From NCBI GenBank assembly GCA_026399025.1, contig JAPLRU010000073.1:1-64000 (forward strand): a stretch of 64,000 bases of DNA. The letters are read 5' to 3'. The notes beneath the pieces were generated by a model. The model was not told where the DNA came from, searched no databases, and saw nothing but the letters and a program-made list of their open reading frames with translations. The position numbers and the translations under genes are program-made. This DNA is from Methylobacter sp. (GTDB lineage Bacteria; Pseudomonadota; Gammaproteobacteria; Methylococcales; Methylomonadaceae). Positions 1-64,000 of the stretch are shown piece by piece (the stretch's first letter is position 1; each line of letters opens with the position of its first letter).

Positions 1-5
1 ATCCG

Positions 6-1964
6 ATAGGGGTAGGAAAGGCTACTAACCTTCCCTCCCTCCAAACCGTGCGTGCGGTTCTCCCGCACACGGCTTTCCAGTCGAGAATTTCCTCATCGGG
101 ATTGACACGCCATAGCATGGGCTTCTTTCATGGTGAAAAGTCCATACCTAGCGAAGTATACATTTGGCATTTGCCGATGTAATTTCTGTGAGCATCCGAA
201 ACTAGATTGTCCTGTGCGTTGTTTGTTCCGCAAACTGCGCAAACGCCGCCTGATAAGACCATCAATAGTGGAAAATGTCCATTTATGGGCATGTTTGAAG
301 TAGTTGAACCAACCTTTAAGCATGGGGTTGAGGTCTTTTACTATCGTTTCCATACTGTCACCGCGTGACCTCCTGGTCTTGCGCCTGATTTTGTTTTTCA
401 ACGCGTCCAGACTAAGCTTCCTGACCCAGCGTTGCCCCGCCTCAAACCGATACCCCAGAAACTCGAAGCCCTGTCCTGCTACCCTACAGTCGCCTATATG
501 GGTTTTGTCAGGATGCAGGGTCAAACTCTTGTCATTGACCCATTGTCTGGCCAATTCCAAGGCGTTTTCGGCCTCTTCTTGGGTCTGGCAGAGTATTACA
601 AAATCATCCGCGTACCTCACCATCGTGTACCCCGATTGCACCATCAGTTTATCCAATGAATGCAAGTACAAGTTAGCCAACAAGGGACTAATAACTGCCC
701 CTTGCGGTGTTCCTGCAACGGGTGTCCATCGATTCAGCCCCTCCATAATATCTTGCTCTAAGTAGTTTTCTATCAGTTTTAGCACTTTGCCATCGCTGAT
801 GAGTTTTTCAACTTCGGCCATCAGCTGGGTATGGGGGATGGAGTCGAAGTAACTCTTTAAGTCCGCATCGACCACCCATGTTTGCCCTGCTTTCAGACAT
901 CCGTCCACTTCTCTTAGCGCAAGCTTGCAACCTCTTAAGGGTCTAAAACCGTAACTGTGATTGACAAATTCATTCTCAAAGATAGGTTCTATAACCATCT
1001 TCAGTGCTGTCTGTACAATCCGGTCTTTCACCGCCGGGATGCCCAATGGACGCTTACCGCCACCTGCTTTAGGGATAAATACCCGTTTTATCGGTAGCGG
1101 TTGATAGCTTCCTTCTTTCAACGCCTGTTGCAGTTCAAGAAGATATTGCCCTTCTTTTGCCGCAAAGCGCTCTATGCTCATTCCATCCACGCCATGGCTG
1201 CCCTTATTCTTTCGTACTTGTCGCCAAGCCGTATTCAGGGTCGCTAAAGCGTAGACTTTATCCATCAAACTAAACCATTTGCCGCCCTTCACACCGTTAA
1301 CCAGTGCTGCCAACATAGGAGCTGTCCATACCGATGCTTCCACCCAAGCCCAAGTGTCTTGAGTTTCTGTTTCTTGTTTAGTTGTTTCCAACACTGACGA
1401 AATAGCTTCATTTAGCTGCATTCTATTTATTTCTCCCATTTTCTCTTCCTACCCCCCTTTGCTCGCCACGGTTTTGCTACCCGTGGTTCTTCCGGTCAAT
1501 TGGACGTGTAACTCAAGGCAAGTTTCACACAACGTCTTGATGTCGGAGATTTTTTTTTTTTTTTAGCTTCCCCTGTGAGCTTTTTTTTTTTTATGGCCTT
1601 GAGTCAACTGACTGACTCGCTACTACGAGGGTTCTGACTCCTGCCGCTGTCACCTCGGCGGTAGGTCTCCCCACTTACTTCAACTTACCTTCTAGACATT
1701 CCGCTCCCAACCACTTGGTAGGCCCAGTTATCGTTTATTCGCCAAGCTCAACGTAACTGATGATTTTCAGGCTTCATTCATCACGCACCCGCAGATTCGC
1801 CGCCTTGCCCTGCCGAATCGGATTCGTTATCCTACGGACTGCCCTTTCGCTTCCAGTTGCTCTCCACCCCATTTCACAATGGCGCAGTTACTTTCAGCTA
1901 CGACGTTATGGCATACGCCGACAGGGACTTTCACCCTGTTGATAAATTGCCCTTGTGGGCGCAC
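6..1964 (-). mobile_element. group II intron (complete, with maturase gene)
   Basis: On the minus strand the element begins GTGCGCCC (1964 downward) and is followed by typical domain I sequence ending a first helix with GTGAAAGTCCCTGTC. It carries a reverse transcriptase gene at 93-1439. Just before its 3' end it has a domain V-like hairpin (about 30-80, arms GCCGTGTGCGG and CCGCACGCACGG) followed by a domain VI-like stem ending CCCCTAT near position 6. The 5' boundary lies directly against a perfect palindrome at 1965-2004. Insertion next to terminator-like hairpins is typical of class C bacterial group II introns, so this is probably class C; that assignment is inference. The exact 3' base is uncertain by a few positions. 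Confidence 0.8.
93..1439 (-). CDS. ltrA: group II intron reverse transcriptase/maturase
   Basis: 448-residue intron-encoded protein that helps the intron RNA fold and copies it into DNA at a new site. Reverse transcriptase blocks are clear: FIPKAGGGKRPLGIP near residue 121, GTPQGAVISPLLANLYL at 243-259, and the catalytic YADD at 276-279. After it comes a maturase (domain X) region with KGWFNYFKHA near residue 390. The protein stops soon after domain X, so there is no HNH endonuclease, as in class C and other endonuclease-free introns. It is read from within the intron RNA and lies in its domain IV. It appears intact and therefore possibly active. Confidence 0.95.
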   Translation of the reverse strand: MGEINRMQLNEAISSVLETTKQETETQDTWAWVEASVWTAPMLAALVNGVKGGKWFSLMDKVYALATLNTAWRQVRKNKGSHGVDGMSIERFAAKEGQYLLELQQALKEGSYQPLPIKRVFIPKAGGGKRPLGIPAVKDRIVQTALKMVIEPIFENEFVNHSYGFRPLRGCKLALREVDGCLKAGQTWVVDADLKSYFDSIPHTQLMAEVEKLISDGKVLKLIENYLEQDIMEGLNRWTPVAGTPQGAVISPLLANLYLHSLDKLMVQSGYTMVRYADDFVILCQTQEEAENALELARQWVNDKSLTLHPDKTHIGDCRVAGQGFEFLGYRFEAGQRWVRKLSLDALKNKIRRKTRRSRGDSMETIVKDLNPMLKGWFNYFKHAHKWTFSTIDGLIRRRLRSLRNKQRTGQSSFGCSQKLHRQMPNVYFARYGLFTMKEAHAMACQSR

Positions 1965-2004
1965 GAGTGCAGGCTTTGCCTGCAAGCAGGCAAAGCCTGC
2001 ACTC
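1965..2004. repeat. perfect 19-bp palindrome at the intron 5' exon boundary
   Basis: Two 19-base arms (GAGTGCAGGCTTTGCCTGC and its exact complement) are separated by two bases. On the minus strand the hairpin ends exactly one base before the intron GTGCG start. Class C group II introns are known to recognise such stem-loops, so this is probably the insertion target. It could also be a terminator or REP-like repeat of the host. Confidence 0.8.
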
Positions 2005-2131
2005 CGGATGCCTGAATGAATGTTGCCCGATCAGCATCTATATCAAGAAACTTGACGCTCAGTTTTGAAAACCGTAAGGTAACTGAAAATCGTTGTTCAA
2101 CGGCTTAACCGACAGCAGGTAATGATGAATT

Positions 2132-3154
2132 ATGAAAATTCTGAGCGTTACCGATATCCGGAAACTGATACAGATCATAGGTCTGCAAAACTTTTTCAAG
2201 CAGCTTATCGGCGCGTTGGAAGAAGATTTCGGCCGCTGGAACGAGTTTACCTTAACCTCACGTTACGGCATGTTTTTTCCGCACGGCGTCATTGAATTGA
2301 TGCCCTGTGCCGACCGACAGTTCTATACCTTCAAATACGTCAACGGCTACCCCGATAATCCGCTGCAAGGCAAACTTACCGTAGTAGCGCTAGGCCTGTT
2401 AAGCGAGGTCGGCAGCGGCTATCCGCTGATGCTCACTGAAATGACCTTATTAACCGCATTCAGGACCGCGGCAACCGGCGTTCTGGCGGCGAAATATCTG
2501 GCTCGGGAAAATGCCGCATCCTTAGCCATTATCGGCACCGGAGCGCAGGCGGAATTTCAGGTATTAGCCTTCGCCGCAACCTATCCGCTGGAAAGCGTCC
2601 GCTTTTTCGATACCGATCCCCTGGCAATGGCCAAATTCTCGCACAATATGGCCGCGCAAAAATTCCGCTTAATGCCTTGCCGCAGTGCCGCCGAAGCCGT
2701 ATGCGATGCCGATATTGCGATAACCGCAACCGCCGCGCAAAAACGCCAATCCCTGTTTGAATTCGAGGATATTGCACCGGGTGCTTATATTCATGCGATG
2801 GGCGGCGACAGTCCGGGCAAAACCGAACTGTCCGCAAAACTGCTGAATCGGGTTAAGCTGGTGGTCGAATACAAGCCGCAAAGTTTGGTAGAAGGCGAAG
2901 TGCAACAATGCAGCGCCGAGCTTATCCATGCCGAATTATGGGAACTGGTGTGCGGGAAAAAGCCCGGAAGACTCGATAACCAAGAAATTACGCTTTTTGA
3001 TTCGGTCGGGTTTGCTTTGGAGGATTATTCCGTGCTTCGAGTGGTTTACGAACTGGCGAAACACTATCACATAGGTACGGAGTCGGCTTTAATACCTGAA
3101 CCCGACGATCCTAAAAACCTGTTTGGCGTATTGCAAGATTTTGATCGGCAGTGA
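2132..3154 (+). CDS. ornithine cyclodeaminase / mu-crystallin family protein
   Basis: 340 residues. Family members use NAD(H) to convert ornithine to proline plus ammonia, or reduce related imines. The sequence shows FKYVNGYP (67-74, with the substrate-contacting Lys of the family at 68), RTAATG (111-116), a Rossmann-type dinucleotide loop GTGAQAE (135-141), and GGDSPGKTEL (224-233), whose Asp corresponds to the catalytic Asp of ornithine cyclodeaminase. Length matches the family (about 330-350). It stands alone, between the intron and tRNA-Asp, so no pathway partner is visible. The ribosome site is weak (AGGT about 11 bases before the ATG). The real substrate cannot be told from sequence; N-methyl amino acid or ketimine reductases share these motifs. 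Confidence 0.75.
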   Translation: MKILSVTDIRKLIQIIGLQNFFKQLIGALEEDFGRWNEFTLTSRYGMFFPHGVIELMPCADRQFYTFKYVNGYPDNPLQGKLTVVALGLLSEVGSGYPLMLTEMTLLTAFRTAATGVLAAKYLARENAASLAIIGTGAQAEFQVLAFAATYPLESVRFFDTDPLAMAKFSHNMAAQKFRLMPCRSAAEAVCDADIAITATAAQKRQSLFEFEDIAPGAYIHAMGGDSPGKTELSAKLLNRVKLVVEYKPQSLVEGEVQQCSAELIHAELWELVCGKKPGRLDNQEITLFDSVGFALEDYSVLRVVYELAKHYHIGTESALIPEPDDPKNLFGVLQDFDRQ

Positions 3155-3168
3155 AATCTGCCGGAAGA

Positions 3169-3245
3169 TGGCGGAGCGGACGGGGCTCGAACCCGCGACC
3201 ACCGGCGTGACAGGCCGGTATTCTAACCAACTGAACTACCGCTCC
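3169..3245 (-). tRNA. tRNA-Asp (anticodon GTC)
   Basis: 77 bases including the encoded CCA. The minus strand reads GGAGCGG for the 5' acceptor arm. The D-arm follows. The anticodon arm is CCGGC-CTGTCAC-GCCGG, giving anticodon GTC. The T-arm has GGTTCGAGCCCC and the 3' acceptor arm is CCGCTCC plus CCA. All stems pair as expected, and the gene looks intact. Confidence 0.97.
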
Positions 3246-3453
3246 GTAATTCGAGCCGCGTATTATATAAAATTACTTCAATTCGTCAAGCGTATTCTTT
3301 AGCCCGAGCTAAAAAACGATCCCTGTTACGACTTCATCCAGACTAAAAGTCTCGCTCCACGTAGTTTGCATAGAGTCCGGAATTAATCGCGGTAGCGCGA
3401 GCCGGGGTTTCCGGCCTTCGAGGCTCCGAAATACCAGGAACCTTTTTGTTGGC

Positions 3454-3631
3454 TCAAGCGATAATCTTCTTGATGCCTTTTACCACCTCCAGCCACGCTT
3501 CATCTTGATCGGCCCAGCTTTTTATAGGCTTGCCCTTCTCCAGTAATACATTGTATTTGGCTACGCACTATATCCGCTTTGCGCAATTCTTCTTGGATAC
3601 TTTTGTCCCATTCCTCTTCAGCAATTCTCAT
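3454..3631 (-). pseudogene. decayed fragment, possibly of a TIR-domain protein
   Basis: No intact gene lies between the tRNA and the PIN gene. On the minus strand, an ATG at 3631 opens a reading frame resembling a TIR core: EEEWDKSIQEELRKADI. It runs into a stop about 40 codons later. A second frame picks up with ADQDEAWLEVVKGIKKII, like the DEAF..V..GI..II tail of bacterial TIR domains. The two halves need a frameshift to join, and the centre is shortened. I read this as a remnant; identity rests on weak similarity by eye. Confidence 0.3.
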
Positions 3632-4050
3632 TATGGAAATTAAAATAAAATCAAATAGATACTGATTCTGTTTTTAATATTCGAGTGCGTTCTATCGCAA
3701 TGCTTGCAAAGTAATCGAAGAGCCGAATGCGTAACAATATCAGCACCCTTGTTCTATAAGGCTTTGCGATACCTATGGAAAATAGGATTCTGTAAAATTA
3801 AAAACAAACCTGGAGATTTAATTTATAACACGTTGATTTAAATATATTTTTAATAATGAGAATTGCTGATTCCTCTTCCGGCAGAATGTCTCTATCATTC
3901 CAAGTGACAATTTTGGCGCACAAACCACTCAAGTTATTGATTAATTAATCTTTATAGTCAATATCTTTTTTGGAATAGGAAATAAATATTTTTTCATAAT
4001 TTTCTCTATGGCTCTGGAATCTTTTTTCTTTCAATAACAACCCAGATCAA
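3632..4050. other. AT-rich intergenic region, nothing recognised
   Basis: About 420 bases downstream of the PIN gene with no convincing reading frame, RNA gene or strong terminator. The base composition is markedly AT-rich, like the three genes to its right, so it is probably part of the same acquired block. Confidence 0.4.
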
Positions 4051-4632
4051 CTAATTCAAGTTAGGGTCGTAGTGCTTAATCCCTGCTTCACGGCAGACTG
4101 CCTTAAGCCCTTTGTCTGAAGTAATCAACGTCAAATCTAAGCCTTTCTGATTAGCTGCTAAAATTGTCCCCGCAACCAAAGCATCATGTGACCCAAACGA
4201 AAACTTGTCAGCATAATTATTCAGTAGCATTTTACCGGAAGCAATTTCATCAGCTCCAACGGAAATAATTTGTGCCTTAATTGATAAGTCTCGACCAGAT
4301 TCAATATCATCAATCAGTTTTCTTAAATGCTTGAATTGCTTTTTGTTTATCCTATTTGCTGCAACAGAAGACGAATATGTATGTGGGCATTTTTGAGGAG
4401 CGTTATCAACAATTACATCTCTTTTACAAAGTTGCTGTGTCGCTTTCGCCGATCCACGTCTGTATTTACCAAGTACAGAATGAATTTCCATTGAGACAAT
4501 TTCGGGGATGAAGAATGAAATTTCTGATCCAGATTGGATTTTGGTCAATAAATGTTGATAAGTATTAGTTTTTACTGGCTGAAATAAAAGAGCATATATG
4601 TTTGTGTCGAGTAAATAAGGTGTAGTCATCAT
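4051..4632 (-). CDS. PIN-domain ribonuclease-like protein
   Basis: 193 residues with a PIN fold pattern: LLDTNIYALLF at the start (first acidic residue Asp9), Glu in PEIVSMEIHSVL, then GSHDALVAGTIL and LITSDKGLKAV near the end, supplying the remaining metal-binding acids. PIN proteins cut RNA, most often as VapC toxins. It is longer than a typical VapC (about 130). No VapB-like antitoxin precedes it; instead its start overlaps the stop of a receiver-domain gene by 4 bases (ATGA), making it the last gene of a kinase-receiver-PIN operon. I infer that its activity or synthesis is tied to that signalling pair. The start could be either of the first two Met codons. Confidence 0.75.
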   Translation of the reverse strand: MMTTPYLLDTNIYALLFQPVKTNTYQHLLTKIQSGSEISFFIPEIVSMEIHSVLGKYRRGSAKATQQLCKRDVIVDNAPQKCPHTYSSSVAANRINKKQFKHLRKLIDDIESGRDLSIKAQIISVGADEIASGKMLLNNYADKFSFGSHDALVAGTILAANQKGLDLTLITSDKGLKAVCREAGIKHYDPNLN

Positions 4633-5075
4633 TCATCATCTTTATGCGGATTAACAAATGCCCCTTGCGAGAGTGAGCCTAACAATTCATCTTTTTCGTC
4701 TTGTGTAAACGGATCAAGAAGTGATTTGACCGTATTGACTGTATCCCATAAATTTGCATCTGCCCCTTTGCTGATATATCTCTCAACTCCCAGATTTATA
4801 AGCTTTTGCATAACCGGTGGGTTTTGATAGTTTGTATAGACGATGACACTTACATAAGTATCAATTTTCCTAATGCCTTCTAAAACTTCATCACCAGTCA
4901 TTTCTGGCAGCTTTAAATCGAGAATAATTAAATCAAAACGCCCTTTTTTCATTTCCTGAAGAGCACTCCTCCCATCTCGAACCCATAGCACTTCAATGTC
5001 TTCTGATTCTAAAGCTTGCTTTAGCATGTCTGCGGTTTTTATCTCGTCTTCGACGAGCATTACGGTACCAATCAT
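4629..5075 (-). CDS. single-domain response regulator (receiver only)
   Basis: 148 residues, essentially one CheY-like receiver domain. Acidic pocket residues are at VEDE (8-11), the phospho-acceptor is Asp53 in LIILDLKLPEM, the conserved Thr region is VIVYTNYQNP, and the Lys is in ISKGAD. After about residue 120 only a short acidic tail follows, so there is no DNA-binding or enzymatic output domain. It overlaps the kinase upstream by 4 bases and the PIN gene downstream by 4 bases. It must act through protein contacts, either on the PIN protein or as a phosphate sink for the kinase. Confidence 0.9.
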   Translation of the reverse strand: MIGTVMLVEDEIKTADMLKQALESEDIEVLWVRDGRSALQEMKKGRFDLIILDLKLPEMTGDEVLEGIRKIDTYVSVIVYTNYQNPPVMQKLINLGVERYISKGADANLWDTVNTVKSLLDPFTQDEKDELLGSLSQGAFVNPHKDDE

Positions 5076-6877
5076 AATTTAGTTTCCTTTTCTAAGTTAA
5101 ATGTTTTGGGAATAGTAATAATGAAACGGGCTCCATTTGTATAGCTTGTATCAACAATGATTTTCCCGCCCTGACTCTTTAACAGATTCCAAACAATGAA
5201 CAGCCCCAATCCTTCACCTTTACCGGGTGCTTTTGTAGAAAAAAAGGGATCAAATATTGTATTTTTATTTTTGAAGGGAATGCCAACGCCGTTATCTGAA
5301 AAAAAGATGCTTACATCTTGAGTGCCATCTTCGACTTTAATGTCAATTTTGTTTTTATCTGTCTTATTACGTTCCTTGATTGCATCAATAGCATTAAGCA
5401 GCAAATTGCTTATTAGCTGATCAAATTTTACAGAGTCTCCGTAAACTGTTACTGGAACTTTAGATGCAATGGTAACTTTAATGTGATTATCATCAAGGCG
5501 CGGTTTTTCTAATTGAACTCTCTTTTTTATACGATCAATTAAATCGTAAGTTTCCAATACATTTCTGCTTGATGTAAGAGGCGACAGGCGTTTAATAAGA
5601 GCTCCCATGCGTTCAGTTTCTTCAAGAATAGAATCAAATATTTTGAAGACACTGTCTTTCGTTAAATTCTTTTCAAGTAATTTCTTGTAGAACTGGATCG
5701 TATAGCGAATATTAGTTATAGGCTGACCCAGCTCATGAGATATGCCAGTAGTAAGATCACTAATAGCCACGAGTTGCTTTTGATGGTTAAGTTGTGAATT
5801 GAGTTCTGATATAGTTGAAGCAATTTCAGTTTCGCTTTCTTCTAATTCTTCAACATATTTGCCTTTCCCTTTATCTTTGGTAATCGAACGTATTGTTGGC
5901 TCCAATCGTTTGATTTCTTCCAACATTCCAAAGCGAATATAAAAGTTTTTCAGTGTTTCGAGAATAGGGAGATTTTGTGCAAAACTTTTTTCAATAATAC
6001 TAAGCACTCGTTGCAATTGAATATTGTCATTCTTTGCTTCAAAATAATAAACAAGTTCGTAAAGTATGTTGAAATCATTGTTTTTGATTAGAGCAGGATT
6101 TTTACTCAGAAAATTATCCACACTGTCATAGTTTTTTATGGTGCGGCATATTCTAAATAACGAACGAGCAGCAACAGCCTCAATGCGTACAGATAATAAC
6201 TCTGTAAGTAGTTTTATTGCTTTGTCGTGTTTTTCGAATTTTTCATAAATTGAAGCGCAATATGTATCAATTCGGCGGGTACTAGAAACGCGCTCACGAG
6301 TTAATACATATTTATCCAACACTTGCTCTAATTGATATCTGTTCTCTTTTTCCAGAATTTTTTCTTGCTTAGTAAATTCATTAAAATTTAAGTCGTCCTC
6401 AAGTAGCTTTATAAATGAGGCAAACTTCGGAGAATGTTCAGGCAAAAAGTTGATAGAAACCATATCAGGTCTAAGTATATCTTTGACTTCCCTGATGACA
6501 TTTTTATCAGCAGAAGATTTATCAATTGTTATGCACAGTTTTTCTGCCAAATCTGATAATTTTTCTTTGGGTAGAACTTGTTGAAGGCGATAGTAGCGTT
6601 TCGCGAAATTGGCAACAAACCTATTTTTTGACAACGGTTGTTTTTTTAGGTACTCACCTAGAGCAATAAATGTTGCTTCATAATCGTTTTGCTGAAAATA
6701 TAAGTCCGCTTGAATTATGGAAAAAAGATACTTATCGGGAAATAAATGTCTTGCTTTGGTACAAAGCTTTGTAGCCTCTTCTAAGTTGCCTGCCAATCGA
6801 AGCTCTCTTATTTCGTCAGAAACTTGTTTCATATTCGACTGTGTGTCGATATCATGCATGGTTTCCACAATTGTCAT
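5072..6877 (-). CDS. soluble sensor histidine kinase with TPR-like N-terminal half
   Basis: 601 residues, no membrane segment, so a cytoplasmic sensor. Residues about 20-340 are helical with TPR-like pairs (LAGNLEEATKLCTKARHLFP, LYFQQNDYEATFIALGEYL), probably the sensing part. A coiled coil around 345-370 leads to the H-box ISHELGQPITNIRYTI with phospho-acceptor His381. The ATP-binding domain has an N-box (LLLNAIDAIKE), G1 (DNGVGIP) and G2 (GKGEGLGLFIVW). First gene of a tightly overlapping trio with a lone receiver and a PIN protein. The layout resembles phosphorelay defence systems such as Detocs (kinase, receiver, effector), but membership is not shown. Confidence 0.88.
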   Translation of the reverse strand: MTIVETMHDIDTQSNMKQVSDEIRELRLAGNLEEATKLCTKARHLFPDKYLFSIIQADLYFQQNDYEATFIALGEYLKKQPLSKNRFVANFAKRYYRLQQVLPKEKLSDLAEKLCITIDKSSADKNVIREVKDILRPDMVSINFLPEHSPKFASFIKLLEDDLNFNEFTKQEKILEKENRYQLEQVLDKYVLTRERVSSTRRIDTYCASIYEKFEKHDKAIKLLTELLSVRIEAVAARSLFRICRTIKNYDSVDNFLSKNPALIKNNDFNILYELVYYFEAKNDNIQLQRVLSIIEKSFAQNLPILETLKNFYIRFGMLEEIKRLEPTIRSITKDKGKGKYVEELEESETEIASTISELNSQLNHQKQLVAISDLTTGISHELGQPITNIRYTIQFYKKLLEKNLTKDSVFKIFDSILEETERMGALIKRLSPLTSSRNVLETYDLIDRIKKRVQLEKPRLDDNHIKVTIASKVPVTVYGDSVKFDQLISNLLLNAIDAIKERNKTDKNKIDIKVEDGTQDVSIFFSDNGVGIPFKNKNTIFDPFFSTKAPGKGEGLGLFIVWNLLKSQGGKIIVDTSYTNGARFIITIPKTFNLEKETKL

Positions 6878-7086
6878 TTCGTCACACTGGCCTTATCGTT
6901 TTATGTCAAACAGCATCGTACCTGATCTATCCGTATAGGTAAAATATCCAATGGTGGCATCGGGGGTAGACTTTAAATGTTACACATCGAATAATAAAAC
7001 AAATGTAATTTACAATGCCTCAACGATTTCAGCCGAGAGGGCGCATCACCTCACTTGTCGATGTCGGCGATTCAACAAAAATCCGC

Positions 7087-7368
7087 TTATCCTTCATCAT
7101 CTAAATACCGATCGTGATTATCGGCCAAATCCTTAGGTAGTGCTTCATCCTGCCAAACATCATCATTCAAAAAAGCATAATCCATACTTTGCGAAACTTC
7201 GCGCTGAATTTTCGCAGCCAACACAGCTTCCTGTTGCCACTGGCCTTTTTGAGTCAGCGCGGTAAATTCAATAAATCCCAATAGATTGGCTAACGCTTCC
7301 TGCGAGATCAAATTTTTAGGAAAACGGATAACCACATCGTCTTGTTCTAATCGTATTTGCGCTTGCAT
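7087..7368 (-). CDS. small hypothetical protein
   Basis: 93 residues, acidic, no recognised domain. A strong ribosome site (AAGGAG, about 6 bases before the ATG) supports it as a real gene. It begins RLEQDDVVIRFPKNLISQEAL, resembling the beta-strand start of some small antitoxins, and contains no Cys or membrane segment. It lies downstream of the decayed hepT and intact mntA on the same strand. An antitoxin role is possible but not shown. Confidence 0.6.
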   Translation of the reverse strand: MQAQIRLEQDDVVIRFPKNLISQEALANLLGFIEFTALTQKGQWQQEAVLAAKIQREVSQSMDYAFLNDDVWQDEALPKDLADNHDRYLDDEG

Positions 7369-7403
7369 TTTTTACTCCTTAACTATTCAGTTTTAAAGGA
7401 TGA

Positions 7404-7756
7404 CTAGGGCTGAATCAATAAACGAACTTGCCGATGAAGTTCGGGTAAATCTTGATGAATGCTTTGCCAAATCAATTCAAAATCGACTTGGAAATAGCTA
7501 TGTGCTATACGATTGCGCAAGGTGGACATCAATGTTCAAGGAACTTGCGGATGACGACCGGCAAACTCGTTATGATAGCGTTCGATATTACGGGCCGCTT
7601 CACCGATAATCTCAAAATTTCTGACGCATCCTGAGTTTTTTCATCCTGCAAAAAAGCCGGCTCATCAATATCTTCAATGTAGCGATAAATACGCTCAATC
7701 GCTTTGACAATATGCTCAAGATAATCCGGAACCCGTAGAATGTCCGCTTTACTCAT
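7404..7756 (-). pseudogene. hepT: decayed HepT-like toxin (DUF86)
   Basis: The first part (7756 down to about 7640) reads DILRVPDYLEHIVKAIERIYRYIEDIDEPAFLQDEKTQDA, a typical HepT start. One base too many or too few near 7635 shifts the frame. The correct continuation, NFEIIGEAARNIERYH, is found in the next frame, followed by TLRNRIAHSYFQVDFELIW with the RxxxxH catalytic motif. A second lesion, TGA where relatives have Trp, interrupts that part just before TLMSTLRNR. HepT is an RNase-type toxin neutralised by the MntA nucleotidyltransferase upstream, which overlaps it by 4 bases. With two lesions the toxin is almost certainly dead. Confidence 0.85.
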
Positions 7757-8043
7757 ACGGCTCTTGCCTCTTTAATGACGCGTTCACGAAATTTGTCAGG
7801 TAAGGCTTTGGGCGTCAATACATCAACCGTAACACGGAGCAATTGGGCTACTTCCAGCTGGATTTTGGCAATATCCATTAGCGTTGTTTCAGCGGTCGGA
7901 TCAACCAGCAAGTCCAAATCGCTGTCTTCGGTATCTTCGCCATGCACCACCGAACCAAACACGCGGACATTGCTCACCCGATGGCTTAAGGCGATTTCAC
8001 GAATCCTATCGCGGTGAAGTTCTAAAGCAAGTGAAGGACGCAT
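7753..8043 (-). CDS. mntA: MntA-type minimal nucleotidyltransferase antitoxin
   Basis: 96 residues. The nucleotidyltransferase motif GSVVHGEDTEDSDLDLLVD supplies the GSx10DxD signature. Proteins of this type transfer AMP to HepT and so block the toxin. The frame is intact and overlaps the decayed hepT by 4 bases, the usual arrangement of the HepT/MntA module. With the toxin broken, the antitoxin may persist as a relic or protect against a second copy elsewhere. Confidence 0.88.
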   Translation of the reverse strand: MRPSLALELHRDRIREIALSHRVSNVRVFGSVVHGEDTEDSDLDLLVDPTAETTLMDIAKIQLEVAQLLRVTVDVLTPKALPDKFRERVIKEARAV

Positions 8044-8186
8044 GAAAATGACCTCGTTGACCTTTGTTGTAAATACGCTTTAGCCCGATAGCTCGGACAT
8101 GCTGTTTATGCCTGATATTGCCAAGCTTTAAATACCATGCGACGAAATAATATTGCATGATCTACCGCATGTTCGCAATTGAACGG

Positions 8187-9719
8187 CTAATCATCCGACC
8201 TCGCCGTTTTAAAACCGGCGGACGCGCCCAACAAACCGACCATAAAGAAAGCCGTGCCGACCAAAGTAAAACGCAGATTCGTTTCCTGGATGGTCATGTC
8301 GCCGGTCGCATAAAGCATGATGATGACGGCGACCAAACCCCAGCCGATAAAACGCAACACCGCGGCGATAATCAGTTTAGCCAGCGTTTCCGATGCGCTG
8401 ACCGGCGTGTCCATTCGGTAAGCGACAAAACCGCACATCAGCGCCGGTAAAATACCCCAGCGCATATGGTGGATGAAACTTTCCAGGAAATTGAAATTAT
8501 CTTTGTAGTAAGTTAACTCAAGAATAAGCGCCGATGCGGTGGTGCTGACAATGAAGCCCATGATCATCATCGCCATATAGAACCCATAATAATGATCGGA
8601 TTGCTCTCGATGATGCCTGAACACAAGCGTTCGGCAGATAAAGACCAGCGCTATCGGCAGGACGTAGATCAGGATGGCATAGCCGACCCAGCGCAGTGTA
8701 GCGTAATCGAAATGCGCCAGCGGTTGCTCGGGAAACAGGAAAGCATTGTGCAGCCAGACCGAAATCTCTCGGCCCAACATGATCCCGATAGCGGTGGCTG
8801 CGGTGAACAGCAGGATATATTTATAAGTGTGTTTGAGACGGGCCTCGTGGACGTTGCCGCCGAGCTGCTTCACGGTTGTCCATATCTCGCTCTCGCTGGC
8901 GCTGCCGAACACGACCAGCGAGGCGAGCAAGCGGCAGAGTAAGCCGGTCAGATGGTCCAGATCCTTTAGCAATTTAACGGTCTTGGTATAGTGCGGTTCC
9001 GCTTCTTTCCAGACCACCACTTTTTCCGACATCGCATTATAGGAAATGCAGATTTCCCCCCATTTCAGCGACGGCTCATTGAAAAAACGACGATAGGATT
9101 GCTGGTTGGCGTAGTTTTGTATGCGGTCGAACAGCAAGCAGTTATGAGCCCATTTATACTCGACCGTGGCGCTGGATTTTTCGAAATCGCCGGGGTCGAT
9201 GCTCGGCACCAGCAGGCGATTGTTGATTTGTGCTTTTAAGGTATCGTCGACTGCCGACAATCTTGAGCTGATTAAAGCGTTATAGACTTCGACCGCCTTG
9301 GTCGGAATTGCGAAAGCGTCATGGATGCTGTCTCTTAATATCAGTAAGGGATTAAATTTGTTTTCCCAAGCGATAAAAAACAAAAACAGCCCGGCGCCCA
9401 TCAAGGGTATCAGCGTGTTTCGGTCCAGGCCATTCAGGAGATTGACTAATTCCCCGGAACGGAAGCTTTTTACAATCAGCGTCAGCAGCGGTTCCAAAGG
9501 CAGCCATTGCCAGGTCAGCAGCCAATAAAGCACGGCCATCAAGGTGCAGTACGAGGCGATTCCTATCGAGTAGGTGCTTCTGCGGCTAAAGTATTGAGGC
9601 AGCGTCGGTTCAGCGCCCAGCTGAATGCGGCGTTTTTGGAAGGATCGATAGGCGAGAAAGAATGCGGCGCCGGTTCCAAGAAATTGCACCGCAAAGTTAA
9701 TCAAGAGTTCGACAGTCAT
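8187..9719 (-). CDS. multi-pass membrane protein of unknown function
   Basis: 510 residues. Membrane segments are visible near residues 5-22, 52-72, 103-118, 322-342, 365-387, 405-430, 436-450, 465-485 and 490-507. Residues about 120-320 form one large soluble loop with many Trp and charged residues and no motif I recognise. The N-terminal segment is uncleaved. It is a single gene: mntA lies 143 bases downstream and ccmI is about 520 bases upstream. I do not recognise the family. Confidence 0.75.
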   Translation of the reverse strand: MTVELLINFAVQFLGTGAAFFLAYRSFQKRRIQLGAEPTLPQYFSRRSTYSIGIASYCTLMAVLYWLLTWQWLPLEPLLTLIVKSFRSGELVNLLNGLDRNTLIPLMGAGLFLFFIAWENKFNPLLILRDSIHDAFAIPTKAVEVYNALISSRLSAVDDTLKAQINNRLLVPSIDPGDFEKSSATVEYKWAHNCLLFDRIQNYANQQSYRRFFNEPSLKWGEICISYNAMSEKVVVWKEAEPHYTKTVKLLKDLDHLTGLLCRLLASLVVFGSASESEIWTTVKQLGGNVHEARLKHTYKYILLFTAATAIGIMLGREISVWLHNAFLFPEQPLAHFDYATLRWVGYAILIYVLPIALVFICRTLVFRHHREQSDHYYGFYMAMMIMGFIVSTTASALILELTYYKDNFNFLESFIHHMRWGILPALMCGFVAYRMDTPVSASETLAKLIIAAVLRFIGWGLVAVIIMLYATGDMTIQETNLRFTLVGTAFFMVGLLGASAGFKTARSDD

Positions 9720-10241
9720 GGTGCGGTTGCTCCTAGGTATTTTTTCACAAGATTTCGAATTTAAAGGAAAGGTTCAAGTCCCGCCTGATTATAAACGCGC
9801 TTGGGCTATGGCCGGTAATAACTTGCCGAAACGTGGGTCTACATCCGAGTCCGGAGCACTCGCAATGAATAAAAAACACCATTAATTCAGCAAAAATAGA
9901 ACGCGGACGACAGCGATGAACGCGGATAAGATATGAAAGTTATTTTTCTGTCCAGGAAGCGATGCCGGCGATTGAAGCCGGACTTGAACGAAGCCCAATC
10001 TGACTCAAACGGGCTATCATGATTCGGCCCGTCCGATGGGTAAACTAATTCCAGGAAATTGCCTAAGGAACGCGCATGAAATAACGTCGGCAACTGGCTC
10101 CCTATCCTGCTGGAGCATAACTACCCACACAACTTTTTTGTGTTATAAATGCAAAGAGTTACAGAGCGATCTAACGCCCTCTCCTGCTGGAGAGGGTTGG
10201 GGTGAGGAGAATCAAATGCTCAAGTTATTTCATGTTCATTG
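9720..10241. other. intergenic region with a dispersed GGAGAGGG hairpin repeat
   Basis: About 520 bases separating ccmI from the membrane protein, with no supported gene. At 10177-10196 the palindrome CCCTCTCCTGCTGGAGAGGG is followed by TTGGGGTGAGGAG. Related copies lie at 47,430 and 47,500, so it belongs to a repeat family of this genome. It sits just beyond the ccmI stop and could end the long cytochrome/ccm transcript, although it lacks a T-run. Confidence 0.55.
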
Positions 10242-11459
10242 CTAAGGCACGATTTCGCCAATCACCAACTTCACCACGCCGTTATCCACAGTCGTTGATA
10301 ACGGCATTTTGCCAATCGGTTCACCGGATTGCGCAATGGCGTTGCCGGTATGGCTGACTCTCGCGCTGACCTGCACATTCGCCACTGACGAAAGTGTCAT
10401 CGTGGGCATCATCGCCATGCTGTCATCGAGCGTCACCTCTAACGGCAAATCCTTTACCTGTTTTTTCACCACGGCTAACGGCATTTTTCCGCCTTGAGCC
10501 GGTTGCGCGTAAATGAAAACGAAGTCTTCGGGATTTGCCGCCGCTTTGAATTTATCGTCTAACGAAACCATTAAATGAATGCCTTTATTATTCTTAACCG
10601 CTTTATTTTCAGCGACAGGCGCAGGTTGCCCTAACGCTTCACGCGCTTGATCAATCAATTTTTGCACTTCCAGATAATCGGCATCTTGCGGCTGATAATG
10701 CGTTTGCAGTTTTTGCCAATAAGCAATCGCTTCGTTGAATTTACTGTCTTCCGCATTCGCCAAACCGTATAACCACAATGCCATGCCATTATCCGGGTCG
10801 AGTGCCAAGGCTTTGGCAACCAATTCGGCCGGTTCGCCGAGCAATGTGCCGCCTTTTTCCATTGCAAGCACATCCGCCAGTTGCAATAAAATTTCGGGTT
10901 GTTCGCCCGTTAAAGCACGCGCTTTTCGCAAGGCTTCCACGGCTTCCGGATAACGTTTCAACACTTTATAAGACCGCGCCAACATAATCCAACCTTCGGA
11001 ATCACTGGGATTTTGCGCCATTTTTTGAGCGAGTTTTGCAACCATGCCGTTAATGTCAGCCGCCGTTTTGGTGGGCATTGCGCCTTTAATCGCGGTATCG
11101 TCAAAGGCACGAAAATCGCCTTTGACACTGTATACCGCCAACGCCAGCAACGGCACAAAAACACCTAATGGAATCGCCAGCCAGCGTCCTTTTTTATCGT
11201 CGATAACCCGCGTTTCGGATTGTTTTAAATCGCGTTGCAAATTGACTAATAACTCGTTTTTTAACAGCTCATATTGCGTTTGTGTAATCAGGTCATTTTC
11301 TAAATCCGTTTTAAGGGCTTGCAATTTTTTTTGCGCCAATTCAATGTTGATTTGTGAATCGTCATTCGACACGATTTCAGGTTTCAACCACAGCGGAATT
11401 AACAAAAAACACAACGCAAGCGCAATCAACAATGCGACAAAAATCCCAAATTGAATCAT
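10242..11459 (-). CDS. ccmI: cytochrome c maturation protein CcmI
   Basis: 405 residues. Two N-terminal membrane helices (residues 3-25 and about 97-114) flank a short cytoplasmic loop. A periplasmic TPR region follows (MLARSYKVLKRYPEAVEALRKARAL, residues about 160-270), then a C-terminal beta-rich domain from about 290. CcmI binds the C-terminus of apocytochromes and hands them to the CcmFH haem ligase. It is the last gene of the ccm series and overlaps ccmH by 4 bases. Full length, in one piece. Confidence 0.93.
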   Translation of the reverse strand: MIQFGIFVALLIALALCFLLIPLWLKPEIVSNDDSQINIELAQKKLQALKTDLENDLITQTQYELLKNELLVNLQRDLKQSETRVIDDKKGRWLAIPLGVFVPLLALAVYSVKGDFRAFDDTAIKGAMPTKTAADINGMVAKLAQKMAQNPSDSEGWIMLARSYKVLKRYPEAVEALRKARALTGEQPEILLQLADVLAMEKGGTLLGEPAELVAKALALDPDNGMALWLYGLANAEDSKFNEAIAYWQKLQTHYQPQDADYLEVQKLIDQAREALGQPAPVAENKAVKNNKGIHLMVSLDDKFKAAANPEDFVFIYAQPAQGGKMPLAVVKKQVKDLPLEVTLDDSMAMMPTMTLSSVANVQVSARVSHTGNAIAQSGEPIGKMPLSTTVDNGVVKLVIGEIVP

Positions 11460-11917
11460 TTTTTATTACCCATTTTTGTCTGTAAAAGTTTATTAAGATC
11501 AGCGAGTTCCGTGTCGGATAATTTTTCTTCGGTACTATTTTCGCGGCGTTTGAGCAACGACCAAAAACCGATGCCGCCGATTAACAAGGTCAATACCGGT
11601 GCGAGCCATAAAATCAATGTTCGTGTATTAAACGGCGGACGATACAACACAAAATCACCGTAACGCTCGGTCATGTAAGCAATAATTTGCTCGTTAGTTT
11701 CACCCGAATTGAGCTTTTCATAAACTTTGCGCCGTAAATCCTGTGCCAGTTCAGCGTGTGAATCGGCGATATTCTGATTTTGACACACCAGACAACGCAA
11801 TTCTTCGGTCAATGATTGATAGCGCAATTCGACTTCGGGATTGGCAAATTGATAAACTTCAATTTCAGCGTGAACGCTTTGGCTTAAAAGGAATAAACAC
11901 AAGACTAATTTTTTCAT
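11456..11917 (-). CDS. ccmH: cytochrome c maturation protein CcmH
   Basis: 153 residues: signal peptide to about residue 17, the family motif RCLVCQN (41-47) whose two Cys reduce the CXXCH disulfide of apocytochromes, and one C-terminal membrane helix (about 103-122). It is the short form of CcmH, with CcmI as a separate gene. It overlaps ccmG upstream and ccmI downstream by 4 bases each. Confidence 0.95.
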   Translation of the reverse strand: MKKLVLCLFLLSQSVHAEIEVYQFANPEVELRYQSLTEELRCLVCQNQNIADSHAELAQDLRRKVYEKLNSGETNEQIIAYMTERYGDFVLYRPPFNTRTLILWLAPVLTLLIGGIGFWSLLKRRENSTEEKLSDTELADLNKLLQTKMGNKK

Positions 11918-12456
11918 TCGTTCACCTCCGCGTTCAATTTTTCAAGCAGCGGCATAATCACCGTTTGCAAAATCGCCAAATCGACAGGTCCCGTTTGCTT
12001 ATAGCGAATCATGCCTTTTTTATCGATAACAAACGTTTCCGGAACGCCATAAACGCCCCAATCCAGCCCCGCCGTGCCTTGGTTATCTGAAATGCTGAGC
12101 AAATACGGATTGCCTAATTTTGCCAACCATTGCATTCCCGCCGCAGGCTCATCTTTATAGTTCAAGCCAATCAAATTCACCGACGAATTCGCCCGTGCAA
12201 ATTCGGTGAAAAAAACGTGTTCTTGACGGCACGACGCGCACCACGAAGCCCATACATTCAATAACCAGACTTTGCCTTTCATATCCGCGGGTGAAAAGGT
12301 TTTTTGCGGCTCGTGCAATTGCGGCAAGGTAAAGGCCGGCGCGGCTTTGCCAATTAACGGTGACGGAACTTCGTGCGGATCGAGGTTTAAACCGATTGCT
12401 AAAAATACCACCATTATCAAAAATGCGCCGAGAGGTAATAAAAAACGTAATTTCAT
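11914..12456 (-). CDS. ccmG: thiol:disulfide interchange protein CcmG/DsbE
   Basis: Starting at the Met preceded by GGAG gives 180 residues (MKLRFLLPLG...). The N-terminal anchor helix is followed by a thioredoxin fold with the redox motif WASWCASC and a cis-Pro at GVPETFVIDKKG. CcmG keeps apocytochrome thiols reduced in the periplasm. A longer frame reaches 12537 but would run into the Uma2-type gene; the GGAGAATAAAATG context settles the start. Its Uma2 neighbour ends one base upstream. Confidence 0.92.
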   Translation of the reverse strand: MKLRFLLPLGAFLIMVVFLAIGLNLDPHEVPSPLIGKAAPAFTLPQLHEPQKTFSPADMKGKVWLLNVWASWCASCRQEHVFFTEFARANSSVNLIGLNYKDEPAAGMQWLAKLGNPYLLSISDNQGTAGLDWGVYGVPETFVIDKKGMIRYKQTGPVDLAILQTVIMPLLEKLNAEVNE

Positions 12457-12457
12457 T

Positions 12458-13063
12458 TTATTCTCCAAGGCATTCGTGACGTTTTTTAAAAAATTCACGC
12501 AATTCTTCGTTGTCAACGCGCTGATAAATTTCAACAACGGGCAACGTTAAATCAATCGATGTAAAAGTGATTTCATCGTCAAGATAATAAAAATCCGATT
12601 GCCACGCATTGAGTCTGCGAGAAACCTCAATTCGCACAAAATCTTGCTCAATCAAAACATACTCTTCCAAACTTGGCAGGGCTTGATAAATATCGCGTTT
12701 TAAGGTGCGGTCATATTTATGCGTTGTTCCCGACAATACTTCCACAATCAAACACGGGGATTCTGTAAAATATGAATTGCCGTCTTCATTGTGGCAACTT
12801 ACCAGCACGTCGGGATAAAAATATTTTTTGCCGTTATCCGCCCGCACTTTTATGTCGGAACTGAACGCTTCACACGGTGTGCCTTTTAGATGTTGGCGAA
12901 ATTCGGCAAAAACATTGCCTGTTAAGCGCTGATGATTAATGCTGCCACCCGACATCGCAAAAACTTTACCATTGAAGTATTCATGTTTAATGTCACTGAC
13001 TTTTTCATTTTCAAGATATTCTTGTTCACTGATGTAGTCGGCTTTAAAACTAGACTGATTCAT
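12458..13063 (-). CDS. Uma2-family endonuclease-like protein
   Basis: 201 residues with the Uma2 (DUF820) pattern: ISEQEYLENEK, HEYFNGKVFAMSGGS, then the PD-(D/E)XK-like core YPDVLVSC and CLIVEVLS, and LKRDIYQALPSLEEYVLIEQD. The family is common in cyanobacteria and gammaproteobacteria and of unknown role. It lies inside the ccm operon between ccmF (14-base overlap) and ccmG, where ccm operons normally have nothing, so it is an insertion that kept the operon readable. Confidence 0.85.
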   Translation of the reverse strand: MNQSSFKADYISEQEYLENEKVSDIKHEYFNGKVFAMSGGSINHQRLTGNVFAEFRQHLKGTPCEAFSSDIKVRADNGKKYFYPDVLVSCHNEDGNSYFTESPCLIVEVLSGTTHKYDRTLKRDIYQALPSLEEYVLIEQDFVRIEVSRRLNAWQSDFYYLDDEITFTSIDLTLPVVEIYQRVDNEELREFFKKRHECLGE

Positions 13064-15002
13064 TTTTCACTCCTTCACGACGATAGCGTTTGTCCATTAC
13101 GGCTAATAAACCGCCGAACGCCATAAATAAACCGCCGATCCAAATCCAGCGCACAAAAGGTTTGTAATAAATCCGCAATGCCCATGCGCCATCGTCGTCC
13201 AGCGGTTCGCCGAGTGCGACAAATAAATCGCGGGTAATACTCGCATCGATTCCCGCCTCCGTCATTGGCATTCCGGAAGCGTTGTAAATCCGTTTTTGCG
13301 GATATAATTCGGCGACCAATTGCCGGTTTTCAGTCACGGTAAAATGCCCTTGATTCGCGGTGTAATTTGCGCCTTCAGTGGGTTTGACGCCGTGAAACAG
13401 AAAATCGTAACCGGCTAAATGCAATGATTGGTTGGGCGCAAGGCGAATGTTTTTTTCTTCCGAATAGGTTGAAACCAAGGTCACGCCAACAATAAAAACA
13501 GCTATTCCTAAATGCGCGGTGGTCATTGCCCAAATGCTTAAAGGTTGTTGTTTCAAGGCTTGCCATTTGTCGGTTTTGTTCCGCAACCGGTCATATACGC
13601 CAAAACCCGCGCCAATCGCAGTCCATGACGCTAATGTCAAACCGATGAACGCCGCCCAGGTAAAATGATGCGGTAAAAATGCCAACGCCAAACCAATGGC
13701 CAGACTGCTTCCGAGCGGAACCATCAGCAATTGCCACAAACGTTTAACATTATCTTGCCGCCATTTCGATACCACGCCAATGCCGGCAAAAACCGCAAGC
13801 GGCGCAGTCAATGGAATAAACACGCCGTTAAAATACGGAGGCCCGACGGAAATTTTGCCTAAACCTAATGCGTCAATCACCAATGGATAAAGCGTACCGA
13901 GTAGAATGGTGGCGGTCGTGGCGACCAACAAGATATTGTTTACCAACAAAAACGCATCGCGCGACACCGGTTCAAAATGGCCTTGGCTTTGAATTTTTGG
14001 GGCTTGAATCGCAAACAACAGCAACGAACCGCCGACGACAATGGCCAAAAACACCAAAATGAAAATGCCGCGTGTCGGGTCGCTGGCGAATGCATGAACG
14101 GAGGTTAAAACGCCCGAGCGTACTAAAAATGTGCCGAGCAAACTTAACGAAAATGCAAATACCGACAATAAAATTGTCCAACTTTTGAACATGCCGCGTT
14201 TTTCGGTTGCGGCCAACGAATGAATTAACGCGGTGCCGACTAACCACGGCATGAACGACGCATTTTCGACAGGATCCCAGAACCACCAGCCGCCCCAACC
14301 CAATTCGTAATAGGCCCACCAGCTGCCCAATACAATTCCCATCGTTAAAAACAGCCATGCCGTGGTGGTCCAAGGGCGTGTCCAACGCACCCACGCGGCA
14401 TCGATTTTGCCATTCATTAATGCCGCGATTGCAAAGGCGAATGCCACCGAAAAACCGACATAGCCCATATAAAGCATTGGCGGATGAATCGCCATGCCGG
14501 GGTCTTGTAACAGCGGATTTAAATCACGCCCTTCGAGCGGCACGGGAAATAAACGCTCAAACGGATTCGAGGTGAAAATGACAAACAACAAAAAGCCCAA
14601 TGCGACCGCGCCCATAATACCTAAAACCCGCGCCACAAGTCCGGTCGGTAACGATTTACTGAACACTGCCACGGCCGCTGTCCACAGCGACAGAATTAAC
14701 GCCCAAAGTAACAACGAACCTTCGTGCGAGCCCCAAACACCCGCGATTAAATACATAAACGGCAAATGCGTATTTGAGTTTGACGCGACGTATAAAACCG
14801 AAAAATCGTGTTGAATAAACGCCGTCGTTAATATCCCGTAGGACACGCTCATAAAAAACAATTGCCCGAACGCCACAGGCCGCGCCAGTGTAATCCAGCT
14901 AGCCACGCCTTTTTGCACGCCCCACACCGGCACAACCGCTAACACCAACGATAAACACGCCGCCAAAATCAACGCCATTTGTCCTAATTCGGGCAACATC
15001 AT
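13050..15002 (-). CDS. ccmF: haem lyase subunit CcmF
   Basis: 650 residues, about 15 membrane helices. The periplasmic tryptophan-rich WWD signature WGGWWFWDPVENASFMPWL is near residue 236, with conserved His on flanking loops. CcmF takes haem from CcmE and attaches it to the CXXCH motifs of apocytochromes together with CcmH. It overlaps ccmE upstream by 4 bases. Length matches the family. Confidence 0.96.
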   Translation of the reverse strand: MMLPELGQMALILAACLSLVLAVVPVWGVQKGVASWITLARPVAFGQLFFMSVSYGILTTAFIQHDFSVLYVASNSNTHLPFMYLIAGVWGSHEGSLLLWALILSLWTAAVAVFSKSLPTGLVARVLGIMGAVALGFLLFVIFTSNPFERLFPVPLEGRDLNPLLQDPGMAIHPPMLYMGYVGFSVAFAFAIAALMNGKIDAAWVRWTRPWTTTAWLFLTMGIVLGSWWAYYELGWGGWWFWDPVENASFMPWLVGTALIHSLAATEKRGMFKSWTILLSVFAFSLSLLGTFLVRSGVLTSVHAFASDPTRGIFILVFLAIVVGGSLLLFAIQAPKIQSQGHFEPVSRDAFLLVNNILLVATTATILLGTLYPLVIDALGLGKISVGPPYFNGVFIPLTAPLAVFAGIGVVSKWRQDNVKRLWQLLMVPLGSSLAIGLALAFLPHHFTWAAFIGLTLASWTAIGAGFGVYDRLRNKTDKWQALKQQPLSIWAMTTAHLGIAVFIVGVTLVSTYSEEKNIRLAPNQSLHLAGYDFLFHGVKPTEGANYTANQGHFTVTENRQLVAELYPQKRIYNASGMPMTEAGIDASITRDLFVALGEPLDDDGAWALRIYYKPFVRWIWIGGLFMAFGGLLAVMDKRYRREGVKNESV

Positions 15003-15442
15003 TTTTTAGTCTCCATTGTTGGCGCCGTTTTCATGCTTCCCGCCACTTCGGGCGGCATATAGTTTTCATCGTGTTTTGCTAAAACTTCTTGCGCGATAAA
15101 CACGCCGTTTGCGTTTAACTTCCCATTTGCGACAATGCCTTGTCCTTCGCGGAATAAATCGGGCAAAATGCCTGTGTATTCAACAGTGACTTGTTTCGCC
15201 ATGTCGGTCAAAACAAAGCGGACCGTTAAGCCGGGAGGCTGGCGCACAACGCTACCTTTCACCACCATGCCGCCTAAACGGAATAAATGGTCTTTCGGGG
15301 CTTTGCCTTCGACAACATCTGTCGCCGAAAAGAAATACATCAAATTGTCGTTAAACGCCCGAAGCCCAAAAAATACCGCCACTGAAACTCCGGCAACCAT
15401 CAATAAAATCAAGGTCAAACGTTTTTGTTTTATCGGTCTCAT
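14999..15442 (-). CDS. ccmE: haem chaperone CcmE
   Basis: 147 residues. One N-terminal membrane anchor (about 10-30) is followed by an OB-fold beta barrel. The haem-binding motif is LAKHDENYMPPE, with covalent His124 and Tyr128. CcmE carries haem from CcmABCD to CcmF. It overlaps ccmD by 4 bases and ccmF by 4 bases. Confidence 0.96.
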   Translation of the reverse strand: MRPIKQKRLTLILLMVAGVSVAVFFGLRAFNDNLMYFFSATDVVEGKAPKDHLFRLGGMVVKGSVVRQPPGLTVRFVLTDMAKQVTVEYTGILPDLFREGQGIVANGKLNANGVFIAQEVLAKHDENYMPPEVAGSMKTAPTMETKK

Positions 15443-15600
15443 CCGTTTTTCTCCCGCTTACGCTTTAATAATAAACCGCGCAAAATCCGCTTGTTTGCCA
15501 ATAGCGGTTTAATTACACCGATAAACATCAACACGAACGTCAAGCCGTAAGAAGTCCATACATAAAAGGCGTAACCGCCCATTGCGAAAAACTCGCTCAT
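15439..15600 (-). CDS. ccmD: haem exporter subunit CcmD
   Basis: 53 residues. The sequence starts MSEFFAMGGYAFYVWTSYG, with one membrane helix at about 12-32, then a basic tail (LLLKRKREK), the classic CcmD pattern. CcmD helps release haem-loaded CcmE from the CcmABC complex. The start is preceded by GGAG at about 9 bases, and the stop overlaps the ccmE start by 4 bases. Confidence 0.92.
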   Translation of the reverse strand: MSEFFAMGGYAFYVWTSYGLTFVLMFIGVIKPLLANKRILRGLLLKRKREKNG

Positions 15601-15659
15601 TTATTTTTCTCTCCTGTGATTTTTAAAACAAAACCGTCCATTTTTTGAACAACAGGCGG

Positions 15660-16070
15660 TTAATGGTTTATCGATTTATGCAATTTAATGGGTAAATGCC
15701 GGGCGTAAAAATCGAAATCTTTGTCAGTGGTAAATATCTCCGCATTCAAACGAACTGCCACCGCACAAATTAATAAATCAATGTGCGAACCTTGAATACC
15801 TTTTTGACGACAAAGGTTTGAAAAACGGGCGGCTTCAATATAATCCGCATCAATCACAACTTCATTTTCAAAATAACCCAAATGCTCTTTTAGCACTTCA
15901 AACTTATTTATATCACTGTAACCAGATAGTAGTTCTTGCTTAATCACGCCAATAATTAAAACGCGCTGTGCTGAAATTAAATCATTTAATTGCTCAACAT
16001 AAGCTAAAAAATCTTGATGTTTCGAACGCAAGGCATACGACCAAATACAAGTATCGACTAACACTTTCAA
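15660..16070 (-). CDS. vapC: VapC-type PIN toxin
   Basis: 136 residues, the standard VapC length. PIN acids: Asp6 in LVDTCIWSYALR, Glu in VIKQELLSGY, then SHIDLLICAVAVR and FTTDKDFDFYAR. VapC enzymes cut specific RNAs, usually tRNAs. It overlaps the VapB gene upstream by 4 bases. The pair interrupts the ccm operon between ccmC and ccmD. Confidence 0.9.
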   Translation of the reverse strand: MKVLVDTCIWSYALRSKHQDFLAYVEQLNDLISAQRVLIIGVIKQELLSGYSDINKFEVLKEHLGYFENEVVIDADYIEAARFSNLCRQKGIQGSHIDLLICAVAVRLNAEIFTTDKDFDFYARHLPIKLHKSINH

Positions 16071-16264
16071 GATTTACGTCCCAATTTGTAATCATAATCC
16101 GCATCGGGGTCTAGCGTTCCAAACAACGCTGTTATTTTTTGTTGTTTATGGCGATTGATAAATTCTCGTAACGCTGCGACAACAATATCTTCTTTTGTTT
16201 CAAAATGCCCAATCGCTAGAGCTTCATTGATTAACCCATCTTCAACAGCAATCATAATTGACAT
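16067..16264 (-). CDS. vapB: VapB-type antitoxin
   Basis: 65 residues. Short DNA-binding antitoxin pattern with EALAIGHFETKEDIVVAALREFI, as in the VapB/DUF2191 group, then an acidic and basic tail that would wrap the toxin. Ribosome site AGGAG lies about 9 bases before the ATG. It is translated just ahead of vapC with a 4-base overlap and probably represses its own promoter. Confidence 0.85.
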   Translation of the reverse strand: MSIMIAVEDGLINEALAIGHFETKEDIVVAALREFINRHKQQKITALFGTLDPDADYDYKLGRKS

Positions 16265-16389
16265 AAAAACTCCTAAAATCTAAATCGTACAAGAAAAACA
16301 AAACCGCCCGCTTTTTAAACGTTCAATGTAATAAAACAAGGGAATACACTCAATTTAAAAACGCTTGATGTATATTTTAGACGTAACAT

Positions 16390-17133
16390 TCAATTCACTT
16401 TCTCCAACAATTCATCTATCCATTTTCCATTCGACTCACGTTCCAATAATTCGTTTCGACTACGCAACAATAGAACAATGAAATAATAAATTTTAAATAC
16501 ACCGGCCATGACCAATAATGGAATCAACATATCGATATGAATTGAAGGTTTGTCTAATTTCGTCACCGTCGCGCCCTGATGCAAGGTGTTCCACCATTCG
16601 ACCGAATAATGAATGATCGGAATGTTCACCACACCGACTAACGCTAAAATGGCTACGGCGCGTGACGCGGTGCGTTTGTCTTCGATGCCGTTATAAAGCC
16701 CGATTACGCCTAAATATAAAAACAATAAAACCAATTCCGAGGTTAGCCGTGCGTCCCAAACCCACCACGCGCCCCACATGGGTTTGCCCCAAAGCGAACC
16801 GGTGACTAAGGCTAAAAAGGTGAAACTTGCGCCGACTGACGCGCTGCCGATACTGACAATTTCAGCCAGCTTAATGCGCCACACCAAACCAATGCCGCCG
16901 CTGACCGCCATGACAACATAAATAAACATCGACATCCAGGCGGCCGGAACGTGAACGTAAATAATACGAAAACTGTCGCCTTGTTGATAATCCGCCGGCG
17001 CGATTACCAAACCGCCGTATAAACCGTAAGCCAATAATACAAAAAACAATGCGCTCAGCCACGGCAGCAGCTTGCCGCTAATCGCGTAAAAATAGGGCGG
17101 CGAGGAAAATTTATAAATAAATCGCATGAACAT
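16390..17133 (-). CDS. ccmC: haem exporter subunit CcmC
   Basis: 247-248 residues from MFMRFIYKF (or Met two codons later). Six membrane helices. The WWD signature WGAWWVWDARLTSELVLLFLY lies in a periplasmic loop, with His residues on either side (VHVPAAW and IIHYSVEWWNTLHQG). CcmC loads haem onto CcmE. A longer frame starts at 17211, but its extra 26 residues overlap the end of ccmB and look untranslated. The C-terminus reaches further than usual with a charged tail (ELLERESNGKWIDELLEKVN). Confidence 0.93.
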   Translation of the reverse strand: MFMRFIYKFSSPPYFYAISGKLLPWLSALFFVLLAYGLYGGLVIAPADYQQGDSFRIIYVHVPAAWMSMFIYVVMAVSGGIGLVWRIKLAEIVSIGSASVGASFTFLALVTGSLWGKPMWGAWWVWDARLTSELVLLFLYLGVIGLYNGIEDKRTASRAVAILALVGVVNIPIIHYSVEWWNTLHQGATVTKLDKPSIHIDMLIPLLVMAGVFKIYYFIVLLLRSRNELLERESNGKWIDELLEKVN

Positions 17134-17135
17134 AA

Positions 17136-17819
17136 TTAACTCAAACTCATTTTTAAAGCTGCCGCAGTGGGCAACGGGGTTAAGGTAATGGCTAAAAATA
17201 AAATGGCGCACATCATCGATGTGTGTCCGGAAATGGGCAAACCGCTCATCGCGGCATCAACCGCGCCGCCGGCAAAAATCAAAATCGGCACATACAACGG
17301 CAACACTAAAATCGCCAACAACGCGCCGCCTTTGCGCAGGCCCAAGGTTAATGCCACGGCAATGCCGCCGATTAAACTCAACACCGGCATTCCGAGTAAT
17401 AAGGTCAGTAATAAAACGCCGATTACGTCGCTGTCCATATGCAGCATCAGCCCCATTAACGGCGCGATAAATAACAGCGGCACGCTTGATACTAACCAAT
17501 GCGCGGTTACTTTCGCCAACACTAAAACCGACAGCGGATGGGGCGTCATCACCATCAATTCCAAACTACCGTCGTCGTAATCGGCGCGAAATAAATTATC
17601 AATCGACATTAACGAAGCCAATAGCGCCGCGACCCAGATAATCGCGGGCGCAATCCGTTTTAACAGCGCGATTTCCGCCCCCAACGCTAACGGAAATAAA
17701 GTAATCACCATCACAAAAAATGCCAGCGGATTTATCAATTCGGCGCGCTGACGATAAGCAAGCAGTAAATCGCGTTTGATTACCGCGCCAAGCGCCTGGA
17801 ATAAAGATGACTGTTTCAT
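17136..17819 (-). CDS. ccmB: haem exporter ABC permease CcmB
   Basis: 227 residues, six membrane helices, family pattern IKRDLLLAYRQRAELINPLAFFVMVITLFPLALG at the start. It is the membrane partner of the CcmA ATPase; the CcmAB pair drives release of haem-loaded CcmE. It overlaps ccmA by 4 bases and ends 2 bases before the ccmC start. Confidence 0.95.
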   Translation of the reverse strand: MKQSSLFQALGAVIKRDLLLAYRQRAELINPLAFFVMVITLFPLALGAEIALLKRIAPAIIWVAALLASLMSIDNLFRADYDDGSLELMVMTPHPLSVLVLAKVTAHWLVSSVPLLFIAPLMGLMLHMDSDVIGVLLLTLLLGMPVLSLIGGIAVALTLGLRKGGALLAILVLPLYVPILIFAGGAVDAAMSGLPISGHTSMMCAILFLAITLTPLPTAAALKMSLS

Positions 17820-18427
17820 AAGTGAATTTTTTGCAGCAAAGTGTGTGGAATAGCGGTGTTGTGATGTGAAGTCATAATCGTCAAACCACCTTGGCTGACA
17901 TGATTTTCAATGAATTTTTCAAATAATTTAATACTCGCGCGATCCAATGAGGTAAACGGTTCATCGAGAATCCACAGCGCTTTGCGGGTGCAAAGCAAGC
18001 GTGCCAACGCTAAACGCCGACGCTGTCCCGCCGACATAAAACGCACTAATGTTTGTTGATAACCGTCCAAACCGACGTGTTCCAGCGCATCGTCAATCGT
18101 CAATGCGGTAGACGCCAATGCTTGGGCGTAACGCAAATTTTCTTCGGCAGTGAGTGTGTCTTTCAAGCCATTATGGTGTCCGATATAGGCCGTATCCCGA
18201 TAAAACTCCTGTGCGTCGTCAAGCGCGTCGTCATTCCAAAATAAATCGCCGGTATCGGGTTTGCGAAAGCCGGTCAAAATGCGTAACAACGACGTTTTAC
18301 CCGCGCCATTCGCGCCTTCAATAAGCAAAACCTGTCCGCTGTTTAAGGTAAAACTTAACTCGCTAAACAACACGCGCTCGTCGCGGATGCAAGATAATCG
18401 GTGTGCTTCCAGTTTGTTAGCGTTCAT
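17816..18427 (-). CDS. ccmA: haem exporter ATPase CcmA
   Basis: About 203 residues from MNANKLEAHRL. Walker A GANGAGKTS, ABC signature SAGQRRRLALARL, Walker B LWILDEPFTSLD, and switch His region TSHH are all present. It powers the CcmABC complex. A GTG three codons upstream (18436) is an alternative start; neither has a strong ribosome site, so translation may be coupled to the gene before it. Confidence 0.94.
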   Translation of the reverse strand: MNANKLEAHRLSCIRDERVLFSELSFTLNSGQVLLIEGANGAGKTSLLRILTGFRKPDTGDLFWNDDALDDAQEFYRDTAYIGHHNGLKDTLTAEENLRYAQALASTALTIDDALEHVGLDGYQQTLVRFMSAGQRRRLALARLLCTRKALWILDEPFTSLDRASIKLFEKFIENHVSQGGLTIMTSHHNTAIPHTLLQKIHL

Positions 18428-18464
18428 TAAAACCACGCAGTGTAAGGGTTAAAAAGGGGGGGCA

Positions 18465-18995
18465 TTATAATCCGGTTCGCAAAGCGACTTGCATCGATGT
18501 CCAGATTTCCGCTGTCAATGCGCCAATATGTCGCACGCGAACCGTGCCATTCTTATCGACTAAGTAAGTTTGCGGCAAATTTTGAACATCAAACGGCATC
18601 GCGCTTGCCATTGCCCCGTCAAACATAATCGCGGCAAACGGATTGCCTTGTTGCTTCAAATACGCCCGTGCATTGTCTAAATCGTCTTGATAATCCACAC
18701 CGTAAATCGTCACGCCTTGTTCCGCGAGTTGTTTTAACAATTGGTGTTCACTACGGCACGGCGCACACCATGAAGCCCAAACATTTATCAGCGCCGGTGT
18801 TTTAAAATCCGCGCTATGCAAAATAATTTCGGTGTTTTCCAGCGAAGGCAAATCAACGGAAGGCATTTTTTTTCCGATTAAACGCGACGGACTTTGATTC
18901 GGGTTATAGCTTAAACCGTAAGCGTACATCGCGCCCAACAGCACAATCAAAATAATCGGCAAGGCCAATAATAAACGCGGTTCAGGCTTTATCAT
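18465..18995 (-). CDS. TlpA/CcmG-like membrane-anchored thioredoxin
   Basis: 176 residues. Anchor helix (9-27), then a thioredoxin fold with WASWCAPC and a cis-Pro at LPQTYLVDKNGTV. It is a paralogue of the CcmG at 11914: both share the SPSRLIGK or SPLIGK lead-in and the same fold. It sits between the 16-haem cytochrome (4-base overlap) and ccmA (about 37 bases), so it may serve the reduction of haem-binding Cys in these multihaem proteins or help fold the NHL cytochrome. Confidence 0.88.
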   Translation of the reverse strand: MIKPEPRLLLALPIILIVLLGAMYAYGLSYNPNQSPSRLIGKKMPSVDLPSLENTEIILHSADFKTPALINVWASWCAPCRSEHQLLKQLAEQGVTIYGVDYQDDLDNARAYLKQQGNPFAAIMFDGAMASAMPFDVQNLPQTYLVDKNGTVRVRHIGALTAEIWTSMQVALRTGL

Positions 18996-21892
18996 TGCAG
19001 ATAATCCACAACGTGACGCACTTTTTCCTTATCGTGAAAATATTTGAATTTCGGCAACGCATTCATGCCGTGACAATCCACGCAAAATGTATCTTTCACG
19101 CCCTCGGTTCGCAAAAAGCTATTCAACGGCGAACCTTCCACATTATCCGTTTGCCCCAGCGATAAAATCGATTTTGGTTTTGATTGCAGCGCGTTTTTAC
19201 TGATTCTTGCATTCCAAAAATGTGGCTCGTGGCAAGTTTTGCAGGCGATTTGTCCAAAGTCATCGATGTCTTCCTTGGCATTTAAAAGCGGCAGAACTTT
19301 TTTATCCGAACGCAACACCATGTCTTTGTGCGGATGATTAAAAAATTTCACGATTTTCTTTTCCGCGATGCCGTTTTTTTGATGACAGTTAATACACAAC
19401 TTATCTTCACGCAATGCGCTGTGTTGCAATTCCCGGTCGGCGAAATCCTCGACCACCGATTTCACTAGAAACAAATGCGGCGGATTTTTATTGCCTTGGT
19501 GCAAACTGTGACATGAACCGCAAACGCCGCTTTGAGACGGTTTTTCGTCGAATTGATTAGGTTTGTTTTTCGCCGTGATTCGCAAATCGTGGTCGCTGCC
19601 GACAATCGCCTGCTTACCTTGATGACAATGCGAGCAAAGTTCACCGTTTTTATAATGCTCAACCAGCGCGGGCGTATCAGGTTTTCCGTCATGCACGGCG
19701 TGACAGGTCAGGCAACCGACTTCTTTGGTCTTTTTGCCTGGGACAATTTCAACTTCGTCGTCCATTTTTACATTCACAGGATGCACGCCTTTTTGCTTGG
19801 CATCGTCTTTATCTTTGGCATGTTGGCGTTGATGGCAGGTTTTACACAACGATTCGGCATCTTTGATACCGTTGTCAAGCAACGCGGTTCCCGGATTTCC
19901 GGAATGCACATTGTGGCAACTTTGACAGCTTACAAAGGTCACCGGTTTATCGTTTTGCTTCATCGCTTGGTCAGGTTTTACGTTGCTGGGATGAATGCCT
20001 TTGTGACGCGCATCCGCTTTGTTTTTCGAGGCTTGTTTAGTGTGACAAGTTTCACAAAGCGCATCCGAAGTTGGATATTTTTTCTCAAGCAAGGTTGAAC
20101 CGAGTTTGCCGCCGTGGACAACGTGGCAGGTTTGGCAACTGACAAAATCAACATTTTTGCCGTCTTTTTGCATTGGCGTCGGATGTTTTTTCGAGTCAGG
20201 TTTGATATTGACAGGATGTACGCCTTTTTTATGCGCGTCTTTTTCATTTTCAGAGGCTTGCCTTTGGTGACATGCCAGACACAACGCCGCTTTTTCATTT
20301 TCCAAAACCGTCAACGCGCCATTATCGAAACCGCCGTGGATTTGATGGCAGGTTTGGCACAGCATTTCGTTTTGACCGCCTAAAACGCCACCATTTTTGA
20401 GCAATGAATTCGGTAAACCCTGTTGTTGTAATTTCGTTTCCGTTGCAAAACCCAGCGCATTTTTTTCCGGCGGCACGGCTAATTTAATCGCTAATGGATG
20501 ATTTACACCGCGATTTTTGGTTTCCTTTTCACGGGCGTTTTTAGCTTTCGATTCGTGACATTTCTCGCACAAATCGCCGTTTTTATTCGGGACACGAAGC
20601 CAGGCATTACCGTGTTCTTTATAAAGCGTTTCATTCGCCAAAACGCCGCCCTCCTTTGCAAGGGGGGGCAATTTAGTGTGCGGCGTGTGACAACTCGTGC
20701 AATTCAAATCATTATGTTCGCCATGCGGAAAATCGTTGGCTAATTTATCGGTACGTTTTTCGACAAAACGCTGTTTTTTTAATTCTTCATCGTCATAAAC
20801 GCTCGAATGTTGTTTGTTGGTACCGATCCGCAAACGGGAATCCACTATCGCGCCATTATGACAGCTATAACACATCATCAACGAGCCATCGGGCAAAACG
20901 CCGTTTTTATCCGATTGCGCGGTTTCTTTCCGCCACGACAAATGACAGGCTAAGCAGTTTTTTTGGGACGGTTCAACAGGCGCCGCGTTATTTTTGGCAG
21001 GGGGTAAAAAACTCGGGTTTATCGAAAATTCGACAATGCGATTGGCCAATGTTTCAGCCACGAAAAGTTTGTTATCCCGCCACGCCAACGAAGTCGGTGA
21101 TTGTAAAATGACCGTTTTGCCGTTGCTGTCGAGCATCTCACCCAACGCTTCGCCATTTTTGAACACTTTAATCGTGCCGAAATAGCTGTCGCTGATAAAC
21201 AGCACATCGTTTTTAGTGTCTATTGCAAGCCCATTAGGGCGAAATAAAGACAGTTTATCGGTGCCGAATGTGCCAATCGCGGTGAAGAAACGGCCGTTTT
21301 TATCAAACTGTTGAATGCGTGAATTCATAATATCGACAACGTACAAATAACCGTCGCGGTCGAATGCCATTTGATAGGGATATTGAAATTCGCCGTCCAT
21401 TTCACCGCGCCGGCCAAAACACGCTAACGCGGAATTTTTTACTAAATCGAAACGGCAAATCCGATGATTGGCACGGTCCGCCCAATAAATCACTTCCTCA
21501 TAAACAGCGATTGCGACAGGTTCAGGCGGATTTTTACTGTCGGCAGTTTGAGACACATCGATTTTTTGGCTGAGTTTTCCAAAATTATCAAAACGCGAAA
21601 GTTCCCGTTTTATCGGATTTGCCAACCAAATAGCGTTTTTATAGCTAAAAACGCTTAACGCTGCGCCCTGGTTATCGATCACTGAATTGTCGATATGCAA
21701 ACCCCGATTATCCAAAAACACCATGTGTTCAGCCGAAACCGCCACGCCGACAGGTTGTTGCAAATTTGCCGTTAAAATACGTTGCGCGGTGATCTCTACC
21801 GCCCATGAATTCAATGCGATAAAAAATAAACAAAACGCTAAAAATAAACGGCTAACGCAACATTTCACGAATAGTAATCCGTTGGTCATCAT
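18992..21892 (-). CDS. NHL-repeat multihaem c-type cytochrome (16 CXXCH)
   Basis: About 966 residues from the Met before a clear signal peptide (CCVSRLFLAFCLFFIALNSWA). The first ~280 mature residues are NHL-type beta-propeller repeats (GEFQYPYQMAFDRDGYLYVVD, LFRPNGLAIDTKNDVLFISD). After a linker with KNCLACH come 16 CXXCH motifs in all. The middle carries a tandem unit of about 60-70 residues (KGVHPVNIKPD...SCQTCHVVHGG...LCETCHTKQ) repeated at least three times. Predicted periplasmic or exported electron carrier; the propeller suggests docking to another protein. The longer frame to 22135 adds residues from the preceding gene and is not used. It overlaps the triheme gene upstream by about 40 bases. 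Confidence 0.9.
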   Translation of the reverse strand: MMTNGLLFVKCCVSRLFLAFCLFFIALNSWAVEITAQRILTANLQQPVGVAVSAEHMVFLDNRGLHIDNSVIDNQGAALSVFSYKNAIWLANPIKRELSRFDNFGKLSQKIDVSQTADSKNPPEPVAIAVYEEVIYWADRANHRICRFDLVKNSALACFGRRGEMDGEFQYPYQMAFDRDGYLYVVDIMNSRIQQFDKNGRFFTAIGTFGTDKLSLFRPNGLAIDTKNDVLFISDSYFGTIKVFKNGEALGEMLDSNGKTVILQSPTSLAWRDNKLFVAETLANRIVEFSINPSFLPPAKNNAAPVEPSQKNCLACHLSWRKETAQSDKNGVLPDGSLMMCYSCHNGAIVDSRLRIGTNKQHSSVYDDEELKKQRFVEKRTDKLANDFPHGEHNDLNCTSCHTPHTKLPPLAKEGGVLANETLYKEHGNAWLRVPNKNGDLCEKCHESKAKNAREKETKNRGVNHPLAIKLAVPPEKNALGFATETKLQQQGLPNSLLKNGGVLGGQNEMLCQTCHQIHGGFDNGALTVLENEKAALCLACHQRQASENEKDAHKKGVHPVNIKPDSKKHPTPMQKDGKNVDFVSCQTCHVVHGGKLGSTLLEKKYPTSDALCETCHTKQASKNKADARHKGIHPSNVKPDQAMKQNDKPVTFVSCQSCHNVHSGNPGTALLDNGIKDAESLCKTCHQRQHAKDKDDAKQKGVHPVNVKMDDEVEIVPGKKTKEVGCLTCHAVHDGKPDTPALVEHYKNGELCSHCHQGKQAIVGSDHDLRITAKNKPNQFDEKPSQSGVCGSCHSLHQGNKNPPHLFLVKSVVEDFADRELQHSALREDKLCINCHQKNGIAEKKIVKFFNHPHKDMVLRSDKKVLPLLNAKEDIDDFGQIACKTCHEPHFWNARISKNALQSKPKSILSLGQTDNVEGSPLNSFLRTEGVKDTFCVDCHGMNALPKFKYFHDKEKVRHVVDYLQ

Positions 21893-22631
21893 TTTTATAA
21901 TGCTGTAAAAAGCGTGGAATAATATGTGTGGTAATCGCCTGCACTTGTTCCGGCGTTGCGCCGTGCCGGGCGAAATCGAGTTTTGATTTTTTATCGTCGT
22001 GGCATTCCTGACAAGCTGTGCCTTGATGGGTTTGCTCGGTTTTTTGCCACAATAATGGCGCGTGGATTTTTGCGTGCAAAGCCGCTTTTTCAGTGTCAGT
22101 CGCCTGTTTCCAACGCGCTGCGATTTGTTGTGCAAATTCGTCGCTTTTCAGCAAAAAAATGCGCCGATTATTCAAGAACGGCGCAATTTTCGGATTCATC
22201 GGACGCGGGTTTTCATTGTCGATATTTTTGCCAATGCGTAATTCACCCGAAACGAACTGCTCCTTTTCCATATCGAACCAGTCGTAAGTCAGCATTTTAT
22301 TTTCGTAATGACAGGTTTCGCAGGCGATAAAACGAACATGCATATTGTTAAAGGTGCGGGTTCGCAACGCTTTTTTGTGCGGCAAGGGCGTGTGACAGGT
22401 TTGGCAAAAACTTTGCGGGGCGGTTTCCAACTCACCTGTTTGTTTATGAAAGGGCGGAATCACCAGTTTTTCGTGAATTTCACTATCTTTGTGCTCACGC
22501 AGTTTTTTTGCCGATAATTCGATAGCGTTTTGAGTCAAAACCGCATTTTCGATGTGCTGTTGATGCAATGGGATTTCTGACGCAAACGCTGATTTAACGA
22601 CAAATAAAAACACTAAAAAATACAGTTTCAT
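21852..22631 (-). CDS. triheme c-type cytochrome
   Basis: 259 residues from MKLYFLVFLFVVKSAFASE, a clean signal peptide. CXXCH motifs: FCQTCH, ACETCH and ACQECH. The rest is helical and charged, with no family recognised. The frame stays open upstream to 22793, but that extension is encoded by an inserted palindromic repeat, so the second Met is the better start. It sits between the membrane-anchored cytochrome and the NHL cytochrome in the series. Confidence 0.85.
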   Translation of the reverse strand: MKLYFLVFLFVVKSAFASEIPLHQQHIENAVLTQNAIELSAKKLREHKDSEIHEKLVIPPFHKQTGELETAPQSFCQTCHTPLPHKKALRTRTFNNMHVRFIACETCHYENKMLTYDWFDMEKEQFVSGELRIGKNIDNENPRPMNPKIAPFLNNRRIFLLKSDEFAQQIAARWKQATDTEKAALHAKIHAPLLWQKTEQTHQGTACQECHDDKKSKLDFARHGATPEQVQAITTHIIPRFLQHYKNDDQRITIREMLR

Positions 22632-22789
22632 GACTTTTCCTTGCCTTGAACCGATTTTTAATGCTGGTGCATCGTTCCCACGCTCCGGCGTGGGAACGCA
22701 GTGGTAGACGCTCCAGAGTCCCGCAACGCTGGAGCGTTGCGGACTGAATTCCCACGCCGGAGCGTGGGAACTATAAAAAAAATACAGAT
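22632..22789. repeat. REP-type palindromic repeat inserted between cytochrome genes
   Basis: Contains the hairpins CGTTCCCACGCTCC/GGCGTGGGAACG and TTCCCACGCCGGAGCGTGGGAA around a central CGCAACGCTGGAGCGTTGCG palindrome. The outer sequence on both sides (about 22611-22660 and 22780-22825) is an imperfect ~45-base direct repeat containing CCTT..CTTGAACCGATTTTT and the beginning of the triheme gene. Related palindromes lie at 35480, 50167 and 50741. Confidence 0.75.
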
Positions 22790-24076
22790 TCATGATTTTT
22801 CCTTATCTTGAACCGATTTTTCAAAGCGTTTTTTAATCTTGGCCCACACGCTTTCTTTCTTTTTCGGTTTTGAACCGATGATAATGCGTTGAAATCTCTC
22901 CGCACCCACTATTGAATTATTGTTGTTTTTGTTCAATTTACCCGCGTCGCCAAACATACTCCAGGCAATGCTTGCTACACCAAATACGAGGGTAAATGAA
23001 CCAAGAATAGCCGCGAGTTTGTACCAAATCGATAATGCTTTAAACGCGGCAAAATCAGGTTTTAAAATATCTTCCAGCTTCGTTTCGATACCCAAACCCA
23101 AGGTGGCGACGCTGTGCATTTCGGAATTTAAAAAACCGTTATTCGCCACGCTTTTAGAATAATCTTTGTGGCAGTTCGATTGTCCGCAGGTTTCTTTTAA
23201 ATGTACGGGATTCACTGACGAATTTGCGTCTTCGTCACGTTTAATGCCGTGATGCAAGCCTGTTGGCGCGTGACAATCGACACAGGATGCGCCGTGTAAA
23301 CCGCCATCTTTCAACAATCGCCCGTGTAAGGTTTTATCGTAGCTTTCGGTCGAATGAATAAACTCCAAGCTCACCGCTTTTTTCTCTTTTGTTAGCGGGT
23401 CTTCCTGTTCAACTTTCGCCATTTTTTCGGTGTTGCCGTGGCAATCGATGCATAATTTATTCGACACATTTTTGTTCAAATGATTGCCGATATAACGGCG
23501 CAAAATGTGACCGCTAAATTGATTACGCCACGCATCGCCTTCATGGCAAGTGCCGCATTCCGCATCGTTGTGTGAAAATTCTTTTTTGAAGGCGTCCATT
23601 TGCGAGGCGGCAATGTAGGGCGCGTTATCGTGACAACGCCGACACGACGGCAATGCCGAATCGGAATCTTCTTTTATGCGATTTCCCGCCGCGAAATCTT
23701 TACTCACCCCTTTGCCGTGCGCGGATTTTTCAAATTCTTTGGCAATATCCTTGTGCGTGAAGGCTTTACCGTTTGAAGGTTCTTTGACGTGACAGGTTTC
23801 GCCGCAATCCACCAAACCGTCTTTTTCCTCGTGCGGATAATCGGTAATTTTCCGATGGCAATCCTTACACGGCACAGAACCATGCAACGAACCGTAATAA
23901 TCGGATTTTAAAATTGAAGCCGAACGAATTTGCCCTTGCTTATCGATATATTTCAAATCAGGCAAGCCGTGACATGAAAAACACCCGTCAGGATCGGGAT
24001 GGCGTTTATCGGCAAAAGCGGCATTGCAAAAAATCAGCAATAACACTGAGTAAAAGAGACTAAAACGATTCATCAA
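22790..24076 (-). CDS. membrane-anchored multihaem c-type cytochrome
   Basis: 428 residues: signal peptide (to about AFA, 22), periplasmic haem domain, one membrane helix near 347-371 (LAAILGSFTLVFGVASIAW), and a basic cytoplasmic tail rich in Lys. Haem motifs: six CXXCH (GCFSCH, PCKDCH, SCRRCH, ECGTCH, LCIDCH, SCVDCH), one CX3CH (CGETCH) and one CX4CH (CGQSNCH). It overlaps the polyferredoxin gene upstream by 4 bases. The arrangement suggests it takes electrons from the membrane polyferredoxin or quinol and passes them to the soluble cytochromes encoded beside it. Confidence 0.88.
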   Translation of the reverse strand: MMNRFSLFYSVLLLIFCNAAFADKRHPDPDGCFSCHGLPDLKYIDKQGQIRSASILKSDYYGSLHGSVPCKDCHRKITDYPHEEKDGLVDCGETCHVKEPSNGKAFTHKDIAKEFEKSAHGKGVSKDFAAGNRIKEDSDSALPSCRRCHDNAPYIAASQMDAFKKEFSHNDAECGTCHEGDAWRNQFSGHILRRYIGNHLNKNVSNKLCIDCHGNTEKMAKVEQEDPLTKEKKAVSLEFIHSTESYDKTLHGRLLKDGGLHGASCVDCHAPTGLHHGIKRDEDANSSVNPVHLKETCGQSNCHKDYSKSVANNGFLNSEMHSVATLGLGIETKLEDILKPDFAAFKALSIWYKLAAILGSFTLVFGVASIAWSMFGDAGKLNKNNNNSIVGAERFQRIIIGSKPKKKESVWAKIKKRFEKSVQDKEKS

Positions 24077-25125
24077 TGCACAACTAGCGCAAAGGTGAAG
24101 GCGGTTAAGAACCCTAACAGCATCGCCGCGTTAATCACCCGCGGCCACGAAATCGTTTGCACGGGGGTGACTTTGGCTACAAAACGCGGTTTAAAGGTAA
24201 TCACTTGCCAATCGGGGTCGGGGAAAATTTCAGTGCCTTTTTTTACACGTTTAGGTTCTTTATGGCGCGAAGCGGTTGTCCATTCAATCGCATTCCAATC
24301 GCACACATCGACGCATTCGTGACAATCCATGCACGATGATTGTTCGACGGTGGCGATTTTATCAATCATTTTGATGGCACCGCACATACAGTTTCGCGCA
24401 CAAATATTGCAACCCGTGCAACGTTCCTTGGCGACGCGAATACGGTGGGTACTGCGAAAACGTGAGCCGAAACTGTTGACCATGCCGTCAATTGCGCCGA
24501 TCGGACACATAAATTGGCAATAGGCGCGGCCTTTACTGGAGAAAAAGCCGAGCAATAAAAGTAACGATAAATTCACCAAGCCGACTGCCGAGAAAATAAA
24601 GGCTAAGCCTCCCGCGCCGCCCGACATCGCCTCGACTAAACGCGGCACGGTGATGAAATTACATAAGGTGCAGGCACTCACGCCGATTGCAGGCAAGACG
24701 ATTAAATAAGTGCCTAAATAGCTGTAACGGATTTGAAATTGCGGCAGCCAACGGTATTCGATTTTCCAACGGTCATTCAATAAACGACTGACCAGTTCGC
24801 TAAATCCACCGACAGGACATAAATAACCGCACCAAATTCGTCCGAAAAATAACGTCGTCAGCAAAATTAATCCAAACGCAATCACGCCAATCATTGCCGC
24901 TGAAACATGCGTCGCAAAATCGTCAAGCGACATATTCGGAAAATATAAATAAAACCGGCGCATACACAAACGTCCGCATAAATCGCTGTTGCCCGCGAGT
25001 TTCGGCAAAATCGCCAACGGTGTTAAAAATAAAATGCAGGAAATGAAAATCGTGCTGTAACGAAAACGTTGGACTTTTGGAACGTCACGCCATCTTTGCA
25101 ATGCGGTTTTAACTGGATTTTTCAT
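24073..25125 (-). CDS. NapH/MauN-like membrane 4Fe-4S polyferredoxin
   Basis: 350 residues with about five membrane helices. Two cytoplasmic-loop CX3CP motifs of the NapH family are present (CGYLCPVGG and CQFMCPIGA), then two ferredoxin motifs (CTGCNICARNC and CMDCHECVDVC), and a last helix near the C-terminus. NapH-type proteins move electrons from quinol into periplasmic partners. It lies between the 6-haem cytochrome and the membrane-anchored cytochrome with 3- and 4-base junctions, so it is the likely quinol-side entry of this pathway. Confidence 0.9.
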   Translation of the reverse strand: MKNPVKTALQRWRDVPKVQRFRYSTIFISCILFLTPLAILPKLAGNSDLCGRLCMRRFYLYFPNMSLDDFATHVSAAMIGVIAFGLILLTTLFFGRIWCGYLCPVGGFSELVSRLLNDRWKIEYRWLPQFQIRYSYLGTYLIVLPAIGVSACTLCNFITVPRLVEAMSGGAGGLAFIFSAVGLVNLSLLLLLGFFSSKGRAYCQFMCPIGAIDGMVNSFGSRFRSTHRIRVAKERCTGCNICARNCMCGAIKMIDKIATVEQSSCMDCHECVDVCDWNAIEWTTASRHKEPKRVKKGTEIFPDPDWQVITFKPRFVAKVTPVQTISWPRVINAAMLLGFLTAFTFALVVH

Positions 25126-25128
25126 AAC

Positions 25129-26037
25129 TTAATTCTCAAATTCATGACAACTCAAACATAACGCGCCGTCTTTGGCCGGCAAACGTAATAAAACTTCATT
25201 TTTAATGCGTTGATACGGCGGCAAAGTCGCCGCCAATTTCTCTAAGCGGTCGCGTTTATCGGCTTCAATGACTTCGCTCCAACTGTGTTTTTCATATTCC
25301 ACGCCTTTTTTGGCGTCACCGGGAACTTGTCTGCCGGTCGGATTTTTTGAAGCTAAAACGCCTTCCGGATGCGGGCTGTGACAGGTCACGCAAAGCACTG
25401 CGCCGTTTTCACCAAGCGGCATCCGTATGCCTTTTTCAGTTTCAAGTGTTTTCAAATGTTCTTTCATATTTCGCGCCGAACTTTTTGAATCGGCTGCCAA
25501 TTTGGTGTCGGTATGTTCAACGGCGTTAAAATGCGGCGTTTTTAAATGGCAGGCTAAACACACTTTTTCAACCGGCAAACGTAATTTTGCGTCGGCTAAG
25601 TTACGTTTTTTATCGCGCTGTTCGTTGATTTCACTGTGACAAAACAAACAGTTTGCTTTTTTAAGGGTGCCGTCATCGTTCAGCATAAGGTGAATGTTTG
25701 GGCGTTCATGGGCTTTTTTAGCGTGGCAGTTCGCACAAAATATTTCTAATTTTTTGTAACCGTCTTTGCGTAAAAAATCAGGCGCATTTTTATCGATTTT
25801 GTCATAAGCCGTTTCGGCGATCTTTTCTAAGCCGTGGCACGTTTCACACGTAATTTTGCGTCCCTCTTTTAAAACAAATTCGGCCGGCGGCTGCATTTCG
25901 TCCGACAGTTTCACGTCCACGGCGTGATGCAAATCGGGCAAATGTTTCGATTGCTTATACGATTGCGTTTGCCAATCGGTGTGTTCGTCCGCAAACGCCA
26001 GACTACATATCAGCAATAAAAAAAAACGGATTTTCAT
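25129..26037 (-). CDS. hexaheme c-type cytochrome
   Basis: About 302 residues starting MKIRFFLLLICSLAFADE, a short signal peptide. Six CXXCH motifs: TCETCH, FCANCH, NCLFCH, VCLACH, LCVTCH and LCLSCH (the last very near the C-terminus). Its ATG overlaps the stop of the 8-haem gene (ATGA); a longer frame to 26082 only re-reads that gene. Predicted soluble periplasmic carrier. Confidence 0.88.
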   Translation of the reverse strand: MKIRFFLLLICSLAFADEHTDWQTQSYKQSKHLPDLHHAVDVKLSDEMQPPAEFVLKEGRKITCETCHGLEKIAETAYDKIDKNAPDFLRKDGYKKLEIFCANCHAKKAHERPNIHLMLNDDGTLKKANCLFCHSEINEQRDKKRNLADAKLRLPVEKVCLACHLKTPHFNAVEHTDTKLAADSKSSARNMKEHLKTLETEKGIRMPLGENGAVLCVTCHSPHPEGVLASKNPTGRQVPGDAKKGVEYEKHSWSEVIEADKRDRLEKLAATLPPYQRIKNEVLLRLPAKDGALCLSCHEFEN

Positions 26038-27023
26038 AAGCCTTTTTGGACAGGTTCGCCGTGATTGTGACACGTCACGCAATCCGAACCGTTGTCAAAA
26101 TGCACGCCGCTTAAACCGTTTCCTGTATCGAGTTCTCCGCCGCCACCGATTTCTTTCATGTTGTGGCACAGCACACAAAGCTGGCTGTAATTGGTATCGT
26201 TTTCAAGCAATTGCACCTTGTACGGTGTATTGCGAATACCCGGATCCAATAAAAACGCACCTTTGCGCGAATCGTCGATAATCAAACCTTTATTTGTGGT
26301 GCCGTGCATCGTGTGACAATCGACACAATCCACAACTGTTTTATAAGCGTAACCTCCACGCAAACCGTTATGTAAACTGTCTTCCGCACCCTTTTGAATC
26401 CCGTGTTTATCAATTTTTCGATAATTATCCTCGGCGGCAATCGATTGATCGTATCGCCCGGCGTGAATAATCGGATATTTCGTTTGTTGATGAGTGCGAT
26501 TGTGGCAACGTAAGCAAAATTCGTTTGTGTTTTTGTAAGGCACAAGCGTTTTAGCCGGTTTATTCAGCTTATTACTGAACATTGTCAAATCGATGTCTAA
26601 TTCAAATGTGCCGTTCATATTCGACGCGGCATGACACACTACACATTGACGACTGGTCGTGGGTAAATCCATGGACGCATCAAAATCATGTCGATGGATG
26701 CCTGTTCTAAAAGGATTTTCGGGCATATCTTGCGGGTTGTGGCAAATTAAACATTGCGGCTCGGTTTTTGGCGCACCGTTATCGCCGTGACACGCGGCGC
26801 AAGTAGCGAATTTTTTTTGATCGACAATGGCTTTTATGTTGGGAACCGATTCATGCAGACGTTGCAGCGCGTGACAGCTTTGGCAATTCGCTTTTCCCCA
26901 TGCACTGCCCATTCCGTGCGAAGGCGTTAAAAACAGACTGCTGGTTTGCGAAATGGTTTTGCCGTGAATGGGCATCACGAACAACAGACATAGCAAAAAA
27001 ATCGGAGTTTTAACGTGTTGCAT
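26034..27023 (-). CDS. octaheme c-type cytochrome
   Basis: 329 residues from MQHVKTPIFLLCLLFVMPIHG (an ATG eight codons earlier is possible). Eight CXXCH motifs: NCQSCH, TCAACH, QCLICH, QCVVCH, FCLRCH, DCVDCH, LCVLCH and DCVTCH. Signal peptide present, no anchor. It overlaps the 7-haem gene upstream and the 6-haem gene downstream. Many extra His residues could serve as distal haem ligands. Confidence 0.88.
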   Translation of the reverse strand: MQHVKTPIFLLCLLFVMPIHGKTISQTSSLFLTPSHGMGSAWGKANCQSCHALQRLHESVPNIKAIVDQKKFATCAACHGDNGAPKTEPQCLICHNPQDMPENPFRTGIHRHDFDASMDLPTTSRQCVVCHAASNMNGTFELDIDLTMFSNKLNKPAKTLVPYKNTNEFCLRCHNRTHQQTKYPIIHAGRYDQSIAAEDNYRKIDKHGIQKGAEDSLHNGLRGGYAYKTVVDCVDCHTMHGTTNKGLIIDDSRKGAFLLDPGIRNTPYKVQLLENDTNYSQLCVLCHNMKEIGGGGELDTGNGLSGVHFDNGSDCVTCHNHGEPVQKGL

Positions 27024-27603
27024 GGCAGTCACTGCAATAGTTTTCATTGTGGCAACGTCCGCAACGCGCCGAATCGAAACGCGCTTCCAAACCGTGCAAG
27101 GTGCGGTAACCTAGCGGGTGATAACCCGCGCCCGAGGTGTCACGGCGCAAATGGCAATCGGTGCAAAAATTGACATCTAAATGACAGGTTTGGCAGTTTT
27201 TTTCATTGCCACGCGCCGCTTCGTTGTGATGGTTTTTATAATCAAAACGATGGTCGGGCGGCTGAATCCGTTCTTTATCGGTGTGGCAAACATCGCAACG
27301 CCAAGGCGCGCGTTGCTCGTCAACGTGGCAGGCGTGACAAACGGCTTTGAGCGGTTCGTTAGCGATGACGGTTAAATTTTTCAGTTTTTTAATATCGACA
27401 TTAGCGGTTTTTGCATAAGAATGGCAAAGCAAACAGCTATCGCCTTCTTCCTTCATCACCTCCAAATGCGCGTTATGCGGATAATAGACGTCGGATTTTT
27501 GATTGCGTTTTTCCCACCACGCATTATCGGTTTTTGCATCGACCGCAAATGCCAAATTCGATAAAACGACCAAAATAATTAACAAAACCGCGCGAAAAAT
27601 CAT
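27010..27603 (-). CDS. heptaheme c-type cytochrome
   Basis: 197 residues, seven CXXCH motifs, so one haem per 28 residues, very dense. Motifs: SCLLCH, VCHACH, RCDVCH, NCQTCH, FCTDCH, RCGRCH and YCSDCH. Signal peptide MIFRAVLLIILVVLSNLAFA. It overlaps the beta-barrel gene by 4 bases. Small dense cytochromes next to a barrel gene are typical of the part that fits inside or under an outer-membrane porin-cytochrome conduit. Confidence 0.88.
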   Translation of the reverse strand: MIFRAVLLIILVVLSNLAFAVDAKTDNAWWEKRNQKSDVYYPHNAHLEVMKEEGDSCLLCHSYAKTANVDIKKLKNLTVIANEPLKAVCHACHVDEQRAPWRCDVCHTDKERIQPPDHRFDYKNHHNEAARGNEKNCQTCHLDVNFCTDCHLRRDTSGAGYHPLGYRTLHGLEARFDSARCGRCHNENYCSDCHATR

Positions 27604-29186
27604 GGTTTTTTCGCCTGAAAATAATCGAAATAATAAGTAAGCTGCATCGAGCCCAGATATTCAGCGGTGAGTTGTGAATTATTGATATAACTGGCTTTCA
27701 AGGCGGCAACCCAATTCGTTTTAATCATCGTTTGCCATTCGGCTTCAACGCCTGTGGCAAAATTCTTGCCGTACAAACTTTTTTGCTCATCCCGGAACGC
27801 TAAATTTATGCTGTAACGATTTTTGCTATCAAGCGCATGGGTGTGTGAAAGGTAAAAGCTAGCCGCATATTCGTTGCTGTTAAGTTCCAAATAATCAAGC
27901 GTGCCTTGCCAAGTGATATTGGGTTGCCAGTGATAACTTACGCTGGTATTTGCGCCGTAACCGCTGTAACCCATTTTGCGGTCGGCAACTTGCACACCGG
28001 CCGAATAACGTAGCTTTGAAGAAAAACGATGTTCAACCGAACCGCGCCAAATTTGTTGTTCACCCAGCGCGTAAGCCGAATAAAAACGGTCGCGAAAGGT
28101 GACGTAAGGTTGAACAGGGCGATAGGCTTCATAAGAATTTCGCAAGCGCAGGTTTTTAAAAATATCCCACCAGGCATCGACAAACACATTTTCAAGGCGA
28201 CTTTTTTCGCTGGCGTAAGAGCCTTTAATATAGATTTCAAACGGTTTTTTTTCGCCGAATAAACTGCCTTGTAAGTATGTTGCGACATTGTAACGATAGC
28301 TCGTTAAAGCGCGCGTTTGGAATGTTTGCGTCGGCATTCCTAACACATCAAAATTTGCATTGGTCACGGATTGGTTATTAACGGTTGGCGTTTTAACTTC
28401 TTGCGGTGTTTCAATCACGTCGAAATTTTCATTAACCAAACTCTCGTTAAACGTCGGTGTCAGCAAATCGAATTCCGGATTTACAGGTTTTTTTTTTGGT
28501 GTTTTAACGGCGCCCTTTTTTGTCTTTTGTTTTGGCAAAGCCGGTTCAATTACTTCTTGTAAAAATGTTTCGTCTCGTTGCACGGTTTGCATTCCGACCC
28601 GAAAATCGGTTTTTTCCAATTTAAACCAAGATGTTGAAAAATCGGGTGTGAGATTCAACGCGCTTTCAACGCCGCCGACTAACGAACCGCGCAACGATTG
28701 AACGTGATCGATTTGCAGCGGTCGTCCGCCATAAATTTCAACACTTAAGGGCTTTGAAAATTGATATTTTGCGGTCGCGCCATCGACTAAATACAGCCCC
28801 AAATTATCGCTTTTTTCAAAACGTCCACCCCGCAAAGTCACAGGCAAAAAATCAAAGCTTTTTTCCGCATAGGCCTGATAAAGTTGTTGTTTATCGCGGT
28901 AAATATCGGTGCTTAAGCGGCTGACCGCGCTAAATTGCGCATTTAATTTTTGATTGGGATTGTTATAAACCAATGTTCCCCACGCTTCGCCGGTGTAATC
29001 GCCCTCTTCTATGTTGTAACGGTTATCTGTTTGCATTTTTGTACGCAGGGAACCCCGCCAACTGTCGTTTTGATCGGAGGCGAACGAACTTGTTGCTAAT
29101 ACCGACAACAAAGCAAATCCCAAAAAGGGGGCTTTCTTTCCCCCCCCTTTTTTGAAGGGGGGCTGGGGGGGATTTGCTTTAATCAT
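27600..29186 (-). CDS. outer-membrane beta-barrel protein of a porin-cytochrome conduit
   Basis: About 528 residues from the Met of MIKANPPQPPFKKGG. Signal-like stretch LGFALLSVLATSSFA, then long alternating strands (TLRGGRFEKSDNLGLYLVDGATAKYQF, VAALKASYINNSQLTAEYLGSMQLTYYF) typical of a barrel. A Lys/Pro-rich loop lies near residues 215-290. No CXXCH. By position beside dense cytochromes it should act like MtrB/PioB: a sheath carrying haems through the outer membrane; sequence alone cannot assign it to that family. The n-region before the signal core contains a repeat-derived peptide. A GTG start at 29234 is also open. Confidence 0.72.
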   Translation of the reverse strand: MIKANPPQPPFKKGGGKKAPFLGFALLSVLATSSFASDQNDSWRGSLRTKMQTDNRYNIEEGDYTGEAWGTLVYNNPNQKLNAQFSAVSRLSTDIYRDKQQLYQAYAEKSFDFLPVTLRGGRFEKSDNLGLYLVDGATAKYQFSKPLSVEIYGGRPLQIDHVQSLRGSLVGGVESALNLTPDFSTSWFKLEKTDFRVGMQTVQRDETFLQEVIEPALPKQKTKKGAVKTPKKKPVNPEFDLLTPTFNESLVNENFDVIETPQEVKTPTVNNQSVTNANFDVLGMPTQTFQTRALTSYRYNVATYLQGSLFGEKKPFEIYIKGSYASEKSRLENVFVDAWWDIFKNLRLRNSYEAYRPVQPYVTFRDRFYSAYALGEQQIWRGSVEHRFSSKLRYSAGVQVADRKMGYSGYGANTSVSYHWQPNITWQGTLDYLELNSNEYAASFYLSHTHALDSKNRYSINLAFRDEQKSLYGKNFATGVEAEWQTMIKTNWVAALKASYINNSQLTAEYLGSMQLTYYFDYFQAKKP

Positions 29187-29412
29187 TCCTTGTACAAATT
29201 TCGAACGGCTCAAGCCCTTGTTCGCGTTGTTCACGACGTTTTTTGAGCGCTAAACCGGTAAACGTTGCCACCGCAATAACGCAACTTCCGCAACCCGCGC
29301 ATGTTCCGATCTTCGGCACAGTGCAAGCGGTCGCTAATAATCCCTGACTTAAGGCAACGCCTGAACCGGTCAACCAAGGCAACGATTGGGCTAATAAAGC
29401 GGAAGGTTTCAT
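29179..29412 (-). CDS. small Cys-containing membrane protein
   Basis: 77 residues. Two hydrophobic stretches lie around a compact Cys cluster, CTVPKIGTCAGCGSCVIAVA (four Cys), and a charged tail KKRREQREQG follows. It overlaps the large cytochrome upstream by 4 bases and the barrel gene downstream. No family recognised. The CAGCGSC cluster could bind a metal or a cofactor, or take part in thiol chemistry with the cytochromes. Confidence 0.7.
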   Translation of the reverse strand: MKPSALLAQSLPWLTGSGVALSQGLLATACTVPKIGTCAGCGSCVIAVATFTGLALKKRREQREQGLEPFEICTRND

Positions 29413-32066
29413 TGTTTTAAATCCACTAAAACGGCGCGTTTAGGTAAGCGCGTCAGCGATACAATAACGTAATTCGATTTTACGGCGATAATTTCGGCAG
29501 GAACCCGCGTTTTAGGCGGGTTAATAATGTTGCCGCTCACCAAATTCACCGCAAATAACGCTACTTCGTTCGGCGCGCCGGCGTAGCCGTCATAAGGCAA
29601 TTTGATAAACAATTTTTCGTTGCCGAGCGAACAAATCAGCTCATCGTTTAAACAGCGCGATTGAAAATAAAACACCGGACTTGAAAGCTCGCCTTGCGGT
29701 AACTTGCCGATTCTTTTATTGCCTGGAAACACAAAACGCGTCCAATCGGAGGCGATAACGTCAAAACGATAATTCGACAAAATATCTTTATTGGCATTGG
29801 TATAATTCGCGGCAAACCACATATTTTTTACGTTGTTGCCGGTCGAATTGTTTTTGAACACAAACAATTTTCGTGTCCATTGCGCGCTTAATGTCGTTTG
29901 TAAAGCTGTTTCGTCAGGTAACAATTCTTTAATAACTTCATCTCGTCCGACCACTCTAAATTCACCCGACAGCGCGTCGATTCTGTTGCTTTGTAATTGG
30001 CTGGTGAACGGATTTAATTTGGTTTCGTATAAAACATCATTGATGTTTTCGACAATTTTGCCGTCGTTCGACAGCTTGAAATACGGCATCGCTAATTTCA
30101 CCACGCCTTCTTTGATGAGTTTTGGATAGGCTAAGGTGTCGTTTAATTCGGCGACAACACGGATATTTTGTTTACCTAAAATGCCTGTCACTACCGAACT
30201 GATTGAACCGTTACTTTTTCTGTCGTGACAATCCGTGCAAGGCATCGTGTCCGCAACGGGGCGGGTGTTGTGACTGATCAAATAGTCATTGGTTTCCGTC
30301 CAAATCATTTGTGCGTTAGGTTTTTGAAAACCTGACGCTTTGAGCAAATCATCGAAACGCGCTTTTAAATCCTTCACGTCTTGATAACTTTTCGGCTCGC
30401 TGTCCACGCCATTGGTAACCGACAAACGTTCAGCGCGGGTTAAAAAACGCTGATTGGTACTGTCAATCCAGTAATAACGACTCGCCGGGTTATAGGGCAT
30501 GATGCGTGATTTTCCATCTTCACTGATACGATAACGAAACCGCGGTTTGAGCGGTTTATCTTGATCCGCAAGTTTGGTAATGTGGCAGGTCTGACACGCG
30601 ACGGCGTTGAAATGTACTTGCACCACGCGATCAAGCGTCCGTTCGATATAACCTTCCATATCGCCGCGCGTTCGCCACAGTTCACGATGAGCATCAAGAA
30701 GCGTCGCTTGTCCTGAATGCGGCAACGCAGGTTTTTCAATGCTTCCGTAAGTTGTGCCGCCGTGACAATGCTCACATGACAACGGTTTGGGCTGATTATT
30801 CAAATCCCGGCGCACATCCTCATCTGAAAAACCCGTTAAAAAATTATGGTCGGCACTTAAATCCAGCGGCGTGTTGTAATAATTTTTCGCGTGACAGGCT
30901 TCGCAGTTTTCAATCGAACGAGCCACGCCTTTTTCCGTCCACGATTTACCTTTATGAACATCGTCGCGTGGATCGACCACATTGTCTTCAACTTTCGCCG
31001 CATCGCCGAAACCATAAAAACCGCGTCTTTTTTCGCTGGTCGAATGACACAGCATACAATTTTCGCTGGCTGGAAAACGCAGCATCGGAATTTGTACGTC
31101 GCCATTGGCATTAAAGGCGGATTCGTTCCACTTCAACACGGGTTCTGCATTTGTAGGCGTTTCAAGTGTGGCTAAGGCTTGACCGTCGGCGTTAGCGGGC
31201 GACATGTTTAAAAACGCTAAAATCGCCGAATTCGCATAACGAAACCAACCGTTTTTGATAATTTGCGAGTTACGTTGGCTTTTCCAATCGCTAACGGGGC
31301 GTTTGAATTTAGACAAATCCGCGTGACAAATCAGGCAATCGGCTTCAATCACCCCACTTGCTTTCCAATCCCATTGTTCGAGTTTTTTGTTATTCCATTC
31401 GAAATAATCACCGTCTAAAAATGAAACGGCATTTTCAGGTTGCATGTCGTAACGATGTCCGGCTCTATCTTTTTCGGCAAAACCACCACCCGCATGACAT
31501 TCTTCGCAATTTTTAATCAAGCCGACTGCGCCGTAATCCAAAAAATCGGTTTCTTTTAGATTCGTTTTTTTGCTTAACCACGAAGGATTATTGTCATTTT
31601 GGCAACTGTACCCGCCGAAATAAGCGGGCGAGGTCAGTGCCGTTAAACCACGGCGCAAACCGAAATTATCGTCGCTTTCATCGCGGCCCATTTCAAAATG
31701 GTAAGCATGACCGATTTTGTCGATGTCGTGACAACCCGCCCCGCCGCCGCAACTGGTATGCGTACTGTAAGGTTTTTGGGAATCTAAAACGTGTTGGCCG
31801 TTTTCATCAAGCAATGGAATCGCGGGGTGAATACGTGGTAAATCAACGCTGTTTTCAACAATTGGATTGGTCACGACAGGCGTTTGTGTAACAGGGGGTG
31901 TTACTACAGGAGGTGTTATTACAGGCGGTGTTACTACAGGTTCGGGGTCAAAATTGTAAATAGGCGTGTAATCGGACAAATCTTCACCGTCATCGGCTAA
32001 CAAAATTGCAAGCGGAAAAAACAAAAATAGGCTTGTGAAAAAAATCTGCCAAATAACGGGGCGCAT
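29409..32066 (-). CDS. large multihaem c-type cytochrome (7 CXXCH), first gene of the cytochrome operon
   Basis: 885 residues. Signal peptide (WQIFFTSLFLFFPLAILLA), then an acidic stretch and a Pro/Val/Thr repeat linker (about 41-70). A His/Cys cluster reads CGGGAGCHDIDKIGHAYHF. CXXCH motifs: NCEECH, DCLICH, NCMLCH, NCEACH, SCEHCH, ACQTCH and PCTDCH. The C-terminal ~250 residues carry no haem motif and look beta-rich. Size, linker and position suggest an exported or surface-exposed protein. It starts the long minus-strand series, 363 bases from the divergent 979-residue cytochrome gene. Confidence 0.87.
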   Translation of the reverse strand: MRPVIWQIFFTSLFLFFPLAILLADDGEDLSDYTPIYNFDPEPVVTPPVITPPVVTPPVTQTPVVTNPIVENSVDLPRIHPAIPLLDENGQHVLDSQKPYSTHTSCGGGAGCHDIDKIGHAYHFEMGRDESDDNFGLRRGLTALTSPAYFGGYSCQNDNNPSWLSKKTNLKETDFLDYGAVGLIKNCEECHAGGGFAEKDRAGHRYDMQPENAVSFLDGDYFEWNNKKLEQWDWKASGVIEADCLICHADLSKFKRPVSDWKSQRNSQIIKNGWFRYANSAILAFLNMSPANADGQALATLETPTNAEPVLKWNESAFNANGDVQIPMLRFPASENCMLCHSTSEKRRGFYGFGDAAKVEDNVVDPRDDVHKGKSWTEKGVARSIENCEACHAKNYYNTPLDLSADHNFLTGFSDEDVRRDLNNQPKPLSCEHCHGGTTYGSIEKPALPHSGQATLLDAHRELWRTRGDMEGYIERTLDRVVQVHFNAVACQTCHITKLADQDKPLKPRFRYRISEDGKSRIMPYNPASRYYWIDSTNQRFLTRAERLSVTNGVDSEPKSYQDVKDLKARFDDLLKASGFQKPNAQMIWTETNDYLISHNTRPVADTMPCTDCHDRKSNGSISSVVTGILGKQNIRVVAELNDTLAYPKLIKEGVVKLAMPYFKLSNDGKIVENINDVLYETKLNPFTSQLQSNRIDALSGEFRVVGRDEVIKELLPDETALQTTLSAQWTRKLFVFKNNSTGNNVKNMWFAANYTNANKDILSNYRFDVIASDWTRFVFPGNKRIGKLPQGELSSPVFYFQSRCLNDELICSLGNEKLFIKLPYDGYAGAPNEVALFAVNLVSGNIINPPKTRVPAEIIAVKSNYVIVSLTRLPKRAVLVDLKQ

Positions 32067-32198
32067 TAGAATTTGTTTTTAAAAGAAAAATTTGAATGAT
32101 GAAAGCAGAATTCGCGCCAATAAAGTAAAAAACAAACTAAATAAATAGGTTATTCAGTATTTTTTGGTTTTTAACAGCACTGCTTTTGCTTGAATCGT

Positions 32199-32238
32199 GG
32201 CATATCACACAGTTTTTTAAAAAAGTATGCGATATGCC
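32199..32238. promoter_or_regulatory. 40-bp palindrome upstream of the 9-haem cytochrome gene
   Basis: Two 20-base arms, GGCATATCACACAGTTTTTT and the complement of GGCATATCGCATACTTTTTT, matching at 17 of 20 positions. An almost identical palindrome occurs at 43460-43499 ahead of the paralogous cytochrome gene. It lies in the divergent region between the minus-strand operon (from 32066) and the plus-strand gene (from 32430), so it could be an operator for both. Confidence 0.6.
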
Positions 32239-32325
32239 GCACTGTTACGAATATTATTGAATAATATTCATAATACACTGAGTTTAAATATATTTTTAAG
32301 GGGTGCAATTGTTGCTAGTTAAAAC

Positions 32326-32352
32326 CGTTGCCGGTTATCGGCAGCGTTTTTT
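32326..32352 (+). terminator. terminator-like hairpin in the leader of the 9-haem cytochrome gene
   Basis: CGTTGCCG, loop GTTAT, CGGCAGCG, then TTTTTT: an 8-bp stem with one G-U pair and a T-run. No plus-strand gene lies upstream within 2 kb. It would therefore stop transcripts in the 5' leader of the cytochrome gene and may be an attenuator. Confidence 0.5.
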
Positions 32353-32372
32353 ACCCAAAACTATTAACTAGG

Positions 32373-32402
32373 GTAACTACGGATTGAAGGCTGAGTAGTT
32401 AC
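32373..32402. repeat. short inverted repeat GTAACTAC...GTAGTTAC
   Basis: GTAACTAC and GTAGTTAC are separated by 14 bases, 27 bases before the 9-haem gene start. The same GAGTAGTTAC end occurs at 36777-36786 and 43184-43193, where it looks like an IS66-type terminal repeat. This may be an insertion-sequence scar or simply a leader hairpin. Confidence 0.4.
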
Positions 32403-32429
32403 CAACCCATTCAAAATTCAGGAGGGCTT

Positions 32430-35369
32430 ATGCCCAATAATAAAATACCGCCACGGCAAGAGCGCAGGATTGGTTTGATTGCGCTCATGCCGGTTGTGGC
32501 AACAATGGCAATCGCAGCGCCGGTTGTTCAAGCGGCAGCCAATGCGAAAGCGCCAACGTGTAAGATTCTTTCACCCAAAACGGGCATTGTGTTTAGTGCG
32601 AATCAAGATGTTTCTTTTGCCGCACAAGCGACTTTAAAAGACGCAAGCGCCAAACCTTTGAGATATGAATGGGATTTTTCGGGCGGCGTTTTTGGTGAGC
32701 TGATTCCAAACACCAATCCGCCCGCTTATAAGCGTCCCGAAGGTTTAAAAACCACGGTGCAATTCGTTCGTGATAATGCAACTTACAAAGTACATTTCAG
32801 CGCAATGGATGCACAAAATCGCCGTTGTGAATCCGTTATTGATGTTGTAGTCGGTACCTTGCCCAAAGGCTTGCCTGATATTTCAAAAATGGCGACGGAT
32901 GCGCAAAAAAGTGCGCCGAAAAAAGGCAGTGAACTCGCCGGCAAAAAAAATGACGTGGTTGTGTTGCCGTTTGAAGAATGGACATATCAAAATTGGAGCG
33001 ATATGCAATTTCGCGATAATGGCTATAGTTCGGCATCGCCCGCTGTTAATAATCTAAAAGCGTATGCGTTTAAAAAAGATCGTTTACCCGTGTTTTTAGA
33101 TGACACCGCTGTGGAATTGCGTTATTCCGCCGCCTCAAATCCGGTCGATCCAGTCGGTAAAGATTCAATCAACACTACCAGTCAAAATTACCCATTAACG
33201 GCGGATCTAATCGATGCCGTCATTCAAAAAACCGATATGTGGCAGTTGCCGCCTCCACGTCCGGATTCTGAAAAGGCAGATGGTTATTTTGCTTGTTCAT
33301 GGGCGATGACGGGTTATTGGGGAGCATACGGTTGTGGCGCCGCTCAAGGATTGCCAACGGTTGACGAAGGCTATTTCAAAGCAAAATTGGATGATGCTAC
33401 AAAAAAGGTGGCGCCTGATGATCCGAATAATCCCGAACACGGCTTGTTCATGCCTGGAAAAACGAACCCCTATGTCACAAACACGGCGCAAGCGTTTTCG
33501 CAATATCAACCGGACGCTCAAATCTTTGCCGCCAATTTTTTGCCCGTTACCGATATTGATGACAAAGGGCGCGTCAATCCCTTTCCTTTATGGCGTGTTG
33601 AAGCCGTTGATAAAGGGTCGAAAAAAGTGCTTGCCAAAACCGATGCCGTGACCGGCACAAGCAAGGATTTTCATTGCAGCGGCTGTCACGAAAAAGGCAA
33701 AATTGCCGCAAATCCAAACGCGCCTCACACAAAAGAAGCGTTTAATTCCAGTGCATGGGCTAAGTTTGCTGAAAAACAAACACCTACTCCCGCCGATAAA
33801 GTTTTGAGCAAACCGAAATTTTTCAGCGTTGCGGATTTTAAAGGCAAGGAAAACAGTTTATTTGATCAGGAATATGCGGCAGCGTTGAACTATTCGAGCA
33901 TTCATCAGTTCTACGACAAAATCTCTTTTCTCGATGACATGTTAAACGTTGATCGTGCCTTGGATGATAACGGCAAAGTCAGAAAAGACACGCCCAAACC
34001 GTGTTATGGCTGCCATGCTACGGCGATAAGTTTCAGCCCATTCAAAAATCCGTGGTGGGATGAGGAAGGCTTCAAAGTCAACGAACCTATTTACGCACCG
34101 AGTTATTCCATTGCGATGCACCGCTTTCATGGCGAATTGCAATACAACGATAAAAAAACCGATATTGTCCGTGACAAAACAGGCAAATTTGTGCGTTGGG
34201 ATTGGAAAACGAAAGGAACGAATAACTCGGATAAAAGTTTATTCCCCATTTTCGACAAACAAGGCAAACAGCGTCCGATGGAAGATAACTGTTTGAAATG
34301 TCACAGCGGGCACCGTGAACAGTTGTATCGTGACCGAATGTACACGGCCGGCGTGAGTTGTTTCGATTGTCATGGCGATATGTTGGCAATGGGTCAAGCC
34401 TTCCCTAAAAATTACCTGAGCAACAAAGCCAAACTGGGTTCAACCGAGCGTGACGATTATCGCGTGCCTTGGTATGACGAACCTGATTGCGGTTCGTGTC
34501 ATGTGGGTAACGCGAATATCGGCAAAGATAAAAAGAATGGCTTTTTCAGTGCCGGCATTATGGCAAAAGCATTTGATGCGACTGATTTATCCGCAACACC
34601 GCGCCTTGTAGATAAAGAAAATCCCGACACGCAACGATTCACTGCCGCGCCGATAGAAAACTATAAGGCGAAGTTTGAAACGGATTTTTATTACAACATC
34701 GACGAAAAAGGCGATTTCCAAACCAAAAAAGTTGATACCAAAGTCGATGCGGCATTGTTCCGTGAAGGTAAGGACAGACATGGTAACGTGGCTTGCGCGG
34801 CGTGTCATGGCGCGGCTCATGCGGTGTGGCCAAATCGTGACCCTAACGCGAATGACAATGTCGCGGCGTTGCAATTGCAAGGTCACACAGGAACGATTTT
34901 GGAATGTAATGTTTGCCACAGCGCGGATTCATTCAAAAATGAAGCCGATTTGGACGGTGGTCAATACAGTGGCGATATAACCGTTGGCATTCTCGGTGGC
35001 CCTCATAATATGCATCCGGTTAACGATCCGTATTGGTGGAAAGATTCAAAATCGCCAACCGATGAGAATGTTTTAGACGGTAAAACCTATGGTGGCTGGC
35101 ATAATAATTATGCTCAAAAAGCGGGCGCGAAAGATGAAGATCAATGCGCAGCTTGTCATGGCAATGACCACAAAGGAACTCGCTTGTCAAAAACACCTGT
35201 CGATAGAACCTTTGATTTCAGCAACTTTGATTTTGCCCGATTACAAAAAGCAGGTTTCAAAGACAAAGTGATTAAAGTTGCGGCAGGAACGGCCATTGGT
35301 TGCGATACTTGCCATAGTATTGAAACCAGTTGTGTGAATTCGCCGGCGGGTAGCGCGTGCGGCATTTAA
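32430..35369 (+). CDS. giant secreted c-type cytochrome, 9 CXXCH, PKD-like N-terminus
   Basis: 979 residues. Signal peptide ends near VVQAAA (35); a strong AGGAGG ribosome site precedes the ATG. Residues about 45-140 form a PKD/Ig-like domain (LRYEWDFSGG, VVGTLP). Then a conserved block (FLDDTAVELRYSAASNPVDP) shared with the 1252-residue paralogue is followed by CXXCH motifs HCSGCH, PCYGCH, NCLKCH, SCFDCH, DCGSCH, ACAACH, ECNVCH, QCAACH and GCDTCH. No anchor helix. Probably exported to the cell surface; role in extracellular electron transfer is inferred from the neighbouring conduit genes. Followed by a good terminator. Confidence 0.88.
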   Translation: MPNNKIPPRQERRIGLIALMPVVATMAIAAPVVQAAANAKAPTCKILSPKTGIVFSANQDVSFAAQATLKDASAKPLRYEWDFSGGVFGELIPNTNPPAYKRPEGLKTTVQFVRDNATYKVHFSAMDAQNRRCESVIDVVVGTLPKGLPDISKMATDAQKSAPKKGSELAGKKNDVVVLPFEEWTYQNWSDMQFRDNGYSSASPAVNNLKAYAFKKDRLPVFLDDTAVELRYSAASNPVDPVGKDSINTTSQNYPLTADLIDAVIQKTDMWQLPPPRPDSEKADGYFACSWAMTGYWGAYGCGAAQGLPTVDEGYFKAKLDDATKKVAPDDPNNPEHGLFMPGKTNPYVTNTAQAFSQYQPDAQIFAANFLPVTDIDDKGRVNPFPLWRVEAVDKGSKKVLAKTDAVTGTSKDFHCSGCHEKGKIAANPNAPHTKEAFNSSAWAKFAEKQTPTPADKVLSKPKFFSVADFKGKENSLFDQEYAAALNYSSIHQFYDKISFLDDMLNVDRALDDNGKVRKDTPKPCYGCHATAISFSPFKNPWWDEEGFKVNEPIYAPSYSIAMHRFHGELQYNDKKTDIVRDKTGKFVRWDWKTKGTNNSDKSLFPIFDKQGKQRPMEDNCLKCHSGHREQLYRDRMYTAGVSCFDCHGDMLAMGQAFPKNYLSNKAKLGSTERDDYRVPWYDEPDCGSCHVGNANIGKDKKNGFFSAGIMAKAFDATDLSATPRLVDKENPDTQRFTAAPIENYKAKFETDFYYNIDEKGDFQTKKVDTKVDAALFREGKDRHGNVACAACHGAAHAVWPNRDPNANDNVAALQLQGHTGTILECNVCHSADSFKNEADLDGGQYSGDITVGILGGPHNMHPVNDPYWWKDSKSPTDENVLDGKTYGGWHNNYAQKAGAKDEDQCAACHGNDHKGTRLSKTPVDRTFDFSNFDFARLQKAGFKDKVIKVAAGTAIGCDTCHSIETSCVNSPAGSACGI

Positions 35370-35418
35370 CGAAATAACGCACGTTACGCTGTCGTTCAAA
35401 CGGACGGTTTAAAAAGAA

Positions 35419-35447
35419 TGGAGTCTGGTTTTTAGACTCCATTTTTA
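35419..35447 (+). terminator. intrinsic terminator after the 9-haem cytochrome gene
   Basis: TGGAGTCT, loop GGTTTTT, AGACTCCA, then TTTTT, 50 bases after the stop codon. Confidence 0.85.
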
Positions 35448-35455
35448 TGCTGGAT

Positions 35456-35507
35456 AGGAAGCTGGAGCTTCCAAGACTGCGTTCCCAAGCTGAGCTTGGG
35501 AACGAGC
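35456..35507. repeat. REP-type palindromes
   Basis: GGAAGCTGGAGCTTCC followed by CGTTCCCAAGCTGAGCTTGGGAACG, of the same family as the palindromes near 22.7 kb and 50.2 kb. The surrounding gap 35370-35686 holds no other feature. Confidence 0.6.
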
Positions 35508-35686
35508 GAATCAGTGCCAGAAAATCAAAAAACATTAGAATAGTCAAGCAGATAAGCAGCAAACGGTTTATCATCCATTGAAACTGGATTGGTTAATCCG
35601 ATTTATTCGTTAGCGCATTGCGACACTATTTAGCTTAAACACATCCTGGAATTTTAATCAGACATCTAAAACGGGCGAGGTAACAG

Positions 35687-35992
35687 ATGAATTTTCAATT
35701 AGCTATTCAACCGCAAACGGAACAACGGCTAAAAAAAATATTAGCTCATAGTCAAGATATGGAAGTCTTTGCACAAAATATTATTGCCCATCAAATTTCC
35801 CAATTACAAAAAGGCATATTAAATTTGCAACTGGATTTACTGGAGTTTGAAAAAAAATATCAAATGAGTTCAGAAAGTTTTTATCAAAAATTCTCTGAGG
35901 GTATTTTAGAAGATAATGAAGATTACATGATTTGGTCAGGATTATATGAACTGTATTCTGAAAATCAGCGAAGACTTCGTGAATTAAAATGA
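35687..35992 (+). CDS. small protein upstream of TumE-like toxin (putative antitoxin)
   Basis: 101 residues, mostly helical and charged, with no motif I recognise beyond a start that resembles short DNA-binding antitoxin strands (FQLAIQPQTEQRLKKIL). It overlaps the TumE-like gene downstream by 4 bases, the usual antitoxin-toxin spacing. Role assigned from position only. Confidence 0.6.
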   Translation: MNFQLAIQPQTEQRLKKILAHSQDMEVFAQNIIAHQISQLQKGILNLQLDLLEFEKKYQMSSESFYQKFSEGILEDNEDYMIWSGLYELYSENQRRLRELK

Positions 35993-36369
35993 TTGAGGCG
36001 TATTTTATTCAGCTTGAGCAGGTATTACAGGAGTTTCCAAACAGTCGATCTTTATCCCTGACCAAGAAAATCTATAACTTTAATCAGGGGTATATCAGTG
36101 GTTCAGTTGTTTTTGAAAATAACTGCCGCCTGGATTTTATTGAGGTCAAAAATACCGATACTAAGCCGAAGATAAAATATCGCTACCATTATATGGACGA
36201 GCAGCAGGTGATGGTTTTTCGTTATGATAATGCTCCCCATCATGTTGAAGTTGATACTTTTCCACATCATAAACATGAGGGCGGTGATATTAAATCCTGT
36301 GTTGAGCCAAACCTTTATGATGTGCTTATGGAAATTGCACAGGGACAGCGCGATAAGGTGCGCATATAA
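35989..36369 (+). CDS. TumE-family (DUF6516-like) putative toxin
   Basis: 126 residues. The pattern LDFIEVKNTDTKPKIKYRYHYMD, then VFRYDNAPHH, PHHKHEGG and a C-terminal helix resembles the TumE/DUF6516 toxin family. The His-rich PHHVEVDTFPHHKHE stretch is characteristic. It pairs with the gene overlapping its start. Identification is by memory of the family pattern, so moderate confidence. Confidence 0.6.
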   Translation: MIEAYFIQLEQVLQEFPNSRSLSLTKKIYNFNQGYISGSVVFENNCRLDFIEVKNTDTKPKIKYRYHYMDEQQVMVFRYDNAPHHVEVDTFPHHKHEGGDIKSCVEPNLYDVLMEIAQGQRDKVRI

Positions 36370-36378
36370 CGCGATAGC

Positions 36379-36455
36379 CCATAGGAGGCGCGACGCAGGA
36401 GGCGCATCATTCGCGAACGATGTCGGCACATCTATAACTTTTACGTATCTTATGG
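36379..36455. repeat. ~80-bp dispersed palindromic repeat, copy A
   Basis: Begins CCATAGGAGGCGC and ends with CTTATGG. Contains GGAGGCGCATCATTCGCGAA and TATAACTTTTACG. It matches copy B at 43255-43344 over nearly its full length, in the same orientation; copy A lacks about a dozen central bases. Confidence 0.7.
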
Positions 36456-36498
36456 ACTTGCCCCCCGTTATTTTTTTGATAACAACCCCGCCGAACGC

Positions 36499-36635
36499 CT
36501 AGGAGGTTGTCCGAGAACTAACGTTTAACTAATTCGCCTGCTGTTTGCCTACTATATATGGCATATTGAAATATTTAAAAACACTATATATTGAAGTCAA
36601 CTGACAGGCATGTTAGTTCTCGGACAGCCTCCTAG
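36499..36635. mobile_element. MITE-like element with 22-bp inverted repeats and CTAG duplication
   Basis: Arms at 36501-36522 and 36612-36633 are complementary with one mismatch (core GTCCGAGAACTAAC). The tetramer CTAG occurs at both outer edges (36499-36502 and 36632-36635), consistent with a target duplication. The ~90-base centre is AT-rich and codes for nothing. A YTAR target fits IS5- or IS701-type transposases; none is encoded here. Confidence 0.7.
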
Positions 36636-36786
36636 TGCGCCCCGTGAAAGTCAAACTCAAAGTCACAGGTGGCTTTCGAGCCATCGGCGGCTCTGAAGCT
36701 ATTGGCATCATCCGTTCCATTTGGGAAACCCAACCATCTCAACCCGTTTGACGCGCTTCGATTTGGGTGGGGGGGTGAGTAGTTAC
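36635..36786 (+). pseudogene. 3' remnant of an IS66-like transposase and its terminal repeat
   Basis: From 36635 the frame reads VRPVKVKLKVTGGFRAIGGS then EAIGIIRSIWETQP, matching the C-terminal end of IS66-family TnpC. After one frame shift, NPFDALRFGW follows. The element ends GGGGGTGAGTAGTTAC at 36786, fitting an IS66 terminal repeat (GTAA... on the other strand). The upstream part is lost, cut by the MITE. Confidence 0.6.
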
Positions 36787-36874
36787 AAAATTTCTTTGTC
36801 AGTGATTGTCAGCAGCAAGAATTTTAGTGCAACTATAATCTTAATTTTTATAATTCAAGACAAAGGTACTCACC

Positions 36875-38194
36875 ATGAATGCTTCAAAATCTCAATCATT
36901 AGGTGTGTTTTCGCTGTGGGCAATTGGTGTAGGTTTAGTTATTTCAGGCGAATCGTTTGGCTGGAACATTGGCTGGGGAATCATAGGAGCTAAATCATTT
37001 TTCGTTCCTGTTTTGATTGCAGCAACGCTCTATTTTTGTTTGGTTAAAAACTTAATTGAATTAACCTGTGTTTATCCAAATTCAGAAGGGCCACAAGCGT
37101 TTGCTGAGCTTGCTTATGGGAAAATAGTGGGTAACTTCATTTCGATTGTTTTATTAGTTGAATTTCTATTTGCTATTCCCGCCGTTGCCAATGCCATTAG
37201 CGAATACTTAGGCTTTTTGGTTGGTAGTCATCATTTTGATTTGTGGATTGCCACAGCATTTTTACTCGTCTTTTGCATCATTAATTATTTTCACATTTCA
37301 TTGAAAATAAAGTTCGTTATTATATTAACTATACTTGCTATTCTCGAATTAAATATTTTTTCGTTGTCTATCCTGCCAAAATTTAGTTTACAAAACTTCA
37401 TGGTAGGCAGAAATGAAAATCTAAGTGCGCAAACTATTCTTCTCGCTTTACCTTATGCGGTATGGATGTTTTTAGCTATAGAAGGTTTGGCTCTCTTTAC
37501 AAAGTATGTTGATTATAATGAATTTCGTGAAAAAATTTCTGCTGGATATATTTATTCAATACTAACGTTATTTATATTTTGCAGCGTTATTTTAATGTTG
37601 GCAGGCGGTGGTATTATATGGAATGAAGAAGTTTGGAATTTTATCACATCAAACAATCATCCTATGCCCGCTATCTTAGCAACCGTACTAGGTCAAGACA
37701 GTATTATTACAAGAGTTTTTACTTTTCTTGGTTTATTTGGGTTGATTGCTTCATTTCAAGGTGTTGTTAGTGTGGCAATCATTCAATTTGAAAACATTAT
37801 CTCCGACTATATTACCGATACATCAACAAAAAGAATTTTATCTACCTTATTGGTATTGATTGTTGGTTTGGTATCAGTCTGGAGTAGTACAACAGGAATG
37901 CTAATAGAGTTTTCTGTTTTTGCAGCGGTATCTTTATATTTTTGTGTTGGTTTATCATTATATAAACTCAGAACAGACAAAGTTGATATTAATAATAAAA
38001 TATCGAATTTTAATTATCGGCATTCAGATTTTTCTGATATTCAGTCTAATATCTATGTATTTATCTCTTGTCTAATTTCTTTAATCTGTGTGTTTGCCTT
38101 TTCATATTCACAAACAAAATCGTTTTTCATATTTTCCGCACTCAGTATTTCCTACTTTGTGTATTCGTTTTATTTCAAAAAACTTAAAGTCTAA
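36875..38194 (+). CDS. APC-family amino acid permease/exchanger
   Basis: 439 residues, 12 predicted membrane helices. Start LGVFSLWAIGVGLVISGESFGWN and NSEGPQAFAELAYG are typical of the APC superfamily, the group with ethanolamine/amino-acid permeases and amino-acid/amine antiporters. Ribosome site AAGG lies about 10 bases before the ATG. It is the first gene of an AT-rich cassette; the decarboxylase starts 5 bases after its stop. The pairing suggests uptake of an amino acid and export of the amine made from it, as in GadC/GadB or tyrosine decarboxylase loci. Confidence 0.82.
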   Translation: MNASKSQSLGVFSLWAIGVGLVISGESFGWNIGWGIIGAKSFFVPVLIAATLYFCLVKNLIELTCVYPNSEGPQAFAELAYGKIVGNFISIVLLVEFLFAIPAVANAISEYLGFLVGSHHFDLWIATAFLLVFCIINYFHISLKIKFVIILTILAILELNIFSLSILPKFSLQNFMVGRNENLSAQTILLALPYAVWMFLAIEGLALFTKYVDYNEFREKISAGYIYSILTLFIFCSVILMLAGGGIIWNEEVWNFITSNNHPMPAILATVLGQDSIITRVFTFLGLFGLIASFQGVVSVAIIQFENIISDYITDTSTKRILSTLLVLIVGLVSVWSSTTGMLIEFSVFAAVSLYFCVGLSLYKLRTDKVDINNKISNFNYRHSDFSDIQSNIYVFISCLISLICVFAFSYSQTKSFFIFSALSISYFVYSFYFKKLKV

Positions 38195-38199
38195 TTGCC

Positions 38200-39726
38200 A
38201 TGCAAGAAGTAAAATCAAAACTACTAAAACAGCTAGAACAATCAATAAAACAGCTAGAACAGCTAAAATTAACTGTAGAAAAATCAGAACAGCCAGAACA
38301 GTTAGAAGAGCAGGTAGGAAGTATATATATGTTAGTAGATACGATTTATAACTACCGCAATAAATTAGACTCATTTCCCGTATGGACTGAGCCTACCGAA
38401 GAAATGAAACAAAAAATCAATGAACCAGTATCAGAAACTAAGACTAATCTGGACATAATTTATGATGACTACAAAAAATATGTTGAGCGATTTAATCAGG
38501 GGAATAATCATCGACAATATTATGCTTGGATTCAAGGAGGCGGTAGTTTATTAGGAGCTGTGGCTGATTTTTTAGCTTCTCTACTAAATCCAAATGTTGG
38601 CATTGGCAATCATTCAGCTAGATATATAGATGCCCAAGTCGTTGAATGGAGTAAAACGATGTTCAATTTTCCAAAAACGAGTTCTGGCTTATTAGTAAGC
38701 GGTAGCTCAATGGCAAATGTAACGGCAATTATTACCGCAATAGATTATTATAAAAAAATACATGGTTGTAAGAAAAAATTAAGGATTTATGCGTCTAAAG
38801 AAACACATAAATGTATTCATAAAGCATTGCACGCAATCAATGGTGATATTAACTGTCTTCAAGAGATTAAAACAAATACTAGATTTGAAATTGATTGTAA
38901 TTTATTAGAGAAAAAAATTAATTCAGATATTGAAGCTGGATATACACCGTTTCTGTTAATAGGTAATTTTGGCACAGTCAATACAGGGGCAATCGACCCG
39001 TTAGATAAACTTATTAATATAAAAAATAAATATAAGTTGTGGTTGCATATTGATGGTGCTTATGGCGCACCCGCTTTACTAACTAATCGATTTAAAAATG
39101 ATTTTGAATTATTTAGCAATGTAGATAGTTTGGCTTTCGATTTTCATAAATTATTTAATATAAATTATGCCGCTGGATGTGTTTTAATACAAAAACATAC
39201 TATTTTAAGTGATACTTTTACTGTTGAAAATCAGCATTATTTAATGAGAGATTTAGGTGGTATAGCGGGAGGACTGCCTACAACTGACTCATTAGGGTTT
39301 GAGCTATCAAGAGATTTTAATGCTTTAAAAATATGGATGATTTTTAAATACAAAGGACTATCGTCTATTATTGAAATGATTGACAGCAGAATAGATTTAG
39401 CAAGGTATTTAGAGCAACAAATAGAAAAAAATTATTCCTCAGCTCTTAAACTTATTTCACCTGTAGCTCCTGTGATGTTAAGCATTGTTTGTTTTAAATT
39501 TTTTAAAACTGGCTATTCACCACTTCAACTAAATGATTTGAATAAAAATATTGTGCTAGAAATTCAAAAAAATGGTAGAGCTGTACCTTCACAGACTGTT
39601 ATTAATAAAAATGACCGAATGATAAGAATAAGCATAGTACACTACAGAACAACAAAAAACGATATAGATGATTTGTTAAATGAAATTATCGAAACAGGCA
39701 ACAAATTAATTAAAAAAATCAGATAA
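38200..39726 (+). CDS. PLP-dependent (aromatic/acidic) amino acid decarboxylase
   Basis: 508 residues, group II decarboxylase fold. The N-terminal ~35 residues form a Gln/Glu/Leu coiled-coil repeat (LLKQLEQSIKQLEQLK). The catalytic domain shows GLLVSGSSMAN, KETHKCIHKALH, GTVNTGAIDPL, the cofactor Asp in LHIDGAYGAP, and the Schiff-base Lys317 in DFHKLFN. Whether it prefers aromatic amino acids, glutamate or another substrate cannot be told. It is followed 13 bases later by a kinase-like gene, an unusual partner for a decarboxylase. Confidence 0.88.
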   Translation: MQEVKSKLLKQLEQSIKQLEQLKLTVEKSEQPEQLEEQVGSIYMLVDTIYNYRNKLDSFPVWTEPTEEMKQKINEPVSETKTNLDIIYDDYKKYVERFNQGNNHRQYYAWIQGGGSLLGAVADFLASLLNPNVGIGNHSARYIDAQVVEWSKTMFNFPKTSSGLLVSGSSMANVTAIITAIDYYKKIHGCKKKLRIYASKETHKCIHKALHAINGDINCLQEIKTNTRFEIDCNLLEKKINSDIEAGYTPFLLIGNFGTVNTGAIDPLDKLINIKNKYKLWLHIDGAYGAPALLTNRFKNDFELFSNVDSLAFDFHKLFNINYAAGCVLIQKHTILSDTFTVENQHYLMRDLGGIAGGLPTTDSLGFELSRDFNALKIWMIFKYKGLSSIIEMIDSRIDLARYLEQQIEKNYSSALKLISPVAPVMLSIVCFKFFKTGYSPLQLNDLNKNIVLEIQKNGRAVPSQTVINKNDRMIRISIVHYRTTKNDIDDLLNEIIETGNKLIKKIR

Positions 39727-39739
39727 AAAAGGAACTTTT

Positions 39740-41269
39740 ATGGCACGCGACAACATTTTACATAGAGAACTTCCAATAAATGAAAAGATAAATCGCGCTA
39801 CTAGATTTAGGGAACAAATCGAGATAATAAATAAAATAAGTCCAATTAAAGAATATTTTTATCTTGCAGAAGTAAGTTACGGTTATGATGCTAAAGACCA
39901 TGTATATTATCTTGATTATCCATACCCTAATATTGAACAAGGAAAAATTATAGATATTATAAATGCAGCAACTAGAGGGGAATTACCAAATCATTCTCCT
40001 TTAGAAAATAAGGCGTTATATGAAGATTTAGATATTGAAATTAGTGATAAATTTGATGCGTATGGATATGTGTTATATGAGTTTATTCCTAATAATAAGA
40101 CAACTCCAATAATTACCAATATCAAAACAAATATTGAAACCATTGATGAAGATATGCTTCGCAAATATTTTTTTGTGATATATCACTGCACTGAATTAGA
40201 TTACAATTTAGAAGAGCTTTTTTTAGAAGAACCAAAATTAGATAAAAACGTACTCACCAAAGAAAAAAAATATTTACTGTATTTTAATTCAAAGAATTTA
40301 ATTACATTAAAAGATGATGAATCAATACCAGAAAGAATAACAACTGCTTTTATAAGTACGGATTCTATCAAAGAACTATCAGATATATATCAATATATAG
40401 ATACAGATAAAATAAAATCCATCTATGATATTGTTATAAAGCAATTAAGATATGTTGCTACTCATTCCAGATTATACTATGAAGTACAAAGTGCTTTATG
40501 TAAATCAGAAATTGAAAGAAATCAAGCTGAAATTGAAAGAAATCAAGTTATATTAAGCTACAATGTATTACATACTTTAAAAAACCGAGTTGGAATCATG
40601 CGACAAGAAATCAATGGATTATATGAATCGTATAATCATTGTCCTGCTTCTGATGAAACTAGACACAAAATAGGTTCTAGTAAAAATGAAGGTCATCATC
40701 TCGAAAAACTTACTGAATTGTCATACCTTGCTTATTTTTCGAGTGTTCATGATAAAACAGAAATTTATAATGAAAAATTTGAAAAGGGTCTTAAATTTAC
40801 AACGACAGATGTATTTAATTTTTCTGATTCAATAAAAACCATTTTCGATATTATTAACTATAACAATAAAAATAGTGACTATAAGTCAGTATTAAACCTC
40901 GCGTCTGAAACGTGTTTCCTTACCATTGAACCTTATTTTAAATTAGAAAATAATAAAGATGTACGGTTGTTTGATGGTGTTTATGAGGCAATTCTGTTTG
41001 AAATAATACATAACTTTTTTGTCCATAGTGGTGATGATAATGGTGTAAGCACGTTATCTATTAAGAAGAAAAATCATGATTTAGTTTTTATTAATAAATC
41101 AGAAAGTAATGACGATTTAATCGATTGCGATAAAATAACAGGCGGACTGGCATTTATTTTTAATCTTCTGAAAAACACAGAATCAGGGGCTGTTTATCAT
41201 AAAATCATTAATGGTTATTATGAAATCACATTGAAATTAGAAGGCTTAGTATGGCAAGCAATAAAATAA
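39740..41269 (+). CDS. degenerate soluble histidine-kinase-like protein
   Basis: 509 residues, no membrane helix. Residues about 1-255 are an unrecognised domain. A coiled coil with a direct repeat (SEIERNQAEIERNQ) leads to an H-box-like VLHTLKNRVGIMRQEI with His278. The ATPase part has an N-box-like EIIHNFFVHSG (Asn425) and a G2-like GGLAFIFNLL, but no clear DxGxG G1 box (only LVFINKSESND). It may bind ATP poorly or act as a phosphotransfer or scaffold protein. The stop overlaps the receiver gene by 19 bases. Very AT-rich: 14 of 60 bases are G or C in 40081-40140. Confidence 0.7.
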   Translation: MARDNILHRELPINEKINRATRFREQIEIINKISPIKEYFYLAEVSYGYDAKDHVYYLDYPYPNIEQGKIIDIINAATRGELPNHSPLENKALYEDLDIEISDKFDAYGYVLYEFIPNNKTTPIITNIKTNIETIDEDMLRKYFFVIYHCTELDYNLEELFLEEPKLDKNVLTKEKKYLLYFNSKNLITLKDDESIPERITTAFISTDSIKELSDIYQYIDTDKIKSIYDIVIKQLRYVATHSRLYYEVQSALCKSEIERNQAEIERNQVILSYNVLHTLKNRVGIMRQEINGLYESYNHCPASDETRHKIGSSKNEGHHLEKLTELSYLAYFSSVHDKTEIYNEKFEKGLKFTTTDVFNFSDSIKTIFDIINYNNKNSDYKSVLNLASETCFLTIEPYFKLENNKDVRLFDGVYEAILFEIIHNFFVHSGDDNGVSTLSIKKKNHDLVFINKSESNDDLIDCDKITGGLAFIFNLLKNTESGAVYHKIINGYYEITLKLEGLVWQAIK

Positions 41270-42651
41270 ATATCTTGTTAATAGAGGATGAAGCGGCGTT
41301 TTGCTTTTCTCGTTATCATAATGATGTTGTTATCAATTCTGAACAATACAAAAAGTATTTTCAGCTTTATTGGCTACAAACCCCAGCCGAAGCGGTATGG
41401 TTATTAGATGCTTACGATGAACTGAGTATTAAAGCACCGCAAGATATTCTTGCATTGGGCTTGCCGCCTGAGATTCTAATCTTTGATTACAGATTATCTT
41501 CGCCAAAAACTAAATTAAAATCACCTAAGCAAGCTTCCAACATCGTAGAACAATTACGAACTTATCTAATAGATAAAGGCATTAGTGTTTTAGCAATTGA
41601 TGAATACAAACAAAGCGTTCCCTCCGTGGGAATGCGGCAAGGGAAAGACAAAATGGGGTGTTATATTGGTGGAACATTGGCTCGCGCTTTTTCAGGTTAT
41701 CCCTGTGCTGCCATACCAACAACTGCTAAGGGCAAAGATGACGTTAAAATTGATGGTGATGATGCAGATTTTTTTGAATGGATAAATAGAAAATATTTAA
41801 AGAATGCTTTTGATGATAAACCAAGACAAACACCTAATATGGAAGGATTCATTAATTATGGGATTAAAATATTTAGAGAAAAGGTAATTGATTTAATCAA
41901 TTCTGGTTTAATTAGAATCCGATTATACGAGCTTGAATTATTATCCAGAAATCCAACGGATGCTAAATTATTGTATCTTTCTATTAGCTCTAATTTAGGG
42001 TATAGAGAAATTCCAATTGCAGGGCTTTTTATTGATACCAGTGAAGACCAAAATGCCTATGAAGAAACGGCTAAAGAATGGGCTATTCAAGTATTAGAAA
42101 GTATGTTTAAAAATGATGACTTTCTCAAAGCAAAAGAAATAGCGAAGATTTATTTTGAATCATTTTATACGCAATCTAAAATTTCAAATGCTCGTCAATT
42201 AAGAGAGAATTTCTCCAATTTAGCATCACACTTTCCTGAGGAAGATATAAATAGTCTCACTCAACAAGAAAAAGCTGATTTATTAGCACTATGCAATCGT
42301 TTTAATGTTAATTTAGGTGATGTTACTAAAAATCCAACAAGCGTAAAAATACATACTGACAGTTTACCCGTATGGAAACAATATCAAAAAATAAACGATT
42401 CAATTGCTAGATGGGTTGTATTGATGCTAATAGTCAGGGCTGCGCAATATGCTCAGCAATACCGATGTAACGAAACTATTTCAGCTAATGACGTACATAA
42501 ACTACTAAATCCTTTACCTAATAATTTACTGATTGATGAAACAAATAACACAGCTTGTACAGCAGTTGGTCGATTAAAATTAAGCGTTGATAATATTTTA
42601 AAGCAAGAACAAAAAAAAAAGGGCTTATTAGCGGTGAAGGGTATTTTCTGA
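41251..42651 (+). CDS. receiver-domain protein with large unknown C-terminal domain
   Basis: 466 residues in the zero frame. A receiver-like start NILLIEDEAAF (acids at 12-14) is followed by LIFDYRLS with Asp79 as probable phospho-acceptor. A large insertion separates it from GGTLARAFSGYP. Residues about 180-440 form an unrecognised helical domain. At 42611-42620 a run of ten A contains the slippery heptamer A_AAA_AAG in register. The zero frame ends after 9 more codons, whereas the -1 frame continues for 31 codons (GEGYFLKLYADEIGF...) to a TAA at 42714-42716 and looks like genuine protein. Probably the output partner of the kinase-like gene it overlaps. Confidence 0.75.
   Translation: MASNKINILLIEDEAAFCFSRYHNDVVINSEQYKKYFQLYWLQTPAEAVWLLDAYDELSIKAPQDILALGLPPEILIFDYRLSSPKTKLKSPKQASNIVEQLRTYLIDKGISVLAIDEYKQSVPSVGMRQGKDKMGCYIGGTLARAFSGYPCAAIPTTAKGKDDVKIDGDDADFFEWINRKYLKNAFDDKPRQTPNMEGFINYGIKIFREKVIDLINSGLIRIRLYELELLSRNPTDAKLLYLSISSNLGYREIPIAGLFIDTSEDQNAYEETAKEWAIQVLESMFKNDDFLKAKEIAKIYFESFYTQSKISNARQLRENFSNLASHFPEEDINSLTQQEKADLLALCNRFNVNLGDVTKNPTSVKIHTDSLPVWKQYQKINDSIARWVVLMLIVRAAQYAQQYRCNETISANDVHKLLNPLPNNLLIDETNNTACTAVGRLKLSVDNILKQEQKKKGLLAVKGIF
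42615..42621 (+). other. candidate -1 frameshift site A_AAA_AAG
   Basis: The zero-frame codons AAA AAG, preceded by A, match the dnaX-type slippery heptamer exactly and lie within an A10 tract also suited to polymerase slippage. Slipping back by one base joins the 466-residue protein to a 31-codon tail ending at 42716. A base-count error in the homopolymer would look the same. Confidence 0.5.
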
Positions 42652-42729
42652 AATTGTACGCCGATGAAATTGGTTTTAATGAAAACCAACCCGACTGGCT
42701 TAAATATGCTCCGTAATAAAATCTCTAAG

Positions 42730-42762
42730 AAAAAAGCCCAGTTTGTTGCTGGGCTTTTCTTT
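42730..42762. terminator. bidirectional intrinsic terminator
   Basis: AAAAGCCCAG, loop TTTGTTG, CTGGGCTTTT, with A-rich and T-rich flanks on both sides. It ends the plus-strand cassette and the small minus-strand gene at 42775. Confidence 0.85.
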
Positions 42763-42774
42763 GTTTACTAATCA

Positions 42775-42957
42775 CTATTTTGCTAGACCTTTATCAAAAC
42801 AACGGCAGGTAATACCAAAGCCAAGTTTTTCACGGTTTTTGGCAATAATACATTTCTTCGCACCATAACAGGGACGGTGAACTTGAAGCGAGACGAAGTC
42901 ACACATTGCCTTGCTTGTTTCGATGTTTTGACTATTTGTTGAAATAACAGCGTTCAT
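42775..42957 (-). CDS. small Cys-containing hypothetical protein
   Basis: 60 residues, four Cys (FVSLQVHRPCYGAKKC, ITCRCFDKG and one nearer the start). A strong AGGAG site about 7 bases before the ATG and the shared terminator at its end support a real gene. No family recognised. The 78-bp tandem repeat lies just upstream of it. Confidence 0.55.
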   Translation of the reverse strand: MNAVISTNSQNIETSKAMCDFVSLQVHRPCYGAKKCIIAKNREKLGFGITCRCFDKGLAK

Positions 42958-43005
42958 TTGATTCTCCTCATGACTTTTACAGATAAATACACACTTTCAG
43001 GAAAG

Positions 43006-43183
43006 TGTTGCGATTGTTGCATATCTGTCAGCACTGCTATTGACATGAGCTGACAATAGGAGGTGTATCAACTCGAACGAAAATGTTGCGATTGTTGCAT
43101 ATCTGTCAGCACTGCTGTTGACATGAGCTGACAATAGGAGGTGTATCAATTCGAACGAAAATGTTGCGATTGTTACATATCTG
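43006..43183. repeat. 78-bp tandem repeat, 2.3 copies
   Basis: Units begin TGTTGCGATTGTTGCATATC at 43006, 43084 and 43162 (the last truncated by the IS66-like end at 43184). Each full unit contains the hairpin arms TGTCAGC and GCTGACA and an AGGAGGTGT stretch resembling a ribosome site. Because 78 is a multiple of 3, a minus-strand frame runs through the repeats, but I do not regard it as a gene. Confidence 0.85.
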
Positions 43184-43198
43184 GTAACTACTCCCCCC
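43184..43198. repeat. IS66-like terminal inverted repeat (right border of cassette)
   Basis: GTAACTACTCCCCCC is the inverted counterpart of the end at 36768-36786 (GGGGGTGAGTAGTTAC). It truncates the tandem repeat, as expected for an insertion border. Confidence 0.5.
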
Positions 43199-43254
43199 AA
43201 AACTTCAACTATCCTTAATGCTATGAAGACCTTAAGCCGCCCAAGCCAAGCAGC

Positions 43255-43344
43255 CCATAGGATGCGCCGACGACAGGAGGCGCATCATTCGCGAACGATG
43301 CGCTTCGTACCTCGCACATCCTATAACTTTTGCGCATCTTATGG
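43255..43344. repeat. ~90-bp dispersed palindromic repeat, copy B
   Basis: Begins CCATAGGATGCGCCGACGAC and ends GCGCATCTTATGG, so the ends are near-perfect inverted repeats (13 bases). Same family and orientation as copy A at 36379-36455. The two copies bracket the AT-rich cassette. Confidence 0.75.
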
Positions 43345-43406
43345 CCTTGGGGTTCGGCGTTCCCGGTGTGTGTAGCGTGTCTCGTCTTAGTTGGTAGCAG
43401 TAAAAA

Positions 43407-43437
43407 GAAAGGGAGTCTCGTTTTAGGCTCCCTTTTT
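43407..43437 (+). terminator. terminator-like hairpin with no gene before it
   Basis: AAGGGAG, then AGGCTCCCTT and TTTT. It resembles the terminator after the 9-haem cytochrome (35419), but the nearest upstream plus-strand gene already has its own terminator at 42730. Probably what is left of an ancestral arrangement before the cassette inserted. Confidence 0.6.
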
Positions 43438-43459
43438 TATGTTCCCTTATTTTGACTAT

Positions 43460-43499
43460 GGCATATCGCACAGTTTTTAAAAAAACTATGTGATATGCC
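43460..43499. promoter_or_regulatory. 40-bp palindrome upstream of the 8-haem cytochrome gene
   Basis: Arms GGCATATCGCACAGTTTTTA and the complement of GGCATATCACATAGTTTTTT. It is nearly identical to 32199-32238, and lies 132 bases before the start of the paralogous cytochrome gene (192 bases in the other case). Shared position and conservation point to an operator or common promoter-region element. Confidence 0.6.
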
Positions 43500-43630
43500 G
43501 TATAAATTAAAAAAACCTGCAAAAATAAATACATAACCTACTGAAAATAAAGTTTTTATAAAAAGGTATGTATATTGCATAACTTTTCCGGGGCTTCACA
43601 TAAAAATAATTTTTCAAAAAGGAAAGGGTT

Positions 43631-46600
43631 ATGCTCAATCAAAAAATACCACCGCCATTCCGGCAAAAGTGCAGGCTGGGACTGATTACGCTCACGCTAG
43701 TTATGGCGATAATGAATTTATCCAGTGCTCAAGCTGCGGCAGTTCCGATAATGGCGACGGCAAAATATGATGCGACCGAAGACAAAGTTGTTGTTGCCGG
43801 GAAAATACTTGGCGCTAATGCTAAAGATTCAAAAGTGACGGCTTATGACGCCGCCACGAATGTCATTCTTTACACGGTTAATGCCGATAGCAAAAACAGT
43901 TTCACTATGAAATTGCTCAGCGCAACGTCTAGGCCGTGTTTAGTGCGTATTGAGGTAACCAATCCAAAAGATAATTCACAAATGCAGGTATTATTGCCGG
44001 TGAGCGTTGCGGGTAAATCTTGTTCGACTGTTCCTGCGTGTGCGATTACTAAGCCCGCAATGGACACTGAAATTACCGAAGGCAGTTCAATTTCTTTTGA
44101 ATCGTCTCCTGTAAAAGGTGAATCGTTATGGTCTATTAATGATGGTTCGGCGGATGTGCCGCAAGCATCGGTAAATCATCAATTCACCGATGCGGGTAAA
44201 TATCGCGTAACGTTAAAAGTTACCGACGGCAAAAACCAATGCTTAGACGACGTAACGGTTTCCGTGATTCCACCGAAAGGCACGAACCCAAACGGCAAAG
44301 TTAAAGAACAAGTTGCGCCTGCTTTAGGTGGAGCAATGCCGAAGGAAAAAGCCGGCAAAGTAACTAATGATGAAGATGCGCTGGTGGTTTTACCGTATGA
44401 AGATATGGGAATGCAAGGCGGCAGCCAAATTCATTTGCCTTTCAATGCGATGATTAACTACAACGCATTGAATGCCCAAGTCGTTAAAAAAGTGCCCCAT
44501 AAGCCGATATTACTCGATGACTCCAGTGTGGATCTGGCTTATTCAGCCGCGTCCAATGCCAAAGACCCGGCCGGTAAAGGTTCCATCAACTCAACCAGTC
44601 AAAACTTGTTCGACAAAAACCAAGTCGGCGCCAACTACGATCCGATAGCCAGTGAAATCGATCCTGCAACAGGCAAACCCTTAAAAAACGTGTTTATCGA
44701 TGGGCAAGATTATCATCAGGCTAAAATTCGTAAATCGGAACAATGGGACAGAATTCATCAGCCCTTGGCTAAAGAACAAGGCATTAATGAAATAGGGATG
44801 GCGTACCCCGATCAGCAAAACCGTTTTATGCCGGCATTCGCACCCGCGTTACCCGATCAAGGCGTTAGAGGGAATGTAGACAAAGCGCTGGGAATGCGTG
44901 AAATGCCGGGTATTGCTAATCCGTATGTAAAGAACGATCCAAAAAAATTCGATTACAGTCCCGAAAAACAAATTTTTGCAGCACAATTTATTCCAGTAAG
45001 CGACATCGACGATCAGGGCCGCACAAATCCTTATCCGTTAATGCGTGTGGAAGCAAAAGTTGGCAATAAAACGGTTGCCAAAACCGATGCCGTTTATACA
45101 ACCGCTTCGGAAACACGTTGCCGCGAATGTCACTCCGCGGGAAAAATTGCAGGCGATGAAGACGTTTGGCGGATGCCGGTTACAACAGATGAATTAGTCG
45201 CACCGGACGGAAAAAGCCCAGGCGCGGCAACGGGAGCAGGTAGTTTCGATCCGGGTGTCGACCCAACAAAAGCGTGGCCGCCGGCTGTTCATAATAAATT
45301 CGACGACAAAATTGCGGACAATCCAACGTTCACAAATTTAGCCATGGAAATGAACGATCCTGCCAACAAAAACTATATTCCGCGCGATCAAAACAATTTG
45401 CGAAAAGACCGCGTAAAAGAATCGCGTTGGGTAAAAGTCGACGCGGCTGGAAAACCTACGTCACAAACCAGTCCGACAAAACCTGCTAACGCGGATGCCG
45501 CTTGGAAATTGCAAGTCCGTTTAAATTTCCGTGCGCCTGAAGAAGAAGGCGGCTCATCGTGGGTTGAACAAGAAAAAGCAGCGTTATTCAACACCCTAGT
45601 CATGCACGATTACATGGTGTATTACGGACCGACACCCGCAACCGGAGCAAAATGGCCGGCAAGTTATTCATCTCAGCTTGCAGACGGTTATGCAGACGAT
45701 AAAGGTAAATCTCGCGCTCAACCGATGTACTTCTGTGCCGGACATCATCAAAGCGCGCTTAAATTTGACGTAGGTATTGTGCCGCGTGCGTTCCAAACCA
45801 ACCGTTCGGATTATTCAAAAGCCTTCCATGCTTTCCACGGCAAAATGCAAGTGTATAAAGCGGACATAAGCGCGGCAGTTAGCGCGGACGGTTTAGCGCA
45901 TAAAAAAGGCGATCTGATTCGTGACGAACGCGGACATCCTAAAATGCTGGGCGGGCGCGGTTGGGATTCCCAACATAACGATGATAATGGCGTGCCGTTA
46001 AAACCCGATGCGGACGGTAATTTAACGGTTCCAACCACGCAGGTTTATGACGCGGCCAAAAACAACTGGCGACCCGATTTATTCCCGGCGGATAAAAATG
46101 GCGAGCCATTGGTTAAAGTGGGTGAAAAAGTAGCTACCGAAGATAACTGTAATAAATGTCATACCGGCGCGACTGAAAAAAGCTACCGCGACATTCATCA
46201 CACGGCAGGTTTGAAATGCGACAGTTGTCATGGCGATATGCTTGCGGTTGGCAACGTTTATCCAAACCAAGGTTATGACGCGAACTTAACGGGCGGCGGC
46301 GCTTACACGGGAGACTCCGTTAATTTCCGTAGACCGTGGTTGGATGAACCGAATTGCGGCTCCTGTCACGTTGGCGATGGCAACAAAGCCAATAACGGCA
46401 AAGGTGAAAACTTCAGCGCAGGCGTTTTACGTCAAGCATGGAAAGCGGGCGATAAAACGGGCTTTAGTCGTAATCCAAGCAATGCGCGTTTTGCCGTCAT
46501 GCCAACCAAAGAAAATCGTCTTGAGCCGGTAACTGCGCCGGACACAACGAAAACGCCGACGATTACACTGGTTGAGGATAAAAGCAAGCCTATTGATCCC

Positions 46601-47389
46601 GTTACCGGAAAATATCCAATGATGGAACTGGCAACCTATCCGTCTGTAACGAAATATGTCGGCGTACCTGTATCGCAAGCGTTGTATCGCAAAAGCGCCG
46701 ATGTACATGGCAGCGGAGCGAATGGCTCGTTGAATTGTTCAACCTGTCACGGCGGTTCACACGCAATCTGGCCGAACCAAAATCCGAATGCTAACGACAA
46801 CCAAACTGCAAAACAGTTGCAAGGTTACGATGGCAACATTGCGGAATGCTCGGTTTGTCATGTCAAGGACGATTTCAAAACGGGCTTGGTCGCTACCGAT
46901 GGCGGCACAAGCGGTTTAGGCGTTGGGCAAGGCATACGCGATGGAACGGTGGTTGATTCCAGCAGTCCAAAAGCCTTCTTGGCAGGTCCTCACGGTATTC
47001 ACCCCGTTGGCGATAAATCGTGGTATTACCATGCGGATGGCGCGGCAAGAAATACCGCGAATGATGCAAACCGTAAATTCAACGGCGGTTGGCATAATGA
47101 CTTTGCGAAAAAACCAGGCCCCGATGGCGAAGACCAATGCGCGGCGTGCCACGGAGCGGATCACAAAGGCACGCGCTTGTCGAAAACCCTTGTTGACCGG
47201 ACCTTGACAGATGCAAAAGGCGCATCTATTAAAGTGGTGAAAGGTCAAATTATCGGTTGTGATTTGTGTCACACACTGGATAAAAGCTTCATAGATTCAC
47301 CCAAAGGCATAGCGCAAGATCACGCGCCGCCTCAACCTGAAACGTTTGTGATTAAAGCCGCGCCGACAACGGGAGGTATGGGGCACTAA
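43631..47389 (+). CDS. giant secreted c-type cytochrome, 8 CXXCH plus one degenerate CXXHH
   Basis: 1252 residues, paralogue of the 979-residue protein. Good AAGGAAAGG ribosome site. Signal peptide ends near SSAQAAA (36). Two Ig/PKD-like domains (about 38-130 and 138-222) precede the shared block ILLDDSSVDLAYSAASNAKDP. CXXCH motifs: RCRECH, NCNKCH, KCDSCH, NCGSCH, NCSTCH, ECSVCH, QCAACH and GCDLCH. Where the paralogue has CYGCH, this protein has FCAGHH, so the second attachment Cys is gone. Insertions of 60-100 residues between motifs explain the extra length. Predicted surface electron carrier. Confidence 0.88.
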   Translation: MLNQKIPPPFRQKCRLGLITLTLVMAIMNLSSAQAAAVPIMATAKYDATEDKVVVAGKILGANAKDSKVTAYDAATNVILYTVNADSKNSFTMKLLSATSRPCLVRIEVTNPKDNSQMQVLLPVSVAGKSCSTVPACAITKPAMDTEITEGSSISFESSPVKGESLWSINDGSADVPQASVNHQFTDAGKYRVTLKVTDGKNQCLDDVTVSVIPPKGTNPNGKVKEQVAPALGGAMPKEKAGKVTNDEDALVVLPYEDMGMQGGSQIHLPFNAMINYNALNAQVVKKVPHKPILLDDSSVDLAYSAASNAKDPAGKGSINSTSQNLFDKNQVGANYDPIASEIDPATGKPLKNVFIDGQDYHQAKIRKSEQWDRIHQPLAKEQGINEIGMAYPDQQNRFMPAFAPALPDQGVRGNVDKALGMREMPGIANPYVKNDPKKFDYSPEKQIFAAQFIPVSDIDDQGRTNPYPLMRVEAKVGNKTVAKTDAVYTTASETRCRECHSAGKIAGDEDVWRMPVTTDELVAPDGKSPGAATGAGSFDPGVDPTKAWPPAVHNKFDDKIADNPTFTNLAMEMNDPANKNYIPRDQNNLRKDRVKESRWVKVDAAGKPTSQTSPTKPANADAAWKLQVRLNFRAPEEEGGSSWVEQEKAALFNTLVMHDYMVYYGPTPATGAKWPASYSSQLADGYADDKGKSRAQPMYFCAGHHQSALKFDVGIVPRAFQTNRSDYSKAFHAFHGKMQVYKADISAAVSADGLAHKKGDLIRDERGHPKMLGGRGWDSQHNDDNGVPLKPDADGNLTVPTTQVYDAAKNNWRPDLFPADKNGEPLVKVGEKVATEDNCNKCHTGATEKSYRDIHHTAGLKCDSCHGDMLAVGNVYPNQGYDANLTGGGAYTGDSVNFRRPWLDEPNCGSCHVGDGNKANNGKGENFSAGVLRQAWKAGDKTGFSRNPSNARFAVMPTKENRLEPVTAPDTTKTPTITLVEDKSKPIDPVTGKYPMMELATYPSVTKYVGVPVSQALYRKSADVHGSGANGSLNCSTCHGGSHAIWPNQNPNANDNQTAKQLQGYDGNIAECSVCHVKDDFKTGLVATDGGTSGLGVGQGIRDGTVVDSSSPKAFLAGPHGIHPVGDKSWYYHADGAARNTANDANRKFNGGWHNDFAKKPGPDGEDQCAACHGADHKGTRLSKTLVDRTLTDAKGASIKVVKGQIIGCDLCHTLDKSFIDSPKGIAQDHAPPQPETFVIKAAPTTGGMGH

Positions 47390-47396
47390 AAACACT

Positions 47397-47552
47397 TGTA
47401 GCTATTCAGCGAATCGCTGTGAATACGCCCCCTCTCCTGATGGAGAGGGTCGGGGAGAGGAGAAATAAACTAGTAAAAAGTCATTTTTGATTCCCCTCAC
47501 CCTACCCTCTCCCACTGGAGAGGGATGTTGTGCTTCACGCTGAATAGTTGCA
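47397..47552. repeat. palindromic element with paired GGAGAGGG hairpins
   Basis: Outer inverted ends AGCTATTCAGCG (from about 47400) and CGCTGAATAG (to about 47550) enclose two related hairpins, CCCTCTCCTGATGGAGAGGG and CCCTCTCCCACTGGAGAGGG, arranged head to head. Related to the single hairpin at 10177. Confidence 0.6.
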
Positions 47553-47574
47553 AACACTGGTTATAAACTTTAAG

Positions 47575-47607
47575 AAGGGGGACGTTGCAAAACGTTCCCT
47601 TTTTTTG
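47575..47607 (+). terminator. intrinsic terminator after the 8-haem cytochrome gene
   Basis: GGGGACGTT, loop GCAA, AACGTTCCC, then a T-run of seven. Confidence 0.8.
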
Positions 47608-47657
47608 TTTTAACATATCGCGAATTTGTCGCGCCCACGAAATCTATAGTCCGAATT

Positions 47658-48806
47658 ATGAATAAAGCCTTAATTTTTGCCGGATTGCTGTTTGCATCCG
47701 GCATCCAAGCGCAAGCTAATCAAAAAATCATCGCCAATGCGGGTGCCGACCAAAATGTCAATTTATCAACCCGTGTTACGCTTTCCGGTAACGTGGCGGC
47801 GCAAATTCAAGGGCAATTAAACGATACCGGCATTACTTTTTGTTCCGATGGCGCATTTAACGTGGCGGGCTGCGGCATTAGCACTTATCCGCGCCAAGAT
47901 GCCGAATTCGGGCGGGATTTTTTTAACAACGATGACAAAGACGGTCACGCGGGATTTAGTTTTAGCAAAATCAGTGCGACGGGCGAAAAATTGCCGCTTG
48001 ATGCAATCGAATGGGCGTGCGTCAAAGACAATGTGACGGGATTGTTATGGGAAGTGAAAACCGCTAAAAATTCGATCAAAACATATCGATTTGCAGATGC
48101 TAAAAAAGCTGTGAAAGCGATAAACACGCAAAAATTATGTGGCAAAACGAATTGGCGTTTACCGAAAATTCAAGAGTTGCAAGGTATTGTGAATTACAGC
48201 GTAGCGTTTCCCGATCCAAATATCGACCAAACTTTTTTCCCAAATTCAACCAACACTATTTATTGGTCGGCAACGCCTTATGCCAAAAATCCAAACAATG
48301 CTTGGGGTATTTATTTTGACGATGGGCGCGTTTTTGAACAGGATAAAAAAACGCGCGCGGCGATTCGCTTGGTCAGTTCAGCGCAAAAATCGGTGGCAAA
48401 AAAATATGTGATATCAAAAGACGGCACAGAAGTTTTCGACATGCAAACGGGGTTGACGTGGCGACGTTGCGTGGAAGGCATGACCTGGAACGGTACGACC
48501 TGCGTAGGTTATCCGTTTGGCGGAATGTTGATTGAAAGTTTACAGCGCGCCGCCGGCGAAGCGCGTTTAACCGGCAAAGCGTGGCGGTTACCGAATATCA
48601 AGGAATTGGCAAGTCTGGTTGATACGGCGCAGCCAAATTTAGCGATAGATTTAACGGCATTCCCCGAAACGCCAAATGACCAAATGTGGTCTTCGTCGCC
48701 TTATGCGTTAGATGCCTTTTTTGGTTGGGCGGTGCATTTTTACTACGGCTCAAGCTATTACACATATTTAGAAGACATTGCGATGATGCGTTTAGTCAAG
48801 GATTAG
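47658..48806 (+). CDS. secreted protein with two DUF1566 (Lcl C-terminal) domains
   Basis: 382 residues. Signal peptide MNKALIFAGLLFASGIQAQA, a short beta-strand spacer (IIANAGADQNVNLSTRVTLSG, PKD-lead-like), then two DUF1566 units with NVTGLLWEV / WRLPKIQELQGIV / YWSATPYA and MQTGLTWRRC / WRLPNIKELASLV / MWSSSPYA. The domain family is secreted and of uncertain role, related to C-type-lectin-like folds and attachment. It follows the giant cytochrome after a terminator. Confidence 0.85.
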   Translation: MNKALIFAGLLFASGIQAQANQKIIANAGADQNVNLSTRVTLSGNVAAQIQGQLNDTGITFCSDGAFNVAGCGISTYPRQDAEFGRDFFNNDDKDGHAGFSFSKISATGEKLPLDAIEWACVKDNVTGLLWEVKTAKNSIKTYRFADAKKAVKAINTQKLCGKTNWRLPKIQELQGIVNYSVAFPDPNIDQTFFPNSTNTIYWSATPYAKNPNNAWGIYFDDGRVFEQDKKTRAAIRLVSSAQKSVAKKYVISKDGTEVFDMQTGLTWRRCVEGMTWNGTTCVGYPFGGMLIESLQRAAGEARLTGKAWRLPNIKELASLVDTAQPNLAIDLTAFPETPNDQMWSSSPYALDAFFGWAVHFYYGSSYYTYLEDIAMMRLVKD

Positions 48807-49041
48807 CCCTGCCGAGAGGGTTTGGGGCGAGTGCAATAAAATGCCTAGGTTATCCGAGCGCGTATAAAACTGTTGAGTCTTCCGATCGTGATTGCCCTTC
48901 ATTAGCGTCATCCATGCCGCTCTTTATGATTTACAATACCGCATTAGCTTGAAATAACCGGAAAGCGGCTTTGGCTTTACGCGTAACACAAGCTTGATCG
49001 TATTTTTTAAGAAAAACAACTTATCCTCGGAGCAATCAAGA

Positions 49042-50049
49042 ATGACCAATCATGTTACTTTGACCCAGTTTATCATCGAGCAGCAACGCGAGCTGCCGGG
49101 GGTATCGGGGACGTTTACTTCATTATTAAACGATGTGGTGACCGCCTGTAAAAAAATCTCGCATTTGGTTAACCGGGGCAATCTGATCGGCGTACTGGGC
49201 AGCGCCGACTCCGAGAACGTACAAGGCGAAGTGCAAAAGAAACTGGACATCATCACTAACGACATCATGGTGGATGCGCTGAATTGGACCGGTCATTTGG
49301 CCGGGATGGCTTCGGAAGAAATCGACGGCGTTATTCCGATTCCCTCGCAGTATCCCAAAGGCAAATATCTGGCCTTATTTGATCCGTTGGACGGTTCTTC
49401 GAATATCGACGTTAATCTGGCGGTCGGCACCATCTTCTCGATACTGCGTTGCCGCGAAGGCGTCGATCCGGCTTTGGAGGATTTTTTGCGTAAAGGCAGC
49501 GAACAGGTTTGCGCGGGCTTTGTGCTGTACGGCCCGTCAACGATGATGGTGCTAACCACCGGGCATGGCGTTAACGGCTTTACTTTGGATCAGGATATAG
49601 GCGAGTTTATCCTGACCCATCCTGCGATGAAAATCCCCGCTGACACCGGCGAATTTGCAATCAACATGTCGAATCAGCGCTTTTGGGAGCCCCCGGTACG
49701 CCGTTATATCGATGAATGTTTGCAAGGTAGCGAAGGCCTGCGGGAAAAAGATTTTAATATGCGCTGGATCGCGTCGATGGTGGCGGAGGTTTACCGAATA
49801 CTCACGCGCGGCGGCGTTTTTATGTATCCGTATGATTTACGCGACCCGTCGAGAGCCGGAAAGCTGCGCCTCATGTATGAAGCCAATCCGATGGCTTTTA
49901 TTATCGAGCAAGCGGGCGGGGCGTGTTCTACCGGCCGCGAACGCATTTTGGATATTAAGCCCCAAGGTCTGCATCAGCGGGTGCCGGTTATTTTAGGTTC
50001 GAAGAATGAGGTCGAGCGGATCGTCGGGTATCACAACGAAAAAATGTAG
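49042..50049 (+). CDS. fbp: class I fructose-1,6-bisphosphatase
   Basis: 335 residues from [16 protein letters not shown] lies about 10 bases before this ATG, while the frame also opens at 48994. It removes the 1-phosphate from fructose-1,6-bisphosphate in gluconeogenesis or the Calvin and ribulose-monophosphate regeneration routes. Metal-binding signatures: MASEEID near residue 92 and [14 protein letters not shown] near 113. Substrate loop: GGVFMYPYD near 256. Length matches the family. Stands alone between repeats. Confidence 0.95.
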
Positions 50050-50120
50050 GATGTGGTGAACGCAGTGAACCGCATCAATCGATGCGCGAACGGTGCGGTT
50101 CGTTCCTCACCGCACCCTAC
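50046..50120. repeat. dispersed palindromic repeat (GTAGGATGTGG family), copy 1
   Basis: Starts GTAGGATGTGGTGAACGCAG and ends TCACCGCACCCTAC, which are inverted repeats of each other. A second copy is at 50783-50861, showing a genome-wide repeat type. Confidence 0.7.
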
Positions 50121-50178
50121 AGCCCTTATGGGTTGAATGTAAGAGAACGAAGCGAGGTTGCGCTAATTCCCAAGCTCC

Positions 50179-50354
50179 AGAGACTGTGAAAGTATTATTC
50201 AAATCAATTTAAAAACCTATTCACCACGAAGACACGAAGAGCACGAAGGAAAAAATAATTGTATAAACTCAATGTATTGAAAACTTCGTGTCCTTCGTGT
50301 CTTCGTGGTGAATGCTTTTGCTTTTGTTCTAAAACGAATACTTTCACAGTCTCT
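50179..50354. mobile_element. MITE-like element inserted in a REP palindrome
   Basis: Perfect 18-base terminal inverted repeats AGAGACTGTGAAAGTATT / AATACTTTCACAGTCTCT. Inside, a second inverted pair (CACGAAGACACGAAG and CTTCGTGTCTTCGTG) forms a long hairpin. The outer flanks TTCCCAAGCTCC and CCAGCTTGGGAA are the two halves of a REP palindrome, split by the insertion. No transposase. Confidence 0.7.
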
Positions 50355-50395
50355 CCAGCTTGGGAATTCAGTGTGGGAAGCTCCAGCTTCCCGTC

Positions 50396-50668
50396 TCACG
50401 AAGCTGGGGCTTGGGGCTCAAGCATGGCTTGATATTTTGCTTCAAGACGAGAAAAAACAGCATCGGCAGGCTGCTGCTCCGGGCTGTTGATGCTCTCGCG
50501 GATTTTGGCCCGGTATTCTTCAATCTCGATTTCACGCAGTCGTTCCCGTCCTTCAAGCCCGCGTAAGGCTTCCCGCACGACTTCGCTTGCGCTGGTGTAG
50601 CGGCCGCTGTCTATTTGCTGACGGATGAATTGCTCGAAATGGTCGCCTATGGCGTAACTGGATGGCAT
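50396..50668 (-). CDS. ParD-like antitoxin without an adjacent toxin
   Basis: 90 residues. Ribbon-helix-helix pattern with FEQFIRQQIDSGRYTSASEVVREALRGLE, typical of the ParD/CopG antitoxin group. The C-terminal half would normally hold a ParE toxin, but no such gene follows; repeats and fbp lie downstream. An orphan or a remnant of a lost pair. Confidence 0.8.
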   Translation of the reverse strand: MPSSYAIGDHFEQFIRQQIDSGRYTSASEVVREALRGLEGRERLREIEIEEYRAKIRESINSPEQQPADAVFSRLEAKYQAMLEPQAPAS

Positions 50669-50740
50669 GGTGATGGCTCCCTAGTAAATGGCTTTTGATA
50701 CTATCAATTTTTGATAATCGGTACAATCCAATAAAGGCTT

Positions 50741-50861
50741 TATATCGTTCCCACGCTCCGGCGTAGGAACGATATAAAAAATGTAGGATGTGGTGAACGC
50801 AGTGAACCGCATCAATTGATGATGGCGCGAACGGTGCGGTTCGTTCCTCACCGCACCCTTA
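50741..50861. repeat. two adjacent repeat-family palindromes
   Basis: TATATCGTTCCCACGC / GCGTAGGAACGATATA (50741-50776) is a REP palindrome whose arms extend beyond the core. The GTAGGATGTGG repeat copy 2 (50783-50861) follows directly. The stretch 50669-50887 holds nothing else. Confidence 0.65.
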
Positions 50862-50887
50862 TTCCAGTCTACGCCTGCGGGGCTTAA

Positions 50888-52147
50888 TTAAGGAAGCGGT
50901 TGTGTGCTCTCGAACACGGCAGTCACGTATTTACCTTTTTTGACCGTCACAGTGCAACTGGGTTGCGTACCGGTGCAATCGCCTTTCCAGCGCACAAAAA
51001 CCGAATCGGCATCGGGAGTGGCGCTGAGCATCACTTTCTTGCCGTATGAAAAGCCGTTAATGCATGTCGTCCCGCAGCTAATGCCTTTAGGATTGCTGCT
51101 CACCGTGCCTGTACCTGTGCCATTCTTTATCACGGTTATGGAAGGCCAATACCCAAGGGACTGACTGGCACGAACTAACCGAACCGCATGACTGTTGCTA
51201 CGAACGTCGTCGCTGTCTTTGCCACTGTAAAAATCGACATACCAAGCGCAACCGGAAAGGTGAAGGTAAGGCGAAGACGACCAAAACGTATCGACAGACG
51301 TATTGGGAAACTGATTATGGTTAATGGATGGACTAACGGCGCCATATTTTACGATACTGGCTAATTCATTGGCATTGGGTACGCGCCAATCGCTGTGACC
51401 GGCAAAGCTGCCGGTTAACGCAATGGCTTGATCGTAGGTATACCTATCAGCACTGCCTGAGCAGGTTGATCCCGTCCAGGTTTGCCCGACAGCACAACGT
51501 TGCCACACTAAGCCGGTGCGTTTATGAGTAACCGTACCATCTTTGTTATCGGTAAAACCCGTGTTAGGAGTAGAAATTCCAATAACCAACGACTGACTGG
51601 CACGAACTAACCGAACCGGCAAACTGTCGTTGCGGTTGTCGCTGGCGGCGAAGCCATAGTGGAAGCTGACACTCCAAGCGAGAAAGGTATAGCCAGCGTA
51701 AGGCGAAGATGACCAAAACCAATTGTTGCGTATATTGTTGCTGCGTATACTGGGAAATATCACTTTATTAATCATATACTTATGCTTTTGTCGTTCCACA
51801 ATGGTTCGTAATTCGGCAATATTAGGTAAGCGCCAGCCGCTTTTGCCTGCGAAGGTACGTTTTAAAGCAACGGCCTGTTCATAGGTATAAACGTTTGCTG
51901 TACCTGAACACGTTGACCCCGTCCACTTTTGCCCCAATGAGCAACGCATCCAGGTTAGCCCGGTGGTTTTATGTGTGACCGTGCCGTCTTGGTTATCGAT
52001 AAAATCGCCGGTCGGCGTGGTCGGCGTCGCAAAAGCCGATTGAACACAGCCTAACAGCAATAGCAGCAATACACAGCGCTGCCCTCTACGCCAAAGCCCG
52101 CTTAAGAAACATTGAACTTTAAAAAATGCACTTCTGTTATTCATCAA
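50888..52147 (-). CDS. secreted protein with two DUF1566 domains and a Cys-containing beta-repeat domain
   Basis: 419 residues. N-terminal signal (VLLLLLLGCVQSAFA; the LGC could be a lipobox). Two DUF1566 units follow (GTVTHKTTGLTWMRC / WRLPNIAELRTIV / WFWSSSPYA and GTVTHKRTGLVWQRC / WRVPNANELASIV / FWSSSPYL). From about 335 there is a bacterial repeat domain with GTGTGTVSSNPKGISCGTTC and CTGTQPSCTVTV, carrying four Cys that should form disulfides. Cell-surface or secreted; role unknown. Paralogous in architecture to the protein at 47658. Confidence 0.85.
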   Translation of the reverse strand: MMNNRSAFFKVQCFLSGLWRRGQRCVLLLLLLGCVQSAFATPTTPTGDFIDNQDGTVTHKTTGLTWMRCSLGQKWTGSTCSGTANVYTYEQAVALKRTFAGKSGWRLPNIAELRTIVERQKHKYMINKVIFPSIRSNNIRNNWFWSSSPYAGYTFLAWSVSFHYGFAASDNRNDSLPVRLVRASQSLVIGISTPNTGFTDNKDGTVTHKRTGLVWQRCAVGQTWTGSTCSGSADRYTYDQAIALTGSFAGHSDWRVPNANELASIVKYGAVSPSINHNQFPNTSVDTFWSSSPYLHLSGCAWYVDFYSGKDSDDVRSNSHAVRLVRASQSLGYWPSITVIKNGTGTGTVSSNPKGISCGTTCINGFSYGKKVMLSATPDADSVFVRWKGDCTGTQPSCTVTVKKGKYVTAVFESTQPLP

Positions 52148-52481
52148 ACACCACGGCCAGTCTCAGTCATAAAATTGAGCCTAGAGCATAAAACGGAACC
52201 GCTTAACAAGCAACAGCTAAGTTAAGCGGGCATCTTAAGGCTCTGTGGGTATTCCTGCCTACGCTAAATTTAAAGGCCCATGCAAACGGTATTCGGCTAA
52301 CCAAATAAATTCTTATCCGCTTTAGAACCCGTGTAAAATAACCGGGAAATCGGCGCTTTATCATTATAATCATTAAAAAATACCGCTTCTTTATAGCCTA
52401 AAATCAAGAGCCAACCGCACACCTTAAATTCCCAACTCAACCCCTATTTTTCATCGTCCAGCAGAACAACCGAGCACCTAA
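52148..52481. other. intergenic region, promoter of the glucan synthase gene expected
   Basis: About 330 bases between divergent genes. A 9-bp hairpin CCGCTTAAC / GTTAAGCGG lies near 52199-52228. No coding frame, and no promoter I can name with confidence. Confidence 0.35.
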
Positions 52482-55109
52482 ATGAAAACCAAGATAGTCA
52501 CTGTCATTGCACTCGCTCTACTCGTCTTCATTAATTTCAGCATTTGGAGTTATGTCAACAACCCCTTGCAATTGCAACCTTGGACCAAAACCACGATGGG
52601 CGTCACTTTCGATCCCATGAGAAAACAGGATACGCAAACCAGCGATACCTTTCCCAGCGAAGCCGACATCGACCACGATTTGAGTTTATTGGCTAATAAA
52701 GTTCACGCCGTGCGAACTTACAGCGTACTGAAAGGGCTGGACAAGATTCCCGAACTGGCCGCCAAGTATAATTTGAATACCACGGTGGGCGCCTGGATTG
52801 ACGGCAACCTGGAAAAAAATCGGCAAGAAGTCGAAACCTTGATCAACGTCAGCCGTCAGAACAACCCCAAAATCATCCGCATTATGGTCGGCAACGAGGT
52901 GCTGCTTCGCGCCGAGATTACCGCGGATCAACTGATCGAATACATTCGGGAAGTCAAGAAAAACACATGGCGACCGGTCAGTACCTCGGAAACCTGGGAC
53001 GTATGGCTTAAACATCCGGAACTTGTGGCTGAAGTCGATTTTATAGCGGTGCATATTTTGCCTTATTGGGAAGGCATCGCAGCGGAAGATGCGGTCGATT
53101 ATGTGTTCGACCGTTATCATGCGGTGCAACAAGCCTATCCCAATAAACCCATCATCATTACCGAAGTCGGCTGGCCTTCGGACGGTCAACCTTTTAAACA
53201 TGCGACCGCGTCAGTATCCAATCAGGCCAAATTCCTGCGCGAATTTCTGAATCGGGCCGATGTTGAAAAAGTCACTTATTATATTGTCGAAGCTTTCGAC
53301 CAACCCTGGAAAATGTCTTTGGAAGGCTCGGCCGGAGCTTATTGGGGCATTTTTAATGCGGATCGGCAACCGAAATATCCGATGGATGCCGATGTAATTA
53401 CCATGCCTAACTGGGAGCATTGGGCGGCGGGCGCGGCGGTTTTCAGTGTCGTTTTAATGGGCTTGTTTTTATTTACCCGCAGCAGCTTAAAACTGCCCGG
53501 TTTGCTGTTTTTCGGCCTGATTGCCAATCTTGCCGCATCAACGATTTTCTGGTCGGTATCGATTGGCGCCCAACAATACCAAACCAACATTACCATCGTA
53601 TTTTGGGCTATTTTGATATTGATGCAGGTCATGGCGGCCGTCATTTTATTAATAGAAAGCCTGGAAATAGCCGAAGTCATCTGGCACCGCAAAACGCCCC
53701 GGACGTTTCAGCCGCTTACGCCCTCCCCCGACTTTAAATATCCCAAGGTTTCCTTGCATTTGCCCATCCATAATGAGCCGCCCGACATGGTGCGGATGAC
53801 GCTGGAAGCGCTGAATAAAGTGGATTACCCCAATCTGGAAGTGCTGGTGATGGACAACAACACCAAAGATCCGGCGATTTGGCAGCCGGTAAAAGTCGAT
53901 TGCGAACGGCTGGGGCCGAAGTTTAGATTCTTCCATCTGGAAAACTGGCCCGGCTTTAAAGCGGGTGCGATTAATCATGCGCTTGAACAAACGGCTCCCG
54001 ATGCCGAGATTATCGCGGTGATCGACAGCGATTACATTCTGTCGCCGGACTGGCTTAACTGCATGGTGCCTTATTTCGACAACGAAAATGTCGGCTTTAT
54101 CCAATCGCCTCAGGATTATCGCGACCGCGACCAAAGCCTGTTTAAATCGTTTTGTTATTGGGAATATGCCGGTTTTTTCAATATCGGCATGGTGCAAAGA
54201 AACGAATACAACGCCATTATTCAGCATGGCACGATGACGATGATCAGAAAATCTGCGTTGCTGGAAGTGGGTAAATGGTCGGAATGGTGTATCTGCGAGG
54301 ACAGCGAGCTAGGTTTGCGTCTGTATGAAGCCGGTTATGATTCGGTTTACGTTAAAGATTCGTTCGGACGCGGAGTCATGCCCGACACCATGTCCGGCTA
54401 CATGACTCAACGCTATCGCTGGGTTTACGGCGCGATGCAAATCATTAAGGCGCATTGGCGCAACTTTTTGCCGTCTAAGCAATCCAAGTTGACGCCCGCC
54501 CAGCGCTATTATTTTATTGCCGGATGGCTGCCGTGGTTTTCCGATGCGCTGGCGTTGTTATTTACCTGCACCAGCTTGATTTTAACTGGCGTGCTTTTGT
54601 ACGATCCGATCCACAGCGAGCTTCCGGCCAATGCCTTTTTATTGCCGACGGTCGGCATATTCAGTTTTAAAATTATCCGGGGCTTATGGTTATATCAAGC
54701 GCGGGTTCCGTGTTCGGTCTGGCAATCGTTGGGCGCATCGTTGTCAGGATTGTCGTTAACGCATACCGTCGCCAAAGGCACGTTACAAGGGCTGTTTACC
54801 TCGGGCAAGCCGTTTATGCGTACACCTAAATTTGAGCAACACAGCGCGTTATTCGTCGGCTTGTTCACCATTCGGCAGGAGTTGCTGCTGCTGATATTGT
54901 TAAGCATCGCTATCGGCATGATGGCGTCTTTGGAGCATTTCGATAATTTTAGCGGCAAATTATGGATCGCCATTCTTTCGGTGCAGGCCGTGCCTTACAT
55001 TGCGGCCTTAATGACGGTATTGATCAGCATTATGCCGGACTATAAAGCCGCGCCGGTTGCCGTAAAATCGGCTGCCAAGCCGCAAGCAAAAAAGAAAAAG
55101 AGAAAATAA
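52482..55109 (+). CDS. GH17-GT2 fusion, NdvB-like beta-glucan synthase
   Basis: 875 residues. One membrane helix at the start, then a glycoside hydrolase 17 domain (about 35-300: TMGVTFDP, IMVGNEVLLR, IITEVGWPSDGQPF, the catalytic Glu pair being in GNEV and TEVGWP). Helices follow near 310-395. A family 2 glycosyltransferase follows (VSLHLPIHNEPPDMV, DSDYILSPDW, EDSELGLRLYE, QRYRW), then four or more C-terminal helices. This is the layout of Pseudomonas and Bradyrhizobium NdvB-type enzymes, which make and close (1,3)-beta-glucans in the periplasm. The C-terminus is Lys-rich. Single gene, no accessory partner seen. Confidence 0.88.
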   Translation: MKTKIVTVIALALLVFINFSIWSYVNNPLQLQPWTKTTMGVTFDPMRKQDTQTSDTFPSEADIDHDLSLLANKVHAVRTYSVLKGLDKIPELAAKYNLNTTVGAWIDGNLEKNRQEVETLINVSRQNNPKIIRIMVGNEVLLRAEITADQLIEYIREVKKNTWRPVSTSETWDVWLKHPELVAEVDFIAVHILPYWEGIAAEDAVDYVFDRYHAVQQAYPNKPIIITEVGWPSDGQPFKHATASVSNQAKFLREFLNRADVEKVTYYIVEAFDQPWKMSLEGSAGAYWGIFNADRQPKYPMDADVITMPNWEHWAAGAAVFSVVLMGLFLFTRSSLKLPGLLFFGLIANLAASTIFWSVSIGAQQYQTNITIVFWAILILMQVMAAVILLIESLEIAEVIWHRKTPRTFQPLTPSPDFKYPKVSLHLPIHNEPPDMVRMTLEALNKVDYPNLEVLVMDNNTKDPAIWQPVKVDCERLGPKFRFFHLENWPGFKAGAINHALEQTAPDAEIIAVIDSDYILSPDWLNCMVPYFDNENVGFIQSPQDYRDRDQSLFKSFCYWEYAGFFNIGMVQRNEYNAIIQHGTMTMIRKSALLEVGKWSEWCICEDSELGLRLYEAGYDSVYVKDSFGRGVMPDTMSGYMTQRYRWVYGAMQIIKAHWRNFLPSKQSKLTPAQRYYFIAGWLPWFSDALALLFTCTSLILTGVLLYDPIHSELPANAFLLPTVGIFSFKIIRGLWLYQARVPCSVWQSLGASLSGLSLTHTVAKGTLQGLFTSGKPFMRTPKFEQHSALFVGLFTIRQELLLLILLSIAIGMMASLEHFDNFSGKLWIAILSVQAVPYIAALMTVLISIMPDYKAAPVAVKSAAKPQAKKKKRK

Positions 55110-55128
55110 GCGCATTCATTTAAGACAT

Positions 55129-55166
55129 GCCCCGAAGACACGAAGAAAAGCTCGTGTCTTCGGGGC
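55129..55166. terminator. convergent hairpin between the glucan synthase gene and yedK
   Basis: GCCCCGAAGACACGA and its complement form a 15-bp stem around an 8-base loop. It lies between two converging genes. There is no T-run on either side, so its efficiency is uncertain; the stem core resembles the CGAAGACACGAAG repeat at 50.2 kb. Confidence 0.5.
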
Positions 55167-55173
55167 TGCCCAT

Positions 55174-55827
55174 TTAGCTTAAACAGCTTTCATCGTTATG
55201 CAGAGGATTGTTAATCCGTGTACCGATCGGAGTCACTTGCATAGCGGCGTAGGCATCGGCGGCTAGAAAATCAGCCATTTCAATACGCTTAGTTTTTTTA
55301 TCCAACCACCGATCATAATCTTCAGCGGCGATAATTACCGGCATTCGGTTATGAATAGGCGCTATTTTGTCATTCGCAGCGGTGGTTATGATGGTACAGG
55401 AATAGACTGTTTCTTGATCCCGCTCCCAGTGCTCCCACAAACCGGCAAAAGCGAATAAGGCATTATCGTGTTGGTGTATGTGGTAAGGCTGTTTGCCTGA
55501 CTGAGTACTTTGCCACTCGAAAAATCCGGTAGCCGGAATCAGGCAGCGCCGATGTTGGTAGGCCTGTTTAAACGAGGGTTTCTCAGCCAGGGTTTCCGCC
55601 CGGGCATTGATTAAACGCTTGGAAATAGCGCGGTCTTTCGACCATGAGGGAATCAAGCCCCAGTGTAAATTAACGGCTCTGCCGCTACCGTCTTCCGTTT
55701 GCACGACAGCCAGGATATTTTGCCCCGGCGGAATGTTGTAGTCGGGATTGTGCGCGGGTAAACTCGGTAAACTGAAATGATCCCTAATTTGCTGACCGCT
55801 TGCGATCAAGTGATAACGTCCACACAT
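55174..55827 (-). CDS. yedK: SRAP-domain protein YedK/HMCES
   Basis: 217 residues beginning MCGRYH; Cys2 links to abasic sites in single-stranded DNA, so the start is fixed. Other SRAP residues: NARAETLAEKPSF, IPATGFFEW (catalytic Glu) and HNRMPVII (catalytic His). It shields abasic sites from breakage. Its start codon is only 2 bases from the divergent start of the next gene. Confidence 0.95.
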   Translation of the reverse strand: MCGRYHLIASGQQIRDHFSLPSLPAHNPDYNIPPGQNILAVVQTEDGSGRAVNLHWGLIPSWSKDRAISKRLINARAETLAEKPSFKQAYQHRRCLIPATGFFEWQSTQSGKQPYHIHQHDNALFAFAGLWEHWERDQETVYSCTIITTAANDKIAPIHNRMPVIIAAEDYDRWLDKKTKRIEMADFLAADAYAAMQVTPIGTRINNPLHNDESCLS

Positions 55828-55829
55828 CT

Positions 55830-56732
55830 ATGCACTCCGAACTGATAAAGCTGGAAAAAACCTTCAAGCCGTCGATTCTAACAAAAATCGATGACCCGTG
55901 GCTGATGCCGTATCAAATCGAGTTGTGGATGAAACGCGACGATTTACTGCATCCGGTAATCTCCGGCAATAAATGGCGCAAGCTTAAATACAGTCTCGAT
56001 CATGCGCTGTCGTTAGGCGCGAATACGCTTATCAGCATGGGTGGGGCTTATTCCAATCATTTGCATGCTTTAGCTTATGTAGGTAAGGTGTTAGACTTAA
56101 AAACCATCGGTTTTATTCGCGGCGAACAGCCGCAAATATTGACGCCGACCTTGCAGGATATGAAAGCCTGGGGCATGGAATTGAAATTTGTGTCCCGTTC
56201 CGAGTATAGAGTGCTCAGGCAGTATAAAAATTGGCATGACCTGCCCGGCTTAAAGCCGGGACAGTACTGGCTGACCGAAGGCGGCGCGCAGGCATTGGCA
56301 TTAAAAGGCGTAGCGGATTTAATTGCCGAAATAGGATTCCCGTACACTACGCTCTGCGTACCCTGCGGAACCGGGACGACTTTGGCGGGCATTATTGATG
56401 CGGTCCCGGAGCAGGTATCGGTACTGGGATTTGCGGCCTTAAAAAACGCAGGTTTTTTAACGGCGGACGTTGAAGCTCTGCTGTCACAATCTTGTAATAA
56501 CTGGCAGATAAACTGGGATTACCATTTTGGCGGTTTTGCCAAAATCAATACCGTATTAACTGCATTTATTGAAAACTTTGAATTAAAAACCACCATCCCG
56601 CTTGAACCAATCTATACCGGCAAAATGATGTACGCCGTCTACGATTTAATCAAAAAACACTATTTCCAACCCGGCGAGCGCATTATTGCGTTACACACCG
56701 GCGGCTTGCAGGGAAAAAGAGGATTTACTTGA
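55830..56732 (+). CDS. PLP-dependent D-cysteine desulfhydrase / ACC deaminase family protein
   Basis: 300 residues from MHSELIKLEKTF. Fold type II PLP enzyme: MKRDDLLHPVISGNKWRKLKY has the Schiff-base Lys in SGNKWRK. SMGGAYSNHLHALA and PCGTGTTLAGI bind the cofactor phosphate, and ALHTGGLQGKRG is near the end. The family breaks down D-cysteine or 1-aminocyclopropane-1-carboxylate; similar proteins are often only annotated by family. An upstream in-frame start would lie within yedK. No ribosome site is seen before the ATG. Confidence 0.82.
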   Translation: MHSELIKLEKTFKPSILTKIDDPWLMPYQIELWMKRDDLLHPVISGNKWRKLKYSLDHALSLGANTLISMGGAYSNHLHALAYVGKVLDLKTIGFIRGEQPQILTPTLQDMKAWGMELKFVSRSEYRVLRQYKNWHDLPGLKPGQYWLTEGGAQALALKGVADLIAEIGFPYTTLCVPCGTGTTLAGIIDAVPEQVSVLGFAALKNAGFLTADVEALLSQSCNNWQINWDYHFGGFAKINTVLTAFIENFELKTTIPLEPIYTGKMMYAVYDLIKKHYFQPGERIIALHTGGLQGKRGFT

Positions 56733-56780
56733 TAAGTTCACACCCACATAATACCAACCGATTTTACATCTGAGCAGATC

Positions 56781-58874
56781 ATGGACATAAACGAGACCGA
56801 AGACCTAATCGATCTTCAAAAACCGGAACTTTATCTTAACCGCGAACAGAGTTTATTGGAGTTCAATAAACGGGTTTTAGCGCAGGCAACCGATGAGAAA
56901 GTGCCGCTGCTTGAACGGCTGAATTATTTGTGCATCTCCTGCTCCAATCTTGACGAATTTTTCGAGGTTCGCGTAGCCAGCGTCATTCAGATGGCGGCCA
57001 TCGACCCCAAAGCCGTCGGTCCTGACGGTTTAACGCCCGGCGAGCAACTGGAGCTGATTGCCGTTCATGCTCATCAACTGGTTGACGAGCAATATAAGGT
57101 TCTTAACGAGATTCTGATTCCAAAACTGGCCCAGGAAAATATTCATTTTATTCGCCGTAAAGAATGGAGCGAGGCACAGCTCAAATGGCTGGAGGCCTAT
57201 TTTAACAATGAGTTATTGCCGATTTTAACCCCAATGGGGCTGGATTCGGCTCACCCTTTTCCACGCATCCTCAATAAGAGTTTAAATTTTATTATTTCCT
57301 TGACCGGAAAAGACGCATTCGGCAGAAATAGCGGCCGGGCTATCTTACAAGCACCCAGGGCGCTGCCTCGCATCATTCAATTGCCTGCCGAGGAAACCGG
57401 TAGCGGTCCTGCGGATTTTGTATTTTTATCCTCGATTATTCATGCTTTTGTCGATCAGCTGTTTAACGGCATGAATGTTAAAGGCTGCTATCAATTCAGG
57501 GTTACTCGAAATAGTGATTTTTTTGTCGATGACGACGCCATTGACGATTTATTGCTGGCCGTGGAAGGCGAGTTGGCCATGCGTAATTATGGCGATGAAG
57601 TGCGCCTGGAGATTGACGCCAAATGTCCCGATGAAACCGTCACGTTTTTGCTGGATCGTTTTGAAATGACCCGCGATCGTTTGTTTTTGGTTAACGGCCC
57701 GGTCAATTTAAACAGAATCCAGGAAATTAACGATCTGATCGGTCGGCCCGACCTTAAGTTCCCGCCCTTTAAACCCGTTGTGCCGCAACAACTGGAACGC
57801 AGCAAGGATATATTCGCCGCGATTAGACGCCACGATATTTTGTTGCATCATCCGTTTGAATCCTTTTCACCGGTCGTTGAATTTATTCGTCAAGCGGCGG
57901 TTTCCCCCGATGTACTGGCTATTAAGCAAACGCTGTACCGCACCGGAGCCGACTCCCCTATCGTCAGCGCTTTAATCAAAGCGGCGAGAGCCGGCAAAGT
58001 GGTGACGGTGGTTATCGAATTAAGAGCCCGATTTGATGAAAAAGCCAATATCGACTTGGCGTCCAAGCTACAGGAAGCCGCAGTGCATGTGGTTTACGGC
58101 GTGGTAGGCTATAAAACCCACGCCAAAATGTGTTTGGTCTTAAGAAGAGAAGGCAAAGAATTACGCAATTACGTGCATGTCGGCACCGGCAACTATCATC
58201 CGAAAACGGCGCAGGTTTACACCGATTACGGCTTGTTTTCCTGCGACAAAGAATTAGGCGAAGATGTTCGACGCGTCTTTGCCCAGCTGACCAGCTTGGG
58301 CAAAGTCACCAAATTGAATAAATTGCTGCAATCGCCGTTTACTTTGCATCGCGGCCTGATGGAAAAAATTGAGCGGGAAATTCGCCATGCCAAAAACGGC
58401 AAACCGGCAAAAATCATTATTCAGGTGAATGCCGTGGTCGAGGAGCAATCGATCCGGGCGCTTTACCGTGCGTCGCAGGCCGGAGTTGAAGTTAAATTAA
58501 TTGTCAGGGGCGTATGCTGTTTAAAGCCCGGCGTTTTGGGCGTCTCCGAAAATATAGAGGTGCGCTCCATTATCGGACGATTTTTGGAGCATGCGCGGGT
58601 CTATGCGTTCGAAAACGGCGGCGATAAGGAAGTTTACGCGTCCAGCGCGGATTTAATGAATCGCAACATGTTCCGACGCGTTGAAATCTGTTTTCCGATT
58701 GAAAATAAGAAACTGCAAAACCGGGTTTTGCAGGATCTGAATTTGTATTTAAAAGACAATACCCAAGCTTGGCTGTTACAGCCGGACGGCAGCTATCAAC
58801 GTTTGCAAAAAGCCGAAGCTGATGAATCGATTCAGGCCCAGACGGTGCTTATGCACGAGTTGCAATCATCATGA
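56781..58874 (+). CDS. ppk: polyphosphate kinase 1
   Basis: 697 residues, the normal length. It makes polyphosphate from ATP, reversibly. N-terminal domain ELYLNREQSLLEFNKRVL. The phosphohistidine is His447 in YKTHAKMCL, and HVGTGNYHPKTAQVYTDYGL follows with conserved Arg and Tyr. The second catalytic domain has SSADLMNRNMFRRVE. Stop overlaps def by 4 bases, so the two are translationally coupled. Confidence 0.96.
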   Translation: MDINETEDLIDLQKPELYLNREQSLLEFNKRVLAQATDEKVPLLERLNYLCISCSNLDEFFEVRVASVIQMAAIDPKAVGPDGLTPGEQLELIAVHAHQLVDEQYKVLNEILIPKLAQENIHFIRRKEWSEAQLKWLEAYFNNELLPILTPMGLDSAHPFPRILNKSLNFIISLTGKDAFGRNSGRAILQAPRALPRIIQLPAEETGSGPADFVFLSSIIHAFVDQLFNGMNVKGCYQFRVTRNSDFFVDDDAIDDLLLAVEGELAMRNYGDEVRLEIDAKCPDETVTFLLDRFEMTRDRLFLVNGPVNLNRIQEINDLIGRPDLKFPPFKPVVPQQLERSKDIFAAIRRHDILLHHPFESFSPVVEFIRQAAVSPDVLAIKQTLYRTGADSPIVSALIKAARAGKVVTVVIELRARFDEKANIDLASKLQEAAVHVVYGVVGYKTHAKMCLVLRREGKELRNYVHVGTGNYHPKTAQVYTDYGLFSCDKELGEDVRRVFAQLTSLGKVTKLNKLLQSPFTLHRGLMEKIEREIRHAKNGKPAKIIIQVNAVVEEQSIRALYRASQAGVEVKLIVRGVCCLKPGVLGVSENIEVRSIIGRFLEHARVYAFENGGDKEVYASSADLMNRNMFRRVEICFPIENKKLQNRVLQDLNLYLKDNTQAWLLQPDGSYQRLQKAEADESIQAQTVLMHELQSS

Positions 58875-59401
58875 TATGCGAAATTGCTCAATTAGGGGCT
58901 CCGGTGCTCAGGCAAACAGCCGAAGCCGTTAGCGATGTGCATGATGCTGAAATTCGGCGAATCATCGAAGCCATGCAAAGCACCTTGGCAACGACCTCGG
59001 GAGTCGGCATTGCAGCCCCCCAAATCGGTGAATCAACGCGGATTATCATTATTGCTTCACGGCCTACCCCTCGCTATCCATCGGCGCCGCTAATGGAGCC
59101 GACGGTAATGATTAATCCCGGCTTTCGGATTTTGTCCGATCGGCAAGAAAAAGATTGGGAGGGCTGTCTGAGCGTTCCGGGAATACGCGCCTTAGTGCCA
59201 AGATTTCAAGAAATAGGGATTCATTATACGGATCAACAAGGCGACTTGGTGGAATCGAAGTTAAGCGGTTTTGTAGCCAGAATCTTTCAGCACGAATACG
59301 ACCATCTGGAAGGTAAAACCTACTTGGACCGAGTTGAAAATAATACGGATATTTTTGCGGAAAGTGAGTTTGTTAAACTGGTTGCGGGTAGAAATACATG
59401 A
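58871..59401 (+). CDS. def: peptide deformylase
   Basis: 176 residues. The three family motifs are GVGIAAPQIG, EGCLSVPG (metal Cys) and QHEYDHLEG (metal His pair and catalytic Glu). It removes the formyl group from new proteins. It overlaps ppk by 4 bases. The middle (RPTPRYPSAPLMEPTVMINPG) is a little longer than in E. coli Def, as in several family variants. Confidence 0.94.
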   Translation: MICEIAQLGAPVLRQTAEAVSDVHDAEIRRIIEAMQSTLATTSGVGIAAPQIGESTRIIIIASRPTPRYPSAPLMEPTVMINPGFRILSDRQEKDWEGCLSVPGIRALVPRFQEIGIHYTDQQGDLVESKLSGFVARIFQHEYDHLEGKTYLDRVENNTDIFAESEFVKLVAGRNT

Positions 59402-59499
59402 TCGGCAATAGATTTTTGAAAAACAAATATACCCGCACTTCTGTTGTTAAAAACGTGCTTATGGTATTATTGGCGGCTTTAACTACGAGGATTATATAA

Positions 59500-59718
59500 A
59501 TGGCAAAAGAAGATCAAATTGAAATGGAAGGAAAGGTGATTGACACGCTTCCCAACACCATGTTTCGCGTCGAACTGGAAAACGGTCATGTCGTGACTGC
59601 ACATATCTCAGGAAAAATGCGCAAACATTATATCCGGATTCTTACCGGAGACAGCGTTAAAGTTGAAATGACCCCTTACGATTTAACTAAAGGTCGTATC
59701 ACATTCCGCATGCGTTAA
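59500..59718 (+). CDS. infA: translation initiation factor IF-1
   Basis: 72 residues, full OB-fold ([49 protein letters not shown]). Ribosome site GAGG about 9 bases before the ATG; TATTAT at 59465-59470 could be the -10 of its promoter. infA next to convergent clpA-clpS is a gammaproteobacterial arrangement. Confidence 0.98.
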
Positions 59719-59785
59719 TCCCGTTTTATCAATGGAATTAACGCAAGTTTCTTGAATAGCCGGGCGAACGTCTTCAGTCGCCGTC

Positions 59786-62056
59786 TTAAAAGTTGGCTTC
59801 AGGAACAATCAGCTCAGCACTTTCTATAGCGAAACTCAGTTCATTATCTTTCAGATAAATTCGCACATGCCCACCGTGCGTCAACTCGCCAAACAGTAAA
59901 TCATTCGCTAAAGGTTTTTTGATTTTCTCTTGAATGAGTCGCGCCATCGGTCTGGCTCCCATTTTAGGATCGCAACCGTTTTCAGCCAGCCATAAACGGG
60001 CATCGGCATCCAGCGCTAAGGTCACGTGTTTGTCGGCCAGTAAGGCTTCCAATTCAAAAATGAATTTATCAACGACGTGCCCGACGATTGAAATATCCAA
60101 TGGCTTAAATTGAATAATAGCATCCAAACGGTTGCGGAACTCAGGTGAGAAGCCTTTTTCGATAACCTTCAAGCTGTCGGTGGCATGATCCTGATGGGTA
60201 AAACCAATAGAGGCGCGACTGCCTTCTTCCGCTCCCGCATTGGTCGTCATCACCAGAATGATATTGCGAAAATCCGCTTTACGCCCGTTATTATCGGTCA
60301 ATGAGCCATGATCCATCACTTGTAACAATAGATTGAATACATCAGGGTGGGCCTTTTCCAATTCGTCCAACAACAAAACCGCATGAGGATGCTTGGTCAC
60401 CTGTTCGGTCAATAAACCGCCTTGATCAAAGCCCACATAGCCGGGAGGCGCGCCTATTAATCTGGATACAGTATGCCGCTCCATGTATTCCGACATGTCA
60501 AAGCGAATCAGCTCCACACCCAATACCTTAGCCAACTGCCGCGTCACTTCGGTTTTACCTACGCCGGTAGGTCCTGCAAAAAGAAATGAACCGATAGTTT
60601 TTTGTGAATCCCTAAGTCCTGCCCGTGATAATTTTATGGCTGACGCCAGCGCCGAAATCGCCTCGTCTTGCCCAAACACCAGCATTTTCAGGTTTTTTTC
60701 CAGATTGCTCAGTCTGTCTATGTCATTCGAAGACACTGATTTTGCCGGTACTCTGGCGATTTTTGAGACTATATCCTCAATTTCGGCAACATCGATAAGC
60801 TGCTTGCGGTCGGCTTCGGCAGTCATGCGCTGCTTGGCGCCGGCCTCATCAATAACATCAATGGCTTTATCGGGCAAATGCCGGTCGGTAATATAACGAT
60901 CCGATAATTCCGCCGCCACACGCAGTGCCTCTGAGGAATATTTCACTTCATGATGCTCTTCAAAGCGCGATTTAAGCCCTTTCAAAATCAAGATAGTATC
61001 TTCAACGGAAGGCTCAAGCACATCAACTTTTTGGAATCTGCGCGCCAGAGCATGATCTTTTTCAAAAACGCCGCGGTACTCCTGGTAAGTGGTAGAACCA
61101 ATGCAACGCAATTGACCGGAAGCCAGCGCCGGTTTGATCAAATTGGACGCATCCATCACGCCGCCCGAAGCCGAACCGGCCCCGATAATGGTATGAATTT
61201 CGTCAATAAACAGGATCGAATCAGGTTCTTTATTGAGCTGGTTTAACAGCGCTTTAAGGCGTTTTTCGAAGTCGCCCCGATATTTGGTGCCGGCAACCAG
61301 TGCGCCCAAGTCCAACGAATAAATCACACTGTTCATCAACACATCCGGGACTTGCTCCTCGACAATCCGTTTCGCCAAGCCTTCCGCGATAGCGGTTTTG
61401 CCTACACCCGCCTCACCGACCAGCAAAGGATTATTCTTACGTCGACGGCAAAGCGTCTGAATAGTGCGCTCGACCTCCGCATCTCTACCGATCAAGGGGT
61501 CAATTCGACCTTTCAAGGCTTCTTCATTGAGATTAGTCGCATACTTATCCAATGGACTACCGGAAGCTTCGCCGTCGCCATTGCCTGATTCCGGCGACCG
61601 GCTGGGCGATTCATTTTCAGGGTCGATTTTTGAAATGCCGTGAGCCAGATAATTCACTACATCCAGTCTTGAAATATCCTGTTTATTTAACAGGTAAACC
61701 GCATGTGAATCCTGTTCACTGAATAAGGCTACAAATAAATTGGCGCCGGAAACTTCTTTTTTGTCGGAAGCCTGCACATGAAAGACGGCACGTTGAAGCA
61801 CCCGTTGAAATCCCAAAGTAGGTTGAGTTTCCCGCTGGATGCCAACCGGAATTAACGATGTGGTTTCATCGATAAATTGCGTCAACTGACCGCGCAGCAC
61901 CTTAATGTCGCAACCGCATGCTATCAAAATCGGCTGCGCGGAGGCATTTTCGAGCAATGCCAGCAACAAATGCTCAACCGTGATAAATTCATGCCGTTTA
62001 TCATGCGCATTTTTAAAGGCATTATTTAACGTAATTTCAAGTTCTTTACTTAACAT
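59786..62056 (-). CDS. clpA: ATP-dependent Clp protease ATP-binding subunit ClpA
   Basis: 756 residues. N-domain (about 1-145), first AAA+ module with Walker [10 protein letters not shown] and [13 protein letters not shown], and second AAA+ module with GPTGVGKTE and [14 protein letters not shown]. The ClpP-docking IGF-like loop and C-terminal small domain are present. Unfolds substrates for ClpP. Lies 12 bases after clpS. Confidence 0.97.
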
Positions 62057-62068
62057 ACATTCTCCAAC

Positions 62069-62392
62069 CTACACTTCTTCCATCGAACACATCAACGGAT
62101 GCTGATGTTCCCGTGAATAGTCATTAACTATATACACCTTGGTTTCAGCCACATCTTTAGAATACATACCGCACACACCGACACCTTGAGTATGTACTTG
62201 CAGCATCACTTGAGTCGCCTTTTCTTCAGACATATCAAAAAAATCCATTAAAATCTCAATTACAAAATCCATGGGCGTAAAATCGTCATTTAACAAGATC
62301 ACCTTATATAAAGGCGGTCTTTTTAACTTAGGCTTGGCTTCCTGAACAGCTAAGCCGCCATCTTTATCTTTGAATGGATCAAAATCGGACAT
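62069..62392 (-). CDS. clpS: ClpS adaptor protein
   Basis: 107 residues. The core has [23 protein letters not shown], including the acidic pocket residues that bind N-degrons, and [27 protein letters not shown]. It delivers N-end-rule substrates to ClpA, which follows directly on the same strand. Confidence 0.97.
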
Positions 62393-62577
62393 AAAATTTA
62401 ATAGAAAAATATTTAAGCATTAACATAGTGCCAAGTCCAAGGAATTTCAACTCTTAATTAAACAAGGCAGCTGTAAAAGATTAGCGGTACTGCGTATCTT
62501 TTCCCCTGTGCCTTTTTTACCAGCATACTATCTCCAAATCTAGTAAAATGTCAGCTTTTTACTGCCAGGATTCAACA

Positions 62578-63039
62578 ATGGTGTGGAAACCCCATGTTAC
62601 AGTTGCCGCCGTTATTGAACAAGACCAACGTTTTTTACTGGTAGAAGAAGAAACCTCTTACGGACTTCAATTCAATCAACCTGCCGGACATCTTGAACAA
62701 GGCGAAGATCTGATTGCCGCCGTTAAGCGTGAAGTACAGGAAGAAACCGCATGGCAATTTGAGCCTGAACATATTATCGCCATCCAGCTTTGGCGAAAAA
62801 AACCCGATTTCCCCAGTTTTGTCAGAGTTTGTTTTTCCGGCCGTTGCCACTCGCATAGCCCAAGCCAAGCGTTGGATGAAGGCATCGTCGCCACTCATTG
62901 GTTAACGCGCGATGAAATCGAAGCTGAGCGACATCGTTTGCGCAGTCCGTTGGTGCTGATTAGTATAGACGATTATCTTAGCGGGCAACGCCACCCTTTA
63001 TCTTTGCTTAAATCATTTATCGATCTTGACTATGAGTAA
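62578..63039 (+). CDS. nudJ: Nudix hydrolase NudJ (YmfB) type
   Basis: 153 residues from [14 protein letters not shown], a start preceded by AGGA at 8 bases; the frame also opens at 62548. The Nudix box [20 protein letters not shown] is complete. NudJ acts on thiamine and nucleoside di/triphosphates. It overlaps mnmA by 8 bases, as is common in gammaproteobacteria, where the two genes are linked. Confidence 0.92.
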
Positions 63040-64000
63040 AAAAGTAATCGTCGGCATGTCCGGCGGTGTCGATTCTTCGGTAACCGCATTACTGCTGTTA
63101 GAACAAGGCCATCAAGTCACCGGTTTGTTTATGAAAAACTGGGAAGAAGACGATGGTACCGAATACTGTACGGCGATGGAAGATCTCGCCGACGCCCAAC
63201 AAGTCTGCGATAAATTAGGCATCGAATTAAAAACCGTAAATTTTGCCGCCGAATACTGGGATGAAGTATTTGAAGTATTCCTGTCTGAATTTAAAGCGGG
63301 CCGTACCCCTAATCCCGATATTCTGTGCAACAAGCATGTGAAATTCAAAGCCTTCCTGAATTATGCGATTGAAGATTTGGGCGCGGAATATATCGCCACC
63401 GGCCATTATGCTCGAGTAAGCGAAAGAAACGGCGAATACTTTTTGTTAAAGGGCCTGGACCCGAATAAAGAGCAAAGTTATTTTCTTTATACCTTAGGAC
63501 AAAAGCAGTTATCGCGCACCCTGTTTCCGATCGGTCATTTGCATAAACCGGAAATCCGCGCTATGGCCGATAAAGCCGGTTTTGCCAACAGCCGCAAAAA
63601 AGACAGCACCGGCATTTGTTTTATCGGCGAGCGCAAATTCACCGAATTTTTACAACGTTACCTACCCACCCAGCCCGGCGAAATGCGCACGCCGGAGGGG
63701 CAATACATCGGCAAACATCACGGTCTGATGTATTACACTTTTGGTCAACGCCAAGGTTTGGGTATAGGCGGCGTTAAAAATGCACCGGATGAGCCGTGGT
63801 ATGTACTGGAAAAGGATTTGGAAAATAATGTGCTGATTGTCGGCCAAGGCCATGATCACCCGTTGATGCTGCATAATACCCTGGAAGCGAGTCAACTCGA
63901 TTGGTGTAGCAACAAACCATTGACCCAGCCAATACGCTGTAGCGCTAAAACTCGCTATCGGCAGGCAGATCAGCCTTGCTATTTGGAGCCGATAGGTAAT
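63032..64000 (+). CDS. mnmA: tRNA-specific 2-thiouridylase MnmA (5' part, runs off the window)
   Basis: The first 323 residues are inside the window. P-loop [18 protein letters not shown], first catalytic Cys in [12 protein letters not shown], second in [13 protein letters not shown], and ATGHYARV are all present. It puts sulfur on U34 of tRNAs for Lys, Glu and Gln. The frame is open to the last base; about 40-50 residues are missing. Confidence 0.97.

Follow-up and report, generated by a model that had tools for sequence, protein, structure and literature searches.

The window analysed here is a stretch of 64,000 nucleotides from a Methylobacter sp. contig (JAPLRU010000073.1, positions 1 to 64,000), and contains a cassette of four plus-strand genes, P1 to P4, with the following features in and around it:

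36376..36460, plus strand: direct repeat, left copy (83% identical to 43252-43349)
36499..36635, no strand assigned: MITE-like element of 137 bp, with 24-bp terminal inverted repeats that are 96% complementary
36875..38194, plus strand: P1, 439 aa, APC-superfamily transporter
38200..39726, plus strand: P2, 508 aa, group II PLP-dependent amino-acid decarboxylase
39740..41269, plus strand: P3, 509 aa, soluble, kinase-like
41251..42651, plus strand: P4, 466 aa as sequenced, with a receiver-like N-terminus followed by ~300 aa lacking a recognisable domain
42611..42620, plus strand: ten-A run, which together with the next G contains the in-frame heptamer A AAA AAG (42615-42621)
42621..42716, plus strand: coding continuation of P4 in the -1 frame, 31 codons, with TAA at 42714-42716
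42732..42758, plus strand: terminator-like hairpin of 11 pairs and a T-rich tail, 3' of the operon
43252..43349, plus strand: direct repeat, right copy, so that the two copies bracket the cassette

The four genes are tightly packed, with 5 bases between P1 and P2, 13 bases between P2 and P3, and a 19-base overlap between P3 and P4 in the list of open reading frames, in agreement with a preliminary description of this DNA. The AT-richness reported there is equally evident, since the 5,842 bp from 36875 to 42716 have a GC content of 30.9%, compared with 39.9-49.4% (mean 45.8%) for non-overlapping stretches of 5,842 bp elsewhere in the window. This foreign-looking composition is common to all four genes (individually 27-33% GC, GC3 0.18-0.27). 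GC3 is 0.44-0.54 in seven other window genes measured, and 0.21 and 0.40 in the two small genes immediately 5' of the cassette (35687-36369). Elsewhere in the assembly, 61 pieces, a non-random sample of kinase, receiver or paralogue loci, average 51.5% GC (sd 2.8, lowest 44.0). The exact packing, the 19-base overlap and the hairpin straight after P4 support the reading of the cassette as an operon, and P1 to P4 presumably share one transcript. The region contains six terminator-like sites against a shuffle mean of 3.8, so the hairpin is telling mainly by its position; plus-strand sites 5' of it occur only within P1 and P3, with none in the intergenic gaps.

The surroundings of the cassette appear unstable. 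Further matches to the direct repeat in the assembly are limited to two short partial ones (45 and 36 bp), and the MITE-like element has no second copy there (both at E 0.001 or better). A TumA/TumE-like toxin-antitoxin pair adjoins the cassette. For the cytochrome gene on the left flank, the other 22 genomes of the genus offer no full-length match (partial ones in a single genome), which prevented the demonstration of an empty insertion site.

P1 belongs to the permease family proposed for it (PF13520, 29.2 bits with a cut-off of 27; PF00324, 25.1 bits with a cut-off of 24.6). Its nearest NCBIfam model is the ethanolamine permease Eat (TIGR00908), yet the score of 211.8 bits lies below the cut-off of 381.75. 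Apart from this sub-cut-off ethanolamine model, no transporter model of NCBIfam, which includes the usual amine exchanger models, matches P1 at E 1 or better. Among the plasmid matches listed (30 of 44), identity to P1 is 23-33%, and 21 of the 30 are named eat. Two of the three P1-like plasmid neighbourhoods read contain eutBC; unlike these, the P1 cassette lacks eutBC.

The assignment of P2 to the PLP-dependent decarboxylases is supported (PF00282, 165.7 bits with a cut-off of 27, E 1.7e-48). Its best match in the PDB is 4obu (Pyridoxal-dependent decarboxylase domain protein), which we take to be the tryptophan decarboxylase of Ruminococcus gnavus, with 188 bits over residues 34-503 and the catalytic residues aligned. 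This is the closest solved structure, whereas no NCBIfam decarboxylase model reaches its cut-off; the best of these, for the non-aromatic diaminobutyrate decarboxylase, gives 107 bits against a cut-off of 900. The catalytic residues H203, D285, K317 and Y347 are intact in P2. All 39 aligned rows, P2 included, carry the catalytic His, Asp and Lys (K317 being the PLP lysine), and 38 of them, again including P2, carry the loop Tyr. Y347 aligns with the loop Tyr of 4obu and 6eew, a residue needed for decarboxylation in aromatic amino-acid decarboxylases. The solved structures closest to P2 are enzymes of this kind, and as a best guess from sequence the substrate would be an aromatic amino acid. 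A tree groups 32 decarboxylases from the same taxonomic family, including the assembly's own paralogue, in a clade to which P2 does not belong, although the long P2 branch makes the placement of P2 unsure. A scan of genome contigs with P2 returned a single relative, which is archaeal (24%).

P3 and P4 had been described as a soluble kinase-like and receiver-like pair. P3 has no predicted membrane segment, and neither protein has a family match of weight in Pfam, NCBIfam or PADLOC, so that this much of the description stands; a kinase domain in P3 finds no support in profile tests. The motifs noted previously are in place, namely the H-box His (H278) and the N-box Asn (N425), followed in order by a G2-like GG (468-469), and the G1 box is indeed absent, with INKSESND where D-x-G-x-G is expected. 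This order, a pattern composed after inspecting P3, also occurs in 21 of 52 kinase-like ORFs; copies of P3 aside, it is found in no non-kinase ORF, nor in any of 2000 P3 shuffles. P3 is absent from the 75 PF02518 matches of its own genome even at E 10, and scores below zero bits with a kinase profile built from that genome. In profile-profile comparison with kinases, 68 of 100 shuffles reach the score of the C-terminal part and 89 of 100 that of the whole protein. Alignment-free structure prediction gives a mean pLDDT of 32.7. The best weak NCBIfam match (NF004954, E 0.027) was taken as chance. It is the motif order that suggests a kinase.

In P4, Asp79 is found at the position given earlier, and in a profile comparison it lies in register with the receiver acceptor after beta-3 (probability 10%, equalled by 2 of 100 shuffles), a weak signal compatible with a receiver-like domain. 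P4 is not among the 135 PF00072 matches of its own genome even at E 10, scores below zero bits with the own-genome receiver profile, and gives a mean pLDDT of 36.9 in alignment-free structure prediction. The best weak match of a P4 piece (MtxA_C, E 0.0028 over 20 residues) was also taken as chance.

The end of P4 requires correction: the protein of 497 aa ending at 42716 in the preliminary description ends at 42651 (466 aa) as sequenced; reaching 42716 takes a move into the -1 frame within the ten-A run, which would give 488 aa. The frame change costs P4 22 residues and alters nine. The -1 frame stretch downstream of the run does look coding, with a codon log-odds score of 10.72 compared with a mean of 9.45 (sd 3.46) for in-frame windows, a score reached by none of 199 out-of-frame and 631 noncoding stop-free windows (overlapping windows). 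The ten-A run provides a dnaX-type heptamer in the zero frame (codons AAA AAA AAG at 42613-42621). Folding 3' of the run does not surpass that of shuffles (z -0.14 and 0.19), offering no sign of a stimulatory structure, and no Shine-Dalgarno-like stretch was seen by eye just 5' of it; for these reasons a programmed ribosomal frameshift is not favoured. The frame change may have originated by slippage, an indel or an assembly error. For orphan single frameshifted genes, PMC3711429 expects an explanation by gene overlap, sequencing error or indel, and it considers a frameshift at the 3' end more likely to be an indel than one at other positions.

Relatives of P3 and P4 were sought in sampled genomes of the same phylum by six overlapping searches (plain P4 query in two, plain P3 query in one, joined queries in three), and none credible was found; the joined queries, scored for no more than the top two or three candidates in each genome, could miss a weak P3 or P4. 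The plasmids, phages and viral contigs searched likewise yielded none. A hand-made motif gave five matches in viral contigs, with similarity to P4 confined to 12-14 residues, and a weak match in the sampled genomes (E 0.004, 74 residues) was rejected because it lies in a 769-aa protein that by eye is presumably a TPR-type glycosyltransferase. A phage-defence reading of P3 and P4 was set aside, the scan of the four cassette proteins giving no PADLOC match. In the DNA fetched, a P1-like gene accompanies P2-like genes at 0 of 33 places (flanks of several kb at 12 of them, one being cut at a contig end, and of ~1.5 kb or less at the others), and a P2-like gene accompanies P1-like genes at 0 of 19 places (~1.5 kb). 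Under a test set beforehand, the lack of such neighbours where DNA was fetched leaves a conserved four-gene system unsupported, and with no second locus the suggested co-occurrence of the four genes is not borne out. The titles and abstract openings of the papers listed in literature searches on such gene sets contain no described system of this kind, as had been supposed.

Our preferred reading, to which we give a probability of about 0.4, is that the cassette is an amine-producing operon of horizontal origin that includes a divergent, cytosolic signalling pair of its own. In this scheme P2 would decarboxylate an amino acid, possibly an aromatic one, and P1 would exchange or export the resulting amine. 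In the cytosol, P3 would act as a highly divergent histidine-kinase-like protein that responds to an intracellular state and autophosphorylates at His278; the phosphate would pass to Asp79 of P4, and the C-terminal part of P4 would provide the output by which the amine module is tuned. Acquisition by horizontal transfer is probable, supported by the composition common to P1 to P4, the direct repeats on both sides and the position of P2 outside the family clade. The preferred reading is further supported by the conserved catalytic residues of P2, the motif order of P3 and the register of Asp79, and is weakened by the lack of a second locus, the separation of P1-like from P2-like genes in the places fetched, the negative profile tests of P3 and P4 and the poor model fits of P1 and P2. 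It is a long shot that P3 and P4 are the first members of a two-component-like family beyond the reach of present kinase and receiver models, controlling amine production from inside their own operon, with ten-A slippage producing short and long forms of P4 and hence a switchable end of its output domain.

The operons GadBC, TyrDC-TyrP and HdcA-HdcP consist of an amino-acid decarboxylase and an amine exchanger. P1 and P2 resemble them in the tight placement of an APC-superfamily transporter beside a PLP decarboxylase, and differ in that P1 is nearest to the ethanolamine permease model and that the signalling-like P3 and P4 follow in the same direction. For the latter two, one of the nearest likenesses, by description, is TCS-14 (SMU.45/SMU.46) of Streptococcus mutans, presented in PMC3353171 as a pair, variable among strains, of a soluble kinase and a regulator lacking a known output domain. 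The TCS-14 kinase is described there with a recognisable HATPase_c domain, which P3 lacks. The HPK10 kinases (e.g. ComD), as characterised in PMC3353171, share with P3 the lack of an H-box proline and of a D-box. They differ in having Tyr two residues past the His, where P3 has Leu, and ComD is listed there as membrane-bound, unlike P3 with its lack of predicted membrane segments.

A chance union in an insertion hot spot is a tenable alternative, if a somewhat doubtful one, in which P1 and P2 form a small amine module, while P3 and P4, lying 3' of it, form an unrelated, strain-variable signalling pair that may serve in the response to stress or phage. It draws on the P1-like and P2-like genes fetched elsewhere without P3 and P4, on the unstable-looking place (toxin-antitoxin pair, inverted-repeat element, direct repeats and a cytochrome gene without full-length genus match), and on the precedent of TCS-14 as outlined in PMC3353171. 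The common composition and the 13-base P2-P3 gap, free of terminator-like sites, count against it, but the adjacency of P1 and P2 was likewise not seen at the other places fetched. An unlikely alternative is that the cassette is a decaying foreign fragment, with P3 and P4 as fast-evolving leftovers and the frame change as an early damaging mutation. The location of that change in a ten-A run, the expectation in PMC3711429 and the lack of P3 and P4 relatives to show constraint would fit decay, whereas the four long open frames, the retained catalytic residues of P2, the small loss from P4 and the -1 stretch scoring like in-frame windows would not. Production of ethanolamine from serine by P2 and its movement by an Eat-like P1 would suit the nearest P1 model and the eutBC genes of plasmid neighbourhoods, but is quite improbable given the distance of P2 from the solved serine decarboxylase 8jg7 (23.5 bits, much farther than 4obu) and the score of P1 well below the TIGR00908 cut-off.

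If the P3-P4 pair governs the amine module, the cassette would be an operon for amine production equipped with a cytosolic phosphorelay of its own, whose proteins have diverged beyond the reach of current kinase and receiver models, and counts of two-component systems made with those models would be incomplete. Should P3 and P4 have nothing to do with the amine genes, they would still be two proteins without known relatives, with folds worth solving.

The cassette is a compact run of plus-strand genes with odd base composition, comprising an intact decarboxylase and a transporter. The ORF coordinates below confirm the four ORFs and the spacing given in the preliminary description, with gaps of 5 bases (P1-P2) and 13 bases (P2-P3) and a 19-base overlap (P3/P4).

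Features of the cassette and its surroundings
35687-36369, TumA/TumE-like toxin-antitoxin pair, directly upstream of the cassette
36376-36460 and 43252-43349, direct repeat of ~90 bp on both sides of the cassette, 83% identity
36499-36635, MITE-like element, 137 bp, with 24-bp terminal inverted repeats
36875-38194, plus strand, P1 ORF (APC-superfamily transporter)
38200-39726, plus strand, P2 ORF (PLP-dependent decarboxylase)
39740-41269, plus strand, P3 ORF (soluble kinase-like protein)
41251-42651, plus strand, P4 ORF (receiver-like protein)
42611-42620, plus strand, ten-A run, the longest plus-strand A run in the window
to 42716, plus strand, -1 frame continuation of P4, 31 codons to a TAA at 42714-42716
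42732-42758, plus strand, terminator-like hairpin with a T-rich tail, after the cassette

The GC content of 36875-42716 is 30.9%, compared with 39.9-49.4% in same-length, non-overlapping stretches of the window, which bears out the AT-richness previously described relative to the flanks; 61 other pieces of the same assembly, a non-random sample of kinase, receiver and paralogue loci, have a mean of 51.5% and a minimum of 44.0%. GC3 is 0.18-0.27 in P1-P4, 0.44-0.54 in seven other window genes, and 0.21 and 0.40 in the two small genes immediately upstream. Terminator-like sites number 6 in the region, compared with a shuffle mean of 3.8.

P2 matches the pyridoxal-dependent decarboxylase family (Pfam, 165.7 bits), and its top NCBIfam model is diaminobutyrate decarboxylase (107 bits, cut-off 900). 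The closest solved structure is 4obu (188 bits), followed by several aromatic decarboxylases and an aldehyde synthase (127 bits or less). H203, D285, H316 and K317 are conserved in 39/39 alignment rows and Y347 in 38/39 (P2 included in both counts); H203, D285 and K317 are the catalytic His, Asp and Lys, and Y347 is the loop Tyr. In a tree of the 39 rows, 32 of the 33 sequences drawn from this taxonomic family, this genome's own P2 paralogue among them, group in a clade that excludes P2; P2 lies on a very long branch and its exact position is uncertain. The paralogue (locus L035, 5117-7911, on contig C111) has a setting different from that of the cassette, adjoining a gene that by eye looks like an ATP-grasp gene. 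P1 is barely above the Pfam cut-offs for the amino-acid permease family, and its top NCBIfam model is ethanolamine permease (211.8 bits, cut-off 381.75). It has matches in 44 plasmid records; the 30 listed show 23-33% identity and 21 of them are named eat. Of three P1-like plasmid neighbourhoods examined, two contain eutBC and one an aminotransferase-family gene.

P2-like matches, some low-scoring, occur in 71 of 237 family genomes (own genome included), and none of 33 fetched places has a P1-like gene nearby, with flanks of several kb in 12 (one truncated by the end of its contig) and of at most about 1.5 kb in the others. Conversely, 28 of 366 other genomes in the class sample carry P1-like genes, and the 19 such places fetched show no P2-like gene within ~1.5 kb. 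Among 311 plasmid records with a P2 match, five annotated neighbourhoods (from incomplete gene tables) contain no adjacent permease of the P1 kind. Both kinds of locus thus lack the partner in the DNA fetched, and the P1-P2 pair itself, as well as the four-gene set, has been seen once; the proposed co-occurrence check thus yielded no second four-gene example, and the pairing only in the cassette. No description of the gene set was found in the titles and abstract openings searched, on such gene sets and on Detocs-type systems, which covered few subscription journals.

P3 and P4 have no weighty match among Pfam, NCBIfam, PADLOC or PHROGs models, no solved-structure match (best E 0.97 and 0.19, respectively), and no predicted membrane segment. 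At E <=10 the same genome gives 75 HATPase_c and 135 receiver matches, P3 and P4 not among them, and both score below 0 bits against profiles of its own kinases and receivers. P3 contains H278 in NVLHTLKNR, N425 in EIIHN and GG468-469 in ITGGLAFIF. This motif order, a pattern formulated after P3 had been seen, matches 21/52 kinase-like ORFs, only five of 440 other ORFs of at least 250 residues (all from P3-covering loci), and 0/2000 P3 shuffles. Profile comparison with 46 kinase rows was negative for P3, its score being reached by 68/100 shuffles for the C-terminal part, 89/100 for the whole protein and 59/100 for the N-terminal control. In P4 residues 1-165, Asp79 aligns with the receiver acceptor position at 10% probability, and the N-terminal receiver score was reached by 2/100 shuffles (C-terminal control, 14/100). 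These results lend weak support to P4 as a putative receiver and leave P3 a candidate kinase by its motifs.

Searched alone, P3 has no relative in 368 other genomes of the class, and P4 none in 200 other genomes of the family; one of 397 other genomes of the phylum gave a P4 match, rejected once the matching protein had been inspected. With a joined query, P3 is absent from 236 other genomes of the family, P4 from 366 of the class, and both from 381 of the phylum, these sets overlapping and all lying within one phylum. No relatives were found among plasmids, phages and viral contigs, the contig scans relying on exact short peptides and hence being insensitive.

The zero frame of P4 terminates at 42651, shortly after the ten-A run, which with the following G includes an in-frame dnaX-type heptamer (A AAA AAG); elsewhere the window has runs of 10, 12 and 15 T. 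The -1 stretch has a codon log-odds of 10.72 (zero frame, same stretch, -2.17), a score reached by 0/199 out-of-frame and 0/631 noncoding stop-free windows; in-frame windows average 9.45 (sd 3.46), the model being trained on the four cassette genes, so that the in-frame windows are its training data; windows overlap throughout. By this comparison the stretch looks like genuine P4 coding sequence out of frame, which would account for the end at 42716 in the preliminary description: the coordinate holds for the -1 frame and not for the zero frame. According to the accessible text of PMC4066793, A_AA.A_AA.G is among the most shift-prone E. coli motifs given a stimulator, with ~0.3% shifting without one. 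No stimulatory fold was seen at the P4 site, and for orphan single frameshift cases the expected cause is an overlap, a sequencing error or an indel (PMC3711429, accessible text); we therefore provisionally rank an indel or assembly error first and slippage second.

Several large multihaem c-type cytochrome genes flank the cassette (18992-35369 and 43631-47389). None of the other 22 genus genomes contains a full-length counterpart of the left flanking gene, so that the neighbourhood is particular to this genome and an empty insertion site is unreadable. In the toxin-antitoxin pair, the second gene matches PF20126 above its cut-off, the NCBIfam TumA and TumE models match below theirs, and the first gene equals the cassette in AT-richness. 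No second copy of the 137-bp element was found in the assembly, and the direct repeat has only two further matches there, both short. A tandem repeat (78-bp unit, two copies and a partial third) lies at 43001-43183, and a 60-codon minus-strand ORF with five cysteines (42775-42957), with no Pfam or NCBIfam match, is directed towards the operon's end.

The original observation proved correct. The gene set is unusual, but the cassette remains a singleton so far, given the lack of a second example, the lack of a usable structural model and the motif-level kinase call. The strongest rival explanation is that P3-P4 may be an independent strain-variable pair, downstream of the amine genes by chance. 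It likens them to Streptococcus mutans TCS-14, described in the accessible text of PMC3353171 as a strain-variable pair whose kinase is soluble and whose regulator has no known output domain. In the favoured account of the cassette as one unit, P2 would, by its family, produce an amine that P1, by its own, would transport; motifs and gene order suggest that P3 and P4, the latter without a recognisable DNA-binding domain, may form a cytosolic signalling pair adjusting this amine module.
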